Part shown: positions 1 to 64,000 of the stretch, one piece after another
Numbering within the stretch: position 1 is the stretch's first letter
Layout: every line of letters begins with the position of its first letter
Assembly (NCBI GenBank): GCA_002721105.1
Contig: PBJL01000015.1
Span: 19,580-83,579, forward strand
Reading direction: 5' to 3'
From: Acidiferrobacteraceae bacterium
Lineage (GTDB): Bacteria; Pseudomonadota; Gammaproteobacteria; Arenicellales; UBA868
DNA length: 64,000 nt
Position numbers and translations under genes: made by a program
The notes under the pieces: model-generated
What the model was told of the DNA's origin: nothing
The model's database searches: none
The model's input: the letters and a program-made list of their open reading frames with translations, nothing else

Positions 1-1
1 C

Positions 2-253
2 GCCCTACTTGCAAAATATCTCGAGCAGATTGAAGCACTAACAATTGAAAATGAACCTAATAGAACTAATATGGTATGGATAGAAATGCCTCAACATTTA
101 TTAAGCCCTCTAAAACAATTTCTTCTAGAACAACAAATTCTAATTAGTGTGGATGATTATCCTATCCGCTTAGTGACGCATCTCGATGTTGATGAAGAGT
201 CGATTGAGCGAGCTGGTAAAGCATTCCAACAATTTTTCGAAACACAACACTAA
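2..253 (+). CDS. ltaE: Low-specificity L-threonine aldolase, C-terminal fragment (cut by window edge)
   Basis: The reading frame is open from base 2 to the stop at 251-253, so this is the last 83 residues of a gene that begins outside the window. The tail carries the RLVTHLDV block followed by a helix (ESIERAGKAFQQF), which is typical of the small C-terminal domain of PLP-dependent L-threonine aldolases that split threonine/allo-threonine into glycine and acetaldehyde. The PLP lysine lies upstream, outside the window. A GlxA-type regulator follows 17 bases later on the same strand, so the two may be co-transcribed. The assignment rests on the tail alone. Confidence 0.72.
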   Translation, partial: ALLAKYLEQIEALTIENEPNRTNMVWIEMPQHLLSPLKQFLLEQQILISVDDYPIRLVTHLDVDEESIERAGKAFQQFFETQH

Positions 254-270
254 CTGAGAAGCTCTTCAAA

Positions 271-1254
271 ATGCCAGCAATGGACCAATATAGCACGAGA
301 AAATATGGCTTTCTCCTTCTGCCAGATTTTACGATGATCTCGGTCTCAGCATGCGTTGAAACACTCAGGATGGCAAATCGAATCAGTGGTGACAATCTTT
401 ATGAGTATGAGCTATTTTCACTTGATGGATCCTCCGTGGCTGCCAGTAATGGGTTAACACTGCATCCAATCTCAGAGCTTTCCCAGGATGTAAATCCAGA
501 AGCTATTTTTGTATGTGCGGGATTGTCTTTAAACCGAGAATGGGAACAGAAACTTTCGAAACAGCTCAGACCGTTAGCTCGCAAAAAAGTTATCTTAGGC
601 GGCATTTGTACGGGTAGTTATCTTTTGGCCAGAATTGGTCAGCTGGAAGGCTATCGTTCCACGGTTCACTGGGAAAACATCAGAGAGATGCGGGAGGAGT
701 TTCCTGATCTAATTATCTCTGCTGAACTATTTGAAATTGATCGGGATCGTTATACGTGCTCTGGAGGGACAGCGCCAATGGACATGATGCTTACTCTGAT
801 TAGTCGCCAACATGGAATCGAACTCGCGACTGCAATATCAGAACAATTTATTTATGATCGCATCAGAGGCCCGAATGACCGCCAACGGATACCCCTAAAA
901 CAAAGATTTGGAAATAGTCAACCTAAATTAATTGAAGCAGTCGAGCTAATGGAATCGAATATTGAAGAACCAATGGGTCTTGATGAGCTCGCACAGCATG
1001 TTGGTGTTTCTCGGAGACAACTAGAGAGAATTTTTAAAAAACACTTAGACTGTGTCCCGACACGATATTATTTAGAATTAAGACTTAGACGAGCTCGAGA
1101 ACTTCTATTAACTACACCTCGCTCTATAGTTGACGTTGCATTTGCATGTGGTTTCGTATCACCTCCTCATTTTAGTAAATGCTATCGCGAATTCTTTAAA
1201 ATTCCTCCGCGAGACGAGCGCAACAACATAGGAACAACAAAAACCGATTTTTAA
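271..1254 (+). CDS. GlxA-family transcriptional regulator (DJ-1/PfpI-like domain plus AraC helix-turn-helix)
   Basis: This 327-residue protein has the two-part architecture of GlxA/CdhR/GbdR regulators. Residues about 10-190 form a class I glutamine amidotransferase/DJ-1-like sensor domain with the nucleophile-elbow motif GGICTGSYLLA (Cys113). Residues about 215-320 form an AraC-type double helix-turn-helix (LDELAQHVGVSRRQLERIFKKHL, then IVDVAFACGFVSPPHFSKCYREFF). Characterised members regulate glycine betaine, dimethylglycine and carnitine catabolism. It directly follows a threonine aldolase gene, which fits control of glycine/methylated-amine metabolism, but the inducer cannot be read from sequence. 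It is convergent with tadA, with only 6 bases between them. Confidence 0.85.
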   Translation: MPAMDQYSTRKYGFLLLPDFTMISVSACVETLRMANRISGDNLYEYELFSLDGSSVAASNGLTLHPISELSQDVNPEAIFVCAGLSLNREWEQKLSKQLRPLARKKVILGGICTGSYLLARIGQLEGYRSTVHWENIREMREEFPDLIISAELFEIDRDRYTCSGGTAPMDMMLTLISRQHGIELATAISEQFIYDRIRGPNDRQRIPLKQRFGNSQPKLIEAVELMESNIEEPMGLDELAQHVGVSRRQLERIFKKHLDCVPTRYYLELRLRRARELLLTTPRSIVDVAFACGFVSPPHFSKCYREFFKIPPRDERNNIGTTKTDF

Positions 1255-1260
1255 TTTTTG

Positions 1261-1752
1261 CTACGCCCCCATTAAAGTTGATCTGTCGCTCTTCCAATCT
1301 CTTAAATCTTTGAAAAACTTCGTCAGCAAAATCTTGGACTCATCAGCACAAACCCCAGATATTACCTTACACTGATGATGCATCATCCTTGACTCCAACA
1401 AATTAATCACGCTACCAGCTGCACCAGATACAGGTTCGCGGGTGCCAAAAATTACTTCCTTGACCCGAGCCTCCAAGATTGCACCCACACACATGACGCA
1501 TGGCTCCACCGTAACGTAAAGTGAAGATTCTTGCAGACGATAATTACCGATTTTCTTGCATGCCTCTCGGATTGCTCTAATCTCAGCATGCCCTGTAGGG
1601 TCTGATTCAGATATCCGACTATTGTGCCCACGACCAATAATTTCTCCTTTAATAAACAGCACGGCACCCACTGGGACTTCGGAACGAGACATTGCAATTC
1701 GTGCTTCTTTCAATGCTTCCTGCATTCGGGCAATGTGAAGTTTATAAGTCAC
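1261..1752 (-). CDS. tadA: tRNA-specific adenosine deaminase TadA
   Basis: This 163-residue cytidine-deaminase-fold enzyme converts A34 to inosine in the wobble position of tRNA-Arg(ACG). The zinc/catalytic signatures are present: HAE at residues 55-57 (ligand His plus proton-shuttle Glu) and PCVMC at 84-88. The sequence after it (GAILEARVKEVIFGTREPVSGAAGS) is the usual TadA tail rather than that of riboflavin or guanine deaminases. The start is a GTG at 1752 preceded by AGGTGAG. An internal ATG at 1725 is the alternative. A HIT-family gene lies 70 bases upstream in the same orientation. Confidence 0.9.
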   Translation of the reverse strand: MTYKLHIARMQEALKEARIAMSRSEVPVGAVLFIKGEIIGRGHNSRISESDPTGHAEIRAIREACKKIGNYRLQESSLYVTVEPCVMCVGAILEARVKEVIFGTREPVSGAAGSVINLLESRMMHHQCKVISGVCADESKILLTKFFKDLRDWKSDRSTLMGA

Positions 1753-1822
1753 CTAGCGGCTCACCTAAATTTAAATAACGATACATTTTTATCCTTTCTT
1801 GCACACTTTAGAACACCAGAAT

Positions 1823-2200
1823 TTAATAATGTTGTTTTCTCGGTATTACACCACGAACCCCGCCCTGAGGATTGTCAACATCACCCTTTCTTCTAGGTAT
1901 CAAATGTATATGCAAATGAGCTATTGATTGACCAGCATCTGCTCCAGAATTTATTCCAATATTAAACGCAGAAACTGACTCATCCTTCATTTCGATTTTC
2001 TCTTTCATAACTCGAAGAATTTTGTGAACTGCATTGATTTCGGAGTGATCTAACAAAAAATAGGACTCTACATGCCGTTTAGGAATAATCAATGTGTGCA
2101 TAGATGTTACTGGGTGCTTGTCTTTTCTGGCATAGACCAAAACATCATCTAGAACAACCTCGCTTGAAATAGGATTACAAAAGATGCATGTGTTGGGCAT
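1823..2200 (-). CDS. HIT-family (histidine triad) nucleotide hydrolase
   Basis: This 125-residue protein has the HIT signature HLHIHL, with histidines 95, 97 and 99, and an N-terminal CxxC pair (Cys5, Cys8) that in some HIT proteins helps bind zinc. Length and layout match Hint/HinT-type purine nucleoside phosphoramidases that cleave AMP-lysine or related AMP adducts. The natural substrate is unknown. It lies between tadA and a zinc-ribbon gene, all on the minus strand. Confidence 0.85.
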   Translation of the reverse strand: MPNTCIFCNPISSEVVLDDVLVYARKDKHPVTSMHTLIIPKRHVESYFLLDHSEINAVHKILRVMKEKIEMKDESVSAFNIGINSGADAGQSIAHLHIHLIPRRKGDVDNPQGGVRGVIPRKQHY

Positions 2201-2238
2201 TTTTCTTAGGCGTCTCTAAATTAGTGAATTTATGACAT

Positions 2239-2463
2239 CTATAGTGCATCATTCTCGTATACGCTCTGACATGTCTTACATTGAACAAAATACCCTTTCC
2301 TATCATCATTGCCTGTCGGAAAAATAGGGATGAAAAACACCGTGATCCACTCTCGAAGGCTGATGACATCACATTTTTGCTTCATCTCGCATTTGGGGCA
2401 AATAATATAGCGTTCTGAAATTATTTTTCGTCTATCTCTGGTGCCAAATAATATTAGGAGCAT
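2239..2463 (-). CDS. Small zinc-ribbon membrane-associated protein (zinc_ribbon_15-like)
   Basis: With the ATG at 2463 this encodes 74 residues. The frame is open upstream to 2535, but the extra residues look non-coding. It has two CxxC knuckles (ICPKCEMK and VQCKTCQS) that flank a hydrophobic segment of the type TVFFIPIFPTG. This matches a widespread short zinc-ribbon family with a buried FFIP motif. The function of the family is unknown to me. It is the upstream neighbour of the HIT gene on the same strand, 38 bases away. Confidence 0.6.
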   Translation of the reverse strand: MLLILFGTRDRRKIISERYIICPKCEMKQKCDVISLREWITVFFIPIFPTGNDDRKGYFVQCKTCQSVYENDAL

Positions 2464-2562
2464 TCTGCTGAACAACCTGATTCTGAGATCAAGGATAATG
2501 AAAGTATTCTTGAACGTTAAAATAAAAACCAACAATCTATTTCTGTCTATAAATATATTAGT

Positions 2563-3072
2563 TTAAAACATTTGCAATGTCTCACGTAATGCGAATTCCA
2601 TACATGGAACAGTTTGTTTTCGGGACTTGCTATAAATTTCGCTTTCGCCAACTGGTTGAAATCCGATTTTTTTCAGCACATTAATAGACTCGTCATTATT
2701 CTTATAAGCTCTCGCCCTAATTTTCTTAGTTGGCATCTTGCGACAAAAATAATCAATTAATTCTCTGGCTGCTTCGGTCGCATAACCATGTCCTCGAAAC
2801 TCTACCCCTAACCAATAACCCAGATAATAAAACCCGTCCCTTTCCGAAGTTAACCCCAAACCGCCTATCAAATTGTTGGCTAGAAAAATATTTAATTCAA
2901 ACTCTTCTATCTTAACTCTTTCTATCCAGTTGTCAGCATCAGTCTCAGTATAAGGAAATGGTACGTCGCTCAAATAGCGTGCGATCGTTGAATCTTTCAT
3001 CAAATCTACTAGTCTATTTTTATCACAATTATCGATTTTTTTTAGAGTCAATCTTTCTGTATTTAATAACAT
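2563..3072 (-). CDS. GNAT-family N-acetyltransferase (RimJ/RimL-like)
   Basis: The 169 residues show the RimJ/RimL-type acetyltransferase pattern: the opening LNTERLTLKKI, the acetyl-CoA loop region GVEFRGHGYATEAARELIDY, then NDESINVLKKIGFQPVGE with the usual Asn-Ser-Asn-like helix start. A good AGGAG site precedes the ATG at 3072. Such proteins acetylate ribosomal-protein N termini, antibiotics or small metabolites. Nothing in the neighbourhood (a PhyH-type oxygenase 23 bases upstream on the same strand) identifies the substrate. Confidence 0.8.
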   Translation of the reverse strand: MLLNTERLTLKKIDNCDKNRLVDLMKDSTIARYLSDVPFPYTETDADNWIERVKIEEFELNIFLANNLIGGLGLTSERDGFYYLGYWLGVEFRGHGYATEAARELIDYFCRKMPTKKIRARAYKNNDESINVLKKIGFQPVGESEIYSKSRKQTVPCMEFALRETLQMF

Positions 3073-3095
3073 ATTTTCTCCTCTATATTGACGCG

Positions 3096-3905
3096 TTATC
3101 GAGTAAAAACTATCGGAAACTCCTCACCCTCAAAGGGTGAATCGTCTTCATACTCAAGATCTGGAAAATCTGGTGATGTCCGTCCCGGGCGATTTACAAA
3201 TCTGGCATCATCACCTACCCATCGTATTGAGGTCACTCGTCTTCTAGAAGACGAGTAATTTGCTGGTGCACTATGCAATGTACGAAAATTAAACGCAATG
3301 GCATCACCAGGTTCTACCGCCCAACTGCGTATGTCAAATGCGGTTCGATCGGCATCGATATCAGGAATTCCTTTATTCTGATCATTGGCATATAAATCTG
3401 TTCCATCAAAACGTTTGGGGGTGTAGTTCTTTGCCCATAGATGAGATCCGACAACATATTCGATACTGCGCTCTTTTGGGATTCGATCAACTGGTATCCA
3501 AAAACTTACGCACTGCGACCCCTCAACAAAGTAATAGGGTTGGTCATGATGCCAAGGAGTAACAACCGAATTACCTGGTTCCTTCACAAGTATATGATCG
3601 TGGAAAATACGAGCCACCTTTGAGCACATTAAATCTGCCGCAATTTGAGCCATCGGTGAACACTCAACTATAGATCGATATCCGGCAAACTTTGACCAAA
3701 CGCAATAATCTTGAAAAAACTCACTTTCGCCGGCGTCGTCAGATCGATAAGTGCGTTCACGCCAACTTGGATTACACTTATTTTGCTCTATCGCCTCACG
3801 AATACCATTTACCCACGGTGTAAAAATATTCCGGAACATAATCACACCATTAGTCTGATATTCGTCGATATTTGATTTGGTCACTTTCACATGCATTTGG
3901 TTCAT
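3096..3905 (-). CDS. Phytanoyl-CoA dioxygenase (PhyH) family protein
   Basis: This is a 269-residue Fe(II)/2-oxoglutarate oxygenase of the PhyH family. The iron-binding HxD lies in the block TPWHHDQPYYFV, and the distal histidine in FRTLHSAPAN is followed by an Arg-rich stretch (RRRVTSIRW) of the type that holds 2-oxoglutarate. Marine bacteria often carry several such genes for hydroxylating lipids, taurine-like or ectoine-like substrates, so the substrate is open. The ATG at 3905 has no clear ribosome-binding site, and an ATG three codons later is equally possible. Confidence 0.82.
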   Translation of the reverse strand: MNQMHVKVTKSNIDEYQTNGVIMFRNIFTPWVNGIREAIEQNKCNPSWRERTYRSDDAGESEFFQDYCVWSKFAGYRSIVECSPMAQIAADLMCSKVARIFHDHILVKEPGNSVVTPWHHDQPYYFVEGSQCVSFWIPVDRIPKERSIEYVVGSHLWAKNYTPKRFDGTDLYANDQNKGIPDIDADRTAFDIRSWAVEPGDAIAFNFRTLHSAPANYSSSRRRVTSIRWVGDDARFVNRPGRTSPDFPDLEYEDDSPFEGEEFPIVFTR

Positions 3906-4062
3906 GATGTCACTTTGATTAACGAGCTTTGGTAAAGGATGAGCATAGATTCCCTAACATATTAACCATTTAAAGAAACAATTCATGCAACTTGAGCTAT
4001 ATTCAATGAAATTCTTATCCACTTTCACGTTTACTGTCGACAAAGCTTCACTCTTTTTTTGA

Positions 4063-4611
4063 TTAATCATTTTTTCCAGTAGCATTGCTACGTTCTTCCC
4101 CAAATGGGACCATTGAATTCCATGCACCGTCTTTTTTAAATCGATGATATATTGCAGCGACCACATGAATAGAAATTAACCAGTATATTACCTGCACCAA
4201 AAGTTCATGTATTGAAATTAAAAAATCAATTAAAAAGCCATTCTTTAGGCCTAACCAAAAGAAGTAACCAATCATCAAACCTGAGAATGCTATTCCGGCA
4301 AGGCACATGTACATTGAAAAATGGACTATTTTAGCTACTAATTTTTGAGATTTAGGAGTGTTAGTCGGTAGCGAAGTCTTCTGCGTTTTAGTCATGTAGA
4401 AGAAACGAAACACAAGGAAAAATAAAAATACCAAAGCAAAAACTATTTCGGACTGAAGAAAAGAAATGTCTTCTAACTGATCAATATTCTCTACTTGCTT
4501 ATATATTCCGTAAGCAAACAAATTTACGAAACACCAATGAAGAGATTTTGCTAGAAAACTATACTTGGGCTTAACTTGTTCAGTGTCACGCTTATTCAAG
4601 TTTGCTCTCAT
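4063..4611 (-). CDS. Cytochrome b561-family membrane protein
   Basis: This 182-residue protein has four predicted membrane segments (near residues 22-40, 52-72, 94-116 and 130-152) with histidines in or near the helices (SLHWCF, IVHFSMY, SIHELL, SIHVVAAIYHRF). This is the arrangement of the YodB/CybB type of diheme cytochrome b561. The C-terminal HRFKKDG...W is characteristic. Such proteins move electrons between the quinone pool and a periplasmic acceptor such as superoxide. No partner periplasmic gene is next to it, and it seems to be transcribed alone. Confidence 0.75.
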   Translation of the reverse strand: MRANLNKRDTEQVKPKYSFLAKSLHWCFVNLFAYGIYKQVENIDQLEDISFLQSEIVFALVFLFFLVFRFFYMTKTQKTSLPTNTPKSQKLVAKIVHFSMYMCLAGIAFSGLMIGYFFWLGLKNGFLIDFLISIHELLVQVIYWLISIHVVAAIYHRFKKDGAWNSMVPFGEERSNATGKND

Positions 4612-4810
4612 TCATTAGTAACGTAGGTATTTCCCCAAACAGCAACCTGCATCTACTTGTATGAATGGACGTTTGGAACCCTGTTCCTGTGTAAGTGATT
4701 GGTTATTCTATTTAATTTTTTTTGGCAACCCCTCCTACATTATGATGACTCTTAATCGTCACAGAGGGATCACCAATAAACTTTACTTTCAATAATATCA
4801 GGATTAAAAA

Positions 4811-5134
4811 CTATTCTTTAGGTATATTAGTTGCGCCTGTCTCCATTTCGATAACCTGACCATCTTTGAACATATATATACCCATAACTGCTTGAACATT
4901 GCCATCACTAAAAGTAACAAAAGCGTGTTCAATTCCAACTTCGTCATTTTCATATAGAATTCTTACTTTATCACGCTTGATGTCGTCACTCATTGCCCAA
5001 TCAATAACATCTTGTTTCTTTAAAACATTACCCGAAGCATGCATTGTAAATTTATAATCATCATGGAGTAATTCTTTCATTGTATTTTTATCTTTTTTAT
5101 CTATCGCAATACCGAGACGTTCTATTATTGACAT
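4811..5134 (-). CDS. SnoaL/NTF2-like small protein of unknown function
   Basis: The ATG at 5134 is preceded by AAAGGAAAT and gives 107 residues. The frame is open to 5176, but that extension would overlap guaA. The protein looks like a nuclear-transport-factor-2/SnoaL fold: an N-terminal helix (IIERLGIAIDKKDKNTMKELL), then alternating beta strands ending in GQVIEMETGAT. No catalytic residues are recognisable. It sits 32 bases downstream of guaA on the same strand and may be read through from it. A role in purine metabolism is not implied. Confidence 0.6.
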   Translation of the reverse strand: MSIIERLGIAIDKKDKNTMKELLHDDYKFTMHASGNVLKKQDVIDWAMSDDIKRDKVRILYENDEVGIEHAFVTFSDGNVQAVMGIYMFKDGQVIEMETGATNIPKE

Positions 5135-5166
5135 ATTTAATTTCCTTTTTTTAATATAATTATAAT

Positions 5167-6744
5167 TTATTCCCACTCGATAGTGGCGGGTGGTTTCGAG
5201 GAAATGTCATATGTAACACGACTTATTCCACGAACCTCATTAATAATTCTTCTAGAAACTGTATCCAAAAATTCATGCGGTAATCTAGACCAGTTAGCAG
5301 TCATAAAATCTGTTGTCTCAACAGCACGCAAAGCAACAACGTATTCATACGAACGCTCATCTCCAACAACTCCAACTGACCTTATCGGCAAAAAAACCGC
5401 AAATGCCTGACTTATCGTGTCGTATAAACGCATCTGCTTAAGTTCATCGATAAATACTGAATCTACTTTTTGAAGGACAGTGACATATTCACTAGTCACT
5501 TCACCAAGAATTCGCACTGCGAGTCCGGGACCTGGAAACGGGTGTCGATTAATCATGTCAGATGGCAAACTAAGCTGGGTTCCAATATCACGAACTTCAT
5601 CCTTAAATAACTTTGCGAGAGGTTCAAGCAACTTTAGGTTAAGAGAATCCGGCAAGCCTCCAACATTATGATGTGATTTAATTGTTTTCGTTGAAGTTCC
5701 AGGTGCGCCTGCAGATTCTATGATATCTGGATAAATTGTCCCTTGCGCTAACCATTTAATATCTGTCAGTAGGGTAGCTTGCTCCTGAAAAACTTCAACA
5801 AATACTCGGCCGATTGTTTTTCTCTTTTCCTCTGGGTCTGAAATACCTTGCAGTTCAGATAGAAAACGATCTGACGCATTAACCTTTATAACCCGAACAC
5901 CTAGGTGCTCCTTAAAAACTGTCATCACACTCTCTGCTTCCCCTAATCGCAACAATCCATTATCTACAAAAACGCAGATCAACTGACTTCCTATAGCCCT
6001 ATGTAACAATGCTGCGACTACCGATGAATCAACTCCCCCAGATAATCCTAACAAGACTCTGTCTGATCCTACCGTAACCTTTACTTCCTCAATAATATCT
6101 TCAATTATGCGATTTGATGTCCAAGTTGGACTACAGCCACAAATATCTATCGCAAAATTTTGAATGATAGTAGCTCCGTCCGGAGTGTGTGTAACTTCTG
6201 GGTGAAACTGCAAGCCATAGATTTTTCTCTCGTCATTCGCGATTCCTGCCATAGGGGCGTTCCTACTTGAGGCAATTACTTTGAAATCTTGTGGTAAGTC
6301 AATGACTGTATCTGCGTGACTCATCCAGACCTCTAGTTGATTAGAGCCGTCACCTAATTCACCACATCCAATAAATAATCTATTTCTGGTGTTTGATTTT
6401 ATTCTTGCGGGTCCATATTCTCGCTTTTCAGCTGTCTCCACCTGACCACCAAAGTGCATCGATATAGCCTGCATCCCATAACATATACCTAATATCGGTT
6501 TACCCAGGTCGAACAAAAATGGATCAGGCCGAGGTGTTTGTTCTTCCGTAACAGTATCGGGACCCCCTGATAAGATGATTCCTTGCGGAGCAAACTCAGA
6601 GATTCGATTTCGTTGACTGTTATGAGGATATATTTCGCAATAAATGCCAACTTCTCGGACTCGTCGTGCGATAAGTTGCGTGTACTGCGACCCAAAATCA
6701 ATTATTAGAATACGATCACGGGCTAACGTGGACACTAAGCTCAT
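5167..6744 (-). CDS. guaA: GMP synthase (glutamine-hydrolysing)
   Basis: GuaA aminates XMP to GMP using glutamine and ATP, the last step of guanine nucleotide synthesis. The 525 residues contain the class I amidotransferase domain with nucleophile Cys88 (GICYGMQ) and the His181/Glu183 pair (FHPEVT). Next come the ATP-pyrophosphatase P-loop at 233-241 (GLSGGVDSS) and the C-terminal dimerisation domain ending in PPATIEWE. Length and order are normal for the family. guaB lies 36 bases upstream on the same strand, the usual guaBA operon. Confidence 0.98.
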
Positions 6745-6780
6745 TGCAAATATATCTTTTATTGATCTAACACTGGATTC

Positions 6781-8298
<1,518 letters not shown>

Positions 8299-8462
8299 TT
8301 ATTTTTTTGAGGGCGGTAATCTCAAAAATTATCGAATTATTTAAACATCCAACGACTGCCTCAAATCTGATTTAGCTAAAAGCTATCCCTGAACAACAAA
8401 CCTCTGGTTAATTTTTTGTGAAGTATATTGCTCTTCCATCCCAGAAACGATAACCTGCGTTT

Positions 8463-9854
8463 ATGGAAGACGTAATCTATACAGTCGCAGCATTCAATAA
8501 AGAGATAAAAAGCCTCATTGACGACAGTTACAAAGAGATTTGGATTGCTGGCGAAATCTCAAACCTTGCGCGTCCTGCTTCAGGTCATCTGTATTTTACT
8601 CTGAAAGATAAAGATGCCCAGGTGCGCTGCGCCTTTTTTCGAGGAGTTGGTACTAATCGATCTACTACTGTTAAAGATGGGGATGCTGTCCATTTAAGGG
8701 GCCGGCCCTCTTTTTACGAATCTCGTGGCCAATTCCAAATCATTGTTAAATTTCTTGAGCCTGCAGGCGAAGGAATATTACGCAGAAAATTTGATGAATT
8801 AAAAAATAGACTTTATAAAGAAGGTTTATTTGGCCAGATGCATAAAGTGCAGATACCGACAATGCCAAACTGTATAGGTGTAATCACATCTTCGTCTGGT
8901 GCCGCAATAAGAGATATCCTGAGCACCTTGAAAAGACGCTACCCTATAACTAATGTACTGGTGTTGCCTGTCACCGTACAAGGGGACGAAGCTGCACCCC
9001 AAATAGTTCGTGCACTTACAGTTGCAAACAAAAATAAAAACTGTGATGTAGTAATTCTCGCTCGAGGAGGTGGCTCGCTCGAAGATTTATGGGCATTTAA
9101 TGAAGAACTTGTTGTGCGCGCGATATTCACAAGTAACATTCCAATTGTTACAGGAATTGGTCATGAAATTGACGTGACTCTCTCAGATTATGTTGCCGAT
9201 TTCCGAGCTGAAACCCCGACAGCAGCAGCTGAAGCTACAACACCGGATAGTTCGGATTTAATTAAAATAATCACCTCACTTAATCAGCGGTTGAAAAACT
9301 CTATTGAATACATCCTTCAATCGCATTCCCAATACATTGACAGTTTTTCAATACGTCTACGCCATCCCGCTGATCTTTTATATGCCTATCGCCTAAGATT
9401 GCATACTATTCAGTCTCATCATATTTTCTCCTTTAAAACAGGCGTTCAAAAGAATGAGATCAAAATTTTGAAATTACATCAAAAATTGAATAGTCTATCG
9501 CCAAAACCTATCGTTGAAAAATACCAAATGTATGTCAATAATATTTCAACAAGTCTTGTGCTAACGAGTCAAATGTTAATAGAAGTCCAGATGAATAGAC
9601 TTTCGTCTGCCTCTGCTCGGCTTCGAGCCTTAAGCCCGTATCATACGATGCATCGAGGATATGCAATTTTGACAGACGGAGATAGTGGAAATTTAATAAC
9701 TCACACTAATACGGTTCGGTCGGGGCAAAAATTGAGAGCTCAAATAGCAGATGGCTCCATTGAATCAATTGTAAATCATGTTAAAAAACGATCAGATCAA
9801 ATGGTTGTACCGAACATTAAATCACCTGAGAAAACACCTCATAAAGATGAGTAA
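8463..9854 (+). CDS. xseA: Exodeoxyribonuclease VII large subunit
   Basis: XseA is the catalytic subunit of exonuclease VII, which degrades single-stranded DNA. The 463 residues start with an OB-fold (EISNLARPASGHLYFTLKD) and contain the central catalytic motifs GVITSSSGAAIRDI and ARGGGSLEDLWAFNEE. A GIGHEIDVTLSDYVADFRAETPTAAAE-type stretch and a long helical C-terminal part follow. Divergence from guaB is the standard gammaproteobacterial arrangement. No xseB (small subunit) gene is adjacent: the next gene, der, is convergent 9 bases away. Confidence 0.97.
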   Translation: MEDVIYTVAAFNKEIKSLIDDSYKEIWIAGEISNLARPASGHLYFTLKDKDAQVRCAFFRGVGTNRSTTVKDGDAVHLRGRPSFYESRGQFQIIVKFLEPAGEGILRRKFDELKNRLYKEGLFGQMHKVQIPTMPNCIGVITSSSGAAIRDILSTLKRRYPITNVLVLPVTVQGDEAAPQIVRALTVANKNKNCDVVILARGGGSLEDLWAFNEELVVRAIFTSNIPIVTGIGHEIDVTLSDYVADFRAETPTAAAEATTPDSSDLIKIITSLNQRLKNSIEYILQSHSQYIDSFSIRLRHPADLLYAYRLRLHTIQSHHIFSFKTGVQKNEIKILKLHQKLNSLSPKPIVEKYQMYVNNISTSLVLTSQMLIEVQMNRLSSASARLRALSPYHTMHRGYAILTDGDSGNLITHTNTVRSGQKLRAQIADGSIESIVNHVKKRSDQMVVPNIKSPEKTPHKDE

Positions 9855-9863
9855 CCCTATAAT

Positions 9864-11174
9864 TTAATTATAAGGATTGGCGCTTGCTCGAGTTTCAATA
9901 CGGACGGGACAACCTATCAAATTAAAAGATCTTGCAAAATATTTTGCCAAATACTTTTTATAGCTAGGAGATAGCCGACTAACCGAATTACCATGAATGA
10001 CTACTATCAGCGGATTTCTTCCACCTTGGTGAGCATATTTCAACTGAGCGAGCCTGCCTGACGTACGTTGAGGAGGATGTTTTTTTACAGCATCCGCGAG
10101 CGCCCGGTTTAGTTGGCCTGTCGGTAGATTTTTTATCGCGGATTTATGAGCCAGTTTCGTTGCTTTTATTAAAGATCCTAGATTACGACCGTATAATGCG
10201 GATATCTTTATGGAGTCATGGACTGGCAAGAATGAATACTCACGAATTAAAGCTCGATCTAATTGAGTCTTTAGACGAGAATCAAGCTTGTCCCATTTAT
10301 TTACAGCCAACACAATCGCTCTTCCGTACTGAATAACTAATCCAGCTATTGCTTTATCTTGTTGCGCAATTCCATCATAACTATCTAATACCAAAATAAC
10401 CACATTGCAACCCGCAATAGCTTGTAAGGTTCGAATTTCAGAGTATCTTTCAATCGATTCCTTAACTCTAGATTTGCGGCGAACACCAGCCGTGTCAACC
10501 AAAGTAAATTTCTCACCTTTTAGAACGCACGGAATAGAAACACTATCTCTTGTTGTGCCTGGCACATCAGCTACAATCATTCGCTGATCTCCCAATAACG
10601 AATTTACCAATGTAGATTTTCCTACGTTGGGTCTACCAATGATTGCGACGCGTGGCGTATCCCCCATTTTTGTGAGATCGGCTTTAGGCCAATCCAACGC
10701 CATTGATTTAATTAAATGCTGTACTCCAGAGCCTTTCCTCGCAGAAATTGGAAATGGCTTTCCTAGTCCAAGCTCATGAAACTCTGAAACTGCTATTTCA
10801 GGTTCTAGTCCTTCTGTTTTATTGACCGCTACGAATACCGTCTGGGGCGCCTCCCGGAGACGCTGAGCGATTTCGAGATCAGTGCTCAAACTACCACTTC
10901 TGCAATCAGTCAAAAATATAATAACATCTGCTTCGTCAAGCGCTTGCTCCACCTGGTAGGCAACTTTCAAATCAATTTCATCAACACCTTCTGCCATTCC
11001 ACCCGTATCTACTAGTAAATAGTCCTTGCCGTCGAAGTTTGCGATTCCATGCATTCGATCTCGTGTAATGCCGGGCTGATCATCTACGATTGCATTTTTT
11101 GTTCGGGTCAACCGGTTGAATAGAGTTGATTTACCAACATTGGGTCGGCCTACAATGACAACAACGGGTAGCAT
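9864..11174 (-). CDS. der: Ribosome biogenesis GTPase Der (EngA)
   Basis: Der assists 50S subunit assembly. The 436-residue protein has two tandem GTPase domains, each with a P-loop (GRPNVGKSTLFNRL near residue 9 and GRPNVGKSTLVNSLL near residue 180), a DTxG switch (DTGG, DTAG) and an NKxx specificity motif (NKTE, NKWD), followed by a C-terminal KH-like domain. In other gammaproteobacteria bamB normally lies between the YfgM gene and der. Here only about 150 non-coding bases separate der from the yfgM-type gene. Confidence 0.98.
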   Translation of the reverse strand: MLPVVVIVGRPNVGKSTLFNRLTRTKNAIVDDQPGITRDRMHGIANFDGKDYLLVDTGGMAEGVDEIDLKVAYQVEQALDEADVIIFLTDCRSGSLSTDLEIAQRLREAPQTVFVAVNKTEGLEPEIAVSEFHELGLGKPFPISARKGSGVQHLIKSMALDWPKADLTKMGDTPRVAIIGRPNVGKSTLVNSLLGDQRMIVADVPGTTRDSVSIPCVLKGEKFTLVDTAGVRRKSRVKESIERYSEIRTLQAIAGCNVVILVLDSYDGIAQQDKAIAGLVIQYGRAIVLAVNKWDKLDSRLKTQLDRALIREYSFLPVHDSIKISALYGRNLGSLIKATKLAHKSAIKNLPTGQLNRALADAVKKHPPQRTSGRLAQLKYAHQGGRNPLIVVIHGNSVSRLSPSYKKYLAKYFARSFNLIGCPVRIETRASANPYN

Positions 11175-11328
11175 AATTTATCTTCTCGATTAGATTGCGC
11201 CAAAAACGATAAAATAGTTTGCGTTAAATGTCTTTAGCCTGCTTGGTAATTACGTTCTAACCGCAAATCTATAGCTTCAAATCTATCAAAAGGAATGCTT
11301 ACAATCCAATGTAGCTAGTAAAATGCTT

Positions 11329-11991
11329 TTAATTATCTTCAATGGATGAAACATTATTTAGCTTTCGTTCTAATATTTGCCCCATCATCGATCCAGTAGC
11401 TTCGTATTCCAACGCCAAACTATATTCTCTATTTGCTTTTTCGTCGTCATTTCGCATCATCCATACATCCCCACGTAATTCGTGATAACGGGATTCAAAT
11501 CCGACTATTTCATTGAATTTAAGCAACTCCTCAGCAACATCTAGATTCTCACTACTTATCGCAATAGTGGCTCGCCTTAGTCTAGCAATATGTCTTAATC
11601 CAGAGTCACTAGATTTCTCCATGACTCTATTGAGGTGAACATTGGCTTCCTCAAGGTTTCCGTCTTCAAAATCAAGCTTGGCTAACATTAAAGAAGCTCC
11701 ATCGGCATATGTTGTAGAACTATATTTAGAGATAATTTTGTCAGCTTCCGTGCGCGCAGAACTTATTGAACCGCCATCGAAACTTCTTAGCATACTCTGA
11801 TAAAGATCTGATGCAACTTCAGATTGACGACTTTGATAAAAGTTCCACCCTTGGTAGCTTGCTACAGCCCCAATCCCTATTGCCAAACCAACAATTATAG
11901 AAATTCCATTCTTTTTCCACCAATCTTTAATTCTTTCTGTTTCCTCATCTTCTGAAAAGTGGAGGTTCGGTATTTGATCGTCTTTTGCCAT
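11329..11991 (-). CDS. yfgM: YfgM-like tetratricopeptide membrane protein (ancillary SecYEG subunit family)
   Basis: This 220-residue protein has an acidic cytoplasmic N terminus and a single membrane segment near residues 30-50 (NGISIIVGLAIGIGAVASYQ). A periplasmic helical region with TPR-like repeats follows (ADGASLMLAKLDFEDGNLEE and later). This is the layout of YfgM, which associates with SecYEG and periplasmic chaperones. Its position just downstream of hisS (6 bases) supports the call. Sequence similarity in the TPR part is loose, so the gene name rests partly on context. Confidence 0.82.
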   Translation of the reverse strand: MAKDDQIPNLHFSEDEETERIKDWWKKNGISIIVGLAIGIGAVASYQGWNFYQSRQSEVASDLYQSMLRSFDGGSISSARTEADKIISKYSSTTYADGASLMLAKLDFEDGNLEEANVHLNRVMEKSSDSGLRHIARLRRATIAISSENLDVAEELLKFNEIVGFESRYHELRGDVWMMRNDDEKANREYSLALEYEATGSMMGQILERKLNNVSSIEDN

Positions 11992-11997
11992 TCAATT

Positions 11998-13284
11998 TCA
12001 CCTAAAGAACGAGGTTTCTCGCTCGAGTTGCAAACGCAGGACGTTTATTATTTCATTTTTAGCTACTTTTAACTGCTGATCCCCTGATCGCAGAGGTTTA
12101 ACCGTTAGCTGTCCGTTTATCGCTTCCTCATCACCAATAATAATAGCTATAAGCATGTTACTGTTATTTGCACGACGTAATTGTTTTTTTATGTCTCCTC
12201 CGCCACAGTTACAAATTGTACTAATATTAGCCCTTCTTAGCTTTTCCGCTAAGGGAAAACCAACATTTTCCGCAGCCTCACCAAGCATAATAACGTAAAT
12301 ATCTCCTGAATTCTTTTTTATTGATTTACTTTGTTTGTATAACTCAACAAGTCTCTCCATACCGCAAGCAAATCCCGCAGCCGGCAAATCCGGTCCGCCC
12401 AACTGCGCGACCAAACCGTCATATCGTCCGCCTCCACAAAATGAATTCTGTGCTCCGAGGTAATTTGATTTCCACTCGTAAACCGTGCCTGTATAATAAT
12501 CAAGGCCTCTGACCAATCGATTGTTTATCTGATAATTGATGCCCATCAACTCTAAATACTTGAGTAAGTCATCAAAATGACGTCGTTCTTCGGCATCAAT
12601 ATGATCTAAAATTTCAGGAGCGTCGACTAATACCTTTTGGGTAGCTAAACTCTTGCTGTCGAGTATCCGCAAAGGATTGGTCTCTAATCGCTTCTGGCTG
12701 ATGTCATCAAGTTCAGCACTTCTTAATTTTAAAAAATCCTTAAGACTCTCAATATAATTCAACCTACTAGGCCCAGAACCTAAATAATTAATTTCTAGAG
12801 TTGTTTCGCCTAAACCTAATATTTCCCATAACCTAGTTCCAAGTGAAATAATTTCGGCATCTATATCAGGCCCACTCCAACCAAGCGCTTCAATACCGAA
12901 CTGATGAAATTGCCGATATCGTCCTTTTTGAGGCCTTTCATAGCGGAACATCGGACCAAGATACCATAAACGATTAGCTTGATTATGAAGCAAGCCATGC
13001 TGGACACCGGCACGTACACAGCTAGCTGTTGCTTCCGGTCTTAAAGTTAAACTATCCCCATTTCGATCTTGAAAGGTATACATTTCTTTCTCTACTATGT
13101 CAGTCGCTTCACCAATTGATCGCCTAAATAGATCTGTTGTCTCAACAATCGGCGTTCGTATCTGACGATAACCGTAAATATTAGTCACATCCCGAACGGC
13201 GGCCTCAACTTGTTCCAAAATCTCGCATGCTTCTGGAAGATGGTCGGCCATACCACGAATGGAATTAATTGATGAAATGCTCAT
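11998..13284 (-). CDS. hisS: Histidine-tRNA ligase
   Basis: This is a class II aminoacyl-tRNA synthetase that charges tRNA-His. With the ATG at 13284 it has 428 residues. Visible signatures are motif 1 around the IRGM/PIVE region, TLRPEATASCVRAG, motif 2 (GPMFRYERPQKGRYRQFHQFG), the histidine loop LVRGLDYYTGTVYEW and motif 3 (AAGFACGMERLVEL). A C-terminal anticodon-binding domain follows. The frame extends three codons further to a TTG, but the ATG is preferred. ispG, usually upstream, is absent: rodZ precedes it by 18 bases. Confidence 0.98.
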   Translation of the reverse strand: MSISSINSIRGMADHLPEACEILEQVEAAVRDVTNIYGYRQIRTPIVETTDLFRRSIGEATDIVEKEMYTFQDRNGDSLTLRPEATASCVRAGVQHGLLHNQANRLWYLGPMFRYERPQKGRYRQFHQFGIEALGWSGPDIDAEIISLGTRLWEILGLGETTLEINYLGSGPSRLNYIESLKDFLKLRSAELDDISQKRLETNPLRILDSKSLATQKVLVDAPEILDHIDAEERRHFDDLLKYLELMGINYQINNRLVRGLDYYTGTVYEWKSNYLGAQNSFCGGGRYDGLVAQLGGPDLPAAGFACGMERLVELYKQSKSIKKNSGDIYVIMLGEAAENVGFPLAEKLRRANISTICNCGGGDIKKQLRRANNSNMLIAIIIGDEEAINGQLTVKPLRSGDQQLKVAKNEIINVLRLQLERETSFFR

Positions 13285-13302
13285 AGTTCGCAAAATATCA
13301 CT

Positions 13303-14088
13303 CTAATTTGAATCAGGTTGATCAATATTATTGTCTCTAACCAAATCAAGACCGATTATTCTAGTATCAAAATCTATTATTGTTAGAGCACGATCTATTC
13401 TCTTTACTTCAGCAACTTCGGATGCATTTTCTAATTTTTTTGGTAGATCCTCCTCTCGCATAATTTTTAATTGAATTGGAGTAGATGTATCGTCGACGTC
13501 GCTAGTCTGAATCGTGGTGACCGCCATTTCTTGAGGTTCAATCATGGCGTTACCGGTAGCCTTCACAAAAGTGCTAGTTTCGCCCTTTTTTTGATTTTCC
13601 TCTACATCAGTTTTAGGTATATCCTGGGTTGGATTTGATTTAGATAATTCAGAGCGAGGCCTAGTGTCAACTAATACTCTGTCTTCTTGAATTGATCTCT
13701 GCCAATATGTTGCAATAAGCCCGCCAAATACAACTATTACGACAGCTGCTGTAACTATCCAACTCAACGAGATTGGAATTGAAAGTCGACTCCCACTTCT
13801 ATGGGTTAAAGTGCCAGGCGCGTCTTCTTTTTGTGGTAGCAGTGTTTTGTGAGTCAAGATAGCTTCATCAATGCTGATACCAACGAGTTTCGCATAGCTG
13901 CGTAGATACCCAACAACATAAGTCCATCCTGCCATTTCTGAATAATTATCATTTTCAATTGATTCAACAACCGCAGGAAGCAAATTTAACTCATCCGCAA
14001 CCTCTTCTATACTCCACCCAACACGTTGCCGGGACCTGCGGAGCAACTCTCCAGGAGTTAGATCAGAGTCCACTTTACGGTCCGCCAT
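13303..14088 (-). CDS. rodZ: RodZ-like cytoskeleton protein with reduced C-terminal domain
   Basis: This 261-residue protein has an N-terminal Cro/C1-type helix-turn-helix (LTPGELLRRSRQRVGWSIEEVADELN...), a single membrane helix near residues 108-128 (SLSWIVTAAVVIVVFGGLIA) and a polar periplasmic tail. This is the RodZ plan, in which the protein links MreB to the cell-wall elongation machinery. Most RodZ proteins run to about 330 residues with a C-terminal beta-sandwich (DUF4115). Here the tail is short and I cannot recognise that domain. The gene lies between rlmN and hisS as expected, with pilF and ispG missing from the neighbourhood. Confidence 0.82.
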   Translation of the reverse strand: MADRKVDSDLTPGELLRRSRQRVGWSIEEVADELNLLPAVVESIENDNYSEMAGWTYVVGYLRSYAKLVGISIDEAILTHKTLLPQKEDAPGTLTHRSGSRLSIPISLSWIVTAAVVIVVFGGLIATYWQRSIQEDRVLVDTRPRSELSKSNPTQDIPKTDVEENQKKGETSTFVKATGNAMIEPQEMAVTTIQTSDVDDTSTPIQLKIMREEDLPKKLENASEVAEVKRIDRALTIIDFDTRIIGLDLVRDNNIDQPDSN

Positions 14089-14237
14089 AATTTTTTCCTA
14101 CAGTAGGAACTGATAGGCAGTAATACTCAGAGAAAGGGTCCCAAAACGAAAAACAAGGTGTCGTTCTTGAAAAATCACGAAGTATAATCCAATGATCCCA
14201 AAGTCGTCTGAGAAAAACGAGAATTCCCGTCGATCCG

Positions 14238-15344
14238 TTAGCCACTAATTTTCACCTTTTCATCAGGAACTTTTTTGTTTTGTTGTCTATTACTATACTC
14301 ATCAACCCGCCCTGCTAATTGGCCGCAAGCGGCATCGATATCACTACCACGTGTTTTGCGTGTGATAGTGATAATTCCCGCATCGTTAAGGATCATCCTA
14401 AATTTATTGATTACGTCGATATTTGGTACCATAAATCCTGTCCCTTCAACTTGGTTATAAGGAATTAAGTTAACCTTTGACGGCAAGTCGCCCAGTAAAG
14501 ACGTAAGTTTTAACGCATCACTTTCCGAATCATTGACGTCTTTCAAAAGAATATATTCAAAGGTAACTGTACTATTTAGATTATTTTTAGAATAACGGCG
14601 GCACGCATTTAACAATACCGATATAGGATATTTTTTGTTCAAGGGAACAAGTCTACTCCTTAAATTATCATCAGCGGCATGCAACGAAACTGCAAGACTC
14701 ACGGGGCAATCGCTGCCAAGTAAGTCGATTCCAGGCACGACACCAGCCGTACTTAAAGTCACACGTCTTCGTGATAATCCATATGCAAAATCGTCTAACA
14801 TGATTTTCATTGCTGAAACAACATTAGAGTAGTTCAACAAGGGTTCACCCATTCCCATCATCACAATATTAGATAATTTAAATTGCTCTTGACGATAATT
14901 ACTTACAATTTCTTCCGCTAGCCATAGTTGCCCAATAATCTCGGACGTAGACAGGTTCCTAGAAAATCCTTGACGTCCGGTAGCGCAAAACGCACATTTC
15001 AATGCGCACCCAGCCTGCGAGGAAATACACAAAGTGTTTCTTTTAACTTCTGGAATTAAAACAGTTTCAACGATATTTCCATCCCACAAAGTCGTCAACC
15101 ATTTTATTGTTCCATCTTGAGATCTTCTTTCTTCGACAACTTTTGGTAGCTCAAAGGATCCTAAAGAGCTTAGGCGATGCCTAAGCTCGACGCTCAGATC
15201 TGTCATATCGGCTAGATTTATAACTTTACGTCTATGCACCCATTGGAATACTTGACGAGCACGATATGACGGTTCGTCTATCGAGGAAAAGAATGCTTCC
15301 AACGAAACCCGATCATAATCAAAGAAATTAACTTTATTCTCCAC
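14238..15344 (-). CDS. rlmN: Dual-specificity RNA methyltransferase RlmN
   Basis: RlmN is a radical-SAM enzyme that makes m2A at 23S rRNA A2503 and tRNA A37. The 368-residue sequence has the cluster motif CALKCAFC (Cys113, Cys117, Cys120), the SAM-binding GMGEPLLNY block, SLHAADDNLRSRLVPLN, and near the C terminus the methyl-accepting cysteine in DIDAACGQLAG. It is 6 bases downstream of ndk in the usual ndk-rlmN pair. Confidence 0.97.
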   Translation of the reverse strand: MENKVNFFDYDRVSLEAFFSSIDEPSYRARQVFQWVHRRKVINLADMTDLSVELRHRLSSLGSFELPKVVEERRSQDGTIKWLTTLWDGNIVETVLIPEVKRNTLCISSQAGCALKCAFCATGRQGFSRNLSTSEIIGQLWLAEEIVSNYRQEQFKLSNIVMMGMGEPLLNYSNVVSAMKIMLDDFAYGLSRRRVTLSTAGVVPGIDLLGSDCPVSLAVSLHAADDNLRSRLVPLNKKYPISVLLNACRRYSKNNLNSTVTFEYILLKDVNDSESDALKLTSLLGDLPSKVNLIPYNQVEGTGFMVPNIDVINKFRMILNDAGIITITRKTRGSDIDAACGQLAGRVDEYSNRQQNKKVPDEKVKISG

Positions 15345-15350
15345 TTTGAA

Positions 15351-15785
15351 TCATTTTTTATTCCTAGAATATATTTCGCTGCCGGAGAAAAAAAATGAAA
15401 TCTCTTGGGCGGCAGTCTCAGGACTATCAGAACCATGCACAGCATTAGCCTGTATAGATTCAGCAAAATCAGCTCGGATAGTTCCTGGCGAAGCATCGTC
15501 TGGATTAGTTGCACCCATTATTTCTCTATTCTTATTTATTGCATTAACTCCTTCAAGAACTTGAACAAGTAGTGGGCCGGAGGCCATATAATCTACTAGC
15601 TCACTATAAAATGGTTTGGTCTTGTGCACTTCGTAAAACTTTTTTGCATCTCTAGTCGACAACCAAATCATCTTCGCCGCAACTACATTTAATCCTGAAT
15701 TCTCAAAACGAGCTAAGATCGTACCAATTACGTTTTTTTCTACTGCGTCAGGCTTAACAATTGAAAGCGTTTTTTCTGCATTCAT
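15351..15785 (-). CDS. ndk: Nucleoside diphosphate kinase
   Basis: Ndk transfers the gamma phosphate between nucleoside triphosphates and diphosphates through a phosphohistidine. The 144 residues include the opening [10 protein letters not shown] and the active-site motif NAVHGSDS with His117. The C-terminal helix ends in [11 protein letters not shown]. Length is normal. It is the first gene of an apparent ndk-rlmN unit, and a GGAGCC sequence lies just before the ATG. Confidence 0.98.
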
Positions 15786-15884
15786 AGATTTGGGCTCCTA
15801 AGAAATAGTCTACTCCATAGTATTAGGCCATCATTAGAAAGCCTATAAACAGTATTAAACTCAAATTTTTTTCTCATCTTGATA

Positions 15885-17213
15885 TTATGCATGAGCTTTC
15901 CTTCGTGCAATTAAAACATTGCCTGCTTGACTTTCAATGTCGACATCAATTAATTGGCCAACTTTCGGCGCCTCACCTAATAGATATACAGGTAGGTAAT
16001 TATCTAATCTGCCGTCCTGTTTCTGTTCACCGTCAAATTTCCTTTTCTCTGTTAGAACTCTTCCGGTTCTGCCAACATGTTGATTTATAACTTTTTTCAG
16101 CGTTTTATATCCAGCAACTTTCAACCGTTCGCTCCTCTCTTTACGTATAGTTTTAGGAACTTGGTTTGGTATCCTTGCTGCGGGGGTTCCTTTGCGTTCG
16201 GAATAGGGAAATATATGTGGGTAGGAAATCATAAGATCGTCGACCGCGGTTAATGTATCTTGAAAATGCTCCTCCGTTTCCGTTGGGAATCCAACCATGA
16301 GATCAGCGCTTAATACTAGTCCGGTAATTTTGTTGTGCGCCATTAGAACTCGACTATACAATTCCTCCGCTTCATATCTTCGTTTCATTCTTTTCAGGAT
16401 TAATGAATTAGCGCTCTGTATAGATACATGCAAATGTGGGCAGATTTTATTGTTAGATGCGATTAAATCTACCAAATCATTGTCAAGATGCGCTGGATCA
16501 ATAGAGCTTAGTCTAACCCGATAATCCATATCATAACCAGAAAGCTCTTCTAGAAGATGTAAAAACCGATAACTATGGAGCGTTGTATCTTTATTAAAGT
16601 CTTGCCCCCAAGATCCCAGATCTATCCCACAAATTACAATTTCTTTATAGCCCTCTTTCAATAAAATCTCGACTTGTTGTTTGATTCTCTCTGATGCGAA
16701 TGATTGACTTGGTCCTCTTGCTTTATGAATAACACAATAAGTACAACTTTGATCGCATCCCTGTTGGATTTGAATAAATGCGCGTGTCCTACTTGGAAAA
16801 CTAGTTAAAAATTTTTCACTACGCGATCTATTGATTGGTTGAATTGTTTTTGAATAATGCTTTATATGCTTTAGTACTGACAATTTATCACTGTTATTTA
16901 TAACCAGATCAACTCCGGGTATCTGGTAACACTCATCGGGCTCCATTTCAGCATAACACCCAGTTACCACTACTATAGCTTTTGGGTTTCGCTTAATTGC
17001 CCGCCGAATTTCTTGGCGAGTTTTGCGTCCCGCCTCCGCTGTCACTGTACATGAATTTATTATATAAAGATCAGCAACATCTTTAGATGGCACCACCGCC
17101 CATTTTTCGTCTTGGAGGTTTTTCGCTATCACAGCAGACTCATAGGCATTTATTTTACAGCCTAGCGTCGTGATTGCTGCTCGCCGCATTTTCTGATTGG
17201 TTAAAGTAGTCAT
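15885..17213 (-). CDS. mtaB: tRNA t6A37 methylthiotransferase MtaB-like
   Basis: This 442-residue enzyme of the MiaB/RimO/MtaB methylthiotransferase family has an N-terminal UPF0004 domain with cluster cysteines 19, 55 and 86 (LGCKIN, NSCTVT, TGCYAE). A radical-SAM domain follows with CDQSCTYC (Cys153, 157, 160), and then a TRAM-like tail. The TLGCKINAYES opening and the ARGPSRS-like RGPSQS block point to MtaB (ms2t6A37 formation) rather than MiaB or RimO. It is transcribed alone or together with the iscA-type gene upstream. Confidence 0.88.
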   Translation of the reverse strand: MTTLTNQKMRRAAITTLGCKINAYESAVIAKNLQDEKWAVVPSKDVADLYIINSCTVTAEAGRKTRQEIRRAIKRNPKAIVVVTGCYAEMEPDECYQIPGVDLVINNSDKLSVLKHIKHYSKTIQPINRSRSEKFLTSFPSRTRAFIQIQQGCDQSCTYCVIHKARGPSQSFASERIKQQVEILLKEGYKEIVICGIDLGSWGQDFNKDTTLHSYRFLHLLEELSGYDMDYRVRLSSIDPAHLDNDLVDLIASNNKICPHLHVSIQSANSLILKRMKRRYEAEELYSRVLMAHNKITGLVLSADLMVGFPTETEEHFQDTLTAVDDLMISYPHIFPYSERKGTPAARIPNQVPKTIRKERSERLKVAGYKTLKKVINQHVGRTGRVLTEKRKFDGEQKQDGRLDNYLPVYLLGEAPKVGQLIDVDIESQAGNVLIARRKAHA

Positions 17214-17284
17214 AACGAGTCAATATGCAATAACAAAGAAAATCAGCTTATCTATCGGCGCGTTTTGGCCGTGGTGCATTCACT

Positions 17285-17611
17285 TCAGGTAACGGTAAAA
17301 CTCTCTCCGCAGCCACATTTCTCTACAACATTTGGATTATCAAAAAGGAAACTCGCATTCAAACCATCTTCCCGGAAATCTATTTCTGTCCCATCCAAAT
17401 ACATAATGCTTTCTGAGTTGACAATTATTTTAATGCCATGACTTGTATATACGCTGTCATCATTCTCAATTCCATCAGCAAACTCCACAACGTACGCAAA
17501 CCCCGAACATCCTGTCGTTGTGATACCAAATCGTAAGCCTTCGCCTCGGCCACGCGAAGCAAGTTGCTCACGAACTCTTTCTGCAGCAGTTTCAGTCAGC
17601 CGAATAGACAT
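17285..17611 (-). CDS. iscA: A-type iron-sulfur carrier IscA
   Basis: With the ATG at 17611 it encodes 108 residues of the HesB/IscA/SufA family, which carry or insert Fe-S clusters. The three conserved cysteines are present: Cys35 (TTGCSGFAY) and the C-terminal CGC at 99-101 (VVEKCGCGESF). In gammaproteobacteria trmJ is usually followed by iscR-iscS-iscU-iscA. Here only the A-type gene lies near trmJ, so it could also be called ErpA- or SufA-like. I use iscA because of that neighbourhood. Confidence 0.85.
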   Translation of the reverse strand: MSIRLTETAAERVREQLASRGRGEGLRFGITTTGCSGFAYVVEFADGIENDDSVYTSHGIKIIVNSESIMYLDGTEIDFREDGLNASFLFDNPNVVEKCGCGESFTVT

Positions 17612-17706
17612 TAGTCTCAACCTATTAATCAGGATAGTGAAGGGTTATTAATTTAAACGTATTGTACCATGATGAAAGTCATTCGACCCCCATAAAATTG
17701 CTACTA

Positions 17707-18456
17707 TCAATGTTCTTTTTGATTAACACTAGACTGTTGGTTATTTTCAATAGATGCCAGAATTCCGCGCAATATATTAACTTCTTGTTGTTGCAACGGT
17801 GTCCGACTAAAAATTCTCTTAATCTTACGGAACAACTTGGATGACGGACTTTGAATAAACCCAATTTTTTTTAATACTAATTCAAGGTGGGAGAAAAATT
17901 TTTGAACTTGTTCTCCGGTTGCCAAAGGTGGGAAATTAGTAATGGTCTCGTTAGAATGGACAGCGCTTTCAATATAAGCTCGGCGTGCTTCATAGCACAA
18001 AATTAACACTGCGGCAGCTAAGTTTAGCGAAGGATATTTCTCTTCGACAGGAATTCTTACGTGACGTTGTGCTCTATCAAGTTCTTCATTTGTTAGGCCG
18101 GATGATTCTTTTCCAAACACCAAAGAAACCTTATGACTTTTACATGTTTTTGCAGCCTCCTGCATCGCATTATGAGGAGTTAAGGTTGGCCAAGATACAG
18201 TTCGAAGCCTCGCCGTTGCGCCTACAACTAAGCCGGAATCTGATATGGCCTCATCAAGAGATCCAAAGACCTTAGCTGATTCTAGAATGGTTACAGCCCC
18301 TACTGCACGAGCTGTGGCTTCGGGCGCAGGAAATTTAGCAGGCTCTACAAGACGAAGATCAGAAAAGCCCATATTAGCCATTGCTCTCGCAACGGCTCCG
18401 ATGTTGCCTCCATGGCTTGTGCGTACTAGCACAATAGAAATATTATCTAAGCTCAT
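17707..18456 (-). CDS. trmJ: tRNA (cytidine/uridine-2'-O-)-methyltransferase TrmJ
   Basis: TrmJ is a SpoU/TrmD-knot methyltransferase that modifies position 32 of several tRNAs. The ATG at 18456 (MSLDNISIVLVRTSH) follows GGGAG and gives 249 residues. Family blocks seen are GNIGAVARAMANMG (motif 1), VFGKESSGLTNEEL (motif 2) and IPVEEKYPSLNLAAAVLI (motif 3), followed by a C-terminal extension. It is divergent from suhB, the conserved gammaproteobacterial pairing. Confidence 0.95.
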   Translation of the reverse strand: MSLDNISIVLVRTSHGGNIGAVARAMANMGFSDLRLVEPAKFPAPEATARAVGAVTILESAKVFGSLDEAISDSGLVVGATARLRTVSWPTLTPHNAMQEAAKTCKSHKVSLVFGKESSGLTNEELDRAQRHVRIPVEEKYPSLNLAAAVLILCYEARRAYIESAVHSNETITNFPPLATGEQVQKFFSHLELVLKKIGFIQSPSSKLFRKIKRIFSRTPLQQQEVNILRGILASIENNQQSSVNQKEH

Positions 18457-18584
18457 GTAATCTCCCAAATCTGTTCCTAGTAAAGTACACTTAGTTTAAT
18501 CTTTATAGATATCATTAATTAATAATTATTCAGGCCGCCTGTTAACCTTTGATTAATTTCTAAAAATAACCGTCTAGACGCCCT

Positions 18585-19367
18585 ATGAACCACATGCTTA
18601 ACATCGCTGTTTCTGCCGCCCGACTAGCAGCGCGGGTAATTCTAATGCATCTGGAAAAGATTGATCAGCTAGACATTAAAGTGAAAGGGAAACATAAATT
18701 CGTAACACAAGCTGATAAAGACGCTGAATTCGCAATTTTGGAAACTATTAAAAAGACATATCCCAGTCATGGCACCCTTTCAGAAGAAAGTGGTTCCCAG
18801 GACGGTGACGACTTTACTTGGATCATCGATCCTATAGATGGAACAACGAACTTTCTTCATGGGCATCCCCATTTTGGGATTTCAATTGCAGTAATGAAAA
18901 ATAAACAAATCGAACATGGAGTAGTGTTTGATCCTATCCGAGATGAGCTATTTACTGCGTCTCGCGGCGAAGGAGCACAATTAAACAACAGGCGGATCAG
19001 AGTTAGTCGTATTCAAAATCTGGATAGAGCACTACTAGCAACCGGCTTCTCTTTTCCAAAGAGTGAATATATTGACCCCTGGTTAAAAACATTTCACGCG
19101 TTATTGCCAAAAACGTCGGGAATTCATAGATCTGGCGCTACTAGTCTTGATTTAGCCCATGTTGCGAGCGGCCGCTTTGATGGGTTCTGGGAAATGTCTC
19201 TTAAACCATGGAATATAACAGCAGGCGTTATTTTAGTTAGAGAAGCTGGTGGTTTGGTGTCAGATTTTGAAGGGGGTCAAGATTTCCTGCGTTCAGGTAA
19301 CATCGTCGCGGCAAATTCTGTTCTTTTTAATGATCTTCTACGGATCGTCCATGATAGATTCCATTAA
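18585..19367 (+). CDS. suhB: Inositol-1-monophosphatase family protein SuhB
   Basis: SuhB is a 260-residue Mg-dependent phosphatase that in enterics also serves as an rRNA-transcription antitermination partner of NusA/NusG. The metal-binding residues are in SEESG (Glu67/68) and DPIDGTTNF (Asp82, Asp85), with the third site in LKPWNITAG, where most relatives have WD and this one has WN. The start MNHMLNIAVSAAR matches known SuhB N termini. It is divergent from trmJ across a 128-base gap that holds both promoters. Confidence 0.94.
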   Translation: MNHMLNIAVSAARLAARVILMHLEKIDQLDIKVKGKHKFVTQADKDAEFAILETIKKTYPSHGTLSEESGSQDGDDFTWIIDPIDGTTNFLHGHPHFGISIAVMKNKQIEHGVVFDPIRDELFTASRGEGAQLNNRRIRVSRIQNLDRALLATGFSFPKSEYIDPWLKTFHALLPKTSGIHRSGATSLDLAHVASGRFDGFWEMSLKPWNITAGVILVREAGGLVSDFEGGQDFLRSGNIVAANSVLFNDLLRIVHDRFH

Positions 19368-19551
19368 TTGAACTAAATCAAGTCGTATTTGACTGATCAA
19401 CACTGCACTTTCTTTTTATACAAAAACATAAGTCTAAACCAAATGTTTACGTCCTGCATCCGTTTAAAATAGAATATGGTTGCTAAGCTAGATATTACTA
19501 ACAACACCTAACTAGAGAATTAAATTACATACAGGTAGGGAGCCTATAAAA

Positions 19552-19875
19552 ATGACTTATGTAGTCACAGAATCTTGCATAAAATGTAAACTTACAGACT
19601 GTGTGGAAGTGTGTCCCGTAGACTGCTTCCATGAGGGCCCTAACTTTCTAGTGATTGATCCTGAGGAATGCATTGATTGCAGCCTCTGCGAACCCGAGTG
19701 CCCTGTAGAAGCAATTGTCGCCGAGGATGATCTGCCTGAAAATCAGCACGAATTTCTTGAGTTAAATAGAGAGCTTTCTCTGACTTGGCCGGTAATTACA
19801 GAAATGAAGGAATCACCGGCGGACTCTGACGAATGGCGGGACGTAAAAGAAAAAAGACAATATCTTGAGCGCTAG
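19552..19875 (+). CDS. fdxA: 7Fe ferredoxin FdxA
   Basis: This 107-residue ferredoxin has cysteines 9, 12, 17, 21 and 25 ([17 protein letters not shown]) and 40, 43, 46 and 50 ([12 protein letters not shown]). The pattern matches the FdxA type with one [3Fe-4S] and one [4Fe-4S] cluster and a C-terminal extension ([11 protein letters not shown]). It probably acts as a low-potential electron carrier, partner unknown. A strong GGTAGGGAG site precedes the ATG, and the 184-base upstream gap suggests its own promoter. Confidence 0.96.
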
Positions 19876-19896
19876 CTTCAAAAAAAGCCGCTAACA

Positions 19897-20382
19897 TTAG
19901 TCACGAAAATTGACAAATTGGAGGGGCAGGGTAAGCTCCTCTTGCTCTATTATCTTAATAATCGATTGCAGATCATCTCTCTTTTTTCCCGTAATTCTCA
20001 CTTGTTCGGACTGAATCGAAGATTGAACTTTCATCTTGCTTGCTTTAACAACCTGAACAAGTTTTTTTGCTAATACACCATCAATTCCGGCGCGTACTTT
20101 TAACTCCTGTTGAGCTTTCCCCCCGCTGCTTTCACGTACCGCAGAAGCGAGCAGACACCTGATATCTATTCCTCTTTTCGTGAGTCGAATCTCTAAGATA
20201 TCCTTGACTTGTCCAATACGATATTCATCATCACCATGAATGATTAAGCTTTCACCGTCTTGCGCTACCCTGGCATCACTACCCTTAAAATCGAAACGGT
20301 TACTTACTTCCCTGTTAGTTTGATCGATAGCGTTAGTGACTTCATGCCAATCGACCTGACTGACAATATCAAAAGAAGGCAT
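19897..20382 (-). CDS. yajQ: YajQ-family nucleotide/RNA-binding protein
   Basis: This 161-residue UPF0234/YajQ protein starts MPSFDIVSQVDWHEV, after GGGAG. It has the paired ferredoxin-like halves of the family (SNRFDFKGSDARV early, KMKVQSSIQSEQVRITGKKRDDLQ late). Family members bind nucleotides, and in Xanthomonas a homologue binds cyclic-di-GMP. The gene is convergent with fdxA. The ATG at 20382 is chosen over an upstream in-frame start at 20400 because it matches the family N terminus. Confidence 0.95.
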   Translation of the reverse strand: MPSFDIVSQVDWHEVTNAIDQTNREVSNRFDFKGSDARVAQDGESLIIHGDDEYRIGQVKDILEIRLTKRGIDIRCLLASAVRESSGGKAQQELKVRAGIDGVLAKKLVQVVKASKMKVQSSIQSEQVRITGKKRDDLQSIIKIIEQEELTLPLQFVNFRD

Positions 20383-20527
20383 ATTTTTTCTCCCTAACAA
20401 TTACAACAATGATGGAATTAACTCTATCTTTTGTACGATTGTATCGTAAATTTAAATGAGCAAATATAAAAGGTTATTGATCGTTTTTAAATTATTACTC
20501 ACTGCGACAAATTTTATAATAATAGCC

Positions 20528-20986
20528 CTAATAAATCTGCAATATTACTTGCAACAAAAGATTTGTGTATAAGCCAGCAACTATATCATCTCCGACTATC
20601 CCATAACTACCTGAAAATTTCCGGTCGATCCAATTGATAGGAGGCGGTTTGACAATATCCATAAAACGAAAAATTACAAATGCCATTGCCAAATTTTGCC
20701 AAGTAATGGGTACAAACATCATTGCAACAATGAAACCCACTATCTCATCAATCACTATTGAAGGATGATCAATCTTTGTCAAATCATGGCTGAATTCTTT
20801 GATTACAAAAATTGACATACACAAAATAAATATTACTATCAAGATCCATATGTGAACTGGCATCAATTGGGAAAATAAAACAAGAGGTATCCCAAAAAGT
20901 GTACCTACGGTGCCCGGAGCAATTGGAGACAATCCAGCACCAAACCCTGTAGCAAGCCACCAATGCCATTGCTTTTTACCCTGCAT
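20528..20986 (-). CDS. pgpA: Phosphatidylglycerophosphatase A
   Basis: PgpA removes phosphate from phosphatidylglycerophosphate in the inner membrane to give phosphatidylglycerol. The 152-residue protein begins in the family style (GFGAGLSPIAPGTVGTLFGIPL). It carries the acidic IVIDEIVGF motif and RFMDIVKPPPINWIDR, plus several hydrophobic helices. It is the last gene of the nrdR-ribD-ribE-ribBA-nusB-thiL-pgpA series, 50 bases after thiL. Confidence 0.96.
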   Translation of the reverse strand: MQGKKQWHWWLATGFGAGLSPIAPGTVGTLFGIPLVLFSQLMPVHIWILIVIFILCMSIFVIKEFSHDLTKIDHPSIVIDEIVGFIVAMMFVPITWQNLAMAFVIFRFMDIVKPPPINWIDRKFSGSYGIVGDDIVAGLYTNLLLQVILQIY

Positions 20987-21036
20987 TATCTATCGAATCT
21001 CTAGGAATTAATTCCAATTACGTGTGACTAGCAGTA

Positions 21037-22002
21037 TTACCAATTATGAAGATAACCCATTTTCGATATATCAACACGACGATCATTTAAATCAAAAACT
21101 CTAATCCCCGGGTTAGAATCTATAATGCCAATTGCTGTCACATTTGTATCAACTTCTTCTATGAGCGTTTCAAAAAGATTACCTTTTTCGGGTGGCACAG
21201 TGAAGCATAACTCATAATCATCACCGCCAGACAACGCAAACTTAGTACAATCCCTCCTAGAATAACTCTGGAGAGCGGCAACATTAATAGGTATTTTATC
21301 CTCATAAAGCAGGCCTCCTAGGTCACCACTTTGACTCAGAATATGGTCAAGATCCGCCATGAGACCGTCAGAGATATCAATTATCGATGTGGCCACTGAC
21401 CGCAGCTTATCTCCTAATAATATTCGCGGTTCAGGCCACATTAATTTCTTTAAAAAAATATTATTTCTATCACGGAAAGAGATCTCTCCACGTCGTGCAA
21501 GATCTAATCCAAGTGCGGCATCACCCAATGTACCACTAACATATATTGTATCTCCTGCACACGCGCCAGACCGAGAAGAAGCTTGACCCTTTGTTACCCA
21601 CCCACCGACAGTGGCTGTCATGCTTAGTGGGCCACAGCTAGTATCACCACCTACTAGCGCAACTTTAAATCGGTCAGCTAATCCAAGAAAACCTCGCGCG
21701 AATTCACCAACCCATTGCTCATGTAGATCTGGGGGTAAAACTAAATTTAGTGTCACCCAACTTGGATTCGCGCTCATAGCTGCCAAGTCACTCAAATTGA
21801 CTGCAAGGGTTTTATGCCCTAACGATGAGGCGGCCTGTTCTCTCGAAAAATGGATTCCTTCTACCAAAGTATCCGTAGCAACAACCAGTTCTTTGCCTTT
21901 TTCTACCGATAAAACAGCGGCATCGTCGCCAATACCTATTCTGATATTGTCAGATTGGTTAGCTCGCACGAAATATCGTTCAATTAACTCAAACTCATTC
22001 AT
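21037..22002 (-). CDS. thiL: Thiamine-monophosphate kinase
   Basis: ThiL phosphorylates thiamine monophosphate to thiamine diphosphate. The 321 residues show the PurM-like fold: GIGDDAAVL near residue 23, ATDTLVEGIHF, HKTLAVNLSDLAAMSANP, VGGDTSCGPL and IDISDGLMADL. Length is normal. It lies between nusB and pgpA as in other gammaproteobacteria, with a 59-base gap from nusB. Confidence 0.97.
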   Translation of the reverse strand: MNEFELIERYFVRANQSDNIRIGIGDDAAVLSVEKGKELVVATDTLVEGIHFSREQAASSLGHKTLAVNLSDLAAMSANPSWVTLNLVLPPDLHEQWVGEFARGFLGLADRFKVALVGGDTSCGPLSMTATVGGWVTKGQASSRSGACAGDTIYVSGTLGDAALGLDLARRGEISFRDRNNIFLKKLMWPEPRILLGDKLRSVATSIIDISDGLMADLDHILSQSGDLGGLLYEDKIPINVAALQSYSRRDCTKFALSGGDDYELCFTVPPEKGNLFETLIEEVDTNVTAIGIIDSNPGIRVFDLNDRRVDISKMGYLHNW

Positions 22003-22061
22003 TTTTTCAACAACAATATAAGCTCAGGTTTATTTTTTGTGAGAAAAAGCGCAATATTTAA

Positions 22062-22490
22062 CTAAGTTAAGTTTTTCTCTGTACTTCTACACAATATATG
22101 GCATCGATCTAAGACGCCATTTATAAATCTATATCCTTCCTCTGCACCAAAAGCATGAGACAAACGTAATGCCTCATCCAAAACCACACTAGTTGGTATG
22201 TTTGGGCAAAACTGTAATTCATAAACTGCTAATCGCAAAATAGTACGCTCAATATGATCAACAGTTGAGAGGCCTCTGTCCATACATTGCTCTAATAGGG
22301 TATCAAGTTGACAAACAGATTTTGGGACTCCATAAACTAACTCATTGAAATATTCGCGGTCTACGCCTTTTAAGCCCCAATCATCAATAAAACTATCCTC
22401 GGCTCCATCCACAAATTCGCCGGTTAACTCCCATCTATACAAAGCTTGGAGCGCTCCCCTCCGCGCCATATGTCTGCTACTGCTAGGCAC
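22062..22490 (-). CDS. nusB: Transcription antitermination factor NusB
   Basis: NusB pairs with NusE (S10) on boxA RNA in rRNA antitermination complexes. The 142-residue all-helical protein has family blocks ARRGALQALYRWEL, DRGLSTVDHIERTILRLAVYEL and IPTSVVLDEALRLSHAFGAEEGYRFINGVLD. It begins two bases after ribBA ends. Usually ribH sits between the two, and here it is absent. Confidence 0.97.
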   Translation of the reverse strand: MPSSSRHMARRGALQALYRWELTGEFVDGAEDSFIDDWGLKGVDREYFNELVYGVPKSVCQLDTLLEQCMDRGLSTVDHIERTILRLAVYELQFCPNIPTSVVLDEALRLSHAFGAEEGYRFINGVLDRCHILCRSTEKNLT

Positions 22491-22492
22491 CT

Positions 22493-23602
22493 TTATTGCT
22501 CTTCTGGATAATCAATGTATTGAAGAACTTTGATGCCAAACCCAGATAACGCATGAGTTTTTTTAGGTGTACCCAAAACGCGAACTTTCTGGATCTTTAG
22601 ATCGGACAGAATCTGGCTACCTGCACCGATCATGCGTAGCTCACCATTATGATCATCATTTGTAATTTCATCATGAAGTCTACGTTTTAAAGTATTAACA
22701 TCATCAGAATACTGTAACAAAACAACAACCCCAGCTCCTTCTTTTACAATACGAGCCAACGCTGAATCAACACTCCACGACTCTGTTCCTCGCGCGACAG
22801 ACAGCGCGTCATAAACACCTCTATGGCTATGTACACGCACTAGCGTTGATTTAGTTGATTTAATATTCCCATACACCAACGCCATATGAATTTTTTTTAG
22901 CTCTTTATCTTCATAAATAAAACCACGGAATTCACCTTGTCGAGTGTTTATTATGCTGTCATCAACTCGGACGACAGTAGGTTGGACACTTAATCGATAT
23001 TTAATTAAATCAGCGATTGTACCAATACGAATATCATGTATTTTTCCAAAACGGATTAAATCTGGCAAACGAGCCATAGAGCCATCATCATTCAATATCT
23101 CACATATCACGCTTGCAGGCTCAAGGCCGGAGATAGTTGCTAAATCGACCCCTGCCTCGGTGTGACCGGCACGAGTAAGCACTCCGCCTGGCTGAGCCAT
23201 GACCGGGAAAACATGTCCGGGCGTTACAATCTCATTGTGGGTAGAATCTGCCGCGATAGCTCTCTCAATAGTAATTGCACGATCCTGGGCCGAAATACCA
23301 GTACTAATATCCTCAGCAGCATCAATCGAGACAGTAAAATTAGTTGAATATTTAGCATTATTATGGCTTACCATCAGTGGCAGTTGTAACTGAAGGCATC
23401 GCTCCTCGGTCAAAGTTAAACAAATCAATCCACGACCTTTTGATGCCATAAAATTTATAGCCTCCGGGGTCACACAACTAGCGGCAATCACAAGATCGCC
23501 TTCATTTTCGCGCTCTTCATCGTCAACCAAGATAACCATCTTTCCGGCTTTATAGTCGTCTAAGATTTGTTCGATAGAACTAACTTTTAAATCGTGTTTC
23601 AT
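22493..23602 (-). CDS. ribBA: 3,4-dihydroxy-2-butanone-4-phosphate synthase fused to a degenerate GTP cyclohydrolase II-like domain
   Basis: The first ~200 of 369 residues are RibB, which makes the four-carbon riboflavin precursor from ribulose 5-phosphate: [30 protein letters not shown] and IRFGKIH. The second half has the RibA fold, but at the place of the zinc-binding RxHSxCxTGD motif it reads [12 protein letters not shown], without the conserved cysteines. GTP cyclohydrolase activity is therefore unlikely, as in other ribB-X genes. It overlaps ribE by 4 bases and abuts nusB. Confidence 0.93.
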
Positions 23603-24207
23603 TTTTCCTTCAACCTAATTAACCGATCAATGTATCGAGCAATTTGATCAAATTCGATGTGAACGTGATCCCCAATAGTGAGGTTTGATAAAGTTGTTAC
23701 TCTTAAAGTGTGTGGAATACAATTTACATCGAAGTCAAAATATTTAAACCCATCGCTAACCTCATTCACAGTTAGACTCACGCCATCCAAACAAATTGAA
23801 CCTTTTTTTGCAACTAAACCTGCAAAACTATGATGGCAACGGAAAGTCATTCTCAAAGATCCATCGATATTTTTACTATCCACAACTTTCCCTAATGTAT
23901 CAACATGCCCAGTTATGAGGTGCCCTCCAATTCTTTCGGATCCGTGCATAGCAGGTTCTATATTCACCATGTCACCTTGGGTTAATGCTCCAAACTGAGT
24001 ACAACTCAATGTTTCCGCTGATACATCAAAGGACAAATCATTATCTTTGATGTTTACAACAGTCAGGCACACGCCACTGACAGATATGCTATCACCAATC
24101 TTTACATCTTGGATGAGATTCTCCAATTTTACCGAAATAAGTAACTCGCCGCCTTGTGGAGCACAATTACTCAATATGCCTACAGTCTCGACTATTCCTG
24201 TGAACAT
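23599..24207 (-). CDS. ribE: Riboflavin synthase (alpha chain)
   Basis: This enzyme dismutates two 6,7-dimethyl-8-ribityllumazine molecules to riboflavin. The ATG at 24207 gives MFTGIVETVG, the standard N terminus, and 202 residues. Two lumazine-binding barrels are visible: one with ISVSGVCLTVV near residue 40, and a repeat with ICLDGVSLTVNEV near residue 137. The frame is open further upstream, but that stretch overlaps ribD. ribBA overlaps its end, so translation is probably coupled. Confidence 0.97.
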   Translation of the reverse strand: MFTGIVETVGILSNCAPQGGELLISVKLENLIQDVKIGDSISVSGVCLTVVNIKDNDLSFDVSAETLSCTQFGALTQGDMVNIEPAMHGSERIGGHLITGHVDTLGKVVDSKNIDGSLRMTFRCHHSFAGLVAKKGSICLDGVSLTVNEVSDGFKYFDFDVNCIPHTLRVTTLSNLTIGDHVHIEFDQIARYIDRLIRLKEK

Positions 24208-24211
24208 ATTG

Positions 24212-25312
24212 TTATATGGGGTTTTCCGGCCTGAGACGTAACCGAATATCGCGGCCAAAATGCGTGATTTCTTTAATACTTAATTCAATTCTATCAGCGA
24301 TGTTATCAATTCTCGGCAAATAGAACATCCCGCTAGACTTGCTCCCCAAAATATCCGGCGACAGATAAATTAAATACTCATCTACTAAATTAGTGTTAGC
24401 AAAACTTCCTGCTAATGTCGCACCGGATTCTATCAAGACATCATTGCACTGCCTTGTTCCAAGTTCTTTAACAATAGACTCAAGGTCTACTTGATCATTT
24501 TCACCGGGAAGGCATATTGTTTCTGTCTGCTCGCCAAAACTAATCTGGTCAAGCTGCTTACTTGCGCTATTTACCAACAATATCTCTCCATTCTCCGTGA
24601 ATAATGATGCATCGGGCTTAATTCGTGCATCACTATCAAGAATGACGCGAATCGGCTGCACAACGTCCTCATCTATTCGGGCATTCAACAGTGGATCATC
24701 CGCTAGAATTGTCCCTATTCCGGCAATGATAGCAGAGCTATTGGCTCTCCAATGATGAACATCGGTTCGAGATTCAGCTGATGTAATCCATTTACTACTT
24801 CCATCCGGCGCTGCGGTTCGCCCATCAATGGTTGCTGCCATTTTCAACCTTACAAAAGGCATTCCTGTAAGCATTCGTTTGATAAAGCCCTCATTCAGTT
24901 CTTTAGCCTGATCAAAGCCAATACCAATACTTAATTGAATCCCCGCGTCCCTGAGTGCTGCTATACCTTTTCCAGCGACATCTGGATTTGGATCTTCCAT
25001 TGCAATCACAACACGTCGAATACCAGAATCCATTAATGCCGTAACGCATGGTCCGGTTCGACCCTTATGAACGCATGGCTCTAGATTTACATATAGGGTA
25101 GCACCTTCTGCTTTATCTCCAGCGCTCTTTAAGGCATTAATCTCTGCATGTGGTTGACCCGCATGTCTATGCCAGCCTTCGGCAATAATATTCTCATCGT
25201 GACAGATAACAGCGCCAACCTTCGGGTTTGGTTTTGTAGTATAGGATCCACGTTCCGCCAATTTAAGCGCTCTTTCCATCATCTTCACATCTAGAAAATC
25301 ATGGCTGTTCAT
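24212..25312 (-). CDS. ribD: Bifunctional riboflavin deaminase/reductase RibD
   Basis: This 366-residue fusion deaminates and then reduces the pyrimidine intermediate. The N-terminal deaminase has the zinc motif HAEINAL and PCVHKGRTGPC. The C-terminal reductase part contains RLKMAATIDGRTAAPDGSSKWITS and GIGTILADDPLLNAR. It overlaps nrdR by 4 bases and ends 4 bases before ribE, so the cluster is an operon. Confidence 0.97.
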   Translation of the reverse strand: MNSHDFLDVKMMERALKLAERGSYTTKPNPKVGAVICHDENIIAEGWHRHAGQPHAEINALKSAGDKAEGATLYVNLEPCVHKGRTGPCVTALMDSGIRRVVIAMEDPNPDVAGKGIAALRDAGIQLSIGIGFDQAKELNEGFIKRMLTGMPFVRLKMAATIDGRTAAPDGSSKWITSAESRTDVHHWRANSSAIIAGIGTILADDPLLNARIDEDVVQPIRVILDSDARIKPDASLFTENGEILLVNSASKQLDQISFGEQTETICLPGENDQVDLESIVKELGTRQCNDVLIESGATLAGSFANTNLVDEYLIYLSPDILGSKSSGMFYLPRIDNIADRIELSIKEITHFGRDIRLRLRPENPI

Positions 25313-25833
25313 TTTTTTATACTACGTGTGCGACGTATAAAATTGAGAAGTGACAGCTGTTTAAAGTCTCCTTCCGTATCCTGTATTGCCTGAAATCTAT
25401 CTACTTCTTTACCAAACTCTGCCACATCTTGAAAACTCAAATACACCGATGCGTATCTTATGTATGCGACTTCGTCAAGATCACGCAAACCATCCATAAC
25501 CTCTTTTCCAATTTGCTTGGAAGTAACTTCTCTCTCACCCGCGAGTCTAACTTTCTTTGCAATATTGCCAACTAAACTCTCTAACTGATCTAACCCTACC
25601 GGTCTTTTCTCTAACGCTCGAAGTATCCCGCGACGTAACTTTTCGTTACTCCATGCCTCTCTTCGCCCATCGCTTTTCAGAACCCTTGGTTGATCTAAAA
25701 AGACACGCTCAAATGTCGTGAATCGATGGTGACAATCGCGACATTCACGACGTCGGCGAACAGAATCCCCATTATCGCTAAGGCGAGAATCAACTACTCG
25801 TGTTTCTTCAGAGTAGCAGCTAGGGCAACGCAT
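25309..25833 (-). CDS. nrdR: Transcriptional repressor NrdR
   Basis: NrdR represses ribonucleotide reductase genes in response to ATP/dATP. The 174 residues have a zinc ribbon with Cys3, Cys6, Cys31 and Cys34 (CPSC...CRDC), the conserved RRRREC stretch and an ATP-cone domain starting near VLKSDGRREAW. It is the first gene of the rib-nus operon, 95 bases from the end of secF. Confidence 0.97.
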   Translation of the reverse strand: MRCPSCYSEETRVVDSRLSDNGDSVRRRRECRDCHHRFTTFERVFLDQPRVLKSDGRREAWSNEKLRRGILRALEKRPVGLDQLESLVGNIAKKVRLAGEREVTSKQIGKEVMDGLRDLDEVAYIRYASVYLSFQDVAEFGKEVDRFQAIQDTEGDFKQLSLLNFIRRTRSIKK

Positions 25834-25927
25834 AATGGTAATATTTAAAGAGCATGTTAAGATCCAAAAAAACCATTACTTTTACGGCGTGGCGCAAAAA
25901 CAGCAGTTGTGGCAACACCACTTCATA

Positions 25928-26932
25928 TTAAAGATCTTGCTCTGAGGCTGGATCTTCCTTTTTAACTGGAATCATATTTGTCCTTGAGATCCCTAAACCA
26001 AGAACTACAGGACTGGCGACAAAAATTGACGAATAAGTGCCGACCAATATTCCTACAAACAATGCTATAGCAAAACCTTTTATCACTTCGCCACCTAATA
26101 CTAACAGCGTAATAACAACTAATAGAGTTGTCAAAGAGGTAAGGATAGTTCTAGGTAATGTTTGATTAATTGATTGGTTCATAACCTCCGTCGAATTACT
26201 CGTACGCATTCGTCGGAAATTTTCTCGGATCCTATCAAATACAACGATAGTATCATTAAGCGAATAACCGATAACTGCCAATAAAGCTGCTAAAACCGGT
26301 AGCGAAAAATCTAGTCCAAAAATAGAAAAAACTCCGACTGTAATAAGGACATCATGCACAAGTGCAGCAACTGCTCCAAGCGAAAAACGCCACTCGAACC
26401 GCCATGCAACATATATCAAAATCCCGATCAAAGCATAAATCATTGCTAACCCACCTTTTTCAGTCAATTCATCTCCTACCTGTGGGCCAACAAATTCAAC
26501 ACGTCTCATCTGCACTTTACAATCTTGAATGTCGTTACTCGAAATACATCGCTGTACCGTCCCTCTTGAATCCTCTGCGATCTTTTCAGAAAATGGGGAT
26601 CTTAAAGTTTCCATTACATCGCTACTAATCGAGACACTATTCTGAACAGAGCGCACTGGAATCCGAATCAATATGTCTTTCGCTGTACCAAAATATTGAA
26701 CTTGAGCATCACTAAAACCTGCGTCTTGTAGTTGGCTCCTAACTTTCGAAACTTCGACCGTTTGTTGATACGAAACTTCTACCAGAGTACCGCCGGTAAA
26801 ATCAATTCCAAAATTAAGCCCTTTAATAGCTATTGATGCAATACCGACAACAATTATTATTGCAGAAATAATTGCAGCGAGTCGTCGCTTTCCAAGAAAA
26901 TCTATCTTAGTGTTGTGTTTAACGAATTCCAT
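25928..26932 (-). CDS. secF: Protein translocase subunit SecF
   Basis: SecF, with SecD and YajC, uses the proton gradient to pull proteins across the inner membrane. The 334 residues include GLNFGIDFTGGTLVEV after the first membrane helix, a periplasmic domain and five more helices with GYSLNDTIVVFDRIREN. An unusual feature is a periplasmic insertion holding two cysteines (VQRCISSNDIQDCKVQ) that may form a disulfide. It overlaps secD by one base. Confidence 0.97.
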   Translation of the reverse strand: MEFVKHNTKIDFLGKRRLAAIISAIIIVVGIASIAIKGLNFGIDFTGGTLVEVSYQQTVEVSKVRSQLQDAGFSDAQVQYFGTAKDILIRIPVRSVQNSVSISSDVMETLRSPFSEKIAEDSRGTVQRCISSNDIQDCKVQMRRVEFVGPQVGDELTEKGGLAMIYALIGILIYVAWRFEWRFSLGAVAALVHDVLITVGVFSIFGLDFSLPVLAALLAVIGYSLNDTIVVFDRIRENFRRMRTSNSTEVMNQSINQTLPRTILTSLTTLLVVITLLVLGGEVIKGFAIALFVGILVGTYSSIFVASPVVLGLGISRTNMIPVKKEDPASEQDL

Positions 26933-28818
26933 TAAATTTTGAGCTCCTTAACCTTGCGTCGACCATAGGTTAAATTCACTAGTCCGCGGGTAAAGAAAAT
27001 AGCGGTAAATAATGAAGTTACGATCCCTATACTCAAAGTTACTGCGAATCCCTTAATAGGGCCAGTGCCAAAATTAAATAAAACAATCGATGCAATTAAG
27101 GTAGTGACGTTGGCGTCCAGAATTGTTGAAAATGCTTTTTCGTATCCTGAATGTATACTGGCTTGCGGTGAGTTCCCATTTCGCAGTTCCTCACGGATCC
27201 GTTCAAAAATTAACACATTCGCATCAACAGCCATTCCGACAGTCAAGACGATACCAGCAACCCCGGGAAGCGTTAATGTGGCCTGAAAAACAGACAAAAC
27301 CGCTACCAATAAAATTAAATTTACTGCTAGTGCGGTGTTTGCTAATAAACCGAAAACACGGTAGTACAGGCCCATAAATACTAATACCAATAAGAATCCG
27401 ATAAGAACCGAGCGAACCCCTTGATCGATATTAGCTTTTCCAAGACTTGGGCCAACCGTTCGTTCTTCAATGATTTCTACCGGCGCCGCCAGTGAGCCTG
27501 CTCGCAAAAGTAGAGCGAGATCGCGCGCCTCCATTACACTGTCTAGACCCTCAATTTGGAAGCGCTTACCAAGCTGATCTCGTATGACTGGAGCAGTAAT
27601 CACTTCTTCGATACGCTCCCTTGATTTAACTACTTTTCCATCGGAATCTAAAATAGGATTTCCGTTGGCATCAGTTTTTACTTGCGACCGAATTTCGATG
27701 TATACAACTGCCATACGATTACCAACATTATCGCCTGTAACACGTTGATTAATTCTCGCGCCTACAGCATCTAGTGAAATACTGACAATTGCCCCTCCAC
27801 TCTGAGAGTCAATACTTGCAGCAGCATCAACGATATTATCACCAGAATAAAGTAGTCTTTTATCCAGTAAAATCGGTCTACCATCACGCATTCGATACAA
27901 TTTGGAACCAGGAGGAACTTTTCCCGCGATGGCGGCATCAAGGCTATGTTCTTCATCGACCAGCATTGTCTCAAGTGTAGCTGTTCGACCTAGAATTCTT
28001 TTAGCTCGCGCTGTATCTTGCACTCCTGGCAGTTGAACAACGATTCGTTCGTCACCCTGCCGCTGCACTACCGGCTCAGCGACCCCGAGTTCATCGATTC
28101 TATTTCGGAGAGCAGTAATATTTTGCTGAATTGCAAACTCCCGAAGCGCGCTCCGCTCAGAATCAATGAGCTTTGCACTCAACCATAGAGTATCTCCTCT
28201 AGCTATTTCAGTTACATCTAATCCTGGCAATTGTTTTTTTATTGCCTTCTTGGCGGTTGCACCTGTACCTACTTCTCGTAGTTGCACTTCAATACTTCCC
28301 TCTGGCACACGTCGTATTCCGTCATAACGGATTTTCTCATCTCGCAAAATCTTTCTTACATCAGAAAGATATCGCTCTTCTGCTCTACGCATCACGCTAT
28401 CCATATCAACTTCCATTAGGAAATGAACTCCACCTCTTAGATCTAAACCTAAATACATTGGTTTAGCGCCAGATGAGATCAACCAATCTGGTGCCGCCGG
28501 AATAAGTGTTAGCGCGATGGTATAACGATTGTCTAATTCTCGTTCTAGAAGATCCCGAGCTTTGAGCTGACTATCAGAATCTGAAAACCGAAGCTTAAGA
28601 TTATTTCCCTCAAAAACTGCCGCCTTTGGTCTCAATCCTTCTTTTGTCAAAGAATTTAACACTTGGTCAAATTCTGATGCTTCGATTGTCAAGCCTCGCG
28701 CACCTCGAATTTGAATCCCAGGATCATCACCAAAAAGGTTCGGAATCGCATAGAAAAATCCAGGGATAACGACTAAAACAATAATCGCCCACTTCCACCA
28801 TGAATAGTGATTTAACAT
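26932..28818 (-). CDS. secD: Protein translocase subunit SecD
   Basis: This is the 628-residue partner of SecF. It has an N-terminal membrane helix, a large periplasmic P1 domain (starting GLDLRGGVHFLMEVD) and the SecDF C-terminal six-helix block with GMAVDANVLIFERIREEL. Length is as expected for gammaproteobacteria. It lies in the queA-tgt-yajC-secD-secF order, 7 bases after yajC. Confidence 0.98.
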   Translation of the reverse strand: MLNHYSWWKWAIIVLVVIPGFFYAIPNLFGDDPGIQIRGARGLTIEASEFDQVLNSLTKEGLRPKAAVFEGNNLKLRFSDSDSQLKARDLLERELDNRYTIALTLIPAAPDWLISSGAKPMYLGLDLRGGVHFLMEVDMDSVMRRAEERYLSDVRKILRDEKIRYDGIRRVPEGSIEVQLREVGTGATAKKAIKKQLPGLDVTEIARGDTLWLSAKLIDSERSALREFAIQQNITALRNRIDELGVAEPVVQRQGDERIVVQLPGVQDTARAKRILGRTATLETMLVDEEHSLDAAIAGKVPPGSKLYRMRDGRPILLDKRLLYSGDNIVDAAASIDSQSGGAIVSISLDAVGARINQRVTGDNVGNRMAVVYIEIRSQVKTDANGNPILDSDGKVVKSRERIEEVITAPVIRDQLGKRFQIEGLDSVMEARDLALLLRAGSLAAPVEIIEERTVGPSLGKANIDQGVRSVLIGFLLVLVFMGLYYRVFGLLANTALAVNLILLVAVLSVFQATLTLPGVAGIVLTVGMAVDANVLIFERIREELRNGNSPQASIHSGYEKAFSTILDANVTTLIASIVLFNFGTGPIKGFAVTLSIGIVTSLFTAIFFTRGLVNLTYGRRKVKELKI

Positions 28819-28825
28819 ATTTGCT

Positions 28826-29161
28826 TTACTTAGACGGTTTCGATGTCCCTTTGGGAGGCATCATCTGAGCCACTGCATGCCTTTGAACCCGTACATTTAC
28901 ACCTTCCGAAATTTCCATAGTCACGAAATTATCATCTACATTCGTCACTTTGCCCAACAGCCCTCCGTTGCTCGCTACCTCATCTCCAACTTTAATGGCT
29001 GCTACCATTGCCTTGTGCTGTTTCGCGCGCCGTTGTTGTGGTCGAATTAAAAGAAAATAGAACAAAACAAAAATTAATACTAGAGGGAGTAAACTGAACA
29101 AACTGCTACCGCCGGCCTCGCCAGTTTGCGCCCACGCATCAGAAATTAGAAAATTTGTCAT
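28826..29161 (-). CDS. yajC: Preprotein translocase subunit YajC
   Basis: The start is at the ATG at 29161 (111 residues, MTNFLISDAWAQ). The open frame reaches 29233, but that stretch overlaps tgt and looks non-coding. There is one membrane helix (LLPLVLIFVLFYFLLIRPQQRR), the RPQxxR motif and a small beta domain (VGDEVASNGGLLGKVTNV). It belongs to the SecDF-YajC complex. Confidence 0.96.
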   Translation of the reverse strand: MTNFLISDAWAQTGEAGGSSLFSLLPLVLIFVLFYFLLIRPQQRRAKQHKAMVAAIKVGDEVASNGGLLGKVTNVDDNFVTMEISEGVNVRVQRHAVAQMMPPKGTSKPSK

Positions 29162-29195
29162 AAAAAATCCAGTAATTATTTGAAAATCGTCGGAA

Positions 29196-30311
29196 TTATG
29201 CCACAAAATGTGATTTGTCGCCCCGCTTCTCAAAGAATTGCTTTACAAACAAGTCATAATTGCCGCATGCGATGGCGTGCCTAATCTCGCTCATCAGTCG
29301 CTGAAAAAAATAGAGATTATGCAAAGTGCAAAGTCTTAATCCTAAGGTTTCGCCTATAGTTAGCAGATGACGAATGTAGGAACGGCTATAATTTAAGCAT
29401 GCCGGGCAAGGGCATTCTTGATCGATTGGCTCGAGATTAGTCCTATTTTCCGCATTTCTGATCTTAACAATCCCAGTGCTAGTGTATAACCATCCATTTC
29501 GTGCATTTCTAGTGGGTATCACGCAATCAAACATATCTATCCCGTACTTAACAGCTACTACGATGTTCTCAGGTTTCCCGACACCCATCAGATAACGTGG
29601 TTGATTCCAAGGCATTAAGGGAGTAATGGAGTCAAGAATGCCGTACATTTCTTCAAGACCCTCTCCTACGGCTAGCCCGCCTAAAGCATAGCCGTCAAAA
29701 CCAATTTCTGTTAAAGCGCCAAGAGATTGGGTGCGCAAATCTTGATAAACACTCCCCTGCGCAATCCCAAATAATGCTTGTCCTGCATTATCATGATGCA
29801 TCTTGCAACGCTTTGCCCATCGCATAGATCGCTCCATAGAGATGGCTGCATCCTCTTTTGTTATTGGATAGGTAGTGCATTCATCAAAAACCATAGCAAT
29901 ATCTGAATTTAGATCGATTTGTACGTCGATGGACTTCTCTGGATTCAAAAATACTTTCTCACCAGTGATAGGAGATTTAAATAAAACACCTGATTCATCA
30001 AGTTTACGGTTAGTAGCCAAACTCCATACCTGGAATCCACCTGAATCTGTCAATATTGGATTATCCCACCCCATAAAATTATGCAAGCCTCCATGAGCTC
30101 TAATCAGATCGGAACCCGGTCTCAACATCAAATGGAATGTATTGCCTAGCACAATCTGAGAATTACTGTCTTTGACTTCCTGAGGAGATACTGATCGGAC
30201 AGCCGCCTGTGTTCCTACTGGCATAAAAGCAGGTGTCTCAACTAAGCCGTGTCTAAGAAATAATTTCCCTCGCCTAGCATAGCCATCACTTTTTACGATT
30301 TCAAATTTCAA
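29196..30311 (-). CDS. tgt: Queuine tRNA-ribosyltransferase
   Basis: Tgt exchanges guanine 34 for preQ1 in GU(N)-anticodon tRNAs. The 371 residues have the substrate-binding DSGGFQVWSL (Asp89), the nucleophile region GVGKPENIVVAVKYGIDMFDCVIPTRNARNG in two blocks, and the zinc site CPCPACLNYSRSYIRHL. Codon 95-96 reads VW where VF is usual, a minor change. It is paired with queA 2 bases upstream. Confidence 0.97.
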   Translation of the reverse strand: MKFEIVKSDGYARRGKLFLRHGLVETPAFMPVGTQAAVRSVSPQEVKDSNSQIVLGNTFHLMLRPGSDLIRAHGGLHNFMGWDNPILTDSGGFQVWSLATNRKLDESGVLFKSPITGEKVFLNPEKSIDVQIDLNSDIAMVFDECTTYPITKEDAAISMERSMRWAKRCKMHHDNAGQALFGIAQGSVYQDLRTQSLGALTEIGFDGYALGGLAVGEGLEEMYGILDSITPLMPWNQPRYLMGVGKPENIVVAVKYGIDMFDCVIPTRNARNGWLYTSTGIVKIRNAENRTNLEPIDQECPCPACLNYSRSYIRHLLTIGETLGLRLCTLHNLYFFQRLMSEIRHAIACGNYDLFVKQFFEKRGDKSHFVA

Positions 30312-30313
30312 AA

Positions 30314-31345
30314 TCAGACACCTTTATTCTGAATAAACATTGCATCTCCATAACTGAAAAATCTATATCCAGTCGTTAACGCATGAGAATAGACCTTTCT
30401 GATTTCTTCAATTCCAGAAAATGCGCTAACTAATACAAACAATGAAGACATGGGTTGATGAAAGTTAGTGATCAAAGCATCTACTACATTGAAGCGAAAA
30501 CCTGGGACTATATAGAGGTCAGTATATCCCGCCATTGATTTAAGTGCGCCATTTCGGTGTGCCGACTCTAGCGCTCTAACAACAGTCGTGCCGACCGCAA
30601 TGATTCTACCGCCCTCCTTCTTTGTTTGCCTGATTGATTTTATAACTTGGTCTTCAACACAAATCCATTCACTATGCATTCGATGATCTTCGATATACTC
30701 TTCTCTAATTGGTTGAAAAGTGCCGGCACCTACATGCAAAGTTATGTACTCAACCGATATCTTCTTCCTAATAAGCGCATCAAATAAGTCGTTATCAAAG
30801 TGAAGCCCGGCAGTTGGGGCAGCTACGGCACCTGGTATAGTTGCGTAAATTGTTTGATAATTAATTTCATCCAAAAGCTCAGTTTCTCTTCTGATGTAGG
30901 GTGGGAGAGGCACATCACCTTCATGCTCTAGAATCAGCTGCAGATCATCATCAGACCGCAACAACAAATCATAGAATACACCGATGCGTTGTTTTACCAC
31001 AAATCTTGCGCCTTTTTGTGTTAACAAATGCGTGCCTACTTTTGGACTTTTACTCGCACGAATCTGAGCTAAACACCGATTAGAGCTAATCAGCCGCTCA
31101 ATAAAAATTTCTACGCTTCCGCCACCCATCTCTTTGAAAGCTTTCAAACGTGCCTTAATTACCTTTGTATTGTTTAATATTAATAAGTCGTTTTCATTCA
31201 ATATTGTCGGTAAATCACTGAAAAGCTTATCTTCAATATCGTGTTTGGCATTAAAATTTAGTAGGCGACAAGATGATCGAGTAACCAAAGGACGTTGGGC
31301 AATACTCTCCGGCTGTATCCTGTAATCAAAAAATTTACTTTTCAT
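30314..31345 (-). CDS. queA: S-adenosylmethionine:tRNA ribosyltransferase-isomerase QueA
   Basis: QueA builds epoxyqueuosine on tRNA from SAM. The ATG at 31345 gives 343 residues, and a TTG one codon earlier is less likely. Family blocks are QPESIAQRPL, LLILNNTKVIKARL, PTAGLHFDNDLFDAL, HVGAGTFQPIR and LITNFHQPMSSLFVLVSAF. It heads the queA-tgt-yajC-secDF operon. Confidence 0.97.
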   Translation of the reverse strand: MKSKFFDYRIQPESIAQRPLVTRSSCRLLNFNAKHDIEDKLFSDLPTILNENDLLILNNTKVIKARLKAFKEMGGGSVEIFIERLISSNRCLAQIRASKSPKVGTHLLTQKGARFVVKQRIGVFYDLLLRSDDDLQLILEHEGDVPLPPYIRRETELLDEINYQTIYATIPGAVAAPTAGLHFDNDLFDALIRKKISVEYITLHVGAGTFQPIREEYIEDHRMHSEWICVEDQVIKSIRQTKKEGGRIIAVGTTVVRALESAHRNGALKSMAGYTDLYIVPGFRFNVVDALITNFHQPMSSLFVLVSAFSGIEEIRKVYSHALTTGYRFFSYGDAMFIQNKGV

Positions 31346-31383
31346 CAAAAAATAAATAGACGTTTGTTTATTGTGATCTACTC

Positions 31384-32649
31384 TTACGATTCACTACGCC
31401 TAAAGCCAAGTTCCACTTTTTTTTGTCCCCGAGCGCGCCGAAATGCTCCATTCACGTTTCCAAAAAATAGCATTGGTCCGGCCTTAATTATGGCTTTCCA
31501 TTTCCGATACCTTTTAACCTTGATTACTGGCTTACCCGCCAACAGTAAACCCAACATACGTGCGGGCCAGAAAATTTTTCGAGGAATATGATCGCCATGC
31601 ATAATCTCAAGCTCTTTTTGGGTGAATGGCTCTAGAGTAATTACGCCGGCTGATTTTGCGTCACGCAATAGCTTTTCGCCGTTTGGCGTACGCGAAATAA
31701 AAATATTTGCTCCAGGAGCTTCTTGGTGAATCGGTTTGCCGTTCTCAATAACCCAACCATCAGGACAGGCTACATCTGCCACTTCACCAATCGCATCGGG
31801 GCAGATTTTACATCGAAATTGTGAGTCATAAGTCCATGATGCCCCTGTGTTAAGGTAAGATTCATCATAGGTGAGATTAAATGACCGTCCATCTTTAGTC
31901 TCCATATGTGTCATTCCAGGCCACCCCTCACCGCGAAACCGAAATCGACTCAGATCGGTCGCTTTCACGCCAAATTTTCTAGCCATATCTACTGGCATCT
32001 TCAAACTGGGCACGCCTCCACAAAACATTGTTAATGTATATGGAATTTGATCTTTTACGCGGTCATCGACCTTAGCTAAATTTTTTATAGCGGATATATC
32101 GCATGGTTTTCCGATCACTGCAAACACGTATCCATCATCAAGCAACTGGTTAACCTGAGTAAGTGGGGCAGCTGGTCCATAGCGAGATTGTGCTCCATCA
32201 TAAAGCTGACGGGCGGAGGTGCTGACAAGTGCATTGGTCAACAACGGATATTCGGATGACGCTTGCACATGCAAAACTGCATCTACTTTTTTGCTTTCTA
32301 GCAAATGAATTCCTAGAGCCGTCAAAGCGCCACCCGCTGCTGCATGAAACCGGATTCCCTCGTCCGTCGCCCAACCTCGATACAACGAAAGAATTGGGCC
32401 AAATACTTTATTGGTCGTACCAAAAGGTCCAGCCTGTTTCTTTTTTGGACCTGTGATAGTAATGCCGGGACACACTTCTAAGATTTTTTCCAAATGCGAA
32501 TCCTGTATTGAAGACTTCGTTTGGGGTCGCAATCTTTGATCAGATGTAAGAGTCATCTCCACCGAGTTTCGACCGGCTATGCTCTCACAAATACCGCATC
32601 CTGCGCACAAACCATTTTCAATAATTTGATCGAGATTTTGGATATTCAT
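31384..32649 (-). CDS. Coenzyme F420 hydrogenase/dehydrogenase beta-subunit (FrhB)-family protein
   Basis: This 421-residue iron-sulfur flavoprotein-like sequence has an N-terminal cluster motif (Cys15, 18 and 21 in LCAGCGICE, with Cys60 in VCPG). The FrhB N and C domains follow (AAGGALTALGIHLLESKKVDAV; VFAVIGKPCDISAIKNLAKVD; FCGGVPSL), with a second cysteine set in FRCKICPDAIGEVADVACPDGW. Family members include F420 hydrogenase beta subunits, archaeal-type glutamate synthase parts and chlorophyllide 7-vinyl reductases. The reductase substrate here is unknown. It lies between queA and tRNA-Leu, and nothing nearby suggests F420 use. Confidence 0.8.
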   Translation of the reverse strand: MNIQNLDQIIENGLCAGCGICESIAGRNSVEMTLTSDQRLRPQTKSSIQDSHLEKILEVCPGITITGPKKKQAGPFGTTNKVFGPILSLYRGWATDEGIRFHAAAGGALTALGIHLLESKKVDAVLHVQASSEYPLLTNALVSTSARQLYDGAQSRYGPAAPLTQVNQLLDDGYVFAVIGKPCDISAIKNLAKVDDRVKDQIPYTLTMFCGGVPSLKMPVDMARKFGVKATDLSRFRFRGEGWPGMTHMETKDGRSFNLTYDESYLNTGASWTYDSQFRCKICPDAIGEVADVACPDGWVIENGKPIHQEAPGANIFISRTPNGEKLLRDAKSAGVITLEPFTQKELEIMHGDHIPRKIFWPARMLGLLLAGKPVIKVKRYRKWKAIIKAGPMLFFGNVNGAFRRARGQKKVELGFRRSES

Positions 32650-32677
32650 GTTCTACTTTCGCGCACGCTAGGGGGCT

Positions 32678-32763
32678 TGGTAGCCGAGGAGGGACTTGAA
32701 CCCCCACGCCAAAAAGGCATTTGATTTTGAGTCAAACGTGTCTACCAATTCCACCACTCGGCC
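32678..32763 (-). tRNA. tRNA-Leu (anticodon CAA)
   Basis: The minus strand folds into a class II tRNA: acceptor stem GGCCGAG with its partner (one G-U pair at the end), a D-arm with TGGTAGACAC, anticodon stem TTTGA/TCAAA around loop CTCAAAA (anticodon CAA), a long variable arm, and a T-arm with GGTTCAAGTCC. The 3' CCA is encoded at 32678-32680. The length of 86 bases is normal for tRNA-Leu. Confidence 0.95.
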
Positions 32764-32776
32764 ACTATACGTAATT

Positions 32777-34186
32777 CTACCAAAGTTCTTTGCTTAATAC
32801 CCCCACGCGCTTTTCAATAACTTCCATCGCATCCAGTACTAAATCCTCTCGATATCGACGCCCTATTATCTGAAGACCCATGGGCAACCCATCAACAAAA
32901 CCAATTGGGAAAACACCCGCTGGTAACCCGAGAAAGTTCACGCTAGTACTATAAATAGATGCGCGACAAATATCTTTATATTGTTCTGATGATTGGACAT
33001 CACAATCCCATCTTGGTGCTGGGCGCATAAAATAAGGTGTCAATACAAGGGGGTAATGGTCAAGAAATAAATTCCAACGACGTGTTTCAGCCGTACGCTC
33101 TTTTATCCCAATACGGTACGCTTCAGCATCAGCAACCTCAACAATCTTAAGATGCCATTCAAGAATTTTTTGGATAGCAGGACTTCCCTCTTCGGCCGCT
33201 AAAGGTGCCATGAACTCTCTAATCTCTGAACCAAGGAGTTTAAACCAGCATTGTGATGCGTGATAAATTGATGGGGTTTCAGCATGCGCGATGGAATAAC
33301 CTGCATCGCTAAGATAACCTGCCACTCTATCAAGTCCTTCCACGATTTGAGGGTGTATTGCATAATCATAAGATTCATGAGTCATGGCTACCTGCACAGA
33401 ATTCTCATTTGGCCAAGAATCAAACGTAACAGGCATCCAAAGTGGGTCTCGGCTGTCCGCGTTAGATATTATTTTTGTAGCAAGTCTCACATCGGACACC
33501 TCTCGACAGATTACTCCTTGAGAGGCTATCAACTGACTCAACATACCACGCTCAGAAGTGCTTGAGGAGCCTACATAATTAGGTGTTCTTCCAAAAGTTG
33601 GCTTAATTGTGGTAACGCCACAAAAAGAAGCTGGAAAACGCAAAGAGCCTCCTATGTCATTGCCGTGGTGGATTGGACCAAATCCCATGGCTGCAGCAAC
33701 GCCAGCACCGCCTGATGATCCACCAGGGGAAGCATCTTGATCCCATGGGTTAACGGTGCGTCCGTGGAGCGGATTATCTGTGGTCAACCGCATCGAAAAT
33801 TCTGGTGTATTGGTTCGACCTATGATAATTGCACCCGCATTTTTTAGGTGACGCACTACTGGAGAATCTTCTTCAGCAATTATGCTCTCATAGGCTCGAA
33901 TACCATTTGGTGTTGGTTGACCTTTGACATCAATATTTGTTTTTACCGTAACGGGCACTCCATATAACGCTCCAATCTGGCCACCTTTCGCGAGCGACTT
34001 ATCTGCCTCTATGGCTTCAGATAACGCGTGATCACTATAATCATACACAATCGCATTCAATTTCTGATTACAATTTGATATCCGTTCAACCACGGATAAC
34101 ATAACTTCTTCGCATGTAAATGAACCATCTCGAATACCTTTTGCTAGATAACATGCGTTAAATTGCCACAATTCTGTTGCTGTCAT
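32777..34186 (-). CDS. Amidase-signature family hydrolase
   Basis: This 469-residue amidase-signature enzyme has the Ser-cisSer-Lys triad: Lys82 (VTVKTNID), cis-Ser157 in PGGSSGGAG and nucleophile Ser181 in NDIGGSLRFP. It differs from GatA in its C-terminal half (HYPLVLTPYFMRPAPRWD) and has no gatB or gatC neighbour, so it is a free amidase rather than the tRNA amidotransferase. Its substrate is unknown. It flanks the vitamin B6 catabolic island and could hydrolyse an amide intermediate there, but that is only positional inference. Confidence 0.85.
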   Translation of the reverse strand: MTATELWQFNACYLAKGIRDGSFTCEEVMLSVVERISNCNQKLNAIVYDYSDHALSEAIEADKSLAKGGQIGALYGVPVTVKTNIDVKGQPTPNGIRAYESIIAEEDSPVVRHLKNAGAIIIGRTNTPEFSMRLTTDNPLHGRTVNPWDQDASPGGSSGGAGVAAAMGFGPIHHGNDIGGSLRFPASFCGVTTIKPTFGRTPNYVGSSSTSERGMLSQLIASQGVICREVSDVRLATKIISNADSRDPLWMPVTFDSWPNENSVQVAMTHESYDYAIHPQIVEGLDRVAGYLSDAGYSIAHAETPSIYHASQCWFKLLGSEIREFMAPLAAEEGSPAIQKILEWHLKIVEVADAEAYRIGIKERTAETRRWNLFLDHYPLVLTPYFMRPAPRWDCDVQSSEQYKDICRASIYSTSVNFLGLPAGVFPIGFVDGLPMGLQIIGRRYREDLVLDAMEVIEKRVGVLSKELW

Positions 34187-34291
34187 AAATATACCTAGGC
34201 TCTATTTATAAAACAGAGTTTATCAGTAACTCTAAACATAGCTTTTACAGACCATTGGTCTAAGAGATAACATTAAGAATGATAATGAAAT

Positions 34292-34417
34292 TTACTCTAT
34301 ATAAAAAACCTCAAGAGCTAATAGATGAACATGTGACTCTTCTGTTCGTCGCGCCCGTGGACTGACTTCCGAAAACACAAGAGGTGCGTCAAGCTGCTTA
34401 CAAACCGCAGGTTTCAT
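34292..34417 (-). pseudogene. Possible remnant of a zinc-type alcohol dehydrogenase/quinone oxidoreductase gene (first 41 codons)
   Basis: On the minus strand an ATG at 34417, preceded by a good AGAGGA site, opens a 41-codon frame. It begins MKPAVCKQLDAPLVFSEVS and continues PRARRTEESHVHLLALEVFYIE, which resembles the first ~40 residues of MDR-family dehydrogenases (MKAxVCKxxGAPLVxEEV...EVRVxxxAxGVNxxD). A stop follows at once, and no continuation was found in the remaining ~95 bases before the amidase gene. It is read as a decayed gene start. A functional micro-protein cannot be excluded. Confidence 0.4.
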
Positions 34418-34464
34418 CGCTGTCCTCTTTTTTTGTCTTTAAACAGAGTTAAAAGTAAAAATAC

Positions 34465-34911
34465 TCACGATGCCTCTACAAGATATTTAAAAAGTTGGAC
34501 TATCTGCTTTGGACTTTGTGCGGTCGCTTGAGCCACAGAATCAATCTCTTTCAGAGGATGAATTAAATCGTCATCATGGATCGTGACGATTGGGATACCT
34601 AGAGCATGAGCATATCCTGCATCAAACGCTGCATTCCATTGCTTAAATTTTTCTCCAAAACGTACCACAACAAGATCTGCATCTTGAATGCCCTTTCTTA
34701 TGCGTACTCCATTAATCTTTGCAGCCTTGTGGTCTCGCCAAAACTTGCGCTCTTCCTTTCCGAAAATCTCTTCTCCCACATCATCACTCATCTCATGATG
34801 AGTCACCGGTCCAAAAAATTCAATATCTAACTCCGCATTCTTTGTGCCGTTTTGAATTTGCTCTCGCCAATCTGTATGAATCTCGCCCGACAAATAAACG
34901 TTCCACGTCAT
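34465..34911 (-). CDS. YtoQ family protein
   Basis: This 148-residue protein starts MTWNVYLSGEIHTDWRE and contains FFGPVTHHEMSDDVGE, VRIRKGIQDADLVVVRFGEKFKQWNAAFDAGYAHALG-type blocks. The pattern matches the conserved YtoQ family, whose fold resembles nucleoside 2-deoxyribosyltransferases. The biochemical role is not known to me. It is 70 bases downstream of the rutC-like gene on the same strand and may be co-transcribed with it at the edge of the vitamin B6 island. Confidence 0.8.
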   Translation of the reverse strand: MTWNVYLSGEIHTDWREQIQNGTKNAELDIEFFGPVTHHEMSDDVGEEIFGKEERKFWRDHKAAKINGVRIRKGIQDADLVVVRFGEKFKQWNAAFDAGYAHALGIPIVTIHDDDLIHPLKEIDSVAQATAQSPKQIVQLFKYLVEAS

Positions 34912-34981
34912 ATTGCCTCCATTTAGATGTAGTTTTGTTAATTAGTTCGGCCAATATCCAGCTTCATGAATATTGATATAT

Positions 34982-35389
34982 TCAAATCTTTCCTTCAATA
35001 TGCGCTATTGAAGAAATTTCAACTAGAAATTGCGGCTTCACTAAATCGGCCCGAATACACCACCGCGCCGGTGGCTCCTTAGGGAAATACTCCTTATAGA
35101 CCTCATTCATTAAGTCGTAATGATTTAGATCCTTAATAAAAATCATGTTATATACGATATCGGACATTTGACCGCCAGATGCTTCGACCACGCTTCCGAT
35201 ACTTTCTAGTACGTGACGTGTCTGCATTGCGATATCTTCTTCTCCCACTATATTTCCGTTCATATCTATTGGTAATGTCCCAGAAATATAGACAACGTTA
35301 TCTGATTCGATCCCCGGAGAATAAGGGGCGAGTGGAGGTGCCGAACCGGACGGTATAATGACTCTTTTTGGCAAGATATGCGCTCCCAT
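34982..35389 (-). CDS. rutC: RutC-like enamine/imine deaminase (RidA superfamily)
   Basis: The 135 residues follow E. coli RutC (3-aminoacrylate deaminase) closely in pattern: KRVIIPSGSAPPLAPYSPG, NVVYISGTLPID, TRHVLESI and PPARWCI with the substrate-binding Arg109, then LVEISSIAHI. No other rut genes are nearby, so uracil catabolism is not implied. The gene is divergent from the pyridoxine-oxidase-like gene with 43 bases between the starts. A role in removing a reactive enamine from pyridine-ring breakdown is a plausible inference. Confidence 0.8.
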   Translation of the reverse strand: MGAHILPKRVIIPSGSAPPLAPYSPGIESDNVVYISGTLPIDMNGNIVGEEDIAMQTRHVLESIGSVVEASGGQMSDIVYNMIFIKDLNHYDLMNEVYKEYFPKEPPARWCIRADLVKPQFLVEISSIAHIEGKI

Positions 35390-35432
35390 AAAGTACTATA
35401 TAATTCCCTAGGATAACGCAAAATGAAAATTT

Positions 35433-36974
35433 ATGACTAACTTTCTCGTCATAGGCGGGGGAACAGCCGGATGCGTAATCGCACGCCGACTATCTGAAAA
35501 CAGTGCGGTAAGTGTGATTCTACTAGAAGCTGGATCTTCCTCATTTGACATGAAAGTCCACGATCCAAAACAGTGGCCATTCCTTGCCGGCTCCGTTATT
35601 GATTGGTCGTTTAACACGGTACCCCAGTTTCACACTAATTCTCGTATACACTCCTGGCCACGTGGTAAGGCACTTGGTGGTTCGAGCATCATCAATGCGA
35701 TGGCTCATGTTCGAGGTCATCGGAGTGATTTTGATCAGTGGGCGCAACAGGGATGTCATGGGTGGTCATATGCTGACCTGCTACCATATTTTATACGTTC
35801 AGAAACATCTAGTTATTCTGATTCTCCCTACCATGGGATTAACGGACCTCTGCACTTGATACAACCTACAGTTGCCCACCCTCTTACTGAATGCTATTTA
35901 GCGGCTGCCGAAAATATGGGATACCCTCCGATTGATGAACATAATGGCGCTGAAATGATCGGACCCACATTAAATACTCTAACGATTAGAAGAAACCAGC
36001 GGCTAAGCATTTCCGACGCTTATCTGAAACCAATTCTTCCACGAAAGAATCTTACAATTCTCGACAATTGTCTAGTTGACCGATTGCTTTTGGACAAACA
36101 CAATCGATGCATAGGGGCGTCATTCATAAAAGATGGTAGCGAAGAAAAAGTTCACGCCGACAACGGTATTGTTGTTTGCAGTGGTACTGTCGGTTCACCT
36201 CAGATATTGCTACGCTCAGGTATCGGGCCTGAGAAATTACTAAAACATATTGGAATACCGTGTCGTGTAAACCTAACTGGAGTCGGCAGCAACCTACATG
36301 ATCACTGTCTTGGTGCCGGAAACATATACTACTCAAAACGTACTGTCCCCGAAAGCGAGTACCAACATTCAGAGTCCTTACTTTATATAAATTTCAAAAC
36401 AAAAACATTACGACCTGATTTAGTGTTTGCGTGCGTAACATTACCTGTAATTACTGATCAATTCCTAGCGCCACCGATTGGCTCCGCATATACCTTGATG
36501 TATGGAGTTACATCACCAAAAAGTCGTGGCTCGTTAACTCTGCAATCTTCTAATCCTTATGTACCACCACTTATAGATCCAAACTACTTAAATCATGAGA
36601 ATGATCGAGCCTTATTCGTTGAGGCGTTAGACTTTGCTCGAGAGCTTGGAGGATCACCAATGTTTAGTGAATGGAGACAAAGAGAGTATCTACCCAATCA
36701 AACAGTTTCGTCTATTAAAGATAAGAGATTCTTTAATGAAATAGCCGCGTATACACACCATCATCCAGTCGGAACGTGCCAAATGGGAGTAGACGATAAC
36801 TCTGTTGTTTCGCCTGAACTTAATGTCTATGGTGTTGCAAACCTATTCGTTTCTGATGCATCCATAATCCCAAATATTACAACCGGACCCACCAATGCAG
36901 CAGTGGTCGCAATAGCGGAAAAATCGGCCGATCTCCTACTGAAACAGAGCCCTCTGAGCCCAATTCATTTGTAG
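35433..36974 (+). CDS. Pyridoxine 4-oxidase-like GMC flavoenzyme
   Basis: This 513-residue FAD-dependent GMC oxidoreductase is predicted to oxidise pyridoxine to pyridoxal. It opens with the dinucleotide motif VIGGGTAGCVIARRL (Gly8-Gly13) and has the GMC signature RGKALGGSSIINAMAHVRG. Several stretches recall the M. loti pyridoxine 4-oxidase (Mll6785) more than choline dehydrogenase: EMIGPTLNTLTIR, LGAGNIYYSKRTVPESEYQHSES, GSAYTLMYGVTSPKSRG and THHHPVGTCQMG. An Asn (GPTNAAVVAIAE) occupies the second catalytic region. Neighbouring genes for pyridoxal and pyridoxamine breakdown support the assignment. That comparison is from memory. Confidence 0.78.
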   Translation: MTNFLVIGGGTAGCVIARRLSENSAVSVILLEAGSSSFDMKVHDPKQWPFLAGSVIDWSFNTVPQFHTNSRIHSWPRGKALGGSSIINAMAHVRGHRSDFDQWAQQGCHGWSYADLLPYFIRSETSSYSDSPYHGINGPLHLIQPTVAHPLTECYLAAAENMGYPPIDEHNGAEMIGPTLNTLTIRRNQRLSISDAYLKPILPRKNLTILDNCLVDRLLLDKHNRCIGASFIKDGSEEKVHADNGIVVCSGTVGSPQILLRSGIGPEKLLKHIGIPCRVNLTGVGSNLHDHCLGAGNIYYSKRTVPESEYQHSESLLYINFKTKTLRPDLVFACVTLPVITDQFLAPPIGSAYTLMYGVTSPKSRGSLTLQSSNPYVPPLIDPNYLNHENDRALFVEALDFARELGGSPMFSEWRQREYLPNQTVSSIKDKRFFNEIAAYTHHHPVGTCQMGVDDNSVVSPELNVYGVANLFVSDASIIPNITTGPTNAAVVAIAEKSADLLLKQSPLSPIHL

Positions 36975-37022
36975 CAAAGGTTATAATAATCAATAAACCA
37001 CTATTTAAAGAGTTTTGATTTA

Positions 37023-37460
37023 GTGAGACTTGCTCGAATACTTCAAGTCTGTCTAATTTTTGGATACGCCGGAATGACAACCCACGCATCTAAGGACAAC
37101 CTTGTTGTAAATAATTTCCTTCACCGAACTATTTTCATATCGAATGATCATACTACCGAAGATGTGCGCTGTCAGTTCATCCTGGCGCATTTCGTGACTT
37201 ATGATTTTGTCAAATTTTCACAAAATGATACTCTGTCTATTCCCGTCTACCTAAGCAATCCTGATGGTACAATCTTCTATTTCCACGCGGGAAATTATAT
37301 GGCAATCGAAGATCTTCTTTGTGGATTTGATGCACATTGGTCGCTGACTCGACAAGAATTATCTTTAATCCCATTTATATCCTCAATAGATGAATCTTTA
37401 CATTTCATCTGCGGAGGAGATCAGATGTTATCTTGCATCCGAAAATCCATTGAATATTGA
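37023..37460 (+). CDS. Hypothetical exported 145-residue protein
   Basis: The gene starts with GTG at 37023. The first ~22 residues (MRLARILQVCLIFGYAGMTTHA) look like a Sec signal peptide ending at an AxA-like THA-S site. The remainder (~120 residues) has several aromatic and Cys residues (C51, C106, C130, C138 by rough count) that could form disulfides, and I recognise no domain. It lies 48 bases after the pyridoxine-oxidase-like gene and 46 bases before a second GMC gene, on the same strand, so it is probably part of the same unit. A periplasmic helper or maturation protein for a membrane-associated dehydrogenase is conceivable. Confidence 0.6.
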   Translation: MRLARILQVCLIFGYAGMTTHASKDNLVVNNFLHRTIFISNDHTTEDVRCQFILAHFVTYDFVKFSQNDTLSIPVYLSNPDGTIFYFHAGNYMAIEDLLCGFDAHWSLTRQELSLIPFISSIDESLHFICGGDQMLSCIRKSIEY

Positions 37461-37506
37461 TCAACGGTAGATCGAATCAGTTTAGAAACATCGTAGGAAA
37501 GATACT

Positions 37507-39141
37507 ATGACTAAAGGACTGGTTTATAACTATATTATAGTTGGAGCTGGGTCAGCGGGCTGCACTCTTGCTGCCCGACTTACCGAAAATCCCAACTGTC
37601 GTGTATTACTCCTTGAAGCTGGTGGCTGGGATCGTGATCCACTGATTCATATTCCGTTAACGTGGGCAAAGATGCTTCTAGAACAATCACATGACTGGGG
37701 ATATTTCTGCAAGCCGGAGCCTACTGTAAACAATCGTGAGATTGAGTGCGCTCGTGGAAAAGTGATTGGAGGCTCCTCCTCAGTGAACGCAATGGCCTAC
37801 GTAAGAGGAAACCGTGGCGACTATAATCGCTGGGCTGACTCTGGTTTATCAAGCTGGTCCTATAAACATGTGTTGCCATACTTCAAAAAACTAGAGACTT
37901 GGGAGAGCTCTGATCCGTTTCGTGGTTCTTCCGGACCTATTAATGTTCAACATTGTCGGTATGAAGACCCTTTAGTTGAAGCTTATGGCGAAGCAGGAAT
38001 TGCTGGAGGCTTTGGCTGGACTGATGACTATAATGGCAATATTCAAGAAGGGTTTTCACGCTTACAAATGACTATAAAAAATGGGCGGCGTTGTAGCGCA
38101 GCGAATGCTTATCTCCGACCATCGTTGCAAAGGAAAAACTTAGTAGTTAAGGTTAATTCATTAACAACCAAAGTTGCTTTTGAGAATAATAGGGCAATCG
38201 GAGTTCACTTTACCCAAAATAATCAGTCATTCTTTGCCCATGCTGATCAAGAAGTAATCTTGTGCGCCGGAGTAATTAACACGCCACAACTACTAATGCT
38301 TTCAGGCATTGGTGATTCTAAAAAGCTTAGAAAAATTGGAATAGAATCAAAACTTCACCTTGAAGGGGTCGGCATGAACCTTCAAGATCAAATGTCGGCT
38401 ATCATTTTGTACAAAAGGAAAGAAAACGGACCTTTTCATCATAATATGAGGGTAGATCGCATCGTATCTTCGCTCGCTAAGACTTATTTCCTTGGAACAG
38501 GATTTGCCTCAGATGTGCCGGGAGGAATGACCGCTTTCCTGCGTACTGACAGTAGCTACGACTTGCCAAATATTCAATTACTTCTTACTGCAGCTCCCCT
38601 TGGGGCCTGGCCATACCTTCGACCGTTCAAAAAACCCTTTAATGATGGTTTTGTCTCGCGTGTGGTTCTGCTTAACCCGGAAAGCCGCGGTGAGGTTGAG
38701 GTTGTGTCCTCAAATATCAAAGTGAAACCGATGATAAAACAGAATTTTCTGTCAACCCCTAGAGACTGGACAACTCTACGAGATGGACTGCGAATTGCTC
38801 GCGACATTGCGACCCAACCATGTATGGAACAGTTTATCGACAAAGAAATTCTGCCTGGCATATCCAAAACATCAAACGAAGAATTAAGCAACCATATTGC
38901 TGAAACTGCAATTACCTTGCATCATCCACTTGGAACCTGCCGAATGGGATCGCAGAACGATCTGACAGCCGTAGTGGACTCAAAGCTGAGAGTAATTGGC
39001 GCAGAAGGACTTCGCGTTGTTGACGGCTCGGTCATGCCGGATCTTGTTCGAGGAAATATAAACGGTCCTATTATTATGATCGCTGAAAAAGCAGCTGACT
39101 ATATTAGAAATAAAGAATCCCTGCCGCCAGAAGAGAACTGA
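37507..39141 (+). CDS. GMC flavoprotein dehydrogenase, candidate 4-pyridoxate dehydrogenase
   Basis: This 544-residue FAD-dependent GMC enzyme (about 59 kDa) has the Rossmann motif [15 protein letters not shown], the signature ARGKVIGGSSSVNAMAYVRG, the second signature GVINTPQLLMLSGIG and the active site ITLHHPLGTCRMG with Asn in NINGPIIMIAEKAAD. By fold and size it fits choline-dehydrogenase-like enzymes and also M. loti 4-pyridoxic acid dehydrogenase, reported as a membrane-bound GMC enzyme of about this mass. The neighbouring genes that make 4-pyridoxate and use its product are the reason for preferring that role. A generic alcohol dehydrogenase role remains possible. It is convergent with the pyridoxal dehydrogenase gene. 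Confidence 0.7.
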   Translation: MTKGLVYNYIIVGAGSAGCTLAARLTENPNCRVLLLEAGGWDRDPLIHIPLTWAKMLLEQSHDWGYFCKPEPTVNNREIECARGKVIGGSSSVNAMAYVRGNRGDYNRWADSGLSSWSYKHVLPYFKKLETWESSDPFRGSSGPINVQHCRYEDPLVEAYGEAGIAGGFGWTDDYNGNIQEGFSRLQMTIKNGRRCSAANAYLRPSLQRKNLVVKVNSLTTKVAFENNRAIGVHFTQNNQSFFAHADQEVILCAGVINTPQLLMLSGIGDSKKLRKIGIESKLHLEGVGMNLQDQMSAIILYKRKENGPFHHNMRVDRIVSSLAKTYFLGTGFASDVPGGMTAFLRTDSSYDLPNIQLLLTAAPLGAWPYLRPFKKPFNDGFVSRVVLLNPESRGEVEVVSSNIKVKPMIKQNFLSTPRDWTTLRDGLRIARDIATQPCMEQFIDKEILPGISKTSNEELSNHIAETAITLHHPLGTCRMGSQNDLTAVVDSKLRVIGAEGLRVVDGSVMPDLVRGNINGPIIMIAEKAADYIRNKESLPPEEN

Positions 39142-39197
39142 ATGATTAAGTCTTACATCATATTAATATGTCTCTACTAACCAATCTTCTGTGAAAG

Positions 39198-39938
39198 TTA
39201 CCAACGAACCATGCCAGCATCGACATTTAAGATCTGACCAGTGATTCGATGTGCTTCAGGCGATGCTAGGAATACGACCGCCGGTGCAATATCAGAAGGC
39301 TGATTGTAACCCTTGATAGGCTGAAGCATTTCAACAAATTCGAATGCTTCCTTATGCGGCGTATCTTGCACACCCTCTGTATTTGTTAAACCTGGAGTGA
39401 CTCCATTGACAGTGATCTTATAGGCGCCCAATTCCGTTGCAAGGGCGCGAGTTAAGCCAAAAACGCCTCCTTTTGCGGAAACATAGGCTGCCATATTTGG
39501 CGTACCTGCAAAAATGGTGTTTGAGATTATATTAACGATCCGTCCGCAATCCTGTTCCCGCATCATGTCAGAGGATGATCGGCACATTAGGAACGTACCA
39601 TCGAGATTCACCCGCATGATCTGTCTCCAATGCTCGAAATCAACATCGTCCCATGAGATAAAAGGAACAATAGCAGCATTGTTTACCAGCACGTCTAACT
39701 TTCCGTATTCCTTAGCTATTCTTGCATGTAGAGCTCTCACCTGATCAGTGTCACCAATGTCACATTTTATACCTATGGACTGATTGCCACATTCATCAGC
39801 GGTCTGGGTCGCGCCATCGATGTTCTGATCAACTGAAATAACAGACGCGCCTTCACTCCCAAACTGGAGAGCTACTGCTTTGCCAATTCCTCGCGCTGAC
39901 CCTGTGACGATTACTACTTGATCTTTGAAACGTGTCAT
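39198..39938 (-). CDS. Pyridoxal 4-dehydrogenase-like short-chain dehydrogenase
   Basis: This 246-residue NAD-dependent SDR is predicted to oxidise pyridoxal (as hemiacetal) to 4-pyridoxolactone. It has the TGSARGIGKAVAL cofactor loop, NNAAIVPFISWDDVDFEHW, and the Ser-Tyr-Lys centre within SNTIFAGTPNMAAYVSAKGG. These blocks, including NNA(A/S)IVPF(I/V)(S/A)WDDVD, AGTPNMAAYV and the C-terminal TGQILNVDAGMVRW, recall M. loti pyridoxal 4-dehydrogenase. It is the last gene of the operon that includes the BMP transporter, pyridoxolactonase and pyridoxamine-pyruvate aminotransferase genes. Confidence 0.85.
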   Translation of the reverse strand: MTRFKDQVVIVTGSARGIGKAVALQFGSEGASVISVDQNIDGATQTADECGNQSIGIKCDIGDTDQVRALHARIAKEYGKLDVLVNNAAIVPFISWDDVDFEHWRQIMRVNLDGTFLMCRSSSDMMREQDCGRIVNIISNTIFAGTPNMAAYVSAKGGVFGLTRALATELGAYKITVNGVTPGLTNTEGVQDTPHKEAFEFVEMLQPIKGYNQPSDIAPAVVFLASPEAHRITGQILNVDAGMVRW

Positions 39939-39989
39939 GTCTTCCTCCTTGCTATTGTATTTCTGACCTTCCCTTACATATTTTCGCTA

Positions 39990-41171
39990 CTATGACAAAT
40001 CTGTAATAACTGCTGTTGCTGCCTCTATTCCTGCAGCGGTGTTGGTCTTATAACCAAGATAGTTAAGCGCGCCCCCCAGGGCCGTAATTGCAACCAAGGC
40101 ATAAATGGGCTGCGCCACCATCCCCATATGACCAATTCTAAGCAGCTTTCCCATGGTCTCATTGCGACCACTTGAAAATGTCACACCGAAAATATTACGA
40201 GCTGTCATTCTAATATCTTCATCTTTAATGCCGTCAGGAATGGCAACCGCAGTCGTAGTAGGTGAAGCTATTGCCTCTGACGTTGCCCATAGCTTGCACC
40301 CCATCGCTTTGATACCAGCACGACATGCATCCGCAGTTTTTTTGTGACGTTCCCAAACTTTTTCTGGCTGCTCTTCTAAATAATTATCAATGGCTGCATC
40401 TAAGCCATTAATTTCTGCAACTGAGGGTGTAAATGGGAAAGGCTGATCATGCTGCCATGCGTTTCGCCAGTCGGTAAGGCTTAAAATCGATGCAAATGGA
40501 GCGGCGGAGTTTTGCCCAATGTGATCCCATGCCGCATCACTCACTGACATTAGAGTAAGGCCAGGGGCACCTCCAAGGCATTTCGAGGGACTGGTAATAA
40601 AAATATCGGCCGAACAATCTTTTGGATGAATATCCATCCCGCCCCAAGATGAAACAGCGTCAACTAACAATAACGCACCATTAGCTTTCACGATCTCTCC
40701 AATCTCCTTCATCGGGTTTAAGGTGCCTGATGGTGTATCGTGATGAACAGCCGAGACAATTCGAATATCTTTTCTGGCTTCAAATGCTGCCTCAACCTGA
40801 TCTGGACTAATGGACTCATTGTATGGCACTTCTATCTCTACAAGTTCTTTATTGTATCGTGAGGCCCAATATCCAAATCCCTTTCCATAAACTCCTGAGG
40901 CGAGGTTCAAAACGACATCATTTTTCGATATTAGGGAGGCTGCCGCTGCCTCTATTCCAGGAGCAGGTTCACAATGAAGTATTAAAGCTGGTTCTTCTAT
41001 TTTTAATGCCTTTGACACTTTCCGATTCACAAGTTCGTAAAATTCTTGAAAATAGGGATCAAAATCGTACTGAACGGTGGTCGACATAGCTCGTAGGACT
41101 CGGGGGTATACCCCCACAGGCCCTGCTGACAATGTTATGGCTGGCTCACATTGTGTTTGCTTGGTCTTCAT
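39990..41171 (-). CDS. ppaT: Pyridoxamine-pyruvate aminotransferase
   Basis: This class V PLP-fold enzyme is predicted to convert pyridoxamine plus pyruvate to pyridoxal plus alanine. With the ATG at 41171 (GGAG 8 bases before it) it has 393 residues. The Schiff-base lysine in SPSKCLGGAPG falls at 197, and the arginines in FSSGRNETMGKLLRIGHMG at 336 and 345, the same numbers I recall for the M. loti enzyme, together with long shared blocks (VVLNLASGVYGKGFGYWA, HHDTPSGT, PFPFTPSV, IASPTTTAV). Alanine-glyoxylate aminotransferase is the closest alternative, but the neighbouring pyridoxal-oxidising genes argue against it. Confidence 0.9.
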   Translation of the reverse strand: MKTKQTQCEPAITLSAGPVGVYPRVLRAMSTTVQYDFDPYFQEFYELVNRKVSKALKIEEPALILHCEPAPGIEAAAASLISKNDVVLNLASGVYGKGFGYWASRYNKELVEIEVPYNESISPDQVEAAFEARKDIRIVSAVHHDTPSGTLNPMKEIGEIVKANGALLLVDAVSSWGGMDIHPKDCSADIFITSPSKCLGGAPGLTLMSVSDAAWDHIGQNSAAPFASILSLTDWRNAWQHDQPFPFTPSVAEINGLDAAIDNYLEEQPEKVWERHKKTADACRAGIKAMGCKLWATSEAIASPTTTAVAIPDGIKDEDIRMTARNIFGVTFSSGRNETMGKLLRIGHMGMVAQPIYALVAITALGGALNYLGYKTNTAAGIEAATAVITDLS

Positions 41172-41244
41172 AATCAAATCTCCATCCTAGTAGCGCAACA
41201 TGACACCATCTCACCCGAAATATAAACACGCAACAATTTCATGC

Positions 41245-42057
41245 TCATGAATAATACCCCGGCGCTTTAACATAATCCGGAAATGATTCATGATCATGAG
41301 AGTAAAACAATTCAGCATCATATTTTTCCGCTAGGCCTTTCAATTTCTTTAATGATTTAACACTTGCAATTGGGTCAAGGTGGAAACTTGATATACACAT
41401 CATTTCCATACTTTTCTGGCTATAACATGCATCCGCTGTAAACAACATTGGTTTTCGATTTTTTAGCTCAACCATTAGGCTGTAGTGTCCCGCAGTATGG
41501 CCTGGTGTCTCAAACAGCCAAATTCCTTTGGCGATTTCCTGGTCACCACTGACTGTTTCAAAAGTGGGTGTAAAAATATCAAGCTCTGGATTTAAGGCTG
41601 TATTCAATTTTTCTGCCCTTTCTTCAGCCACCTTAGAAGAAAAAGTTAAATCCGAATAACCTAACATCTCGAAAGGTTGCGGGCTTGCGCATACTTCCAA
41701 TTCTTTTTCGTGACAAATAGTACACGCGTTGGTTAAGTGCTTGTTTCCACCACAATGATCAAAGTGATAGTGAGAGTTAATCACATAGTTAATATCCGAC
41801 GGCTTCAAGTTAATTTTTTCTAGCTGTCCTGGTATTGTTTGCTCCTTGGTTTGCAGCGGTTTCTCAAAGGGTAATACTTTTTGGACATGGTCATAATCGT
41901 AGCCGGTATCAAAAATGTAACGTCCGTCTTCATGCTCTATTAGAACTGAATATGTTGGAAACCGAACTTCTCCGCCAGGACCACGATTCCAAAACACATG
42001 ATATCCATCAATTACAAGTGTGCCGCCATCCAATATATAAACTTTTGTGTCAGTCAT
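41245..42057 (-). CDS. 4-pyridoxolactonase (metallo-beta-lactamase fold)
   Basis: This 270-residue zinc hydrolase is predicted to open 4-pyridoxolactone to 4-pyridoxate. The metal motif NSHYHFDHCGG places His96, His98, Asp100 and His101 as in M. loti pyridoxolactonase, with further ligands in ETPGHTAGHYS and TADACY. The N terminus, TDTKVYILDGGTLVIDGYHVFWNRGPGGEVRFP in pieces, also agrees with that protein. A GGGGG ribosome-binding site precedes the ATG. It sits 62 bases after the transporter permease gene and 73 bases before the aminotransferase gene, all on the minus strand. Confidence 0.9.
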   Translation of the reverse strand: MTDTKVYILDGGTLVIDGYHVFWNRGPGGEVRFPTYSVLIEHEDGRYIFDTGYDYDHVQKVLPFEKPLQTKEQTIPGQLEKINLKPSDINYVINSHYHFDHCGGNKHLTNACTICHEKELEVCASPQPFEMLGYSDLTFSSKVAEERAEKLNTALNPELDIFTPTFETVSGDQEIAKGIWLFETPGHTAGHYSLMVELKNRKPMLFTADACYSQKSMEMMCISSFHLDPIASVKSLKKLKGLAEKYDAELFYSHDHESFPDYVKAPGYYS

Positions 42058-42118
42058 TAATCCCCCTAGATATCCAAATTAGTAATATCAAATAATTTAT
42101 TCTGCGTATAATCAAATT

Positions 42119-43054
42119 TCACCGCTCTCCCCGCACGTAAGGCAATGTTAAGGCTGCTGGCAAGTAACTATTTCTTCCAAGCAATATCAACATCAAAATT
42201 ACCATAGTGAAGGGCAGCATTTGGACAACGTCTGTTGGTATGTTAAATCCCGCAACTTGTAGCGCAGTCGTTAAGGACAGACTGACGCCAAAAAGCCCAG
42301 CACCATAAAGAACCCACGTTGGATTTCCTCGTGCTAACATTGCTAAAACAATTGCAATAAATCCAGCTCCGCCAGTCATGAATGGCACAAACAAGCCCGC
42401 GCCAACATTAGCTAGAAATGCGCCACCTATTCCTGCCAAAAACCCAGTAGCGATAACAGCCCAAGTTCGAGTGGAAACCACACTCACTCCTGTCACATCT
42501 AATGCAGCTGGAACATCACCGGCAGCCTGAAGGTTAAGCCCTATATAGGTTTTCTTGAAAATCCAGATTAGCAAAAACACCAAGACAATTGAAAAATAAA
42601 CGATGGGATGTCTTTGAAAAAATGCCTCGCCTAAAAAAGGAATCGCCCCAGCAAATGGTATTACCATGGTCTCTACTGAGGATAAACGCGGATATGTCCG
42701 ACTAAACTGGAAATGATGAAGAAGCGCTGTCAATCCATCCGCTCCAAGAGTTAGAGCTATACCAATTACAATTTGATTCAGGCCAAGCCTTACACAAAAT
42801 AACACCATTAGGATTGCTACCGAGATCCCACCTAAACCACCTAACAAAAACCCTAACCAGAAAGAATTCAAATAATATGCTCCGCAGAACCCAGTATATG
42901 CGCCCACTAACATCATCCCTTCAAGGCCAATATTCAAAACTCCAGCTTTCTCAGATATTTGCTCTCCAATTCCTGCCAATAATAGAGGGACACCAGCGGT
43001 AACAGCTCCAAAGAGTAGCGCTGTGATAAATGTTTCTGTGAGTAAAGCGGACAC
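42119..43054 (-). CDS. BMP-type ABC transporter permease 2
   Basis: This 311-residue inner-membrane permease belongs to the BPD_transp_2 family (YufQ/NupQ type), with about 8-9 hydrophobic helices and the conserved GVLNIGLEGMMLVGAYTGF and GLNLQAAGDVPAALDVTGVSV blocks. It starts with GTG three bases after the first permease ends. Together with the preceding permease, ATPase and substrate-binding protein it completes an importer. The downstream genes are B6-catabolic enzymes, which suggests the cargo is a B6 vitamer. Confidence 0.9.
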   Translation of the reverse strand: MSALLTETFITALLFGAVTAGVPLLLAGIGEQISEKAGVLNIGLEGMMLVGAYTGFCGAYYLNSFWLGFLLGGLGGISVAILMVLFCVRLGLNQIVIGIALTLGADGLTALLHHFQFSRTYPRLSSVETMVIPFAGAIPFLGEAFFQRHPIVYFSIVLVFLLIWIFKKTYIGLNLQAAGDVPAALDVTGVSVVSTRTWAVIATGFLAGIGGAFLANVGAGLFVPFMTGGAGFIAIVLAMLARGNPTWVLYGAGLFGVSLSLTTALQVAGFNIPTDVVQMLPFTMVILMLILLGRNSYLPAALTLPYVRGER

Positions 43055-43057
43055 GAT

Positions 43058-44119
43058 TTATGTTTTCCTTGTTTGGCGCCATCGGTGATCAAGATATTCA
43101 ACTATAGCTAAAAACATAAGTAGTAACCCAACTAATACCAGCACAAAAAAAGTGGGGACACCAAGGCGTCGAGATGCGCTCTCTCCGCCAATCATTAACA
43201 CCGCGAAAAAAAGAACAAACGCAATAGTCCCAAAACCGTGAAAGCGCGCTAAGAAAACAAGAGGCACTACCAAAAGCCCATAAGCAGGATTCCAGTCAGC
43301 TCGCACTGTTCCCCACACACCTAATATCTCCACAGCCCCCCCCATGCCAGCAAGCGCCGCACTTAAACCAAAAGCGAAATAGGTCAGAATCCGAACGTTG
43401 AGCCCTGCATGCACGGCAGCTTTAGGATTAGCCCCTACGACTTGTAGCCGCAATCCGAAAGCAGTACGTGTCATTAGAAAATGGACTCCTAGAACCGCTA
43501 CAACCCCAAATAAAACACCTTGGTGAATTATTGTGTCAAAAAGGCGTGGTAACCGCTCTTCGACTGGCAGTGTTACGGTTTGAGGGACCGTTGTAGATGG
43601 ATCATTAAATGGTATCTTTACCAGGACATTAGCTAGGCTAATACCAAGAAAGGTCATCATAAGTGTTGTAATTATCTCATTAATGCCATGACTAGCCTTA
43701 AGGTAAGCTGGAATCACCGACCAAGCGCCTCCAACAACTCCTGCTATCACAAACGCGCCCACGAACATAGTCCAGTTCGGAATATATTGATTTAAGCTTG
43801 GAGCGACCGCTGCGACAATTACTGCCGCTAACAAAAATTGACCATCAACACCAAGATTCCAAATACCCGCGCGAAATGCAACGATTAAACCGGCGGCCAC
43901 AAACATCAAAGGTGCTGTCCTAACTAGCGTGGCTTGAAGTCCGCTCCAACTAAGGAGTCCTCGCTTAACAACATACCAATAATAAGAGAATGGATCTTTA
44001 CCTAACAGGATTAATATCAATCCGCCGGCAACAAGCGCTAATAGAATCGGCGCCACAATCCTCAACGTAGGCAATGCCAGATCTGATATGATTCTATTTT
44101 TGTTAGCAACGATACTCAT
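43058..44119 (-). CDS. BMP-type ABC transporter permease 1
   Basis: This 353-residue membrane protein is of the YufP/NupP type. It has IWNLGVDGQFLLAAVIVAA (the family's NLGxxGQ motif), SHGINEIITTLMMTFLGISL and RLQVVGANPKAAVHAGLNV, which are coupling-helix landmarks of sugar/nucleoside-type permeases. Its start overlaps the ATPase gene's stop by 4 bases (ATGA type), so the two are translationally coupled. The C-terminal helix is followed by a basic tail (HRWRQTRKT). Confidence 0.9.
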   Translation of the reverse strand: MSIVANKNRIISDLALPTLRIVAPILLALVAGGLILILLGKDPFSYYWYVVKRGLLSWSGLQATLVRTAPLMFVAAGLIVAFRAGIWNLGVDGQFLLAAVIVAAVAPSLNQYIPNWTMFVGAFVIAGVVGGAWSVIPAYLKASHGINEIITTLMMTFLGISLANVLVKIPFNDPSTTVPQTVTLPVEERLPRLFDTIIHQGVLFGVVAVLGVHFLMTRTAFGLRLQVVGANPKAAVHAGLNVRILTYFAFGLSAALAGMGGAVEILGVWGTVRADWNPAYGLLVVPLVFLARFHGFGTIAFVLFFAVLMIGGESASRRLGVPTFFVLVLVGLLLMFLAIVEYLDHRWRQTRKT

Positions 44120-45723
44120 ATTGAAGTCGCTCCGGTCATGAGTGATCCAATGTAATTCTCAGAACCAGGCTCAGATTTAACAATTCCAATCATTTCACCC
44201 TGATACATAACGCCTATTTGAGTAGCTAACTCAATCAACTCATCAAGTTCTGTTGAAATTAACACGGTGGTCACTCCTTTTTCAGCTTCTTCTCGAATGC
44301 GGTCCCGCGCTAACTGAATATTCTGTAAATCCAGCCCGTAAGTCGGTTTATTGAAAACAATCATCTCAGGATTTTCTGAAATTTCCCGCGCAAACAATGC
44401 TTTTTGAATATTGCCTCCCGATAAACGACCAATAGGCGTTCGTTCGCTTGGTGTTCGAATATCGAATGTTGTGATCTGAGATCTAGCAAACTCAAAAATT
44501 TTTCTCCACAATGTTAAACTGCGGTTCCAATATGGTTTCTCACCAATTCTTTTAATCACAAGATTTGTAGCAATTGGATGTGCTGATACAATACCTTCTC
44601 CCACACGATCATCAGTAAGATATCGAATACCAAGTTTTCGCCGTTTATAGACACCTAGTCTCGCAATGGACTCTTCATTGAATCTGATATCACCTTGTGA
44701 GATATTTCTCTGGCCTGCCAAAACTTCCGCTAGATGCTTCTGACCGTTTCCGTCAATCCCAGCGATACCAAAGATCTCCCCTTTTTTCACCTCAAATGAA
44801 ACATTACGCAGCGCACATTCTCCGCTGACAGCTCTTGTTGATACGTCTCGAACAACCAGCTTAACTGTTTGCTCTCCAGTCACGGGCGGCCCTTTCTTCA
44901 AATTAGCGCCATCCAATGTTTTGCCATCATCACTCACGCTATCAAATTGCACTTGTTGTTCAAACATCAAACGTATAATTTCATTGATCGTTCCATCTTC
45001 ACCCATCTGTTGTCGACGTTCAGGGTCTATTTCCCCTACTACACGACCATTTCGCAAAATTGAAATGCGATCACAGAGATCATAGGCCTCTCTTAGCTTA
45101 TGCGTCACAAAGACAACCGCAACGCCATTATTTCGAAGTCGTCGAATAACTCCACTTAATTCAATAACACCCTGAGGTGTCAGCATTGAAGTTGGCTCAT
45201 CTAATATCAAGACTTGCTCACCACCTCTCCATAGGGCTCGCATAATTTCTACTTGTTGCCGCTGACCTAACGAAAGATTGCCTATTAATGAATTACCATT
45301 GATGTCGACCGCTAATAATTCGCAAAGCTCATTGAAGCGATATAAAGCTGAGTCCTGATCTAATCGTTTTCGCCACGAACCGCCAAGCATCAAGTTTTCA
45401 ATTACCGACATGGTTGGAGCCAACAAAACATGTTGAAAAACAGTTCCAATTCCCGCCACAAGACTATCACGCGGTGTATTAAGCTGTTGTTCAGCTCCAT
45501 TAACAATAATGGATCCTTTGTCGGGTTGGTGTAGTCCCGCCAATATCGAAATAAGTGTTGATTTGCCTGCGCCATTCTCGCCGAGAAGAGCGTGAATTTC
45601 GCTAGCCCGAAAATCTAATGAGATGTTTTCATTGGCGATCACGCCTGGAAAATATTTTGAGACGCCCCGCAATTTAATTGCCGGATTCCCAAGGTCGTCC
45701 TTATCGATGCTAGGTAATGCCAC
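44116..45723 (-). CDS. BMP-type ABC transporter ATPase (two fused nucleotide-binding domains)
   Basis: This 535-residue protein contains two ABC domains, as in YufO/NupO and simple-sugar importers. The N-terminal half has Walker A GENGAGKST, signature LSLGQRQQVEI and Walker B VLILDEPTS. The C-terminal half has the degenerate Walker A region GIDGNGQKHLAE, signature LSGGNIQKALFA and FNKPTYGLDLQN. Its gene follows that of the substrate-binding protein after an 87-base spacer that contains a strong stem-loop. Confidence 0.94.
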   Translation of the reverse strand: MALPSIDKDDLGNPAIKLRGVSKYFPGVIANENISLDFRASEIHALLGENGAGKSTLISILAGLHQPDKGSIIVNGAEQQLNTPRDSLVAGIGTVFQHVLLAPTMSVIENLMLGGSWRKRLDQDSALYRFNELCELLAVDINGNSLIGNLSLGQRQQVEIMRALWRGGEQVLILDEPTSMLTPQGVIELSGVIRRLRNNGVAVVFVTHKLREAYDLCDRISILRNGRVVGEIDPERRQQMGEDGTINEIIRLMFEQQVQFDSVSDDGKTLDGANLKKGPPVTGEQTVKLVVRDVSTRAVSGECALRNVSFEVKKGEIFGIAGIDGNGQKHLAEVLAGQRNISQGDIRFNEESIARLGVYKRRKLGIRYLTDDRVGEGIVSAHPIATNLVIKRIGEKPYWNRSLTLWRKIFEFARSQITTFDIRTPSERTPIGRLSGGNIQKALFAREISENPEMIVFNKPTYGLDLQNIQLARDRIREEAEKGVTTVLISTELDELIELATQIGVMYQGEMIGIVKSEPGSENYIGSLMTGATSI

Positions 45724-45755
45724 CGTGTAGGCTCTATTTTTCTACGAGATACAAA

Positions 45756-45784
45756 GAGTGACGGTCAATCAAAAACCGTCACTC
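45756..45784 (-). promoter_or_regulatory. Intergenic stem-loop between the substrate-binding protein gene and the ABC ATPase gene
   Basis: A perfect 10-base-pair inverted repeat (GAGTGACGGT / ACCGTCACTC) separated by 9 bases lies 26 bases after the binding-protein stop codon in the direction of transcription. The A-rich loop reads as a T-run on the transcript. Such hairpins commonly sit after highly expressed binding-protein genes. They stabilise that part of the message or partly terminate transcription, so that less transporter core is made. No long U-tract follows at once, so partial termination or mRNA stabilisation is more likely than full termination. Confidence 0.7.
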
Positions 45785-45810
45785 CTGCATCATTGATCTA
45801 GATAGAGCTC

Positions 45811-46869
45811 TTAGCCTTCGTTTATATCAACCGATGTCATAAGGGCTCGAACTTCTTGCGCATCAGAGATGTTAGGTACGTTAACCTCCCCTGAAATGAT
45901 TTTGCTTCGAAGATCCATCAATTCACTCCATATGTCAGTCGGTATGTGCGGACTTTGGAGTAATCGTACCGAATCATTTTCCAAGCCAATCTGATAACCC
46001 TGGGTTCCAAAAATTCCTGTCATTAAATCTTGAACCATAGCGTCATAGACTGGAACCATATCCCAAAGAACTGACGATAGCAGATGGCCTTTATCTATCT
46101 CTGTTTTGTCGCCAATGACATCAATAAACCAAACTTTGCCGCCGTCGACTGCTTTTGTAGTTTCTACTGCCTGAATCATTCCAAAAGATGATCCATTACC
46201 CTGACCAAAGATGACATCGGCACCAGCTGAAATTACTGATTCAGTTACTCTTCGGCCACCGGCTGCATCACCATAGGCGGCAGGACCAATAACGGCATAA
46301 ATAATCTTGGCAGAACCAGAGGCAGCTTTCACGCCCATTGCAAAAGCAGCAGACTGGGAGTTCCATGAGGGTGGTTCACCAGATACTACAATACCCACAC
46401 TGCCAGTCCTTGTCATGTGCGCAGCCAAAACACCAGCCATATACGCGCCATCATGCCCGCTCAATGTATAGTCGGTAACCAATCCTGGAACAAGCCCTTG
46501 CGGCGTATCAACAATCGCAACTGGAACTCCAGTTTCCTGAGCTATTTCAGGTGCTGCAGTGTTATAGCCACTTGCATGGGCGATCATTAGACTCGCGCCC
46601 TCCTCCGCTAATTCTCTGAGAGTTGGTCGAACATCGCCATAACCTAAACCTTCTGCAGGCATAAATAGTAAGCCGTATTTTTCTGCGACAGTTCTAGCCG
46701 CATCAACGCCCTGCTGATTCCAACCATAATCTGTCCCCTGTTCTGGTACCAAAACAGCAATCGCTTTTAGTTCCCCAGCTAGCACGGCATTAGATGCTCC
46801 AAATACAACGAAAATGCCCAGAATTGATGCCAAAACCTTAGAAACAAAAGAATCAAATGTGTGCTTCAT
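45811..46869 (-). CDS. BMP-family substrate-binding protein of ABC transporter
   Basis: The ATG at 46869, preceded by a perfect AAGGAGG, gives 352 residues. A Sec signal peptide (hydrophobic LASILGIFVVFGASNAV, cleavage near AVLA-GE) directs it to the periplasm, and there is no lipobox cysteine. The mature part has the PnrA/BMP pattern: VLVPEQGTDYGWNQQGVDAA, HDGAYMAGVLAAHMTRTGSVG, DVIFGQGNGSSFGMIQA. Known BMP proteins bind nucleosides or, in some bacteria, purines or lipids. The operon context suggests a pyridoxine-type ligand, which has not been shown. Confidence 0.9.
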   Translation of the reverse strand: MKHTFDSFVSKVLASILGIFVVFGASNAVLAGELKAIAVLVPEQGTDYGWNQQGVDAARTVAEKYGLLFMPAEGLGYGDVRPTLRELAEEGASLMIAHASGYNTAAPEIAQETGVPVAIVDTPQGLVPGLVTDYTLSGHDGAYMAGVLAAHMTRTGSVGIVVSGEPPSWNSQSAAFAMGVKAASGSAKIIYAVIGPAAYGDAAGGRRVTESVISAGADVIFGQGNGSSFGMIQAVETTKAVDGGKVWFIDVIGDKTEIDKGHLLSSVLWDMVPVYDAMVQDLMTGIFGTQGYQIGLENDSVRLLQSPHIPTDIWSELMDLRSKIISGEVNVPNISDAQEVRALMTSVDINEG

Positions 46870-46931
46870 ATTAGTTTCCTCCTTCACGTAGTTACTTCCA
46901 GTATTGTTGAGTCAGCTCTACGCGAGCCACT

Positions 46932-46970
46932 GACTGTACGTCTTTACAAAGTGCCACTAGAGACTGTACG
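46932..46970. repeat. 30-base-spaced direct repeat upstream of the transporter operon (candidate operator)
   Basis: The block GACTGTACG occurs twice, at 46932-46940 and 46962-46970. Each copy is preceded by a CCACT (gagCCACTGACTGTACG and gtgCCACTAGAGACTGTACG), so the repeat units are about 15-17 bases and spaced 30 bases apart, close to three helical turns. They lie between the divergent transporter/B6 operon and the LysR-type gene, where activator sites are expected. Function is inferred from position only. Confidence 0.45.
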
Positions 46971-47022
46971 CTGAATACCCCTAAAGGGACAAGTGGACTT
47001 ATTTAAAAGACAATGACAGTGT

Positions 47023-47036
47023 ATTCGGGAACGAAT
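47023..47036. promoter_or_regulatory. Palindrome ATTCGggaaCGAAT, candidate LysR-type binding site
   Basis: A perfect 5-base inverted repeat with a 4-base spacer (ATTCG/CGAAT) lies 49 bases upstream of the LysR-type start codon. LysR regulators typically bind a dyad with a T-N11-A core near their own promoter, and this site has the right size and location for autoregulation and divergent control. A short dyad like this can arise by chance, hence the low confidence. Confidence 0.35.
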
Positions 47037-47084
47037 TGATAGATAATTACAGAAACCCGAATTCAACATTCAGGATATCGAACA

Positions 47085-47975
47085 ATGGACCTCCACGCCG
47101 ATAAAATGGCCCTTTTTGCCGAAGTTGCAAGAGCAGGAAGCTTTACTGCCGCCGCAATGAAGCTTGCCTTGCCAAAGTCCACAGTCAGCGAACGAATTAC
47201 CAGTTTAGAGAAGTACCTCGATGTTCGATTGTTAAATCGCTCGACACGAAGTCTAAGTCTCACGTGGGCAGGGCAAAAATATCTCGAAAAGTGCGAAGCC
47301 TTGCTGGATTTACTAAACGAAGCTGATGACACAATCGAGCAAATAAAAGCTGATGAAAATGGGGAGCTAAGAATTACAACTGCTGGCCGATTCAGCGAGA
47401 TGGCGTTACCTGATCTACTGGTCAATTTTCAAAAACTATACCCCAAAGTAACATTCGATATTGTTGTTGAAGATTCCCCTCTTGATCTGATTAAAAATCG
47501 CTTTGATATTGCTTTCCGGACCGGGGAACTAAAAGACTCGTCTCTGGTAAGTTATCAATTGTTGGACAATCAAAAGTTCTTAGTCGCAAGCGACGATTAC
47601 CTTCTCCATAGTCCGATAGAAACCTTAGACGATCTATCAAGCGCACATGCCATTATTCACCCCGGCTACCCGGTTTGGAAAATGTTTCAGGGAACACAAA
47701 CTAAGACTGTTAGGCCAAAAGCATCAATCAAAGTAAATAACATGATTTTTGCAAAAAATCTCTGTGAAAAAGGTGGCGGAATAACGGTGTTGGCAGAGGG
47801 TCTAATCAACTCGAATCAAGAAAAATCTCAATTGCAACGTGTGCTACCGAATTGGAAAATTGAATCAAATGCTCTATATATCGTATATCCCAGTCGAAAG
47901 CACAACACACCCGCGTTTAAGGCGTTCACAGCGTATGTAATTGAACATTACTCCCAATTTTATCGTGCACGCTAA
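47085..47975 (+). CDS. LysR-family transcriptional regulator
   Basis: This 296-residue LTTR has an N-terminal winged helix-turn-helix (residues about 5-64, FAEVARAGSFTAAAMKLALPKSTVSERITSLEKYL in pieces) and a C-terminal effector-binding domain with periplasmic-binding-protein fold. The LTWAGQKYLEKC stretch links the two. It is divergent from the BMP transporter/B6 operon and lies between the two halves of the catabolic island, so it is the best local candidate regulator, with a B6 compound as possible effector. The CrgA/DsdC-like subgroup is likely, but no specific orthologue is recognised. Confidence 0.88.
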   Translation: MDLHADKMALFAEVARAGSFTAAAMKLALPKSTVSERITSLEKYLDVRLLNRSTRSLSLTWAGQKYLEKCEALLDLLNEADDTIEQIKADENGELRITTAGRFSEMALPDLLVNFQKLYPKVTFDIVVEDSPLDLIKNRFDIAFRTGELKDSSLVSYQLLDNQKFLVASDDYLLHSPIETLDDLSSAHAIIHPGYPVWKMFQGTQTKTVRPKASIKVNNMIFAKNLCEKGGGITVLAEGLINSNQEKSQLQRVLPNWKIESNALYIVYPSRKHNTPAFKAFTAYVIEHYSQFYRAR

Positions 47976-48066
47976 ATTTTGTTTGGCAATCCCCAATGTG
48001 CCTCCCATAACAAGGGATAGACGACTTAAGAGCTCATCATGATCCGCGCCACAACTGTCTTTCCTG

Positions 48067-48999
48067 TCAAGCCTTTCTATCCGTCGAGCTATCTAGAGCT
48101 TTTCGCACAGCAACCAATGCCCGCGCCCTATCGGTACGCAGTGTTGCAACTTGATCCTTTGTATACGAAAATACGCCACTCTCGCTTTTCATGCCTAATT
48201 TTCCTGCTTTGGTCTTGTCTTTAATTAGACTGCTCACATCATTTCTTTGACAAAGCTCTTTATTCAAATATGTTCCCACTGCCTGATAGATATCCAGTCC
48301 AGCCGTATCTAGCAAGGCCATCGGCCCGATTACGGATAACTTATAGCCGATCCCCCAAGAAACGCACGTATCTAAGTCAATAGGCTCAATAACGCCCTGC
48401 TCAACAAGATCAATACATTCTCGCAGCAACGCATAAAGAACACGATTTTCTACAAATCCGGGAACATCTTTTTTTACAAATACTGGGATTAAACCAAGAT
48501 CTCGGATCAATTTCATCAACCAATCGACAATATTCATATCGGTTTCTTTGCCGGCAATGACCTCAATCATTGGAATGATGTGGGGCGGGTTAGACCAATG
48601 CATGCCAATAAAACGATCAGGATGATTCGAGCCATCCTGTAGCTTAGAAATAGGAATTCCGGAAGAGTCACTCGCAAGAACGCACTTTGCTGTAACTAGC
48701 TTCTCCAATTCCTTAAAAATGGCGAGCTTAACATCAATATCTTCAGGAGCATTCTCTATTACCAGATCAGCCCCTGCCACACAATCTTCGAGGTTGGGTG
48801 TTAATCGTACGGGAGCAATTGAACGGTCTGGCGTACCAAGCGCATCAAGAACTTTAAAGGCGATGTCAATATTCTTCTGTCCAGCCTCTAGCACTTCTGA
48901 ATTGACATCAAATGCTGAAACCTCAATTCCACCTCTTGCTAGCGTTGCTGTGATGCCCGGCCCCATGGTGCCAAGTCCTATCACGGCTGCCTTGGTCAT
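48067..48999 (-). CDS. 5-formyl-3-hydroxy-2-methylpyridine-4-carboxylate 5-dehydrogenase
   Basis: This 310-residue NAD-dependent enzyme has the 3-hydroxyacyl-CoA dehydrogenase fold. It has the NAD motif VIGLGTMGPG, SDSSGIPISKL, the catalytic-His block GMHWSNPPHIIPMIEVIAG (His134), VKKDVPGFVENRVLYALLRE and DTCVSWGIGYKL. Those blocks, particularly HWSNPPHIIPMIEVIAG and DLDTCVSWGIGYK, are as I recall from the M. loti enzyme (Mlr6793), which oxidises the 5-aldehyde to 3-hydroxy-2-methylpyridine-4,5-dicarboxylate. It lacks the CoA context of fatty-acid enzymes. An AGGAG site precedes the ATG. It is the last gene of a five-gene operon. Confidence 0.85.
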   Translation of the reverse strand: MTKAAVIGLGTMGPGITATLARGGIEVSAFDVNSEVLEAGQKNIDIAFKVLDALGTPDRSIAPVRLTPNLEDCVAGADLVIENAPEDIDVKLAIFKELEKLVTAKCVLASDSSGIPISKLQDGSNHPDRFIGMHWSNPPHIIPMIEVIAGKETDMNIVDWLMKLIRDLGLIPVFVKKDVPGFVENRVLYALLRECIDLVEQGVIEPIDLDTCVSWGIGYKLSVIGPMALLDTAGLDIYQAVGTYLNKELCQRNDVSSLIKDKTKAGKLGMKSESGVFSYTKDQVATLRTDRARALVAVRKALDSSTDRKA

Positions 49000-49034
49000 A
49001 ATTTTTTGCTCCTAGTTTTTTGAGGCATTGAAAG

Positions 49035-49634
49035 CTATGCAGCTACGACCTTTTGATAGGCTGTTCGTTCGGAAATTAAATCGTGCCATCGACGAGTACT
49101 TGCTAGCTCTGGAAGGTTAATTGGAAATCCTAGACATCGATTACAAATGGGGCCTAAGGCAATATCAGCCATGGAAAAAAAATCTCCGCCGATCCATTTG
49201 TTTCTCTCCAAGTGCTTATCCAATATCGATAGCTGATCAATCAGTGCGCTCCCCATGACATCTATTTCGGTACGATCTTCCTCTGCTTTCTTGGACTCTT
49301 TAAATACATTCAGATAATGGGAATTTAGGGATGCTAAAAGCCAATCCATCCAAGTTTCACATTTTGCTCGAGATGCCAAATCTCCAGGAATTAAATCAGA
49401 GTTCTGCTTGAGACAAAGATAACGCAGGATAGTGTTTGATTCCCAAATAATGTACTCACCGTCAATTAAAGTGGGCACCTTGCCCGTAGGATTCATCTGT
49501 AGATAAGCAGCATCCCCAGTGTTGCCAAATTGCCGACCATAATCTTCTCTGATGTAGTCAACTCCGAGCTCTTCAAGTAGCCATAGAACTTTTTGTACGT
49601 TACCAGATGTCTTACGTCCTAATAGTCTCAACAT
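49035..49634 (-). CDS. Glutathione S-transferase family protein
   Basis: This 199-residue protein has a thioredoxin-fold N domain (MLRLLGRKTSGNVQKVLWLLEELG, then PTGKVPTLIDGEYIIWESNTILRYL) and an all-helical C domain with DFFSMADIALGP, the normal GST layout. The catalytic residue is probably a Ser near residue 10 (KTSGNV). In an operon with a cupin dioxygenase it could isomerise or reduce a ring-opening product, as maleylpyruvate isomerases do after gentisate cleavage, but sequence alone does not prove this. Confidence 0.85.
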   Translation of the reverse strand: MLRLLGRKTSGNVQKVLWLLEELGVDYIREDYGRQFGNTGDAAYLQMNPTGKVPTLIDGEYIIWESNTILRYLCLKQNSDLIPGDLASRAKCETWMDWLLASLNSHYLNVFKESKKAEEDRTEIDVMGSALIDQLSILDKHLERNKWIGGDFFSMADIALGPICNRCLGFPINLPELASTRRWHDLISERTAYQKVVAA

Positions 49635-49673
49635 AATTTCCCCTTTTCGAAATCTTTTAAATCAACATAATGA

Positions 49674-50081
49674 TTACTTACTTATTGGTTTGTATGCAAT
49701 TGCATCCATTTCAATTTTCGTATTAATAACGGCTCGTGCCTCTACCGTAGTTCGCGCTAACAAGCCCTCCGGAAAATATTCTCCAAATGCACGGTTATAA
49801 CGCCCAAAATCCCGAGCATCCTCAAGGAATACTGTGATCTTTACAATGTCTTCCAAGTCTGCCCCATCTGCCTTTAAGACACGCCTAACAGACTCGAGAG
49901 TCCACCTGCATTGCTCCTCGATAGTCCCATCACACATTTTTCCGTTCTCGTCTTTTGCGACTTGCCCAGAAACAAATAGAAAATCTCCCGCGCGTACCCC
50001 AGGATGAAAAGGTAGATTTGGATTTTTTTCGCCAATTGGATGGATTCCAGTACCTATTTTGGCCTCATTTTTGTCTTGCAC
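49674..50081 (-). CDS. RidA-family enamine/imine deaminase
   Basis: This 135-residue RidA/YjgF-fold protein starts with GTG after a strong GGGAGG. It has the family blocks LPFHPGVRAGDFLFVSGQVA and VFLEDARDFGRYNRAFGEYFPEG, and the substrate-binding arginine in LLARTTVEA (Arg110), with the trailing IEMDAIAYK. Such proteins hydrolyse enamines or imines to ketones plus ammonia. In this operon it could deaminate the enamine expected from oxidative opening of the pyridine ring. Confidence 0.88.
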   Translation of the reverse strand: MQDKNEAKIGTGIHPIGEKNPNLPFHPGVRAGDFLFVSGQVAKDENGKMCDGTIEEQCRWTLESVRRVLKADGADLEDIVKITVFLEDARDFGRYNRAFGEYFPEGLLARTTVEARAVINTKIEMDAIAYKPISK

Positions 50082-50114
50082 GACTATATCCTCCCGAAGA
50101 TTCAGTAGAGACTG

Positions 50115-51242
50115 TTATATAAGTGGCGTCTCAATGATATCGACGCCATTTTGCCGATCAATTATGTAAATTAAACCGCGATCATCGACGGTGACATCAT
50201 TAGTCGATGCCATTTCAAACCCAACCGGAGCATCGGGCTTGAAAAATCCAACCTCTTTCGGTTGGTAAGGATCCGAAATATCTATGAGCCTTAATCCTTG
50301 GGCGAACCAAGCAAAAGGAATAATATTCCCGACAATTTTTTCAGATGGCTGATGACACCCTGTCATAGGTGGTTGGGGCGATCCATCGATATCTACATCT
50401 GGCACCTGAAAGGTTGAAATTGGCACGGGATTTGTCTCGGTTGAAATATCATAAATCCAAGTAAAAGCAGGGGGGGAATCCCACAACTTTGCAACGTCTT
50501 CATCAGCAACTACCATGATATCTCTACCTTTAATTCGATCAGGCATTGCGAGACAGGTATGTGTAGGGTGAGGAAATGTCGGACTAGTATTCATGCTAGA
50601 AATAAGTTTTGGCTCAGACATGTTCTGAATATCTAGTATAAAAAACCCGTGATGCCAATAACTCACGTAAAGTCGGTTGTCCCTACGGAGAGGATGATGG
50701 CATCTTGGTGGAACCCAACCATCCCATGGATAATTTTCACCCCCTGCCTTCCACTGACCCGGAATCCACCAACGGCCGACCTCAATCGGCCTCCCGGGAT
50801 CCACCAGATCTAAAATCATTACGATATTACCTATATACCCCTCGACTGTTGGAGAGATGTAAGCATATCGTCCATCAAAACTATATCGATGCACCCCACG
50901 ACCACCGGTCTTCCATTTAGTTATAAGCTTAGTCTTTGTTGGGTTACTGACATCATAAATTCCTAAACCTCCTCCGAACTCAGGAGACCCATCTGTTCCT
51001 AACCGTTCATGATTAACCAACATCACTCCATTCGATGTACGCACTTTATGCGAATGCCAACCGACTGGCATCTCGATGCGAAAGATTTCGCGCGGTGACC
51101 TAGGATCGGATACGTCAAATAACGTTGTGCCCGCAGGTTCCCTCATATGCCCTACGTACAAAATATCACCATCAACCCAGACTTGCCCGCCGCCTGGGCA
51201 GTCAATATGCGATACAAGTGATGTATTTTTAGCTGTTGGCAT
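50115..51242 (-). CDS. LVIVD-repeat beta-propeller protein
   Basis: This 375-residue soluble protein is built of repeated blade motifs of the LVIVD type (LFDVSDPRSPREIFRIEMP, IYDVSNPTKTKLITKW, ILDLVDPGRPIEVGRWW, ILDIQNMSEPKLISSM, LIDISDPYQPKEVGFF). No signal peptide is visible. The histidine-rich strands (GWHSHK, RCHHP, SYWHHG, PHPTHTC, TGCHQP) line up at blade ends and could form a metal site, as in carotenoid-oxygenase-like or selenium-binding propellers. Function is unknown. It is the second gene of the bicupin operon. Confidence 0.75.
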   Translation of the reverse strand: MPTAKNTSLVSHIDCPGGGQVWVDGDILYVGHMREPAGTTLFDVSDPRSPREIFRIEMPVGWHSHKVRTSNGVMLVNHERLGTDGSPEFGGGLGIYDVSNPTKTKLITKWKTGGRGVHRYSFDGRYAYISPTVEGYIGNIVMILDLVDPGRPIEVGRWWIPGQWKAGGENYPWDGWVPPRCHHPLRRDNRLYVSYWHHGFFILDIQNMSEPKLISSMNTSPTFPHPTHTCLAMPDRIKGRDIMVVADEDVAKLWDSPPAFTWIYDISTETNPVPISTFQVPDVDIDGSPQPPMTGCHQPSEKIVGNIIPFAWFAQGLRLIDISDPYQPKEVGFFKPDAPVGFEMASTNDVTVDDRGLIYIIDRQNGVDIIETPLI

Positions 51243-51292
51243 TTTTTCTCAATTTCTCATTATCCTTTGCAATATTTAAGAAGGGCCAATGT

Positions 51293-52435
51293 TTAAGCAA
51301 GGCGTAGCACATCACCCGTCTCGGTCTTACCAAACTTTCGATAAAATCCTAGCGCTTTCAACGTCGGTTCATCGCTCGCAACAAATAAAATAGCTCTTTC
51401 GCTGTCAGACCCATTAACGTGTTCACACCACAGCCCTCCAGGAACTGCGACCGTATCAAACGGAGACCAATCAAGCCTCTTTCCGTCAACAACACTGTAT
51501 CCCGATCCTTCAAGAGGAGACAACAAAACTGAAGAATTCTGTTTCATTGGCAAGGTCTTTTCGCCGGGCCTAAGCATCTGAACAAAAAATGTCATTGTTT
51601 TATATATTGGCGTCCCTCGAGTAGGATCAACATATTCTATAAGTATTCCTTCGTAAGGATCACCGTCCCAATTCTTGTAACGCTCAAGCAATTCAGACAT
51701 TACCTCCCAACGGTAGATATACATAGGTGAAGCTTTTCCGACACCTCGTGTATGAGATACAAAACGTGGCAAAAACCCACCCTGGCCGTAAATCTTCTCC
51801 GAATAATGCGCAGGGAACTTTTGCGTCTGCATTTTTTTTACTACAATGGAATTTTCGTCTTGCTCGGTATAATCATGCTCAAAATGCAATGAATTTAGTG
51901 CATCTGCTAGAGGCAAATCTAGAACACTCAAATTAATTGCAGGTTCATCACCTTCGTTTCCATGATTGTGCCAAGTATCATGTGGGGTAAGTACTAAATC
52001 TCCAGGACCGAAGACAATATTCTCACCTTCGACCCCCGTAAAATTTTGCGCACCAATTAATCCGAGACGTATCGCATTAGGTGAGTGACGATGAGGCGGC
52101 ATTATTTCTACGGGATCATTTAAACGATAAGCCATATATAAAGTTGTTACCGTTGCTCGACTTGGCGCTAGCCCTGGGTTTACTAGAACTAAAGATCGCC
52201 TCTCAGAATTCTCCATCTTGATAAGTGATGCTGAGCGGTACAACAACGGTTCAATATCTTCCTTATAGCGCCAACTGAACGGCACAGCTTTGCGTTTATC
52301 CATGACCTGATTATCTTCATCGTGGTCAATACTGGAATCGATAGCCCAATAGGGTGCCATATGCTTTTCATAGACTTCCCTATGTAGAGCATCGAGAGCG
52401 CTTTCAGTCTCGCGTCTCTCCTTATTTCTTGACAT
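51293..52435 (-). CDS. Gentisate/salicylate 1,2-dioxygenase-like bicupin, candidate pyridine ring-cleaving enzyme
   Basis: This 380-residue tandem cupin has the iron site in the first cupin: PPHRHSPNAIRL (His115, His117) and TPHDTWHNHGNEGDEP (His156/158). This matches the facial His triad of gentisate, salicylate and 1-hydroxy-2-naphthoate dioxygenases (His119/121/160 in salicylate dioxygenase). The second cupin (VPGGLWCEHVNGSDSERAI) lacks a full triad, as is usual. These enzymes split the bond between a ring carbon bearing OH and the neighbour bearing COOH, a grouping found in 3-hydroxy-2-methylpyridine-4,5-dicarboxylate. It is the first gene of the operon that ends in the dehydrogenase producing that compound. 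Confidence 0.82.
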   Translation of the reverse strand: MSRNKERRETESALDALHREVYEKHMAPYWAIDSSIDHDEDNQVMDKRKAVPFSWRYKEDIEPLLYRSASLIKMENSERRSLVLVNPGLAPSRATVTTLYMAYRLNDPVEIMPPHRHSPNAIRLGLIGAQNFTGVEGENIVFGPGDLVLTPHDTWHNHGNEGDEPAINLSVLDLPLADALNSLHFEHDYTEQDENSIVVKKMQTQKFPAHYSEKIYGQGGFLPRFVSHTRGVGKASPMYIYRWEVMSELLERYKNWDGDPYEGILIEYVDPTRGTPIYKTMTFFVQMLRPGEKTLPMKQNSSVLLSPLEGSGYSVVDGKRLDWSPFDTVAVPGGLWCEHVNGSDSERAILFVASDEPTLKALGFYRKFGKTETGDVLRLA

Positions 52436-52636
52436 TTTCGTCTCCTATCTTTTCCAATTTCCCCTAGGTCATCAAATCTACTACAACCTCGACCATTGTA
52501 GTCTAGCTAAAATTGGCAAAAAGTCTTTTCGCAAAAACCCTGCAATAAGCTGCTGTGCGCTCCACAAGACTGATGTTACATAAAAAAGCCTTCTGTTTAT
52601 GGGTTATCAGAAACTGATATTATCAATTTATCAGGG

Positions 52637-53107
52637 CTAAGCTGATCGGTATGTTTTGTTCTTTTTTTTCACACTTTCAAGCAATGACCAATCGTTATTC
52701 TCAATAACATAGCCTAAAGGAAAAGGAGGTCGTGGCTCCATGCCAAGTGATCTCATGACCCGATCGTCTCTGTAATAGCACTGTAGAACTATTCGTGCAA
52801 TAGCGCTCTGCTTGATGGAAATAAGAAATTTCATGGACACACGATGCCGATGTTCATCTTCAAGCATTTTGTAACTTATACCAAACATCCGTTCAGCTAT
52901 CTCGTTCAAAAAGCAAAGCTCTTTTTCAACTAAAGAAAAGTTGCGTCTAGCTTCTTCAAGTATGTCCTTAAATATCAACTCTTCTCCAGCGCTAGGAAGA
53001 TTATGCGTTTCACTTTGAGGGATCATGTCTTCGACTAGAGCGTGCAGCATCTTAGTATCGTCTTCTGATACGTGCTTTATCATTCTGGTGTTTGGAGTGA
53101 GTTCCAC
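52637..53107 (-). CDS. Gluconate 2-dehydrogenase subunit 3-like small subunit of a GMC dehydrogenase
   Basis: This 156-residue mostly helical protein carries the end motif RPPFPLGYVIEN typical of gluconate-2-dehydrogenase subunit 3. It lies 9 bases downstream of a GMC flavoprotein gene, the usual pairing for two- or three-subunit membrane dehydrogenases. No Tat signal is visible, unlike many family members, and no cytochrome c subunit gene is near. It may stabilise or help assemble the flavin subunit. Confidence 0.72.
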   Translation of the reverse strand: MELTPNTRMIKHVSEDDTKMLHALVEDMIPQSETHNLPSAGEELIFKDILEEARRNFSLVEKELCFLNEIAERMFGISYKMLEDEHRHRVSMKFLISIKQSAIARIVLQCYYRDDRVMRSLGMEPRPPFPLGYVIENNDWSLLESVKKKNKTYRSA

Positions 53108-53116
53108 TGATTTGGA

Positions 53117-54709
53117 TTAATCAAATAAATTAGTCAAGCGCTTTTTAATCATATCAGCTATATAGAGAGCTAACGCCTGAATCGTTGAGGTGGGATTAAC
53201 CCCCCCAGACGTTACGAAAATACTTCCATCGACGATAAAAAGGTTCTTGACATCATGGGAGCGACCCCATTCGTTAACAACGGATCGAGCTGGATCAAAT
53301 CCCATCCGGGCAGTTCCCATCATATGCCAACCACCCAGTTCGATTGGGCTACGACTGAATATCTCGACTGCTCCTGCTGCTTCGAGCACCTCGGTAGCCT
53401 TTGCAATTGAAAAATTTAACATTTTGTTTGTGTTGTCACTGATTGTGTAATCAATTTTTGGCGAAGGTATACCATGGGAATCAGTGAGAATGGAATCGAG
53501 TGTGACAGTATTTTTCTCTTCAGGGAGATCTTCACAGATACCCTGAAGAAAGGTCATATGATTAAATAAACGACGATAGTCCTGATGATGATTAGGCCCC
53601 CAACTGATCTTGTCCAAGTCCATACCGATAAGGCCTGTACCGACTGGCCCATATCCACGAATACTTTCATAGATATAACCACGAACGAAACCTCTTGATA
53701 AATCCGTCTCATAAAATTCGTGGCTCCATAAAGAATTGTGCGGGCCAATATAACTATCGACAGCGTTCTCAAATATTCCATAAGTCGCTGAATAGGGATG
53801 ACACATAAAGTTCTTACCAACTAACCCTGAATTATTGGCTAATCCGTCGGGGAACAAATGTGATGTGGAATTCAACAGCAGCCGGGGAGTGCCAATCCCG
53901 TTGCATGCCAGTATCACCACTTCTGCCTGCTGATGGCATTCATTTCCCTCTTTATCGTAAAAAATAACGCCTGACGCCATCCCGTTCGAATCAACGGTGA
54001 TTTCTCTCACTCTGCATCTAGCCCATACCTCTGCACGATTGTTAACTGCATGGCGCCAATAGGTAATATCCGTACTAGCTTTTGCGCCTTGAGCACAACC
54101 ACTTGCGCACGCTCCAAGATTGATGCATTGAGCTCTATCGTCGTATGGTAGGGTTGCTATTGCATTGTCAGATGGCCACCAGTGCCACCCTAGTTTATTG
54201 AATCCATGCGCCAGAGCTTCTCCAGATTTTCCCAATGGGAGTGGAGGCAAAATTGCTGGCTTTTCTGGATACGCAGGATCTCCCGCTAAAGATGCTACGC
54301 CCATCATCCTATCATTTTGATCATAAAATGGTGACAACGTTTTGTAATCTATGGGCCAATCATCGGCAACGCCATCCAGAGTTTTTACACGAAAATCAGA
54401 TGGATGGAGTCTCGGAAAATGTGCCGCATATAATATTGTACCGCCACCGACTCCATTAAAATTTGCAGCCTTAATTGGAGTGCCAGTATCGTTTATCGGA
54501 TAATCGGTTGATCTTTGCCTGATATTAGGACTATAACTGAAGTCATCGCGCGCCTCCCAATCTCTCCCATTACTTGGATAGTTGGAAGAATTCATCCAGT
54601 CACCCTGCTCAAGACATACGATTCGCATACGTGTTTCAGCAAGACTCCATGCGATCGCCGCTCCCGACGCACCAGCCCCTATTATTAGAACATCAACCGG
54701 ATCTTTCAC
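53117..54709 (-). CDS. GMC flavoprotein dehydrogenase (large subunit, gluconate-2-dehydrogenase type)
   Basis: This FAD-dependent GMC enzyme is taken to start at the GTG at 54709 (AGGGG upstream; about 530 residues). The frame is open to an ATG at 54811, but those 34 residues look unrelated. Motifs are VLIIGAGASGAAIAWSL, NGVGGGTILYAAHFPRL, a Cys-rich CINLGACASGCAQGAKAST typical of the subfamily, and the active site GGWHMMGTARMG with GGVNPTSTIQALAL. It pairs with the small-subunit gene downstream. It is a second candidate for a membrane-linked pyridoxate dehydrogenase, or may act on another alcohol of the pathway. Confidence 0.8.
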   Translation of the reverse strand: MKDPVDVLIIGAGASGAAIAWSLAETRMRIVCLEQGDWMNSSNYPSNGRDWEARDDFSYSPNIRQRSTDYPINDTGTPIKAANFNGVGGGTILYAAHFPRLHPSDFRVKTLDGVADDWPIDYKTLSPFYDQNDRMMGVASLAGDPAYPEKPAILPPLPLGKSGEALAHGFNKLGWHWWPSDNAIATLPYDDRAQCINLGACASGCAQGAKASTDITYWRHAVNNRAEVWARCRVREITVDSNGMASGVIFYDKEGNECHQQAEVVILACNGIGTPRLLLNSTSHLFPDGLANNSGLVGKNFMCHPYSATYGIFENAVDSYIGPHNSLWSHEFYETDLSRGFVRGYIYESIRGYGPVGTGLIGMDLDKISWGPNHHQDYRRLFNHMTFLQGICEDLPEEKNTVTLDSILTDSHGIPSPKIDYTISDNTNKMLNFSIAKATEVLEAAGAVEIFSRSPIELGGWHMMGTARMGFDPARSVVNEWGRSHDVKNLFIVDGSIFVTSGGVNPTSTIQALALYIADMIKKRLTNLFD

Positions 54710-54956
54710 CCTAACGCCCCTAAGCTTCAGTACTAAAAGTGCTCGTGAAGGAGCAACCAAGTCAATATTGTAGCAAAATCTATAATTTATCCGAAAAGTT
54801 TGATTAGGCAAAGAAATCTAATGAAAGATGTAACCATAGCTAGTTATATGCTTTGATTGGTCGAATGAGCAATACTGTTTGTTATGGTCATAAAATTTCT
54901 ATAGATTAGAAAGCTAACCATTTATTTAATAGCCCATAAAGACTAAAGTAGCTACT

Positions 54957-56231
54957 ATGAAGTCTACAAACAATGCTTCCAGTACAGGTGAGATGAAACC
55001 ATTCGATGGTATTCGTGTAATTGATTTTACACATGTTTTGGCTGGGCCATCGGCAACATATCAATTGGGCGTCCTTGGCGCTGACGTTATAAAAGTAGAG
55101 TTCCAACATGAACCGGATATGATGCGCAATGAAAGCCAGAGCCCAGAAATGGCAAAGCAAGGCCGTGGAACCGAATTCATTTGTCAAAATGGCAATAAGC
55201 GGTCGTTATCTCTTGACTTAAAGACTGACTCGGGACTTGCTATAACTAAAAGACTTATTGAAAGTGCCGATGTACTCGTCGAAAACTATCGCTATGGAGT
55301 GATGACTCGCTATGGGCTAGGCTACGATGACGCTCGTGCGCTTAACCCAAGCGTCATATATTGCTCTTTAACAGGATTCGGGCATAGTGGTCCCAAAGCC
55401 TCTCATCCAGCATATGATGTTGTCATTCAGGCTTATTCTGGTTTAATGGCCGCTAACGGATCAGCAGAGAACGAAAAATCGCCGGTACGGGTGGGGCCAG
55501 CAATTCTTGATTACGGAACTGGGGCCTATGCTGCTTTTGCGATCTCATCCGCCCTTTTTCAAAGATCGCGAACAGGATTAGGCCAATTCATTGATGTATC
55601 CATGTCAGATGCCGCTCTTATGCTCATGTCAAACTCTGTGATGGTTACGCAATGCCGAGACCAAGCTCCGCCTCCATATGGCAATATGCATCCAGTAAAA
55701 GTTGGTTATTCGGCGTATTCGACAGCCAAAGGTTTTTTGATGCTCGGTGCCTTTACATTTAAACAGCTTCGCAATTTATGTCGCACTATTGGACTAGAAA
55801 GACTCGCTGATTCATTATCTGAGGTAAATAATGAGAGTCTAATCGCTCGTTACGATGAGTTAGTGAAAAACATACAAGAGGCATTAGCAAAAAAAACGGC
55901 TGATGAATGGGAAATTATCCTTAATGAAGCCGGCGTACCTGCAGCGAGAGTTCGACGTATAGATGAGACTCTAAACAGTGACCAGGTCAAATCAAGACAG
56001 GTGCTAAAGGAGTTTGATGAGATACCCGAAACTGGTAAGCCTCTAAGCGTTCCGGTCGCAGCCTTCCAATATCAACATGGTGGGCCATCAGTGACTCGTC
56101 AATCTCCACGACTTGGAGAACATACTTTAGAAATACTGATAGAGATGGGCTATACATCCTCCGAAATTGAAAACTTTGTTAGTAGTGGTGCCATCTACCA
56201 TTTGCAAACCTCTAATGATAATGAAAACTGA
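54957..56231 (+). CDS. CaiB/BaiF-type (class III) CoA-transferase
   Basis: This 424-residue protein has the family landmarks GIRVIDFTHVLAGPSATYQLG, NGNKRSLSLDLKTDSGLAI, RYGLGYDDARALNPSVIYCSLTGFG and the active-site aspartate in HPAYDVVIQAYSG. It transfers CoA between carboxylic acids. The first ATG (54957) has no strong ribosome-binding site, and an internal ATG at 54993 is possible. The MttB-type gene follows 2 bases later, so they form an operon. The substrate is likely a methylated amine acid such as a betaine, by context only. Confidence 0.88.
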   Translation: MKSTNNASSTGEMKPFDGIRVIDFTHVLAGPSATYQLGVLGADVIKVEFQHEPDMMRNESQSPEMAKQGRGTEFICQNGNKRSLSLDLKTDSGLAITKRLIESADVLVENYRYGVMTRYGLGYDDARALNPSVIYCSLTGFGHSGPKASHPAYDVVIQAYSGLMAANGSAENEKSPVRVGPAILDYGTGAYAAFAISSALFQRSRTGLGQFIDVSMSDAALMLMSNSVMVTQCRDQAPPPYGNMHPVKVGYSAYSTAKGFLMLGAFTFKQLRNLCRTIGLERLADSLSEVNNESLIARYDELVKNIQEALAKKTADEWEIILNEAGVPAARVRRIDETLNSDQVKSRQVLKEFDEIPETGKPLSVPVAAFQYQHGGPSVTRQSPRLGEHTLEILIEMGYTSSEIENFVSSGAIYHLQTSNDNEN

Positions 56232-56233
56232 CG

Positions 56234-57784
56234 ATGGATAGCCCTAAAATCCAAGCTAACAGAAAACGTGGGGGCTCAAGGCGACTAAAAAAGAAACATC
56301 GGTCACAGGTAACTCCTCAAATTATCCCAGGAGTCCGACGGGAGATTCCAACCTATGATTTGGCCACTGAGGAAGGTTTAGATATTATCGAAGAAAAAGC
56401 GTCATGGATCCTTAAAGAGGTAGGAGTCGAATTCCGTGGTGATCCTCGCGCCCTAGATCTTTGGAGAGGCGTTGGTGCAGATGTAAAAGATGAGCGTGTT
56501 CGATTTGATCAGGGTTTAGTACAATCGATCATAAAGAAAACGGCAAAAAGAACTTTTACGCAACACGCGCGAAATCCCGCACGATCACTTGAAATTGGTA
56601 ACAACAATGTGGTTTTTGCTCCTGCTTATGGGATGCCGTTCGTGCACGATGCAGATCGAGGGCGTCGGTATGGAACGATTTCTGATTTTCAGAACTTAAT
56701 CAAGCTAACTTATAGTTCTCCCTGGCTTCACCACTCGGGGGGAACAATATGTGAACCAGTGGATCAACCCGTCAATAAACGACATCTCGATATGGTCTAT
56801 GCTCATCTCCGATTTTCGGATAAACCATTTATGGGCTCTGTTACGGCTCCAGAAAGGGCAGAAGACTCGATTAATATGGCACGAATTGCGTTCGGGAACG
56901 ATTATGTAGCTCGTAACTGTGTAATTATGGGCAACATTAATATGAATTCTCCCCTAGTGTATGATCAAGCAATGTCTGGAGCCCTGCGTGCTTATTCCAG
57001 GGCAAACCAATGTCCAGTCATCGTGCCATTCATTCTTGGTGGGGCGACAGGACCAGTGTCGATGGTGGCGTGTGTTGCACAATCTCTTGTTGAAGTAATG
57101 GTTGGAGTCGCGCTCGGACAACTTGAAAAACCGGGATCTCCGGCGGTATTTGGAAATTTTTTAACTAGTGTCAATTTAAGAACTGGGTCCCCTACTTTCG
57201 GTACACCAGAACCCGCGCTAGGATCATTTATCGCCGCCCAATTAGCGCGACGAATAGGCCTTCCTCTACGATGTAGTGGCGCTTTTACTTCTTCAAAATT
57301 ACCAGATGCACAGGCAATGCAGGAAAGTGTCACGTCTCTTCAAACTGCTCTGCTCTGTGGGGCAAATTTCGTTCTACACGCGGCGGGCTGGTTAGAAGGC
57401 GCCTTAACAATTGGTTATGAAAAATTAGTCCTCGATGCTGACTATCTTGGAGCGGCACACACTTATTTAAAGGGCCTACCAATCGACGAAAATAACTTAC
57501 CATTTGAGGCCTTTAAGGAAGTTGGTCCCGGAGGCCATTTTTTTGGATGCGCCCATACAATGGCGAACTATGAAACAGCATTTCATGAGCAGGAACTTGC
57601 TGACACAGATTCCTATGAGAACTGGTGTGATAATGGCCGACTCGATTCCATACAAAGGGCTAATCGGCACTGGAAACAAGTCTTGGCTGATTATGAAGCA
57701 CCGTATTTGGATCCTAGCATTGATGAAGAGCTTCAAGATTTTATCAAAAAGAGAAAAGCATCCATGCCAGACATATGGCACTAA
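56234..57784 (+). CDS. MttB-family methyltransferase without pyrrolysine
   Basis: This 516-residue protein belongs to the trimethylamine:corrinoid methyltransferase (MttB) superfamily. It has FAPAYGMPFVHDADRGRRYGT, a TIM-barrel core with NCVIMGNINMNSPLVYDQAMSGAL and VPFILGGATGPVSMVACVAQ, and the C-terminal GPGGHFFGCAHTM. There is no in-frame TAG, so no pyrrolysine. Characterised non-Pyl relatives (MtgB, MtpB, MtcB) demethylate glycine betaine, proline betaine or carnitine with a corrinoid protein. No corrinoid protein gene is in the window. The N terminus is unusually basic (about 25 residues). Confidence 0.85.
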   Translation: MDSPKIQANRKRGGSRRLKKKHRSQVTPQIIPGVRREIPTYDLATEEGLDIIEEKASWILKEVGVEFRGDPRALDLWRGVGADVKDERVRFDQGLVQSIIKKTAKRTFTQHARNPARSLEIGNNNVVFAPAYGMPFVHDADRGRRYGTISDFQNLIKLTYSSPWLHHSGGTICEPVDQPVNKRHLDMVYAHLRFSDKPFMGSVTAPERAEDSINMARIAFGNDYVARNCVIMGNINMNSPLVYDQAMSGALRAYSRANQCPVIVPFILGGATGPVSMVACVAQSLVEVMVGVALGQLEKPGSPAVFGNFLTSVNLRTGSPTFGTPEPALGSFIAAQLARRIGLPLRCSGAFTSSKLPDAQAMQESVTSLQTALLCGANFVLHAAGWLEGALTIGYEKLVLDADYLGAAHTYLKGLPIDENNLPFEAFKEVGPGGHFFGCAHTMANYETAFHEQELADTDSYENWCDNGRLDSIQRANRHWKQVLADYEAPYLDPSIDEELQDFIKKRKASMPDIWH

Positions 57785-57808
57785 AAATACCTAGTCATCA
57801 GTGTAGTG

Positions 57809-58348
57809 TTAGTGACTAATATTTTTCATATAGGCCTTATAACGCTTCCATATTATAGGGAATGTTTCTGCAAACGTTGACTCGTTGACTAACAACATAC
57901 GATCTAGCTCGCGAGGTTCTACCCATCTCCCCATCTCAATTTCTTCATAATTAAGGTTTAAAGTCGCACTGGTAATTAACTTGTATACCCACGAAAACTC
58001 CATTCCAGACTCAGGACAAGCGTCAATTTTAAACAACCGGTCGGGAGGAGCACCTAACTGAATACCAATCTCTTCCTGAATTTCCCTCACACAACAATCG
58101 TCATAGGATTCACCATCATCAACATGGCCTGCCACTGACGAATCCCATAGTCCCGGATTATTGTCTTTATATAAGCTACGCTTCTGAAGAAATAATCGTG
58201 CTTTTAAATCAAAAACTAGAATGTGGACAGACCTATGACGTAACCCCAATCGATGAACATCGTCGCGCTTCTTTGCGCCAATGACCTGATCTTCTGCATT
58301 AACAACAACTAGTAGCTCAGACTGATCAACACTCCGATGCTTATTCAT
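57809..58348 (-). CDS. NUDIX hydrolase family protein (Idi/YfcD-like)
   Basis: The 179 residues contain a complete NUDIX box at 74-96 (GHVDDGESYDDCCVREIQEEIGI, fitting GX5EX7REUXEEXGU). The surrounding SVHILVFDLKARLFLQKRS and SWVYKLITSA match the YfcD/isopentenyl-diphosphate-isomerase-like branch. It probably hydrolyses a nucleoside-diphosphate-linked compound. It is 10 bases downstream of the choline dehydrogenase gene on the same strand. The isomerase's catalytic Cys/Glu pattern is not evident, so isoprenoid isomerase activity is not claimed. Confidence 0.82.
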   Translation of the reverse strand: MNKHRSVDQSELLVVVNAEDQVIGAKKRDDVHRLGLRHRSVHILVFDLKARLFLQKRSLYKDNNPGLWDSSVAGHVDDGESYDDCCVREIQEEIGIQLGAPPDRLFKIDACPESGMEFSWVYKLITSATLNLNYEEIEMGRWVEPRELDRMLLVNESTFAETFPIIWKRYKAYMKNISH

Positions 58349-58358
58349 GAGAAATCAT

Positions 58359-60053
58359 TCACTCAGTGGTAGTTGATGGCGAATGCTCAGTTCTTTGCTG
58401 TGTTTTCCAATTATGATCGATCCAAACTTGTTCCTTCATTTGGGAAGACATTTCTATGCCTTTGATCATATCGGCCACTCGCTCAGCCACCATAATTGTT
58501 GGCGCATTAATATTCCCATTTGTAATAACAGGAAACACTGATGAATCTACAACTCTAAGGGATTCCAATCCTTTTACTCGACATTCGCTATCGAGTACTG
58601 CACCTGAATCCTCATCTAAACCAATTCGACATGTGCAAGATGGATGATATGCGCTTTCGCAATTTCGCCGGACCCAAGAGTCTATATCATCATCAGTTTT
58701 GACAGAACGACCAGGTTGAATTTCGACACCACAGTACTTTGACATAGCAGGTTGTGTGAAAATCTCTCGAGTTAGATGTATACACTGCCTAAATGTTTTT
58801 TTATCTGATTCTTCAGATAAATAGTTAAAGGATATTAAGGGTGAATCTGACGGCTTTCTTGAACGAATTCGAACATGTCCACGACTCGCCGGGCGTGTCG
58901 GACCTACATGCACTTGAAAACCATGTCCTTTGAATGCAGCGCGTCCATCATATCGCATAGCCCCGGGCAAAAAATGATATTGAATATCAGGCCATTCAAC
59001 CCCTGCATCTGATCGGATGAAGGCGCATGATTCAAAGTGGTTGGTGGCCCCTAAACCCTTTTTAAACAAAAGCCAGTTCGCAGCAATTATTGTTTTATCA
59101 ATAACTCCAATTTTTCCATTTAAGGTGATGGGCTCTTTGCATTGATGCTGAAAATATATTTCAAGGTGATCCTGAAGATTTTGCCCAACGCCTGGCAAAT
59201 TCATTACACATTTAATGCCAACATTGTCCAATATTTTTTTTGGCCCAATACCTGACCGTTGAAGCAAGACCGGCGAACCAATTGAGCCACAAGAAATAAT
59301 GATCTCTTGTTTTGCTGTTAGATTAAATAACTCACCTTTTCTTTGATACTCAATCCCTACCGCTTTTCGATTTCGGACAATAATTCGATTAACTAGCGCA
59401 TTAGAGACGACCTTTAAATTGGGTCTATTTTCGGTTGGCCGCAAATATGCATGGGCTGTCGAGGCCCGAACGCCACGATCAACGGTCATTTGCATCGGGC
59501 CAAATCCTTCCTGTTGGTAGCCATTGTAATCATGAGTGATTGGATAACCAGCTTGTTGGCCTGACTCAATAAACGCTTTGTAGAGAGGATTTAAACGCAT
59601 TTCATTTCCTAGGCAAACGGCTAACGGTCCATCGCCGCCTCGGTACGAATCTCCGCCCCCAATCCAAGTCTCAGCTTTTCTAAAATATGGTAAACATGAT
59701 TGATAGTTCCAACCCGTAGCTCCCTGAGCTTCCCACTGATCGAAATCCCTGGCATGCCCTCTCACATAAACCATCCCATTAATGGAGGAAGAGCCTCCTA
59801 TGCAAAAACCTCTCGGGCAATCCATAATTCTATTTTCAACAAAAGGTTCAGGTTGACTCTTAAATCCCCAATTGAAACGTTTGGTGTTCATAGGTATGGA
59901 TAAAGCTGTTGGCATTTTTATTGTTACGCTCCGATCATTGCCCCCAGCTTCTAAGAGAACCACATTGTTGCTCTCGTCTTCCGTAAGCCGTGCTGCTAAA
60001 ACACATCCTGCAGAGCCGGCTCCAACAATTATGTAATCTGGCTCATCCAACAT
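58359..60053 (-). CDS. betA: Choline dehydrogenase
   Basis: This 564-residue GMC flavoenzyme oxidises choline to betaine aldehyde at the membrane. Choline-dehydrogenase blocks are plentiful: [106 protein letters not shown]. The active site reads [12 protein letters not shown] with [11 protein letters not shown]. In choline dehydrogenases the motif is usually HPCGTCKMG, so the SC change after the proline is unusual. betB and betI are absent, and the NUDIX gene follows. The C-terminal ~25 residues are an extra polar tail. Confidence 0.86.
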
Positions 60054-60156
60054 TTAATCTGCTCTCCAAAGCAACCAAAATAAACCAATAATCTAGAAGT
60101 TGCATGCAAAACGAGGCTTCAGAATTCGCATTAAACCTCCCTCTGTAATGCAATTT

Positions 60157-60576
60157 TCACCAAACGCCACTATTTGGCATCGATACCCATGGTTCTTGTG
60201 GCGCTAATGCCAGTCCTTCTTGTAAAAGTTCAATAGAAATATTATCTGGCGAACGGACGAATGCCATTCGACCGTCTCTTGGCGGGCGATTAATGGTTAC
60301 ACCTTGACCCAACAATTGCTCACAAATTGCATAGATATCATGCACTTCATAGGCCAAGTGGCCAAAATTCCTACCACCTTCATAAATTTCGTCGTCCCAG
60401 TTATAGGTTAATTCTAGTTGCGCCAACTCATTGTTTGGCGCGCATAAAAACACTAAAGTATATCGACCTTCTTCGTCGTCCCTTCGACCCACTTGAATCA
60501 AACCCAACTTTTTACAATAAAAATCCAGGGACTCCTCTAAATTGCTTACCCGAACCATCGTATGTAGATATTTCAT
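60157..60576 (-). CDS. gloA: Lactoylglutathione lyase (glyoxalase I)
   Basis: This 139-residue VOC-fold enzyme converts methylglyoxal-glutathione hemithioacetal to S-lactoylglutathione. The ATG at 60576 follows AGAGGTG. The blocks [31 protein letters not shown] and [18 protein letters not shown] are characteristic, and His/Glu metal ligands fall in the first, second and fourth positions. The C-terminal VSMPNSGVW is a variant tail. It is monocistronic. Confidence 0.92.
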
Positions 60577-60665
60577 GAGCACCTCTTTTAGTTTGTGCGG
60601 CTACTAGTGCTTTCGTTTAATTAAGCCTTTCGAAAGACGCAATGCTTGCCGTAGCATAATATAAT

Positions 60666-61754
60666 CTAGTAGCGGTTTATCAAGTCGGCGCGATCTCTGT
60701 GTCGATCTTTTGCAAGTTCAATTAACTTATGGATTAGTTCTGAATATGATAGCCCTGTGGATTCCCACAATTTCGGATACATACTAATTGGTGTGAATCC
60801 GGGCATTGTATTAACCTCATTAATGAATACCTCACCTTGAGTGTCAATCAGAAAATCAATACGAGCTAGGCCCGCGCAATCAATTGCATGGAATGCTCTG
60901 ATGGCCATATTCTGTACTCGTTTTGCAACTCCTGGTGAAAGCTCTGCGGGTATCACAAGTTGGGCATTGCCATCTATATATTTCGCTTCATAACTATAAA
61001 ACTCGGCGTTAGGAATAATTTCTCCTATTCCAGAAACAGATAAAGACTCATTACCAAGCAACGCGCACTCCACTTCTCGAGCCTCTTCTATTGAAGCCTC
61101 AATCATAATTTTTGTATCGTACCTTGCGGCTATGCGCATCGCGCTATTTAGGCCTGACTGTTTATATACCTTGGTTACCCCTACACTTGAGCCTAAATTT
61201 ACAGGTTTAACAAAAAGTGGGTAGCCAATTTTTTCCTTTACTGAAACGGCGATCTCTTGACTCCTATTACGCCAATCTTCTCGACGGACAACTAAGTAAT
61301 CTGTTTGTCTCAGACCCGCTCCTTTAAAAATAGCTCTTGATAACTCTTTATCCATACCAACAGCAGAAGACACAACTCCTGCACCCACATACGTGAGTTT
61401 GTTCAATTCGAAAAGGCCTTGAATACAACCATCTTCCCCATATGGGCCATGGAGCAAGGGAAAAATCACGTCGAAACTTGCGTCTGGGACTAAAACACCA
61501 TCCATATCCATCAACTCACCAGGGTTAATTCCCAAACGGACCAGTTGCTTTGAATCATGATTCACTATTGCTGACATTAATAAGCTATCGTCAGAACCGC
61601 CGTAGGCCCATTGACCATCTCTACTTATGCCTACTAAAACTGGGGTATATCTGTTTCGATCGAGCGCTTTGTACACTGAACGGGCGGAAATGACAGATAT
61701 CTCGTGCTCTGCCGATTGCCCTCCAAATAAAATAAGGATCCGATTTTTTTTCAT
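60666..61754 (-). CDS. ddl: D-alanine-D-alanine ligase
   Basis: Ddl is an ATP-grasp enzyme that makes the D-Ala-D-Ala end of the peptidoglycan stem. The 362 residues show the opening ILFGGQSAEHEISVISA, LHGPYGEDGCIQGLFEL, the ATP-grasp loop VKPVNLGSSVGVTKV and C-terminal RIDFLIDTQGEVFINEVNTMPGFTPISMYPKL, with the metal-binding Asp and Asn residues. It is the DdlA-like length variant rather than the shorter DdlB. It stands alone, not in a division cluster. Confidence 0.96.
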   Translation of the reverse strand: MKKNRILILFGGQSAEHEISVISARSVYKALDRNRYTPVLVGISRDGQWAYGGSDDSLLMSAIVNHDSKQLVRLGINPGELMDMDGVLVPDASFDVIFPLLHGPYGEDGCIQGLFELNKLTYVGAGVVSSAVGMDKELSRAIFKGAGLRQTDYLVVRREDWRNRSQEIAVSVKEKIGYPLFVKPVNLGSSVGVTKVYKQSGLNSAMRIAARYDTKIMIEASIEEAREVECALLGNESLSVSGIGEIIPNAEFYSYEAKYIDGNAQLVIPAELSPGVAKRVQNMAIRAFHAIDCAGLARIDFLIDTQGEVFINEVNTMPGFTPISMYPKLWESTGLSYSELIHKLIELAKDRHRDRADLINRY

Positions 61755-61796
61755 ACGACAGTTAAAACAATCATATTTTTGTTTACTAGCAGCCGA

Positions 61797-62711
61797 TCAA
61801 ATTAGAGAATCATAGCGATGATTCTCTATATATTGTGCGACGTAAGTAGAAAAAATTTCCATAGTCGTCCGGGTAACTGGGCCACCTCCATCTGGGAAAT
61901 GAATGCGGTGACCATCTTCTAATATAAGGCTTGCGCATGGCATGACGTCGCGAGTTGCGCTAGTAACAAAACATTCAGTCGCGTCTACGACATCCTCAAC
62001 ATGTATATCTGTTTCATGACTAATAACTCCATCCAATTCTAATGCCTTATGAACATGCATCTTGGTTAATCCCTTTAAGTTACCCCGACATGGCGTCTTA
62101 AGCTCATCCTTGATAACAAACCAGACATTGCTATTTGAGGCTTCCGATACATACCCTTCTTGCGTCAACATTACCGCATCATCAGAGCCCTTCGCTATAG
62201 CTTCATTTACAGCCATTATATTATTAAGATAATTTCCGCCTTTTATATTTGGATCGAGCGCGGTGACAGAGTTTCTTCTTGTTGTAGGAATCATCATATT
62301 CAATCCAACACTGTAAAGGCTTGTTTTCCAAATCGGTGCTTCTTTCACTATTACGACATAACGTGTTTTGAGATCTCTTGATGGTACTAGATCAAGAGGG
62401 CCTTCCCCTCGAGTTATCTGGAAACGCACATACAGACGGCTTTTTCTAGTTGCTCCAGTATTAGCAACAGTCCTTCGTATTTGTTTGATAAGCTCAACTC
62501 GGTCTTGATCAATATGCATTTCAATAAGGCGTGCAGAATTTTCCAGTCGATTGAAATGATCGCTGAGAAACAAAGGAATTCCATCTTCGGTACGAAAGGT
62601 CTCATAAACTGAATCACCATATAAAAACCCTCTATCCACCACCGGAATGGTAGCCTCGCCCATTGTCGACACAACACCATCAACATTAATCATAGGTTTC
62701 ACACGTTCCAT
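61797..62711 (-). CDS. Class IV PLP aminotransferase (branched-chain/D-amino-acid type)
   Basis: The ATG at 62711 follows GACGAGGAG and gives 304 residues. The frame is open 26 codons further without family similarity. It has a fold type IV pattern: VVDRGFLYGDSVYETFR, the PLP lysine in LDPNIKGGNYLNNIMA (Lys157), EGYVSEASNSNVWFV and GLTKMHVHKALE. It could be a branched-chain aminotransferase, D-amino-acid aminotransferase or 4-amino-4-deoxychorismate lyase-like enzyme. The RG and LDPN motifs do not settle this. The neighbour ddl makes a D-alanine link conceivable. Confidence 0.8.
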   Translation of the reverse strand: MERVKPMINVDGVVSTMGEATIPVVDRGFLYGDSVYETFRTEDGIPLFLSDHFNRLENSARLIEMHIDQDRVELIKQIRRTVANTGATRKSRLYVRFQITRGEGPLDLVPSRDLKTRYVVIVKEAPIWKTSLYSVGLNMMIPTTRRNSVTALDPNIKGGNYLNNIMAVNEAIAKGSDDAVMLTQEGYVSEASNSNVWFVIKDELKTPCRGNLKGLTKMHVHKALELDGVISHETDIHVEDVVDATECFVTSATRDVMPCASLILEDGHRIHFPDGGGPVTRTTMEIFSTYVAQYIENHRYDSLI

Positions 62712-62890
62712 GAAATATCTCCTCGTCAATTTAATCATGTATACATCATAAAATGCTTGCCGTAAAACAATCTCGGTTTTTATTTTCACCCACGCCTTAT
62801 TTTCAATGATTTTCTGAACTTTTTATGTCATTCGATAGGAGAGTGGATTACGGCTAGAATGCGATAATAAAATTTCACACAAATTCTTAA

Positions 62891-63586
62891 ATGCAACCAC
62901 TACAAATCAAGACCATGGCCAAGGGTGTCTGTCTATTAAACGGTGTGATTTGAGGCCTTTGCTAGACACCACTACGACCATTAGAAGCTAACGGTTTTAG
63001 CGAGTTCGTAGCAACAAGTATTTTGTACCTAAATCCGTTAAAAATTGAATTGCCCATCCTGATTTTTAATTGGAAGAATATTTGATCTGGGAATGCCTCT
63101 TCAATTTGATTGCAATAACAACTGGATTAGGAGTAGTGCTTTATTCAAATGCCTTCTACTTTAACGATACAGTCAGAGTGATATTTCTTTTTAATCTCAC
63201 ACCTATTGTGAGGCACATTACTCACAGGAATCTTCCTAAAAAACGTTGAGTGAAGTCAATTTATTTCAATTATTCTTCTGTTTCTAGGCCTTCTGGTAGT
63301 TTTCGATGTTGATCAGATTTTTCCTAACCCGAAAATATAGGGACTGGATAGCGTTAGCTTCTGGATTTTTTGCGCTATTTCTGCTTATGCAATAGGACGG
63401 GGACAAAATCTTCTACCAATTTACACGGTGTCCTACTGGATGTTTTGGACATTGATTTTTTCTAGGCTAATGTCAGTTTTTCCAATCTTTGTGGAACACG
63501 CATATCCAACTTTAAATGCTTCAAGCTATAGGCTTTTTCGGCCGATAACCTTTCCCATCTATTCATTCTGCCGGGGGTCCATTTAA
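62891..63586 (+). pseudogene. Decayed EamA/DMT-family transporter gene
   Basis: Pieces of an EamA (drug/metabolite transporter) protein can be read, broken by stops and frameshifts. They are MAKGVCLLNGVI near 62915; GLGVVLYSNAFYFNDTVRVIFLFNLTPIV in two parts around 63115-63210; LGLLVVFDVDQIFPNPK around 63285-63350; DWIALASGFF in one frame and AISAYAIGRGQNLLPI in another around 63350-63420; and EASAYRL-like ASSYRLFRP near 63520. At least three frame changes and several in-frame stops occur, and the span (~700 bases) is shorter than a full gene (~900). This accounts for most of the 62712-63687 gap. The bases from 63587 to the 5S gene show nothing recognisable. Confidence 0.75.
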
Positions 63587-63687
63587 TATCATGGGGTGTC
63601 CTATTTCTGAATCCTGGGGTAGTTTAAATCTTATTTATGGCTGAAATAAATTAGGTGTCAACAGTGCGAGCCCGGTTAAAAATAAAA

Positions 63688-63806
63688 TGCCTGGCGGTGT
63701 CTTACTTTCACACGGGGAGACCCCGCACTATCATCAGCGCTGAGCGTTTTCACTTCTGAGTTCGGAATGGGATCAGGTGGTACCCGCTCGCTATTGCCGC
63801 CAGGCA
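63688..63806 (-). rRNA. rrf: 5S ribosomal RNA
   Basis: The minus strand begins TGCCTGGCGGCAATAGCGAGCGGG and ends CCGCCAGGCA, with complementary ends and internal conserved blocks (CCCATTCCGAACTCAGAAGTGAAA and GATAGTGCGGGGTCTCCCC, read in parts). Length is about 119 bases, standard for bacterial 5S. It lies about 107 bases downstream of the 23S 3' end in a normal rRNA operon order. Confidence 0.96.
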
Positions 63807-63913
63807 AAATAGTTGTCGCTCAGGCTTAATCGCCTTGAGCGACAATATATTAGGTAGTGATACAACGATGTTAAGCATACCAACAAGATTTGGTTAGTCT
63901 TTTTGGGTGTTAT

Positions 63914-64000
63914 ATGATCAAGCCTCACGGGCAATTAGTACGGGTTAGCTACATGCATTACTGCACTTCTACATCCCGCCTATCAACGTCGTAGTCTTCG
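63914..64000 (-). rRNA. rrl: 23S ribosomal RNA, 3' end (cut by window edge)
   Basis: The minus strand reads CGAAGACTACGACGTTGATAGG, then GTAGCTAACCCGTACTAATTGC and CCGTGAGGCTTGATC. This is the conserved 3' end of 23S rRNA, including the sequence that pairs with the 5' end of the molecule. The gene continues beyond the right edge. The 3' boundary is placed by comparison with E. coli and may be off by a few bases. Confidence 0.95.

Follow-up and report, generated by a model that had tools for sequence, protein, structure and literature searches.

A vitamin B6 uptake and degradation locus in an uncultured gammaproteobacterium and a proposed cupin-based second lower route

The window is a 64,000 nt stretch of DNA from an uncultured, apparently gammaproteobacterial host and encodes vitamin B6 uptake and breakdown. 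The genes concerned are as follows.

34982–35389, minus strand: RutC/RidA-like imine deaminase, divergent from PNOX
35433–36974, plus strand: pyridoxine 4-oxidase (PNOX), a GMC flavoenzyme; best solved match 4ha6
37023–37460, plus strand: 145-aa protein, a homologue of which adjoins PNOX or PPAT in several loci
37507–39141, plus strand: candidate 4-pyridoxate dehydrogenase (PADH), GMC family
39198–39938, minus strand: pyridoxal 4-dehydrogenase (PLDH), SDR family; NF047923 above cut-off, 3ndr
39990–41177, minus strand: pyridoxamine-pyruvate aminotransferase (PPAT); NF046070 above cut-off, 2z9u
41245–42057, minus strand: 4-pyridoxolactonase; NF047925 above cut-off, 3aj3
42119–43054, minus strand: B6 ABC transporter permease 1; NF047928 above cut-off
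43058–44119, minus strand: B6 ABC transporter permease 2; NF047929 above cut-off
44116–45723, minus strand: B6 ABC transporter ATPase; NF047930 above cut-off
45811–46887, minus strand: B6 ABC transporter substrate-binding protein, BMP family; NF047927 above cut-off
47085–47975, plus strand: LysR-type regulator, divergent from, and between, two gene blocks
48067–48999, minus strand: 5-formyl-3-hydroxy-2-methylpyridine-4-carboxylate (FHMPC) 5-dehydrogenase (FHMPCDH); top model NF042925, 4om8
49035–49634, minus strand: GST-family protein, proposed cis/trans isomerase or accessory from its family; kept beside FHMPCDH
49674–50081, minus strand: RidA-family imine/enamine hydrolase, proposed from family and context to act on the ring-opened imine
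50115–51242, minus strand: LVIVD-repeat beta-propeller (PF08309; fold match 5hrm), proposed metallohydrolase of a ring-opened intermediate
51293–52435, minus strand: gentisate/salicylate-dioxygenase-like bicupin, proposed from family, residues and genomics as the ring-cleaving dioxygenase for 3-hydroxy-2-methylpyridine-4,5-dicarboxylate (HMPDdc)

Five of these genes (PNOX, PLDH, PPAT, 4-pyridoxolactonase and FHMPCDH) were named in the initial annotation; all are present as open reading frames and resemble the B6 enzymes much more closely than they do generic relatives. PNOX scores 405 bits with the pyridoxine 4-oxidase structure 4ha6 and 279 with the next different enzyme among solved structures. 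It has 61% identity to the copy in sister locus L019 and 40% to the M. loti CJ3sym PNOX; no PNOX model is among its NCBIfam matches. PLDH (380.8 bits, cut-off 325), PPAT (614.8 bits, cut-off 600, for the pyridoxamine-pyruvate transaminase model) and the lactonase (474.2 bits, cut-off 325) exceed the thresholds of their NCBIfam equivalogs, and FHMPCDH is just under that of its top model (476.7 bits, cut-off 500). The best solved structures are separated from the next by 289 to 166 bits for PLDH, 525 to 125 for PPAT, 373 to 103 (an AHL lactonase) for the lactonase and 380 to 136 for FHMPCDH. Structure 2z9u, which we take to be that of M. loti PPAT, is labelled aspartate aminotransferase by its depositors. 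Neither alanine-glyoxylate aminotransferase nor AHL lactonase is a best match. The aminotransferase residues cited earlier as Lys197, Arg336 and Arg345 correspond, with an offset of +2, to Lys199, Arg338 and Arg347, which do not vary across an alignment of 9 sequences, the window included. The lactonase carries His96, His98, Asp100 and His101, as had been claimed. FHMPCDH is present in 11 of the 12 genomes queried (the exception is G028).

The gene at 37507–39141 had been suggested to fit 4-pyridoxate dehydrogenase and remains the candidate, sharing 58% identity with the M. loti CJ3sym GMC gene that adjoins FHMPCDH, versus 40% for another GMC of the window. The M. loti gene is presumably 4-pyridoxate dehydrogenase, a name backed by reference titles only. 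NCBIfam knows both genes as choline dehydrogenase only, the window gene under the cut-off. The B6 catabolic reading and its originally proposed end point, HMPDdc, are well supported.

The four subunits of the ABC transporter (42119–46887) all score over NCBIfam cut-offs of models that are themselves named putative. This transporter was overlooked previously; M. loti CJ3sym also has B6 transporter genes. The LysR-type regulator and the RutC/RidA-like gene at 34982–35389 have counterparts at equivalent positions in sister locus L019 (78% and 70%, respectively). A promoter scan of positions 46700–53200 gave 6 sites compared with 13.3 in shuffled sequences and was uninformative. Rfam matches in the window consist of tRNA, 5S and one LSU end only.

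The host looks gammaproteobacterial, in agreement with the initial annotation, from its gene order, its SecD relatives and collinearity with another genome. The gene order of the window is one that we read as gammaproteobacterial from established knowledge. Of the 120 SecD relatives listed, the nearest one named more precisely than phylum comes from an Acidiferrobacteraceae MAG (72%), and closer named relatives (73%) are labelled Pseudomonadota only. The B6 locus is collinear with Acidiferrobacteraceae MAG RS826, on Tara Red Sea contigs. The accompanying claim that such a host extends B6 catabolism is ruled out as a novelty. PPAT relatives are already in databases from MAGs named Arenicellales, Candidatus Thioglobus and Acidiferrobacteraceae, the Arenicellales relative under the PPAT name, and route 1 of B6 degradation was discovered in Pseudomonas sp. 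MA-1, according to PMC3538738. The locus is rare among Gammaproteobacteria of the genome collection, since PPAT occurs once in the 109 genomes of the order of sister genome G017 and the cupin once in the 321 genomes of that genome's class, both times in G017 itself.

Immediately upstream of FHMPCDH is an operon-like cassette (49035–52435) consisting of the cupin dioxygenase, LVIVD beta-propeller, RidA and GST genes. It lies outside the region covered by the initial annotation (35433–48999) and was overlooked there. A sister gammaproteobacterium (L117), Rhodospirillales, Dongia among them, and the Mesorhizobium strains M. loti DSM 2626 and M. ciceri WSM1271 share the gene order cupin-LVIVD-RidA-GST-FHMPCDH. 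In M. loti CJ3sym, the same PADH and FHMPCDH genes adjoin instead a gene for MHPCO, the oxygenase that opens the ring in M. loti, together with an aldolase-II-family gene and an alpha/beta hydrolase gene. From family and position, we take the aldolase-II-family gene to be the HMPDdc decarboxylase (HMPDdC) and the hydrolase to be the amidohydrolase (AAMSH). The two cassettes occupy one position and are swapped between Mesorhizobium strains. In two genomes the cupin cassette is away from PPAT, by about 28 kb in G634 and on a separate contig in G759. L010, L067 and L144 have no RidA or GST next to the cupin, and these two proteins may therefore be auxiliary. GMC3 (53117–54811), a 156-aa gene, a CoA-transferase, MTTB and GMC4 are unsupported as pathway members because none adjoins the cupin in L117, a sister stretch of 19 kb. 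A lower route built on an amidase, like that of Rhizobium plasmids (NicX, HpaB), was also considered and rejected; it is absent from the window, and among the loci compared there is no match to NicX or HpaB at 1e-20 outside L001 and L002.

The cupin belongs to the gentisate/salicylate dioxygenase (GDO/SDO) bicupin family, as judged by its three-His Fe site and catalytic Arg and His residues. It shares fold and family with the gentisate, salicylate and 5-aminosalicylate 1,2-dioxygenases (3bu7, 2phd, 2d40), but differs in gentisate-contact residues, in its B6 gene context and in its low identity (26–30% to solved members). Scores are under the NCBIfam cut-offs for gentisate dioxygenase (192.8 against 442.1) and 5-aminosalicylate dioxygenase (202.7 against 650). 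The Fe ligands His115, His117 and His156 are kept, as are Arg79, Arg123 and His158, the equivalents of Arg83, Arg127 and His162. These six residues are found in all 120 homologues listed and in 31 of 31 locus copies, some of which are the same gene twice. The gentisate-contact residues are uniformly replaced: Arg (the invariant Arg104), Ser, Asn, Tyr and Ala are present at the positions of Gln108, Asp174, Trp172, Trp104 and Gly106. The residue roles are those given in PMC11264262 and PMC10306065. Known GDOs themselves differ at the Trp104 position, so that the change there is not telling. The class is described in this literature as cutting between a hydroxyl-bearing carbon and the adjacent carboxylate-bearing carbon. 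The structure prediction for the cupin is moderate (pLDDT 73).

The LVIVD protein is a proposed metal-dependent propeller hydrolase resembling 5hrm, the seven-bladed Sphingobium TCM1 phosphotriesterase with a binuclear metal centre. This is the best match of its predicted fold and also of its sequence, although the sequence match is weak (4.6e-12) at 25% identity and a phosphotriester substrate is not expected. Thirteen sequences share 11 invariant His residues. An LVIVD gene (66% identity or more) is present in exactly the 41 cupin genomes among 50; it is downstream of and co-directional with the cupin in all 41, with a gap of up to 125 bp in 39. The gentisate catabolic operon consists of a dioxygenase, a GST-type maleylpyruvate isomerase and a hydrolase. 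The cassette is similar in that a ring-cleaving cupin, a GST and a hydrolase adjoin, but RidA and the LVIVD propeller are present in place of fumarylpyruvate hydrolase, and the cassette is contiguous with B6 genes.

The distribution of the two cassettes was compared in 80 PPAT-bearing genomes, the best 80 of 203 matches. The cupin (58% identity or more) is present in 51 and MHPCO (88% or more) in 22; none has both, a count that ignores kinship among genomes, and 7 have neither. In the latter seven, PPAT is without FHMPCDH or lactonase within the flanks examined. HMPDdC (77% or more) is found in exactly the 7 MHPCO genomes among the first 46. Among 50 genomes, AAMSH (76% or more) is confined to these same 7. 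On the PPAT tree, MHPCO needs 4 changes, at least 2 of them forced by starred branches. An evenly drawn sample of 385 Alphaproteobacteria contains 8 genomes with PPAT, and all 6 genomes with the cupin belong to these 8 (Fisher 3e-10 when the centre genome is left out). The MHPCO query is confirmed by its match to solved structure 3alj (851 bits against 80 for the next); NCBIfam names none of the MHPCO, HMPDdC and AAMSH queries. Distant MHPCO relatives do occur in cupin genomes (G016, 50%, a fragment with a stop; G021, 39%; G046, 45%; G759, 41–43%), as do distant HMPDdC relatives (G029, 43%; G044, 38%). In the window there is no tblastn match to the three lower enzymes at 1e-3, and none is present in G017 at the thresholds used; the absence is shown for these two sequences. 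The window shares the steps of pathway I (M. loti, Pseudomonas sp. MA-1) through FHMPCDH, with orthologues of PNOX, PPAT, PLDH, lactonase, PADH (candidate) and FHMPCDH, whereas the lower enzymes are replaced by cupin, LVIVD, RidA and GST. Gene presence, family, conservation and mutual exclusion are direct observations, and the replacement itself is well supported by genomics.

These data make probable a second lower B6 route in which the cupin cleaves C3-C4 of HMPDdc directly, replacing decarboxylase, MHPCO and amidohydrolase. We infer the substrate, the cleaved bond and the products, and also what RidA, GST and LVIVD each do and in which order, as follows. B6 would be imported and converted to HMPDdc by PNOX, PPAT, PLDH, pyridoxolactonase, pyridoxate dehydrogenase and FHMPCDH. 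The Fe(II) of the cupin would bind the adjacent 3-hydroxyl and 4-carboxylate of HMPDdc, as salicylate dioxygenase binds salicylate, and cleavage of C3-C4 would give a pyruvate ketimine of aminomethylene-oxaloacetate. Imine hydrolysis, aided by RidA, would release pyruvate and an enamine; isomerisation by GST and metal-dependent hydrolysis by the LVIVD propeller would then yield ammonia, oxaloacetate and formate. The proposed carbon balance is 8 = 3 + 4 + 1. A close HMPDdC would remove the carboxylate needed beside the hydroxyl, and its absence from the 38 cupin genomes searched fits cleavage of the GDO/SDO type.

Other readings are less favoured. The cupin might open a different B6 intermediate, either a ring decarboxylated by an unrelated decarboxylase or the earlier, 4-carboxylated 4-pyridoxate or FHMPC. 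The last two also have adjacent 3-hydroxyl and 4-carboxyl groups, and HMPDdc is itself a substrate proposed from sequence. However, a decarboxylated ring would be without a carboxylate adjacent to the hydroxyl, and FHMPCDH adjoins the cupin in loci spanning both, which points to the dicarboxylate. The invariant Arg104 at the Gln108 position fits, without proving, a second carboxylate. A different intermediate is thus unlikely.

It is improbable that the host runs the M. loti lower route from genes elsewhere while the cassette degrades another aromatic. The family name of the cupin does derive from gentisate, four cupin genomes have distant MHPCO relatives (39–50%), and the host sequence examined is the window; yet a close MHPCO never accompanies the cupin in the 80 genomes, the sister genome has none of the three enzymes at the thresholds applied, the cupin is far under the gentisate and 5-aminosalicylate cut-offs, and the cassette, contiguous with FHMPCDH, swaps with that of M. 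loti within Mesorhizobium. A detoxifying or salvage device, in which B6 undergoes oxidation alone and the cassette has a regulatory or protective role, would accommodate the common occurrence of RidA and GST in detoxification and the seven PPAT genomes with neither lower cassette. The dedicated B6 transporter and the intact Fe site of the ring-cleaving dioxygenase make this very improbable.

Direct cleavage of HMPDdc would place the novelty of the locus in the lower pathway, a part that the initial annotation left aside. Among the papers listed in searches of open-access literature on B6 and LVIVD, none reports a cupin-type B6 route, and the cassette enzymes probably open the ring in a way apparently undescribed so far. 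With somewhat less assurance we favour the wider view that the cupin-LVIVD-RidA-GST route to pyruvate, oxaloacetate, formate and ammonia is more widespread than the M. loti route, that the latter is a later substitution within Rhizobiales, and that marine Gammaproteobacteria acquired the former from alphaproteobacteria along with the upper genes. If the 51 cupin genomes of the sample do use a GDO-like cupin, the lower half of the pathway needs a second version. A substrate would then be assigned to a large protein group now named gentisate 1,2-dioxygenase and a function to part of the LVIVD family, and a marker for marine B6 consumption would be available. The proposal is open to testing in cultured strains.

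The initial annotation placed five enzymes of vitamin B6 degradation at positions 35433–48999, and all five are confirmed; chance resemblance is excluded by NCBIfam scores and by matches to solved structures. Three of the genes exceed their NCBIfam equivalog cut-offs and the 5-formyl-3-hydroxy-2-methylpyridine-4-carboxylate (FHMPC) dehydrogenase is slightly under its own. The best solved structure for each of the five is the corresponding B6 enzyme, by a wide margin; that of the aminotransferase is an entry we take to be M. loti pyridoxamine-pyruvate aminotransferase (PPAT). The active-site residues named in the annotation are present, with the PPAT numbering offset by two. The GMC gene at 37507–39141, also proposed there as a candidate 4-pyridoxate dehydrogenase (PADH), has 58% identity to the GMC gene adjoining FHMPC dehydrogenase in M. 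loti CJ3sym, whereas another GMC protein of the window shows only 40%. A four-gene B6 ABC transporter (42119–46887), every subunit of which is above its NCBIfam cut-off, had not been annotated.

Directly upstream of FHMPC dehydrogenase and on the same strand is a cassette (49035–52435) of GST, RidA, LVIVD propeller and a gentisate dioxygenase (GDO)-like cupin, in that order going outward, with gaps of 35, 39, 33 and 50 bp. The entire block recurs in collinear order in RS826, an Acidiferrobacteraceae MAG (loci L019 and L117). This shared order takes in the LysR gene that separates the two gene blocks as well as transporter, lactonase, PPAT, pyridoxal 4-dehydrogenase, GMC gene, a small unknown protein, pyridoxine 4-oxidase (PNOX) and RutC.

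The cupin clearly belongs to the GDO/salicylate dioxygenase (SDO) family. The predicted model has a pLDDT of 73, and residues were mapped onto SDO by alignment. The SDO iron ligands His119, 121 and 160 correspond to His115, 117 and 156, and Arg83, Arg127 and His162 to Arg79, Arg123 and His158. These six are invariant in the 120 homologues listed (of 1760 matches) and in 31 of 31 locus copies, several of which are one gene counted twice. SDO Gln108, Asp174, Trp172, Trp104 and Gly106 are replaced by Arg104, Ser170, Asn168, Tyr100 and Ala102; the first four replacements are invariant in the cupins, and Ala102 is found in 118/120 listed homologues and 29/31 locus copies. According to two studies, the SDO substrate contacts Gln108, Asp174, Trp172 and Arg127 are conserved in GDOs, Asp174 and Trp104 are important for gentisate binding, and known GDOs differ at the Trp104 position; enzymes of this class cut the bond that joins the hydroxylated carbon to its carboxylated neighbour (PMC11264262, PMC10306065). 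Conservation of catalytic residues with replacement of substrate contacts argues for a cupin that retains its chemistry with an altered specificity.

The FHMPC dehydrogenase product, 3-hydroxy-2-methylpyridine-4,5-dicarboxylate, has 3-hydroxyl and 4-carboxyl groups paired as in salicylate. In the M. loti route the 4-carboxyl is removed before ring opening; no close copy of the M. loti decarboxylase was found in the 38 cupin genomes searched. Family chemistry predicts each step of an alternative scheme, in which the cupin would cleave C3-C4 of the dicarboxylate directly. The resulting pyruvate ketimine, linked through N, would be an obvious substrate for a RidA-type enzyme, and aminomethylene-oxaloacetate and formyl-oxaloacetate would follow.

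Of 203 PPAT loci found in GTDB, the best 80 were taken and their genomes searched for lower-route genes. Queries for the ring-opening oxygenase (MHPCO), decarboxylase (HMPDdC) and amidohydrolase (AAMSH) were M. loti genes from locus L114. The match of the MHPCO query to solved structure 3alj (851 bits; next different enzyme, 80) confirms its identity. The other two, members of the aldolase-II and alpha/beta hydrolase families, carry provisional names assigned from family and position. In the first 46 genomes the cupin (at least 58% identity) is present in 38, MHPCO (at least 88%) in seven and neither in one (G028). HMPDdC, searched in these 46, occurs in the same seven (at least 77%), as does AAMSH (at least 76%), searched in these 46 and four drawn later (50 genomes), with no further AAMSH match at 1e-30. 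Remaining MHPCO matches are at most 50% (G016 50%, over a fragment that contains a stop; G046 45%; G027 42% and 37%; G021 39%), and remaining HMPDdC matches at most 43%. The other 34 genomes have the cupin in 13 (one partial copy), MHPCO in 15 and neither in six. Totals are 51 cupin, 22 MHPCO, none with both and seven with neither, proportions that are not a census because loci entered the sample for their resemblance to PPAT of the gamma and Rhodospirillales types (alignment A1). The zero overlap has a chance probability of 6e-14, uncorrected for descent. Distant cupins (34–39%) in some MHPCO genomes (G027, G872, G874, G882) were scored as other gentisate-type enzymes.

The two lower cassettes are interchangeable. 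The gene order in M. loti DSM 2626 and M. ciceri WSM1271 is PADH-cupin-LVIVD-RidA-GST-FHMPC dehydrogenase; the equivalent place in M. loti CJ3sym holds AAMSH-MHPCO-two further genes-HMPDdC-PADH-FHMPC dehydrogenase. The two further genes (L114:3545–4957), between MHPCO and the decarboxylase candidate, carry the domains PF06684 (AA_synth) and PF01161 (PEBP-like).

On the PPAT tree, rooted at midpoint, MHPCO rows sit among cupin-type rows; the MHPCO label needs four changes, two of them forced by well-supported branches. The window PPAT pairs with L019 (100/99) and next with a Rhodospirillales MAG (100/99), inside the alphaproteobacterial PPATs. This nesting suggests transfer into Gammaproteobacteria. 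An even draw of 385 Alphaproteobacteria, with the centre genome counted in, gave the cupin in six and PPAT in eight (without cupin in G028 and G733); all six cupin genomes have PPAT, a result unaffected by possible undercounting of PPAT, for which only the top few candidates were scored per genome. The sister genome G017 is the single cupin genome among 321 Gammaproteobacteria and the single PPAT genome among 109 of its order.

Searches of open-access paper listings turned up no account of a cupin-type B6 route; the accessible text of PMC3538738 gives two known B6 degradation routes and mentions no enzyme of this kind. As far as that literature shows, the cupin cassette is a new version of B6 catabolism.

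Other PPAT loci show different settings. In four Mesorhizobium loci (L035, L038, L049, L082) PPAT is alone among the compared genes, with no FHMPC dehydrogenase or lactonase within the flanks examined and neither lower cassette found in the genomes; the enzyme may serve another function in these strains. On two Rhizobium plasmids (NZ_CP048425.1, CP021372.1) the neighbours of PPAT, PNOX and the B6 transporter are a 2,5-dihydroxypyridine dioxygenase, a flavin reductase, an HpaB-like monooxygenase, MmgE/PrpD and two amidases, which may make up a further lower route for B6. On the tree, PPAT of Mycobacterium sp. KBS0706 (L027) falls within Inquilinus, a position that points to mislabelling or contamination of the record.

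Elsewhere in the window, 37023–37460 encodes a 145-aa protein with no Pfam match and, by eye, a signal-peptide-like N-terminus; homologues are close to PNOX or PPAT in several loci. An amidase of PRK07487 type (32777–34186) has a 42% relative near PPAT/PNOX in L143. A 156-aa gene with no Pfam match adjoins a GMC gene (52637–54811), presumably resembling a gluconate-2-dehydrogenase-type small subunit pair. A CoA-transferase family III gene and then an MttB-family methyltransferase occupy 54957–57784, and the window edge (63689–64000) holds 5S rRNA and the 3' end of an LSU rRNA gene.
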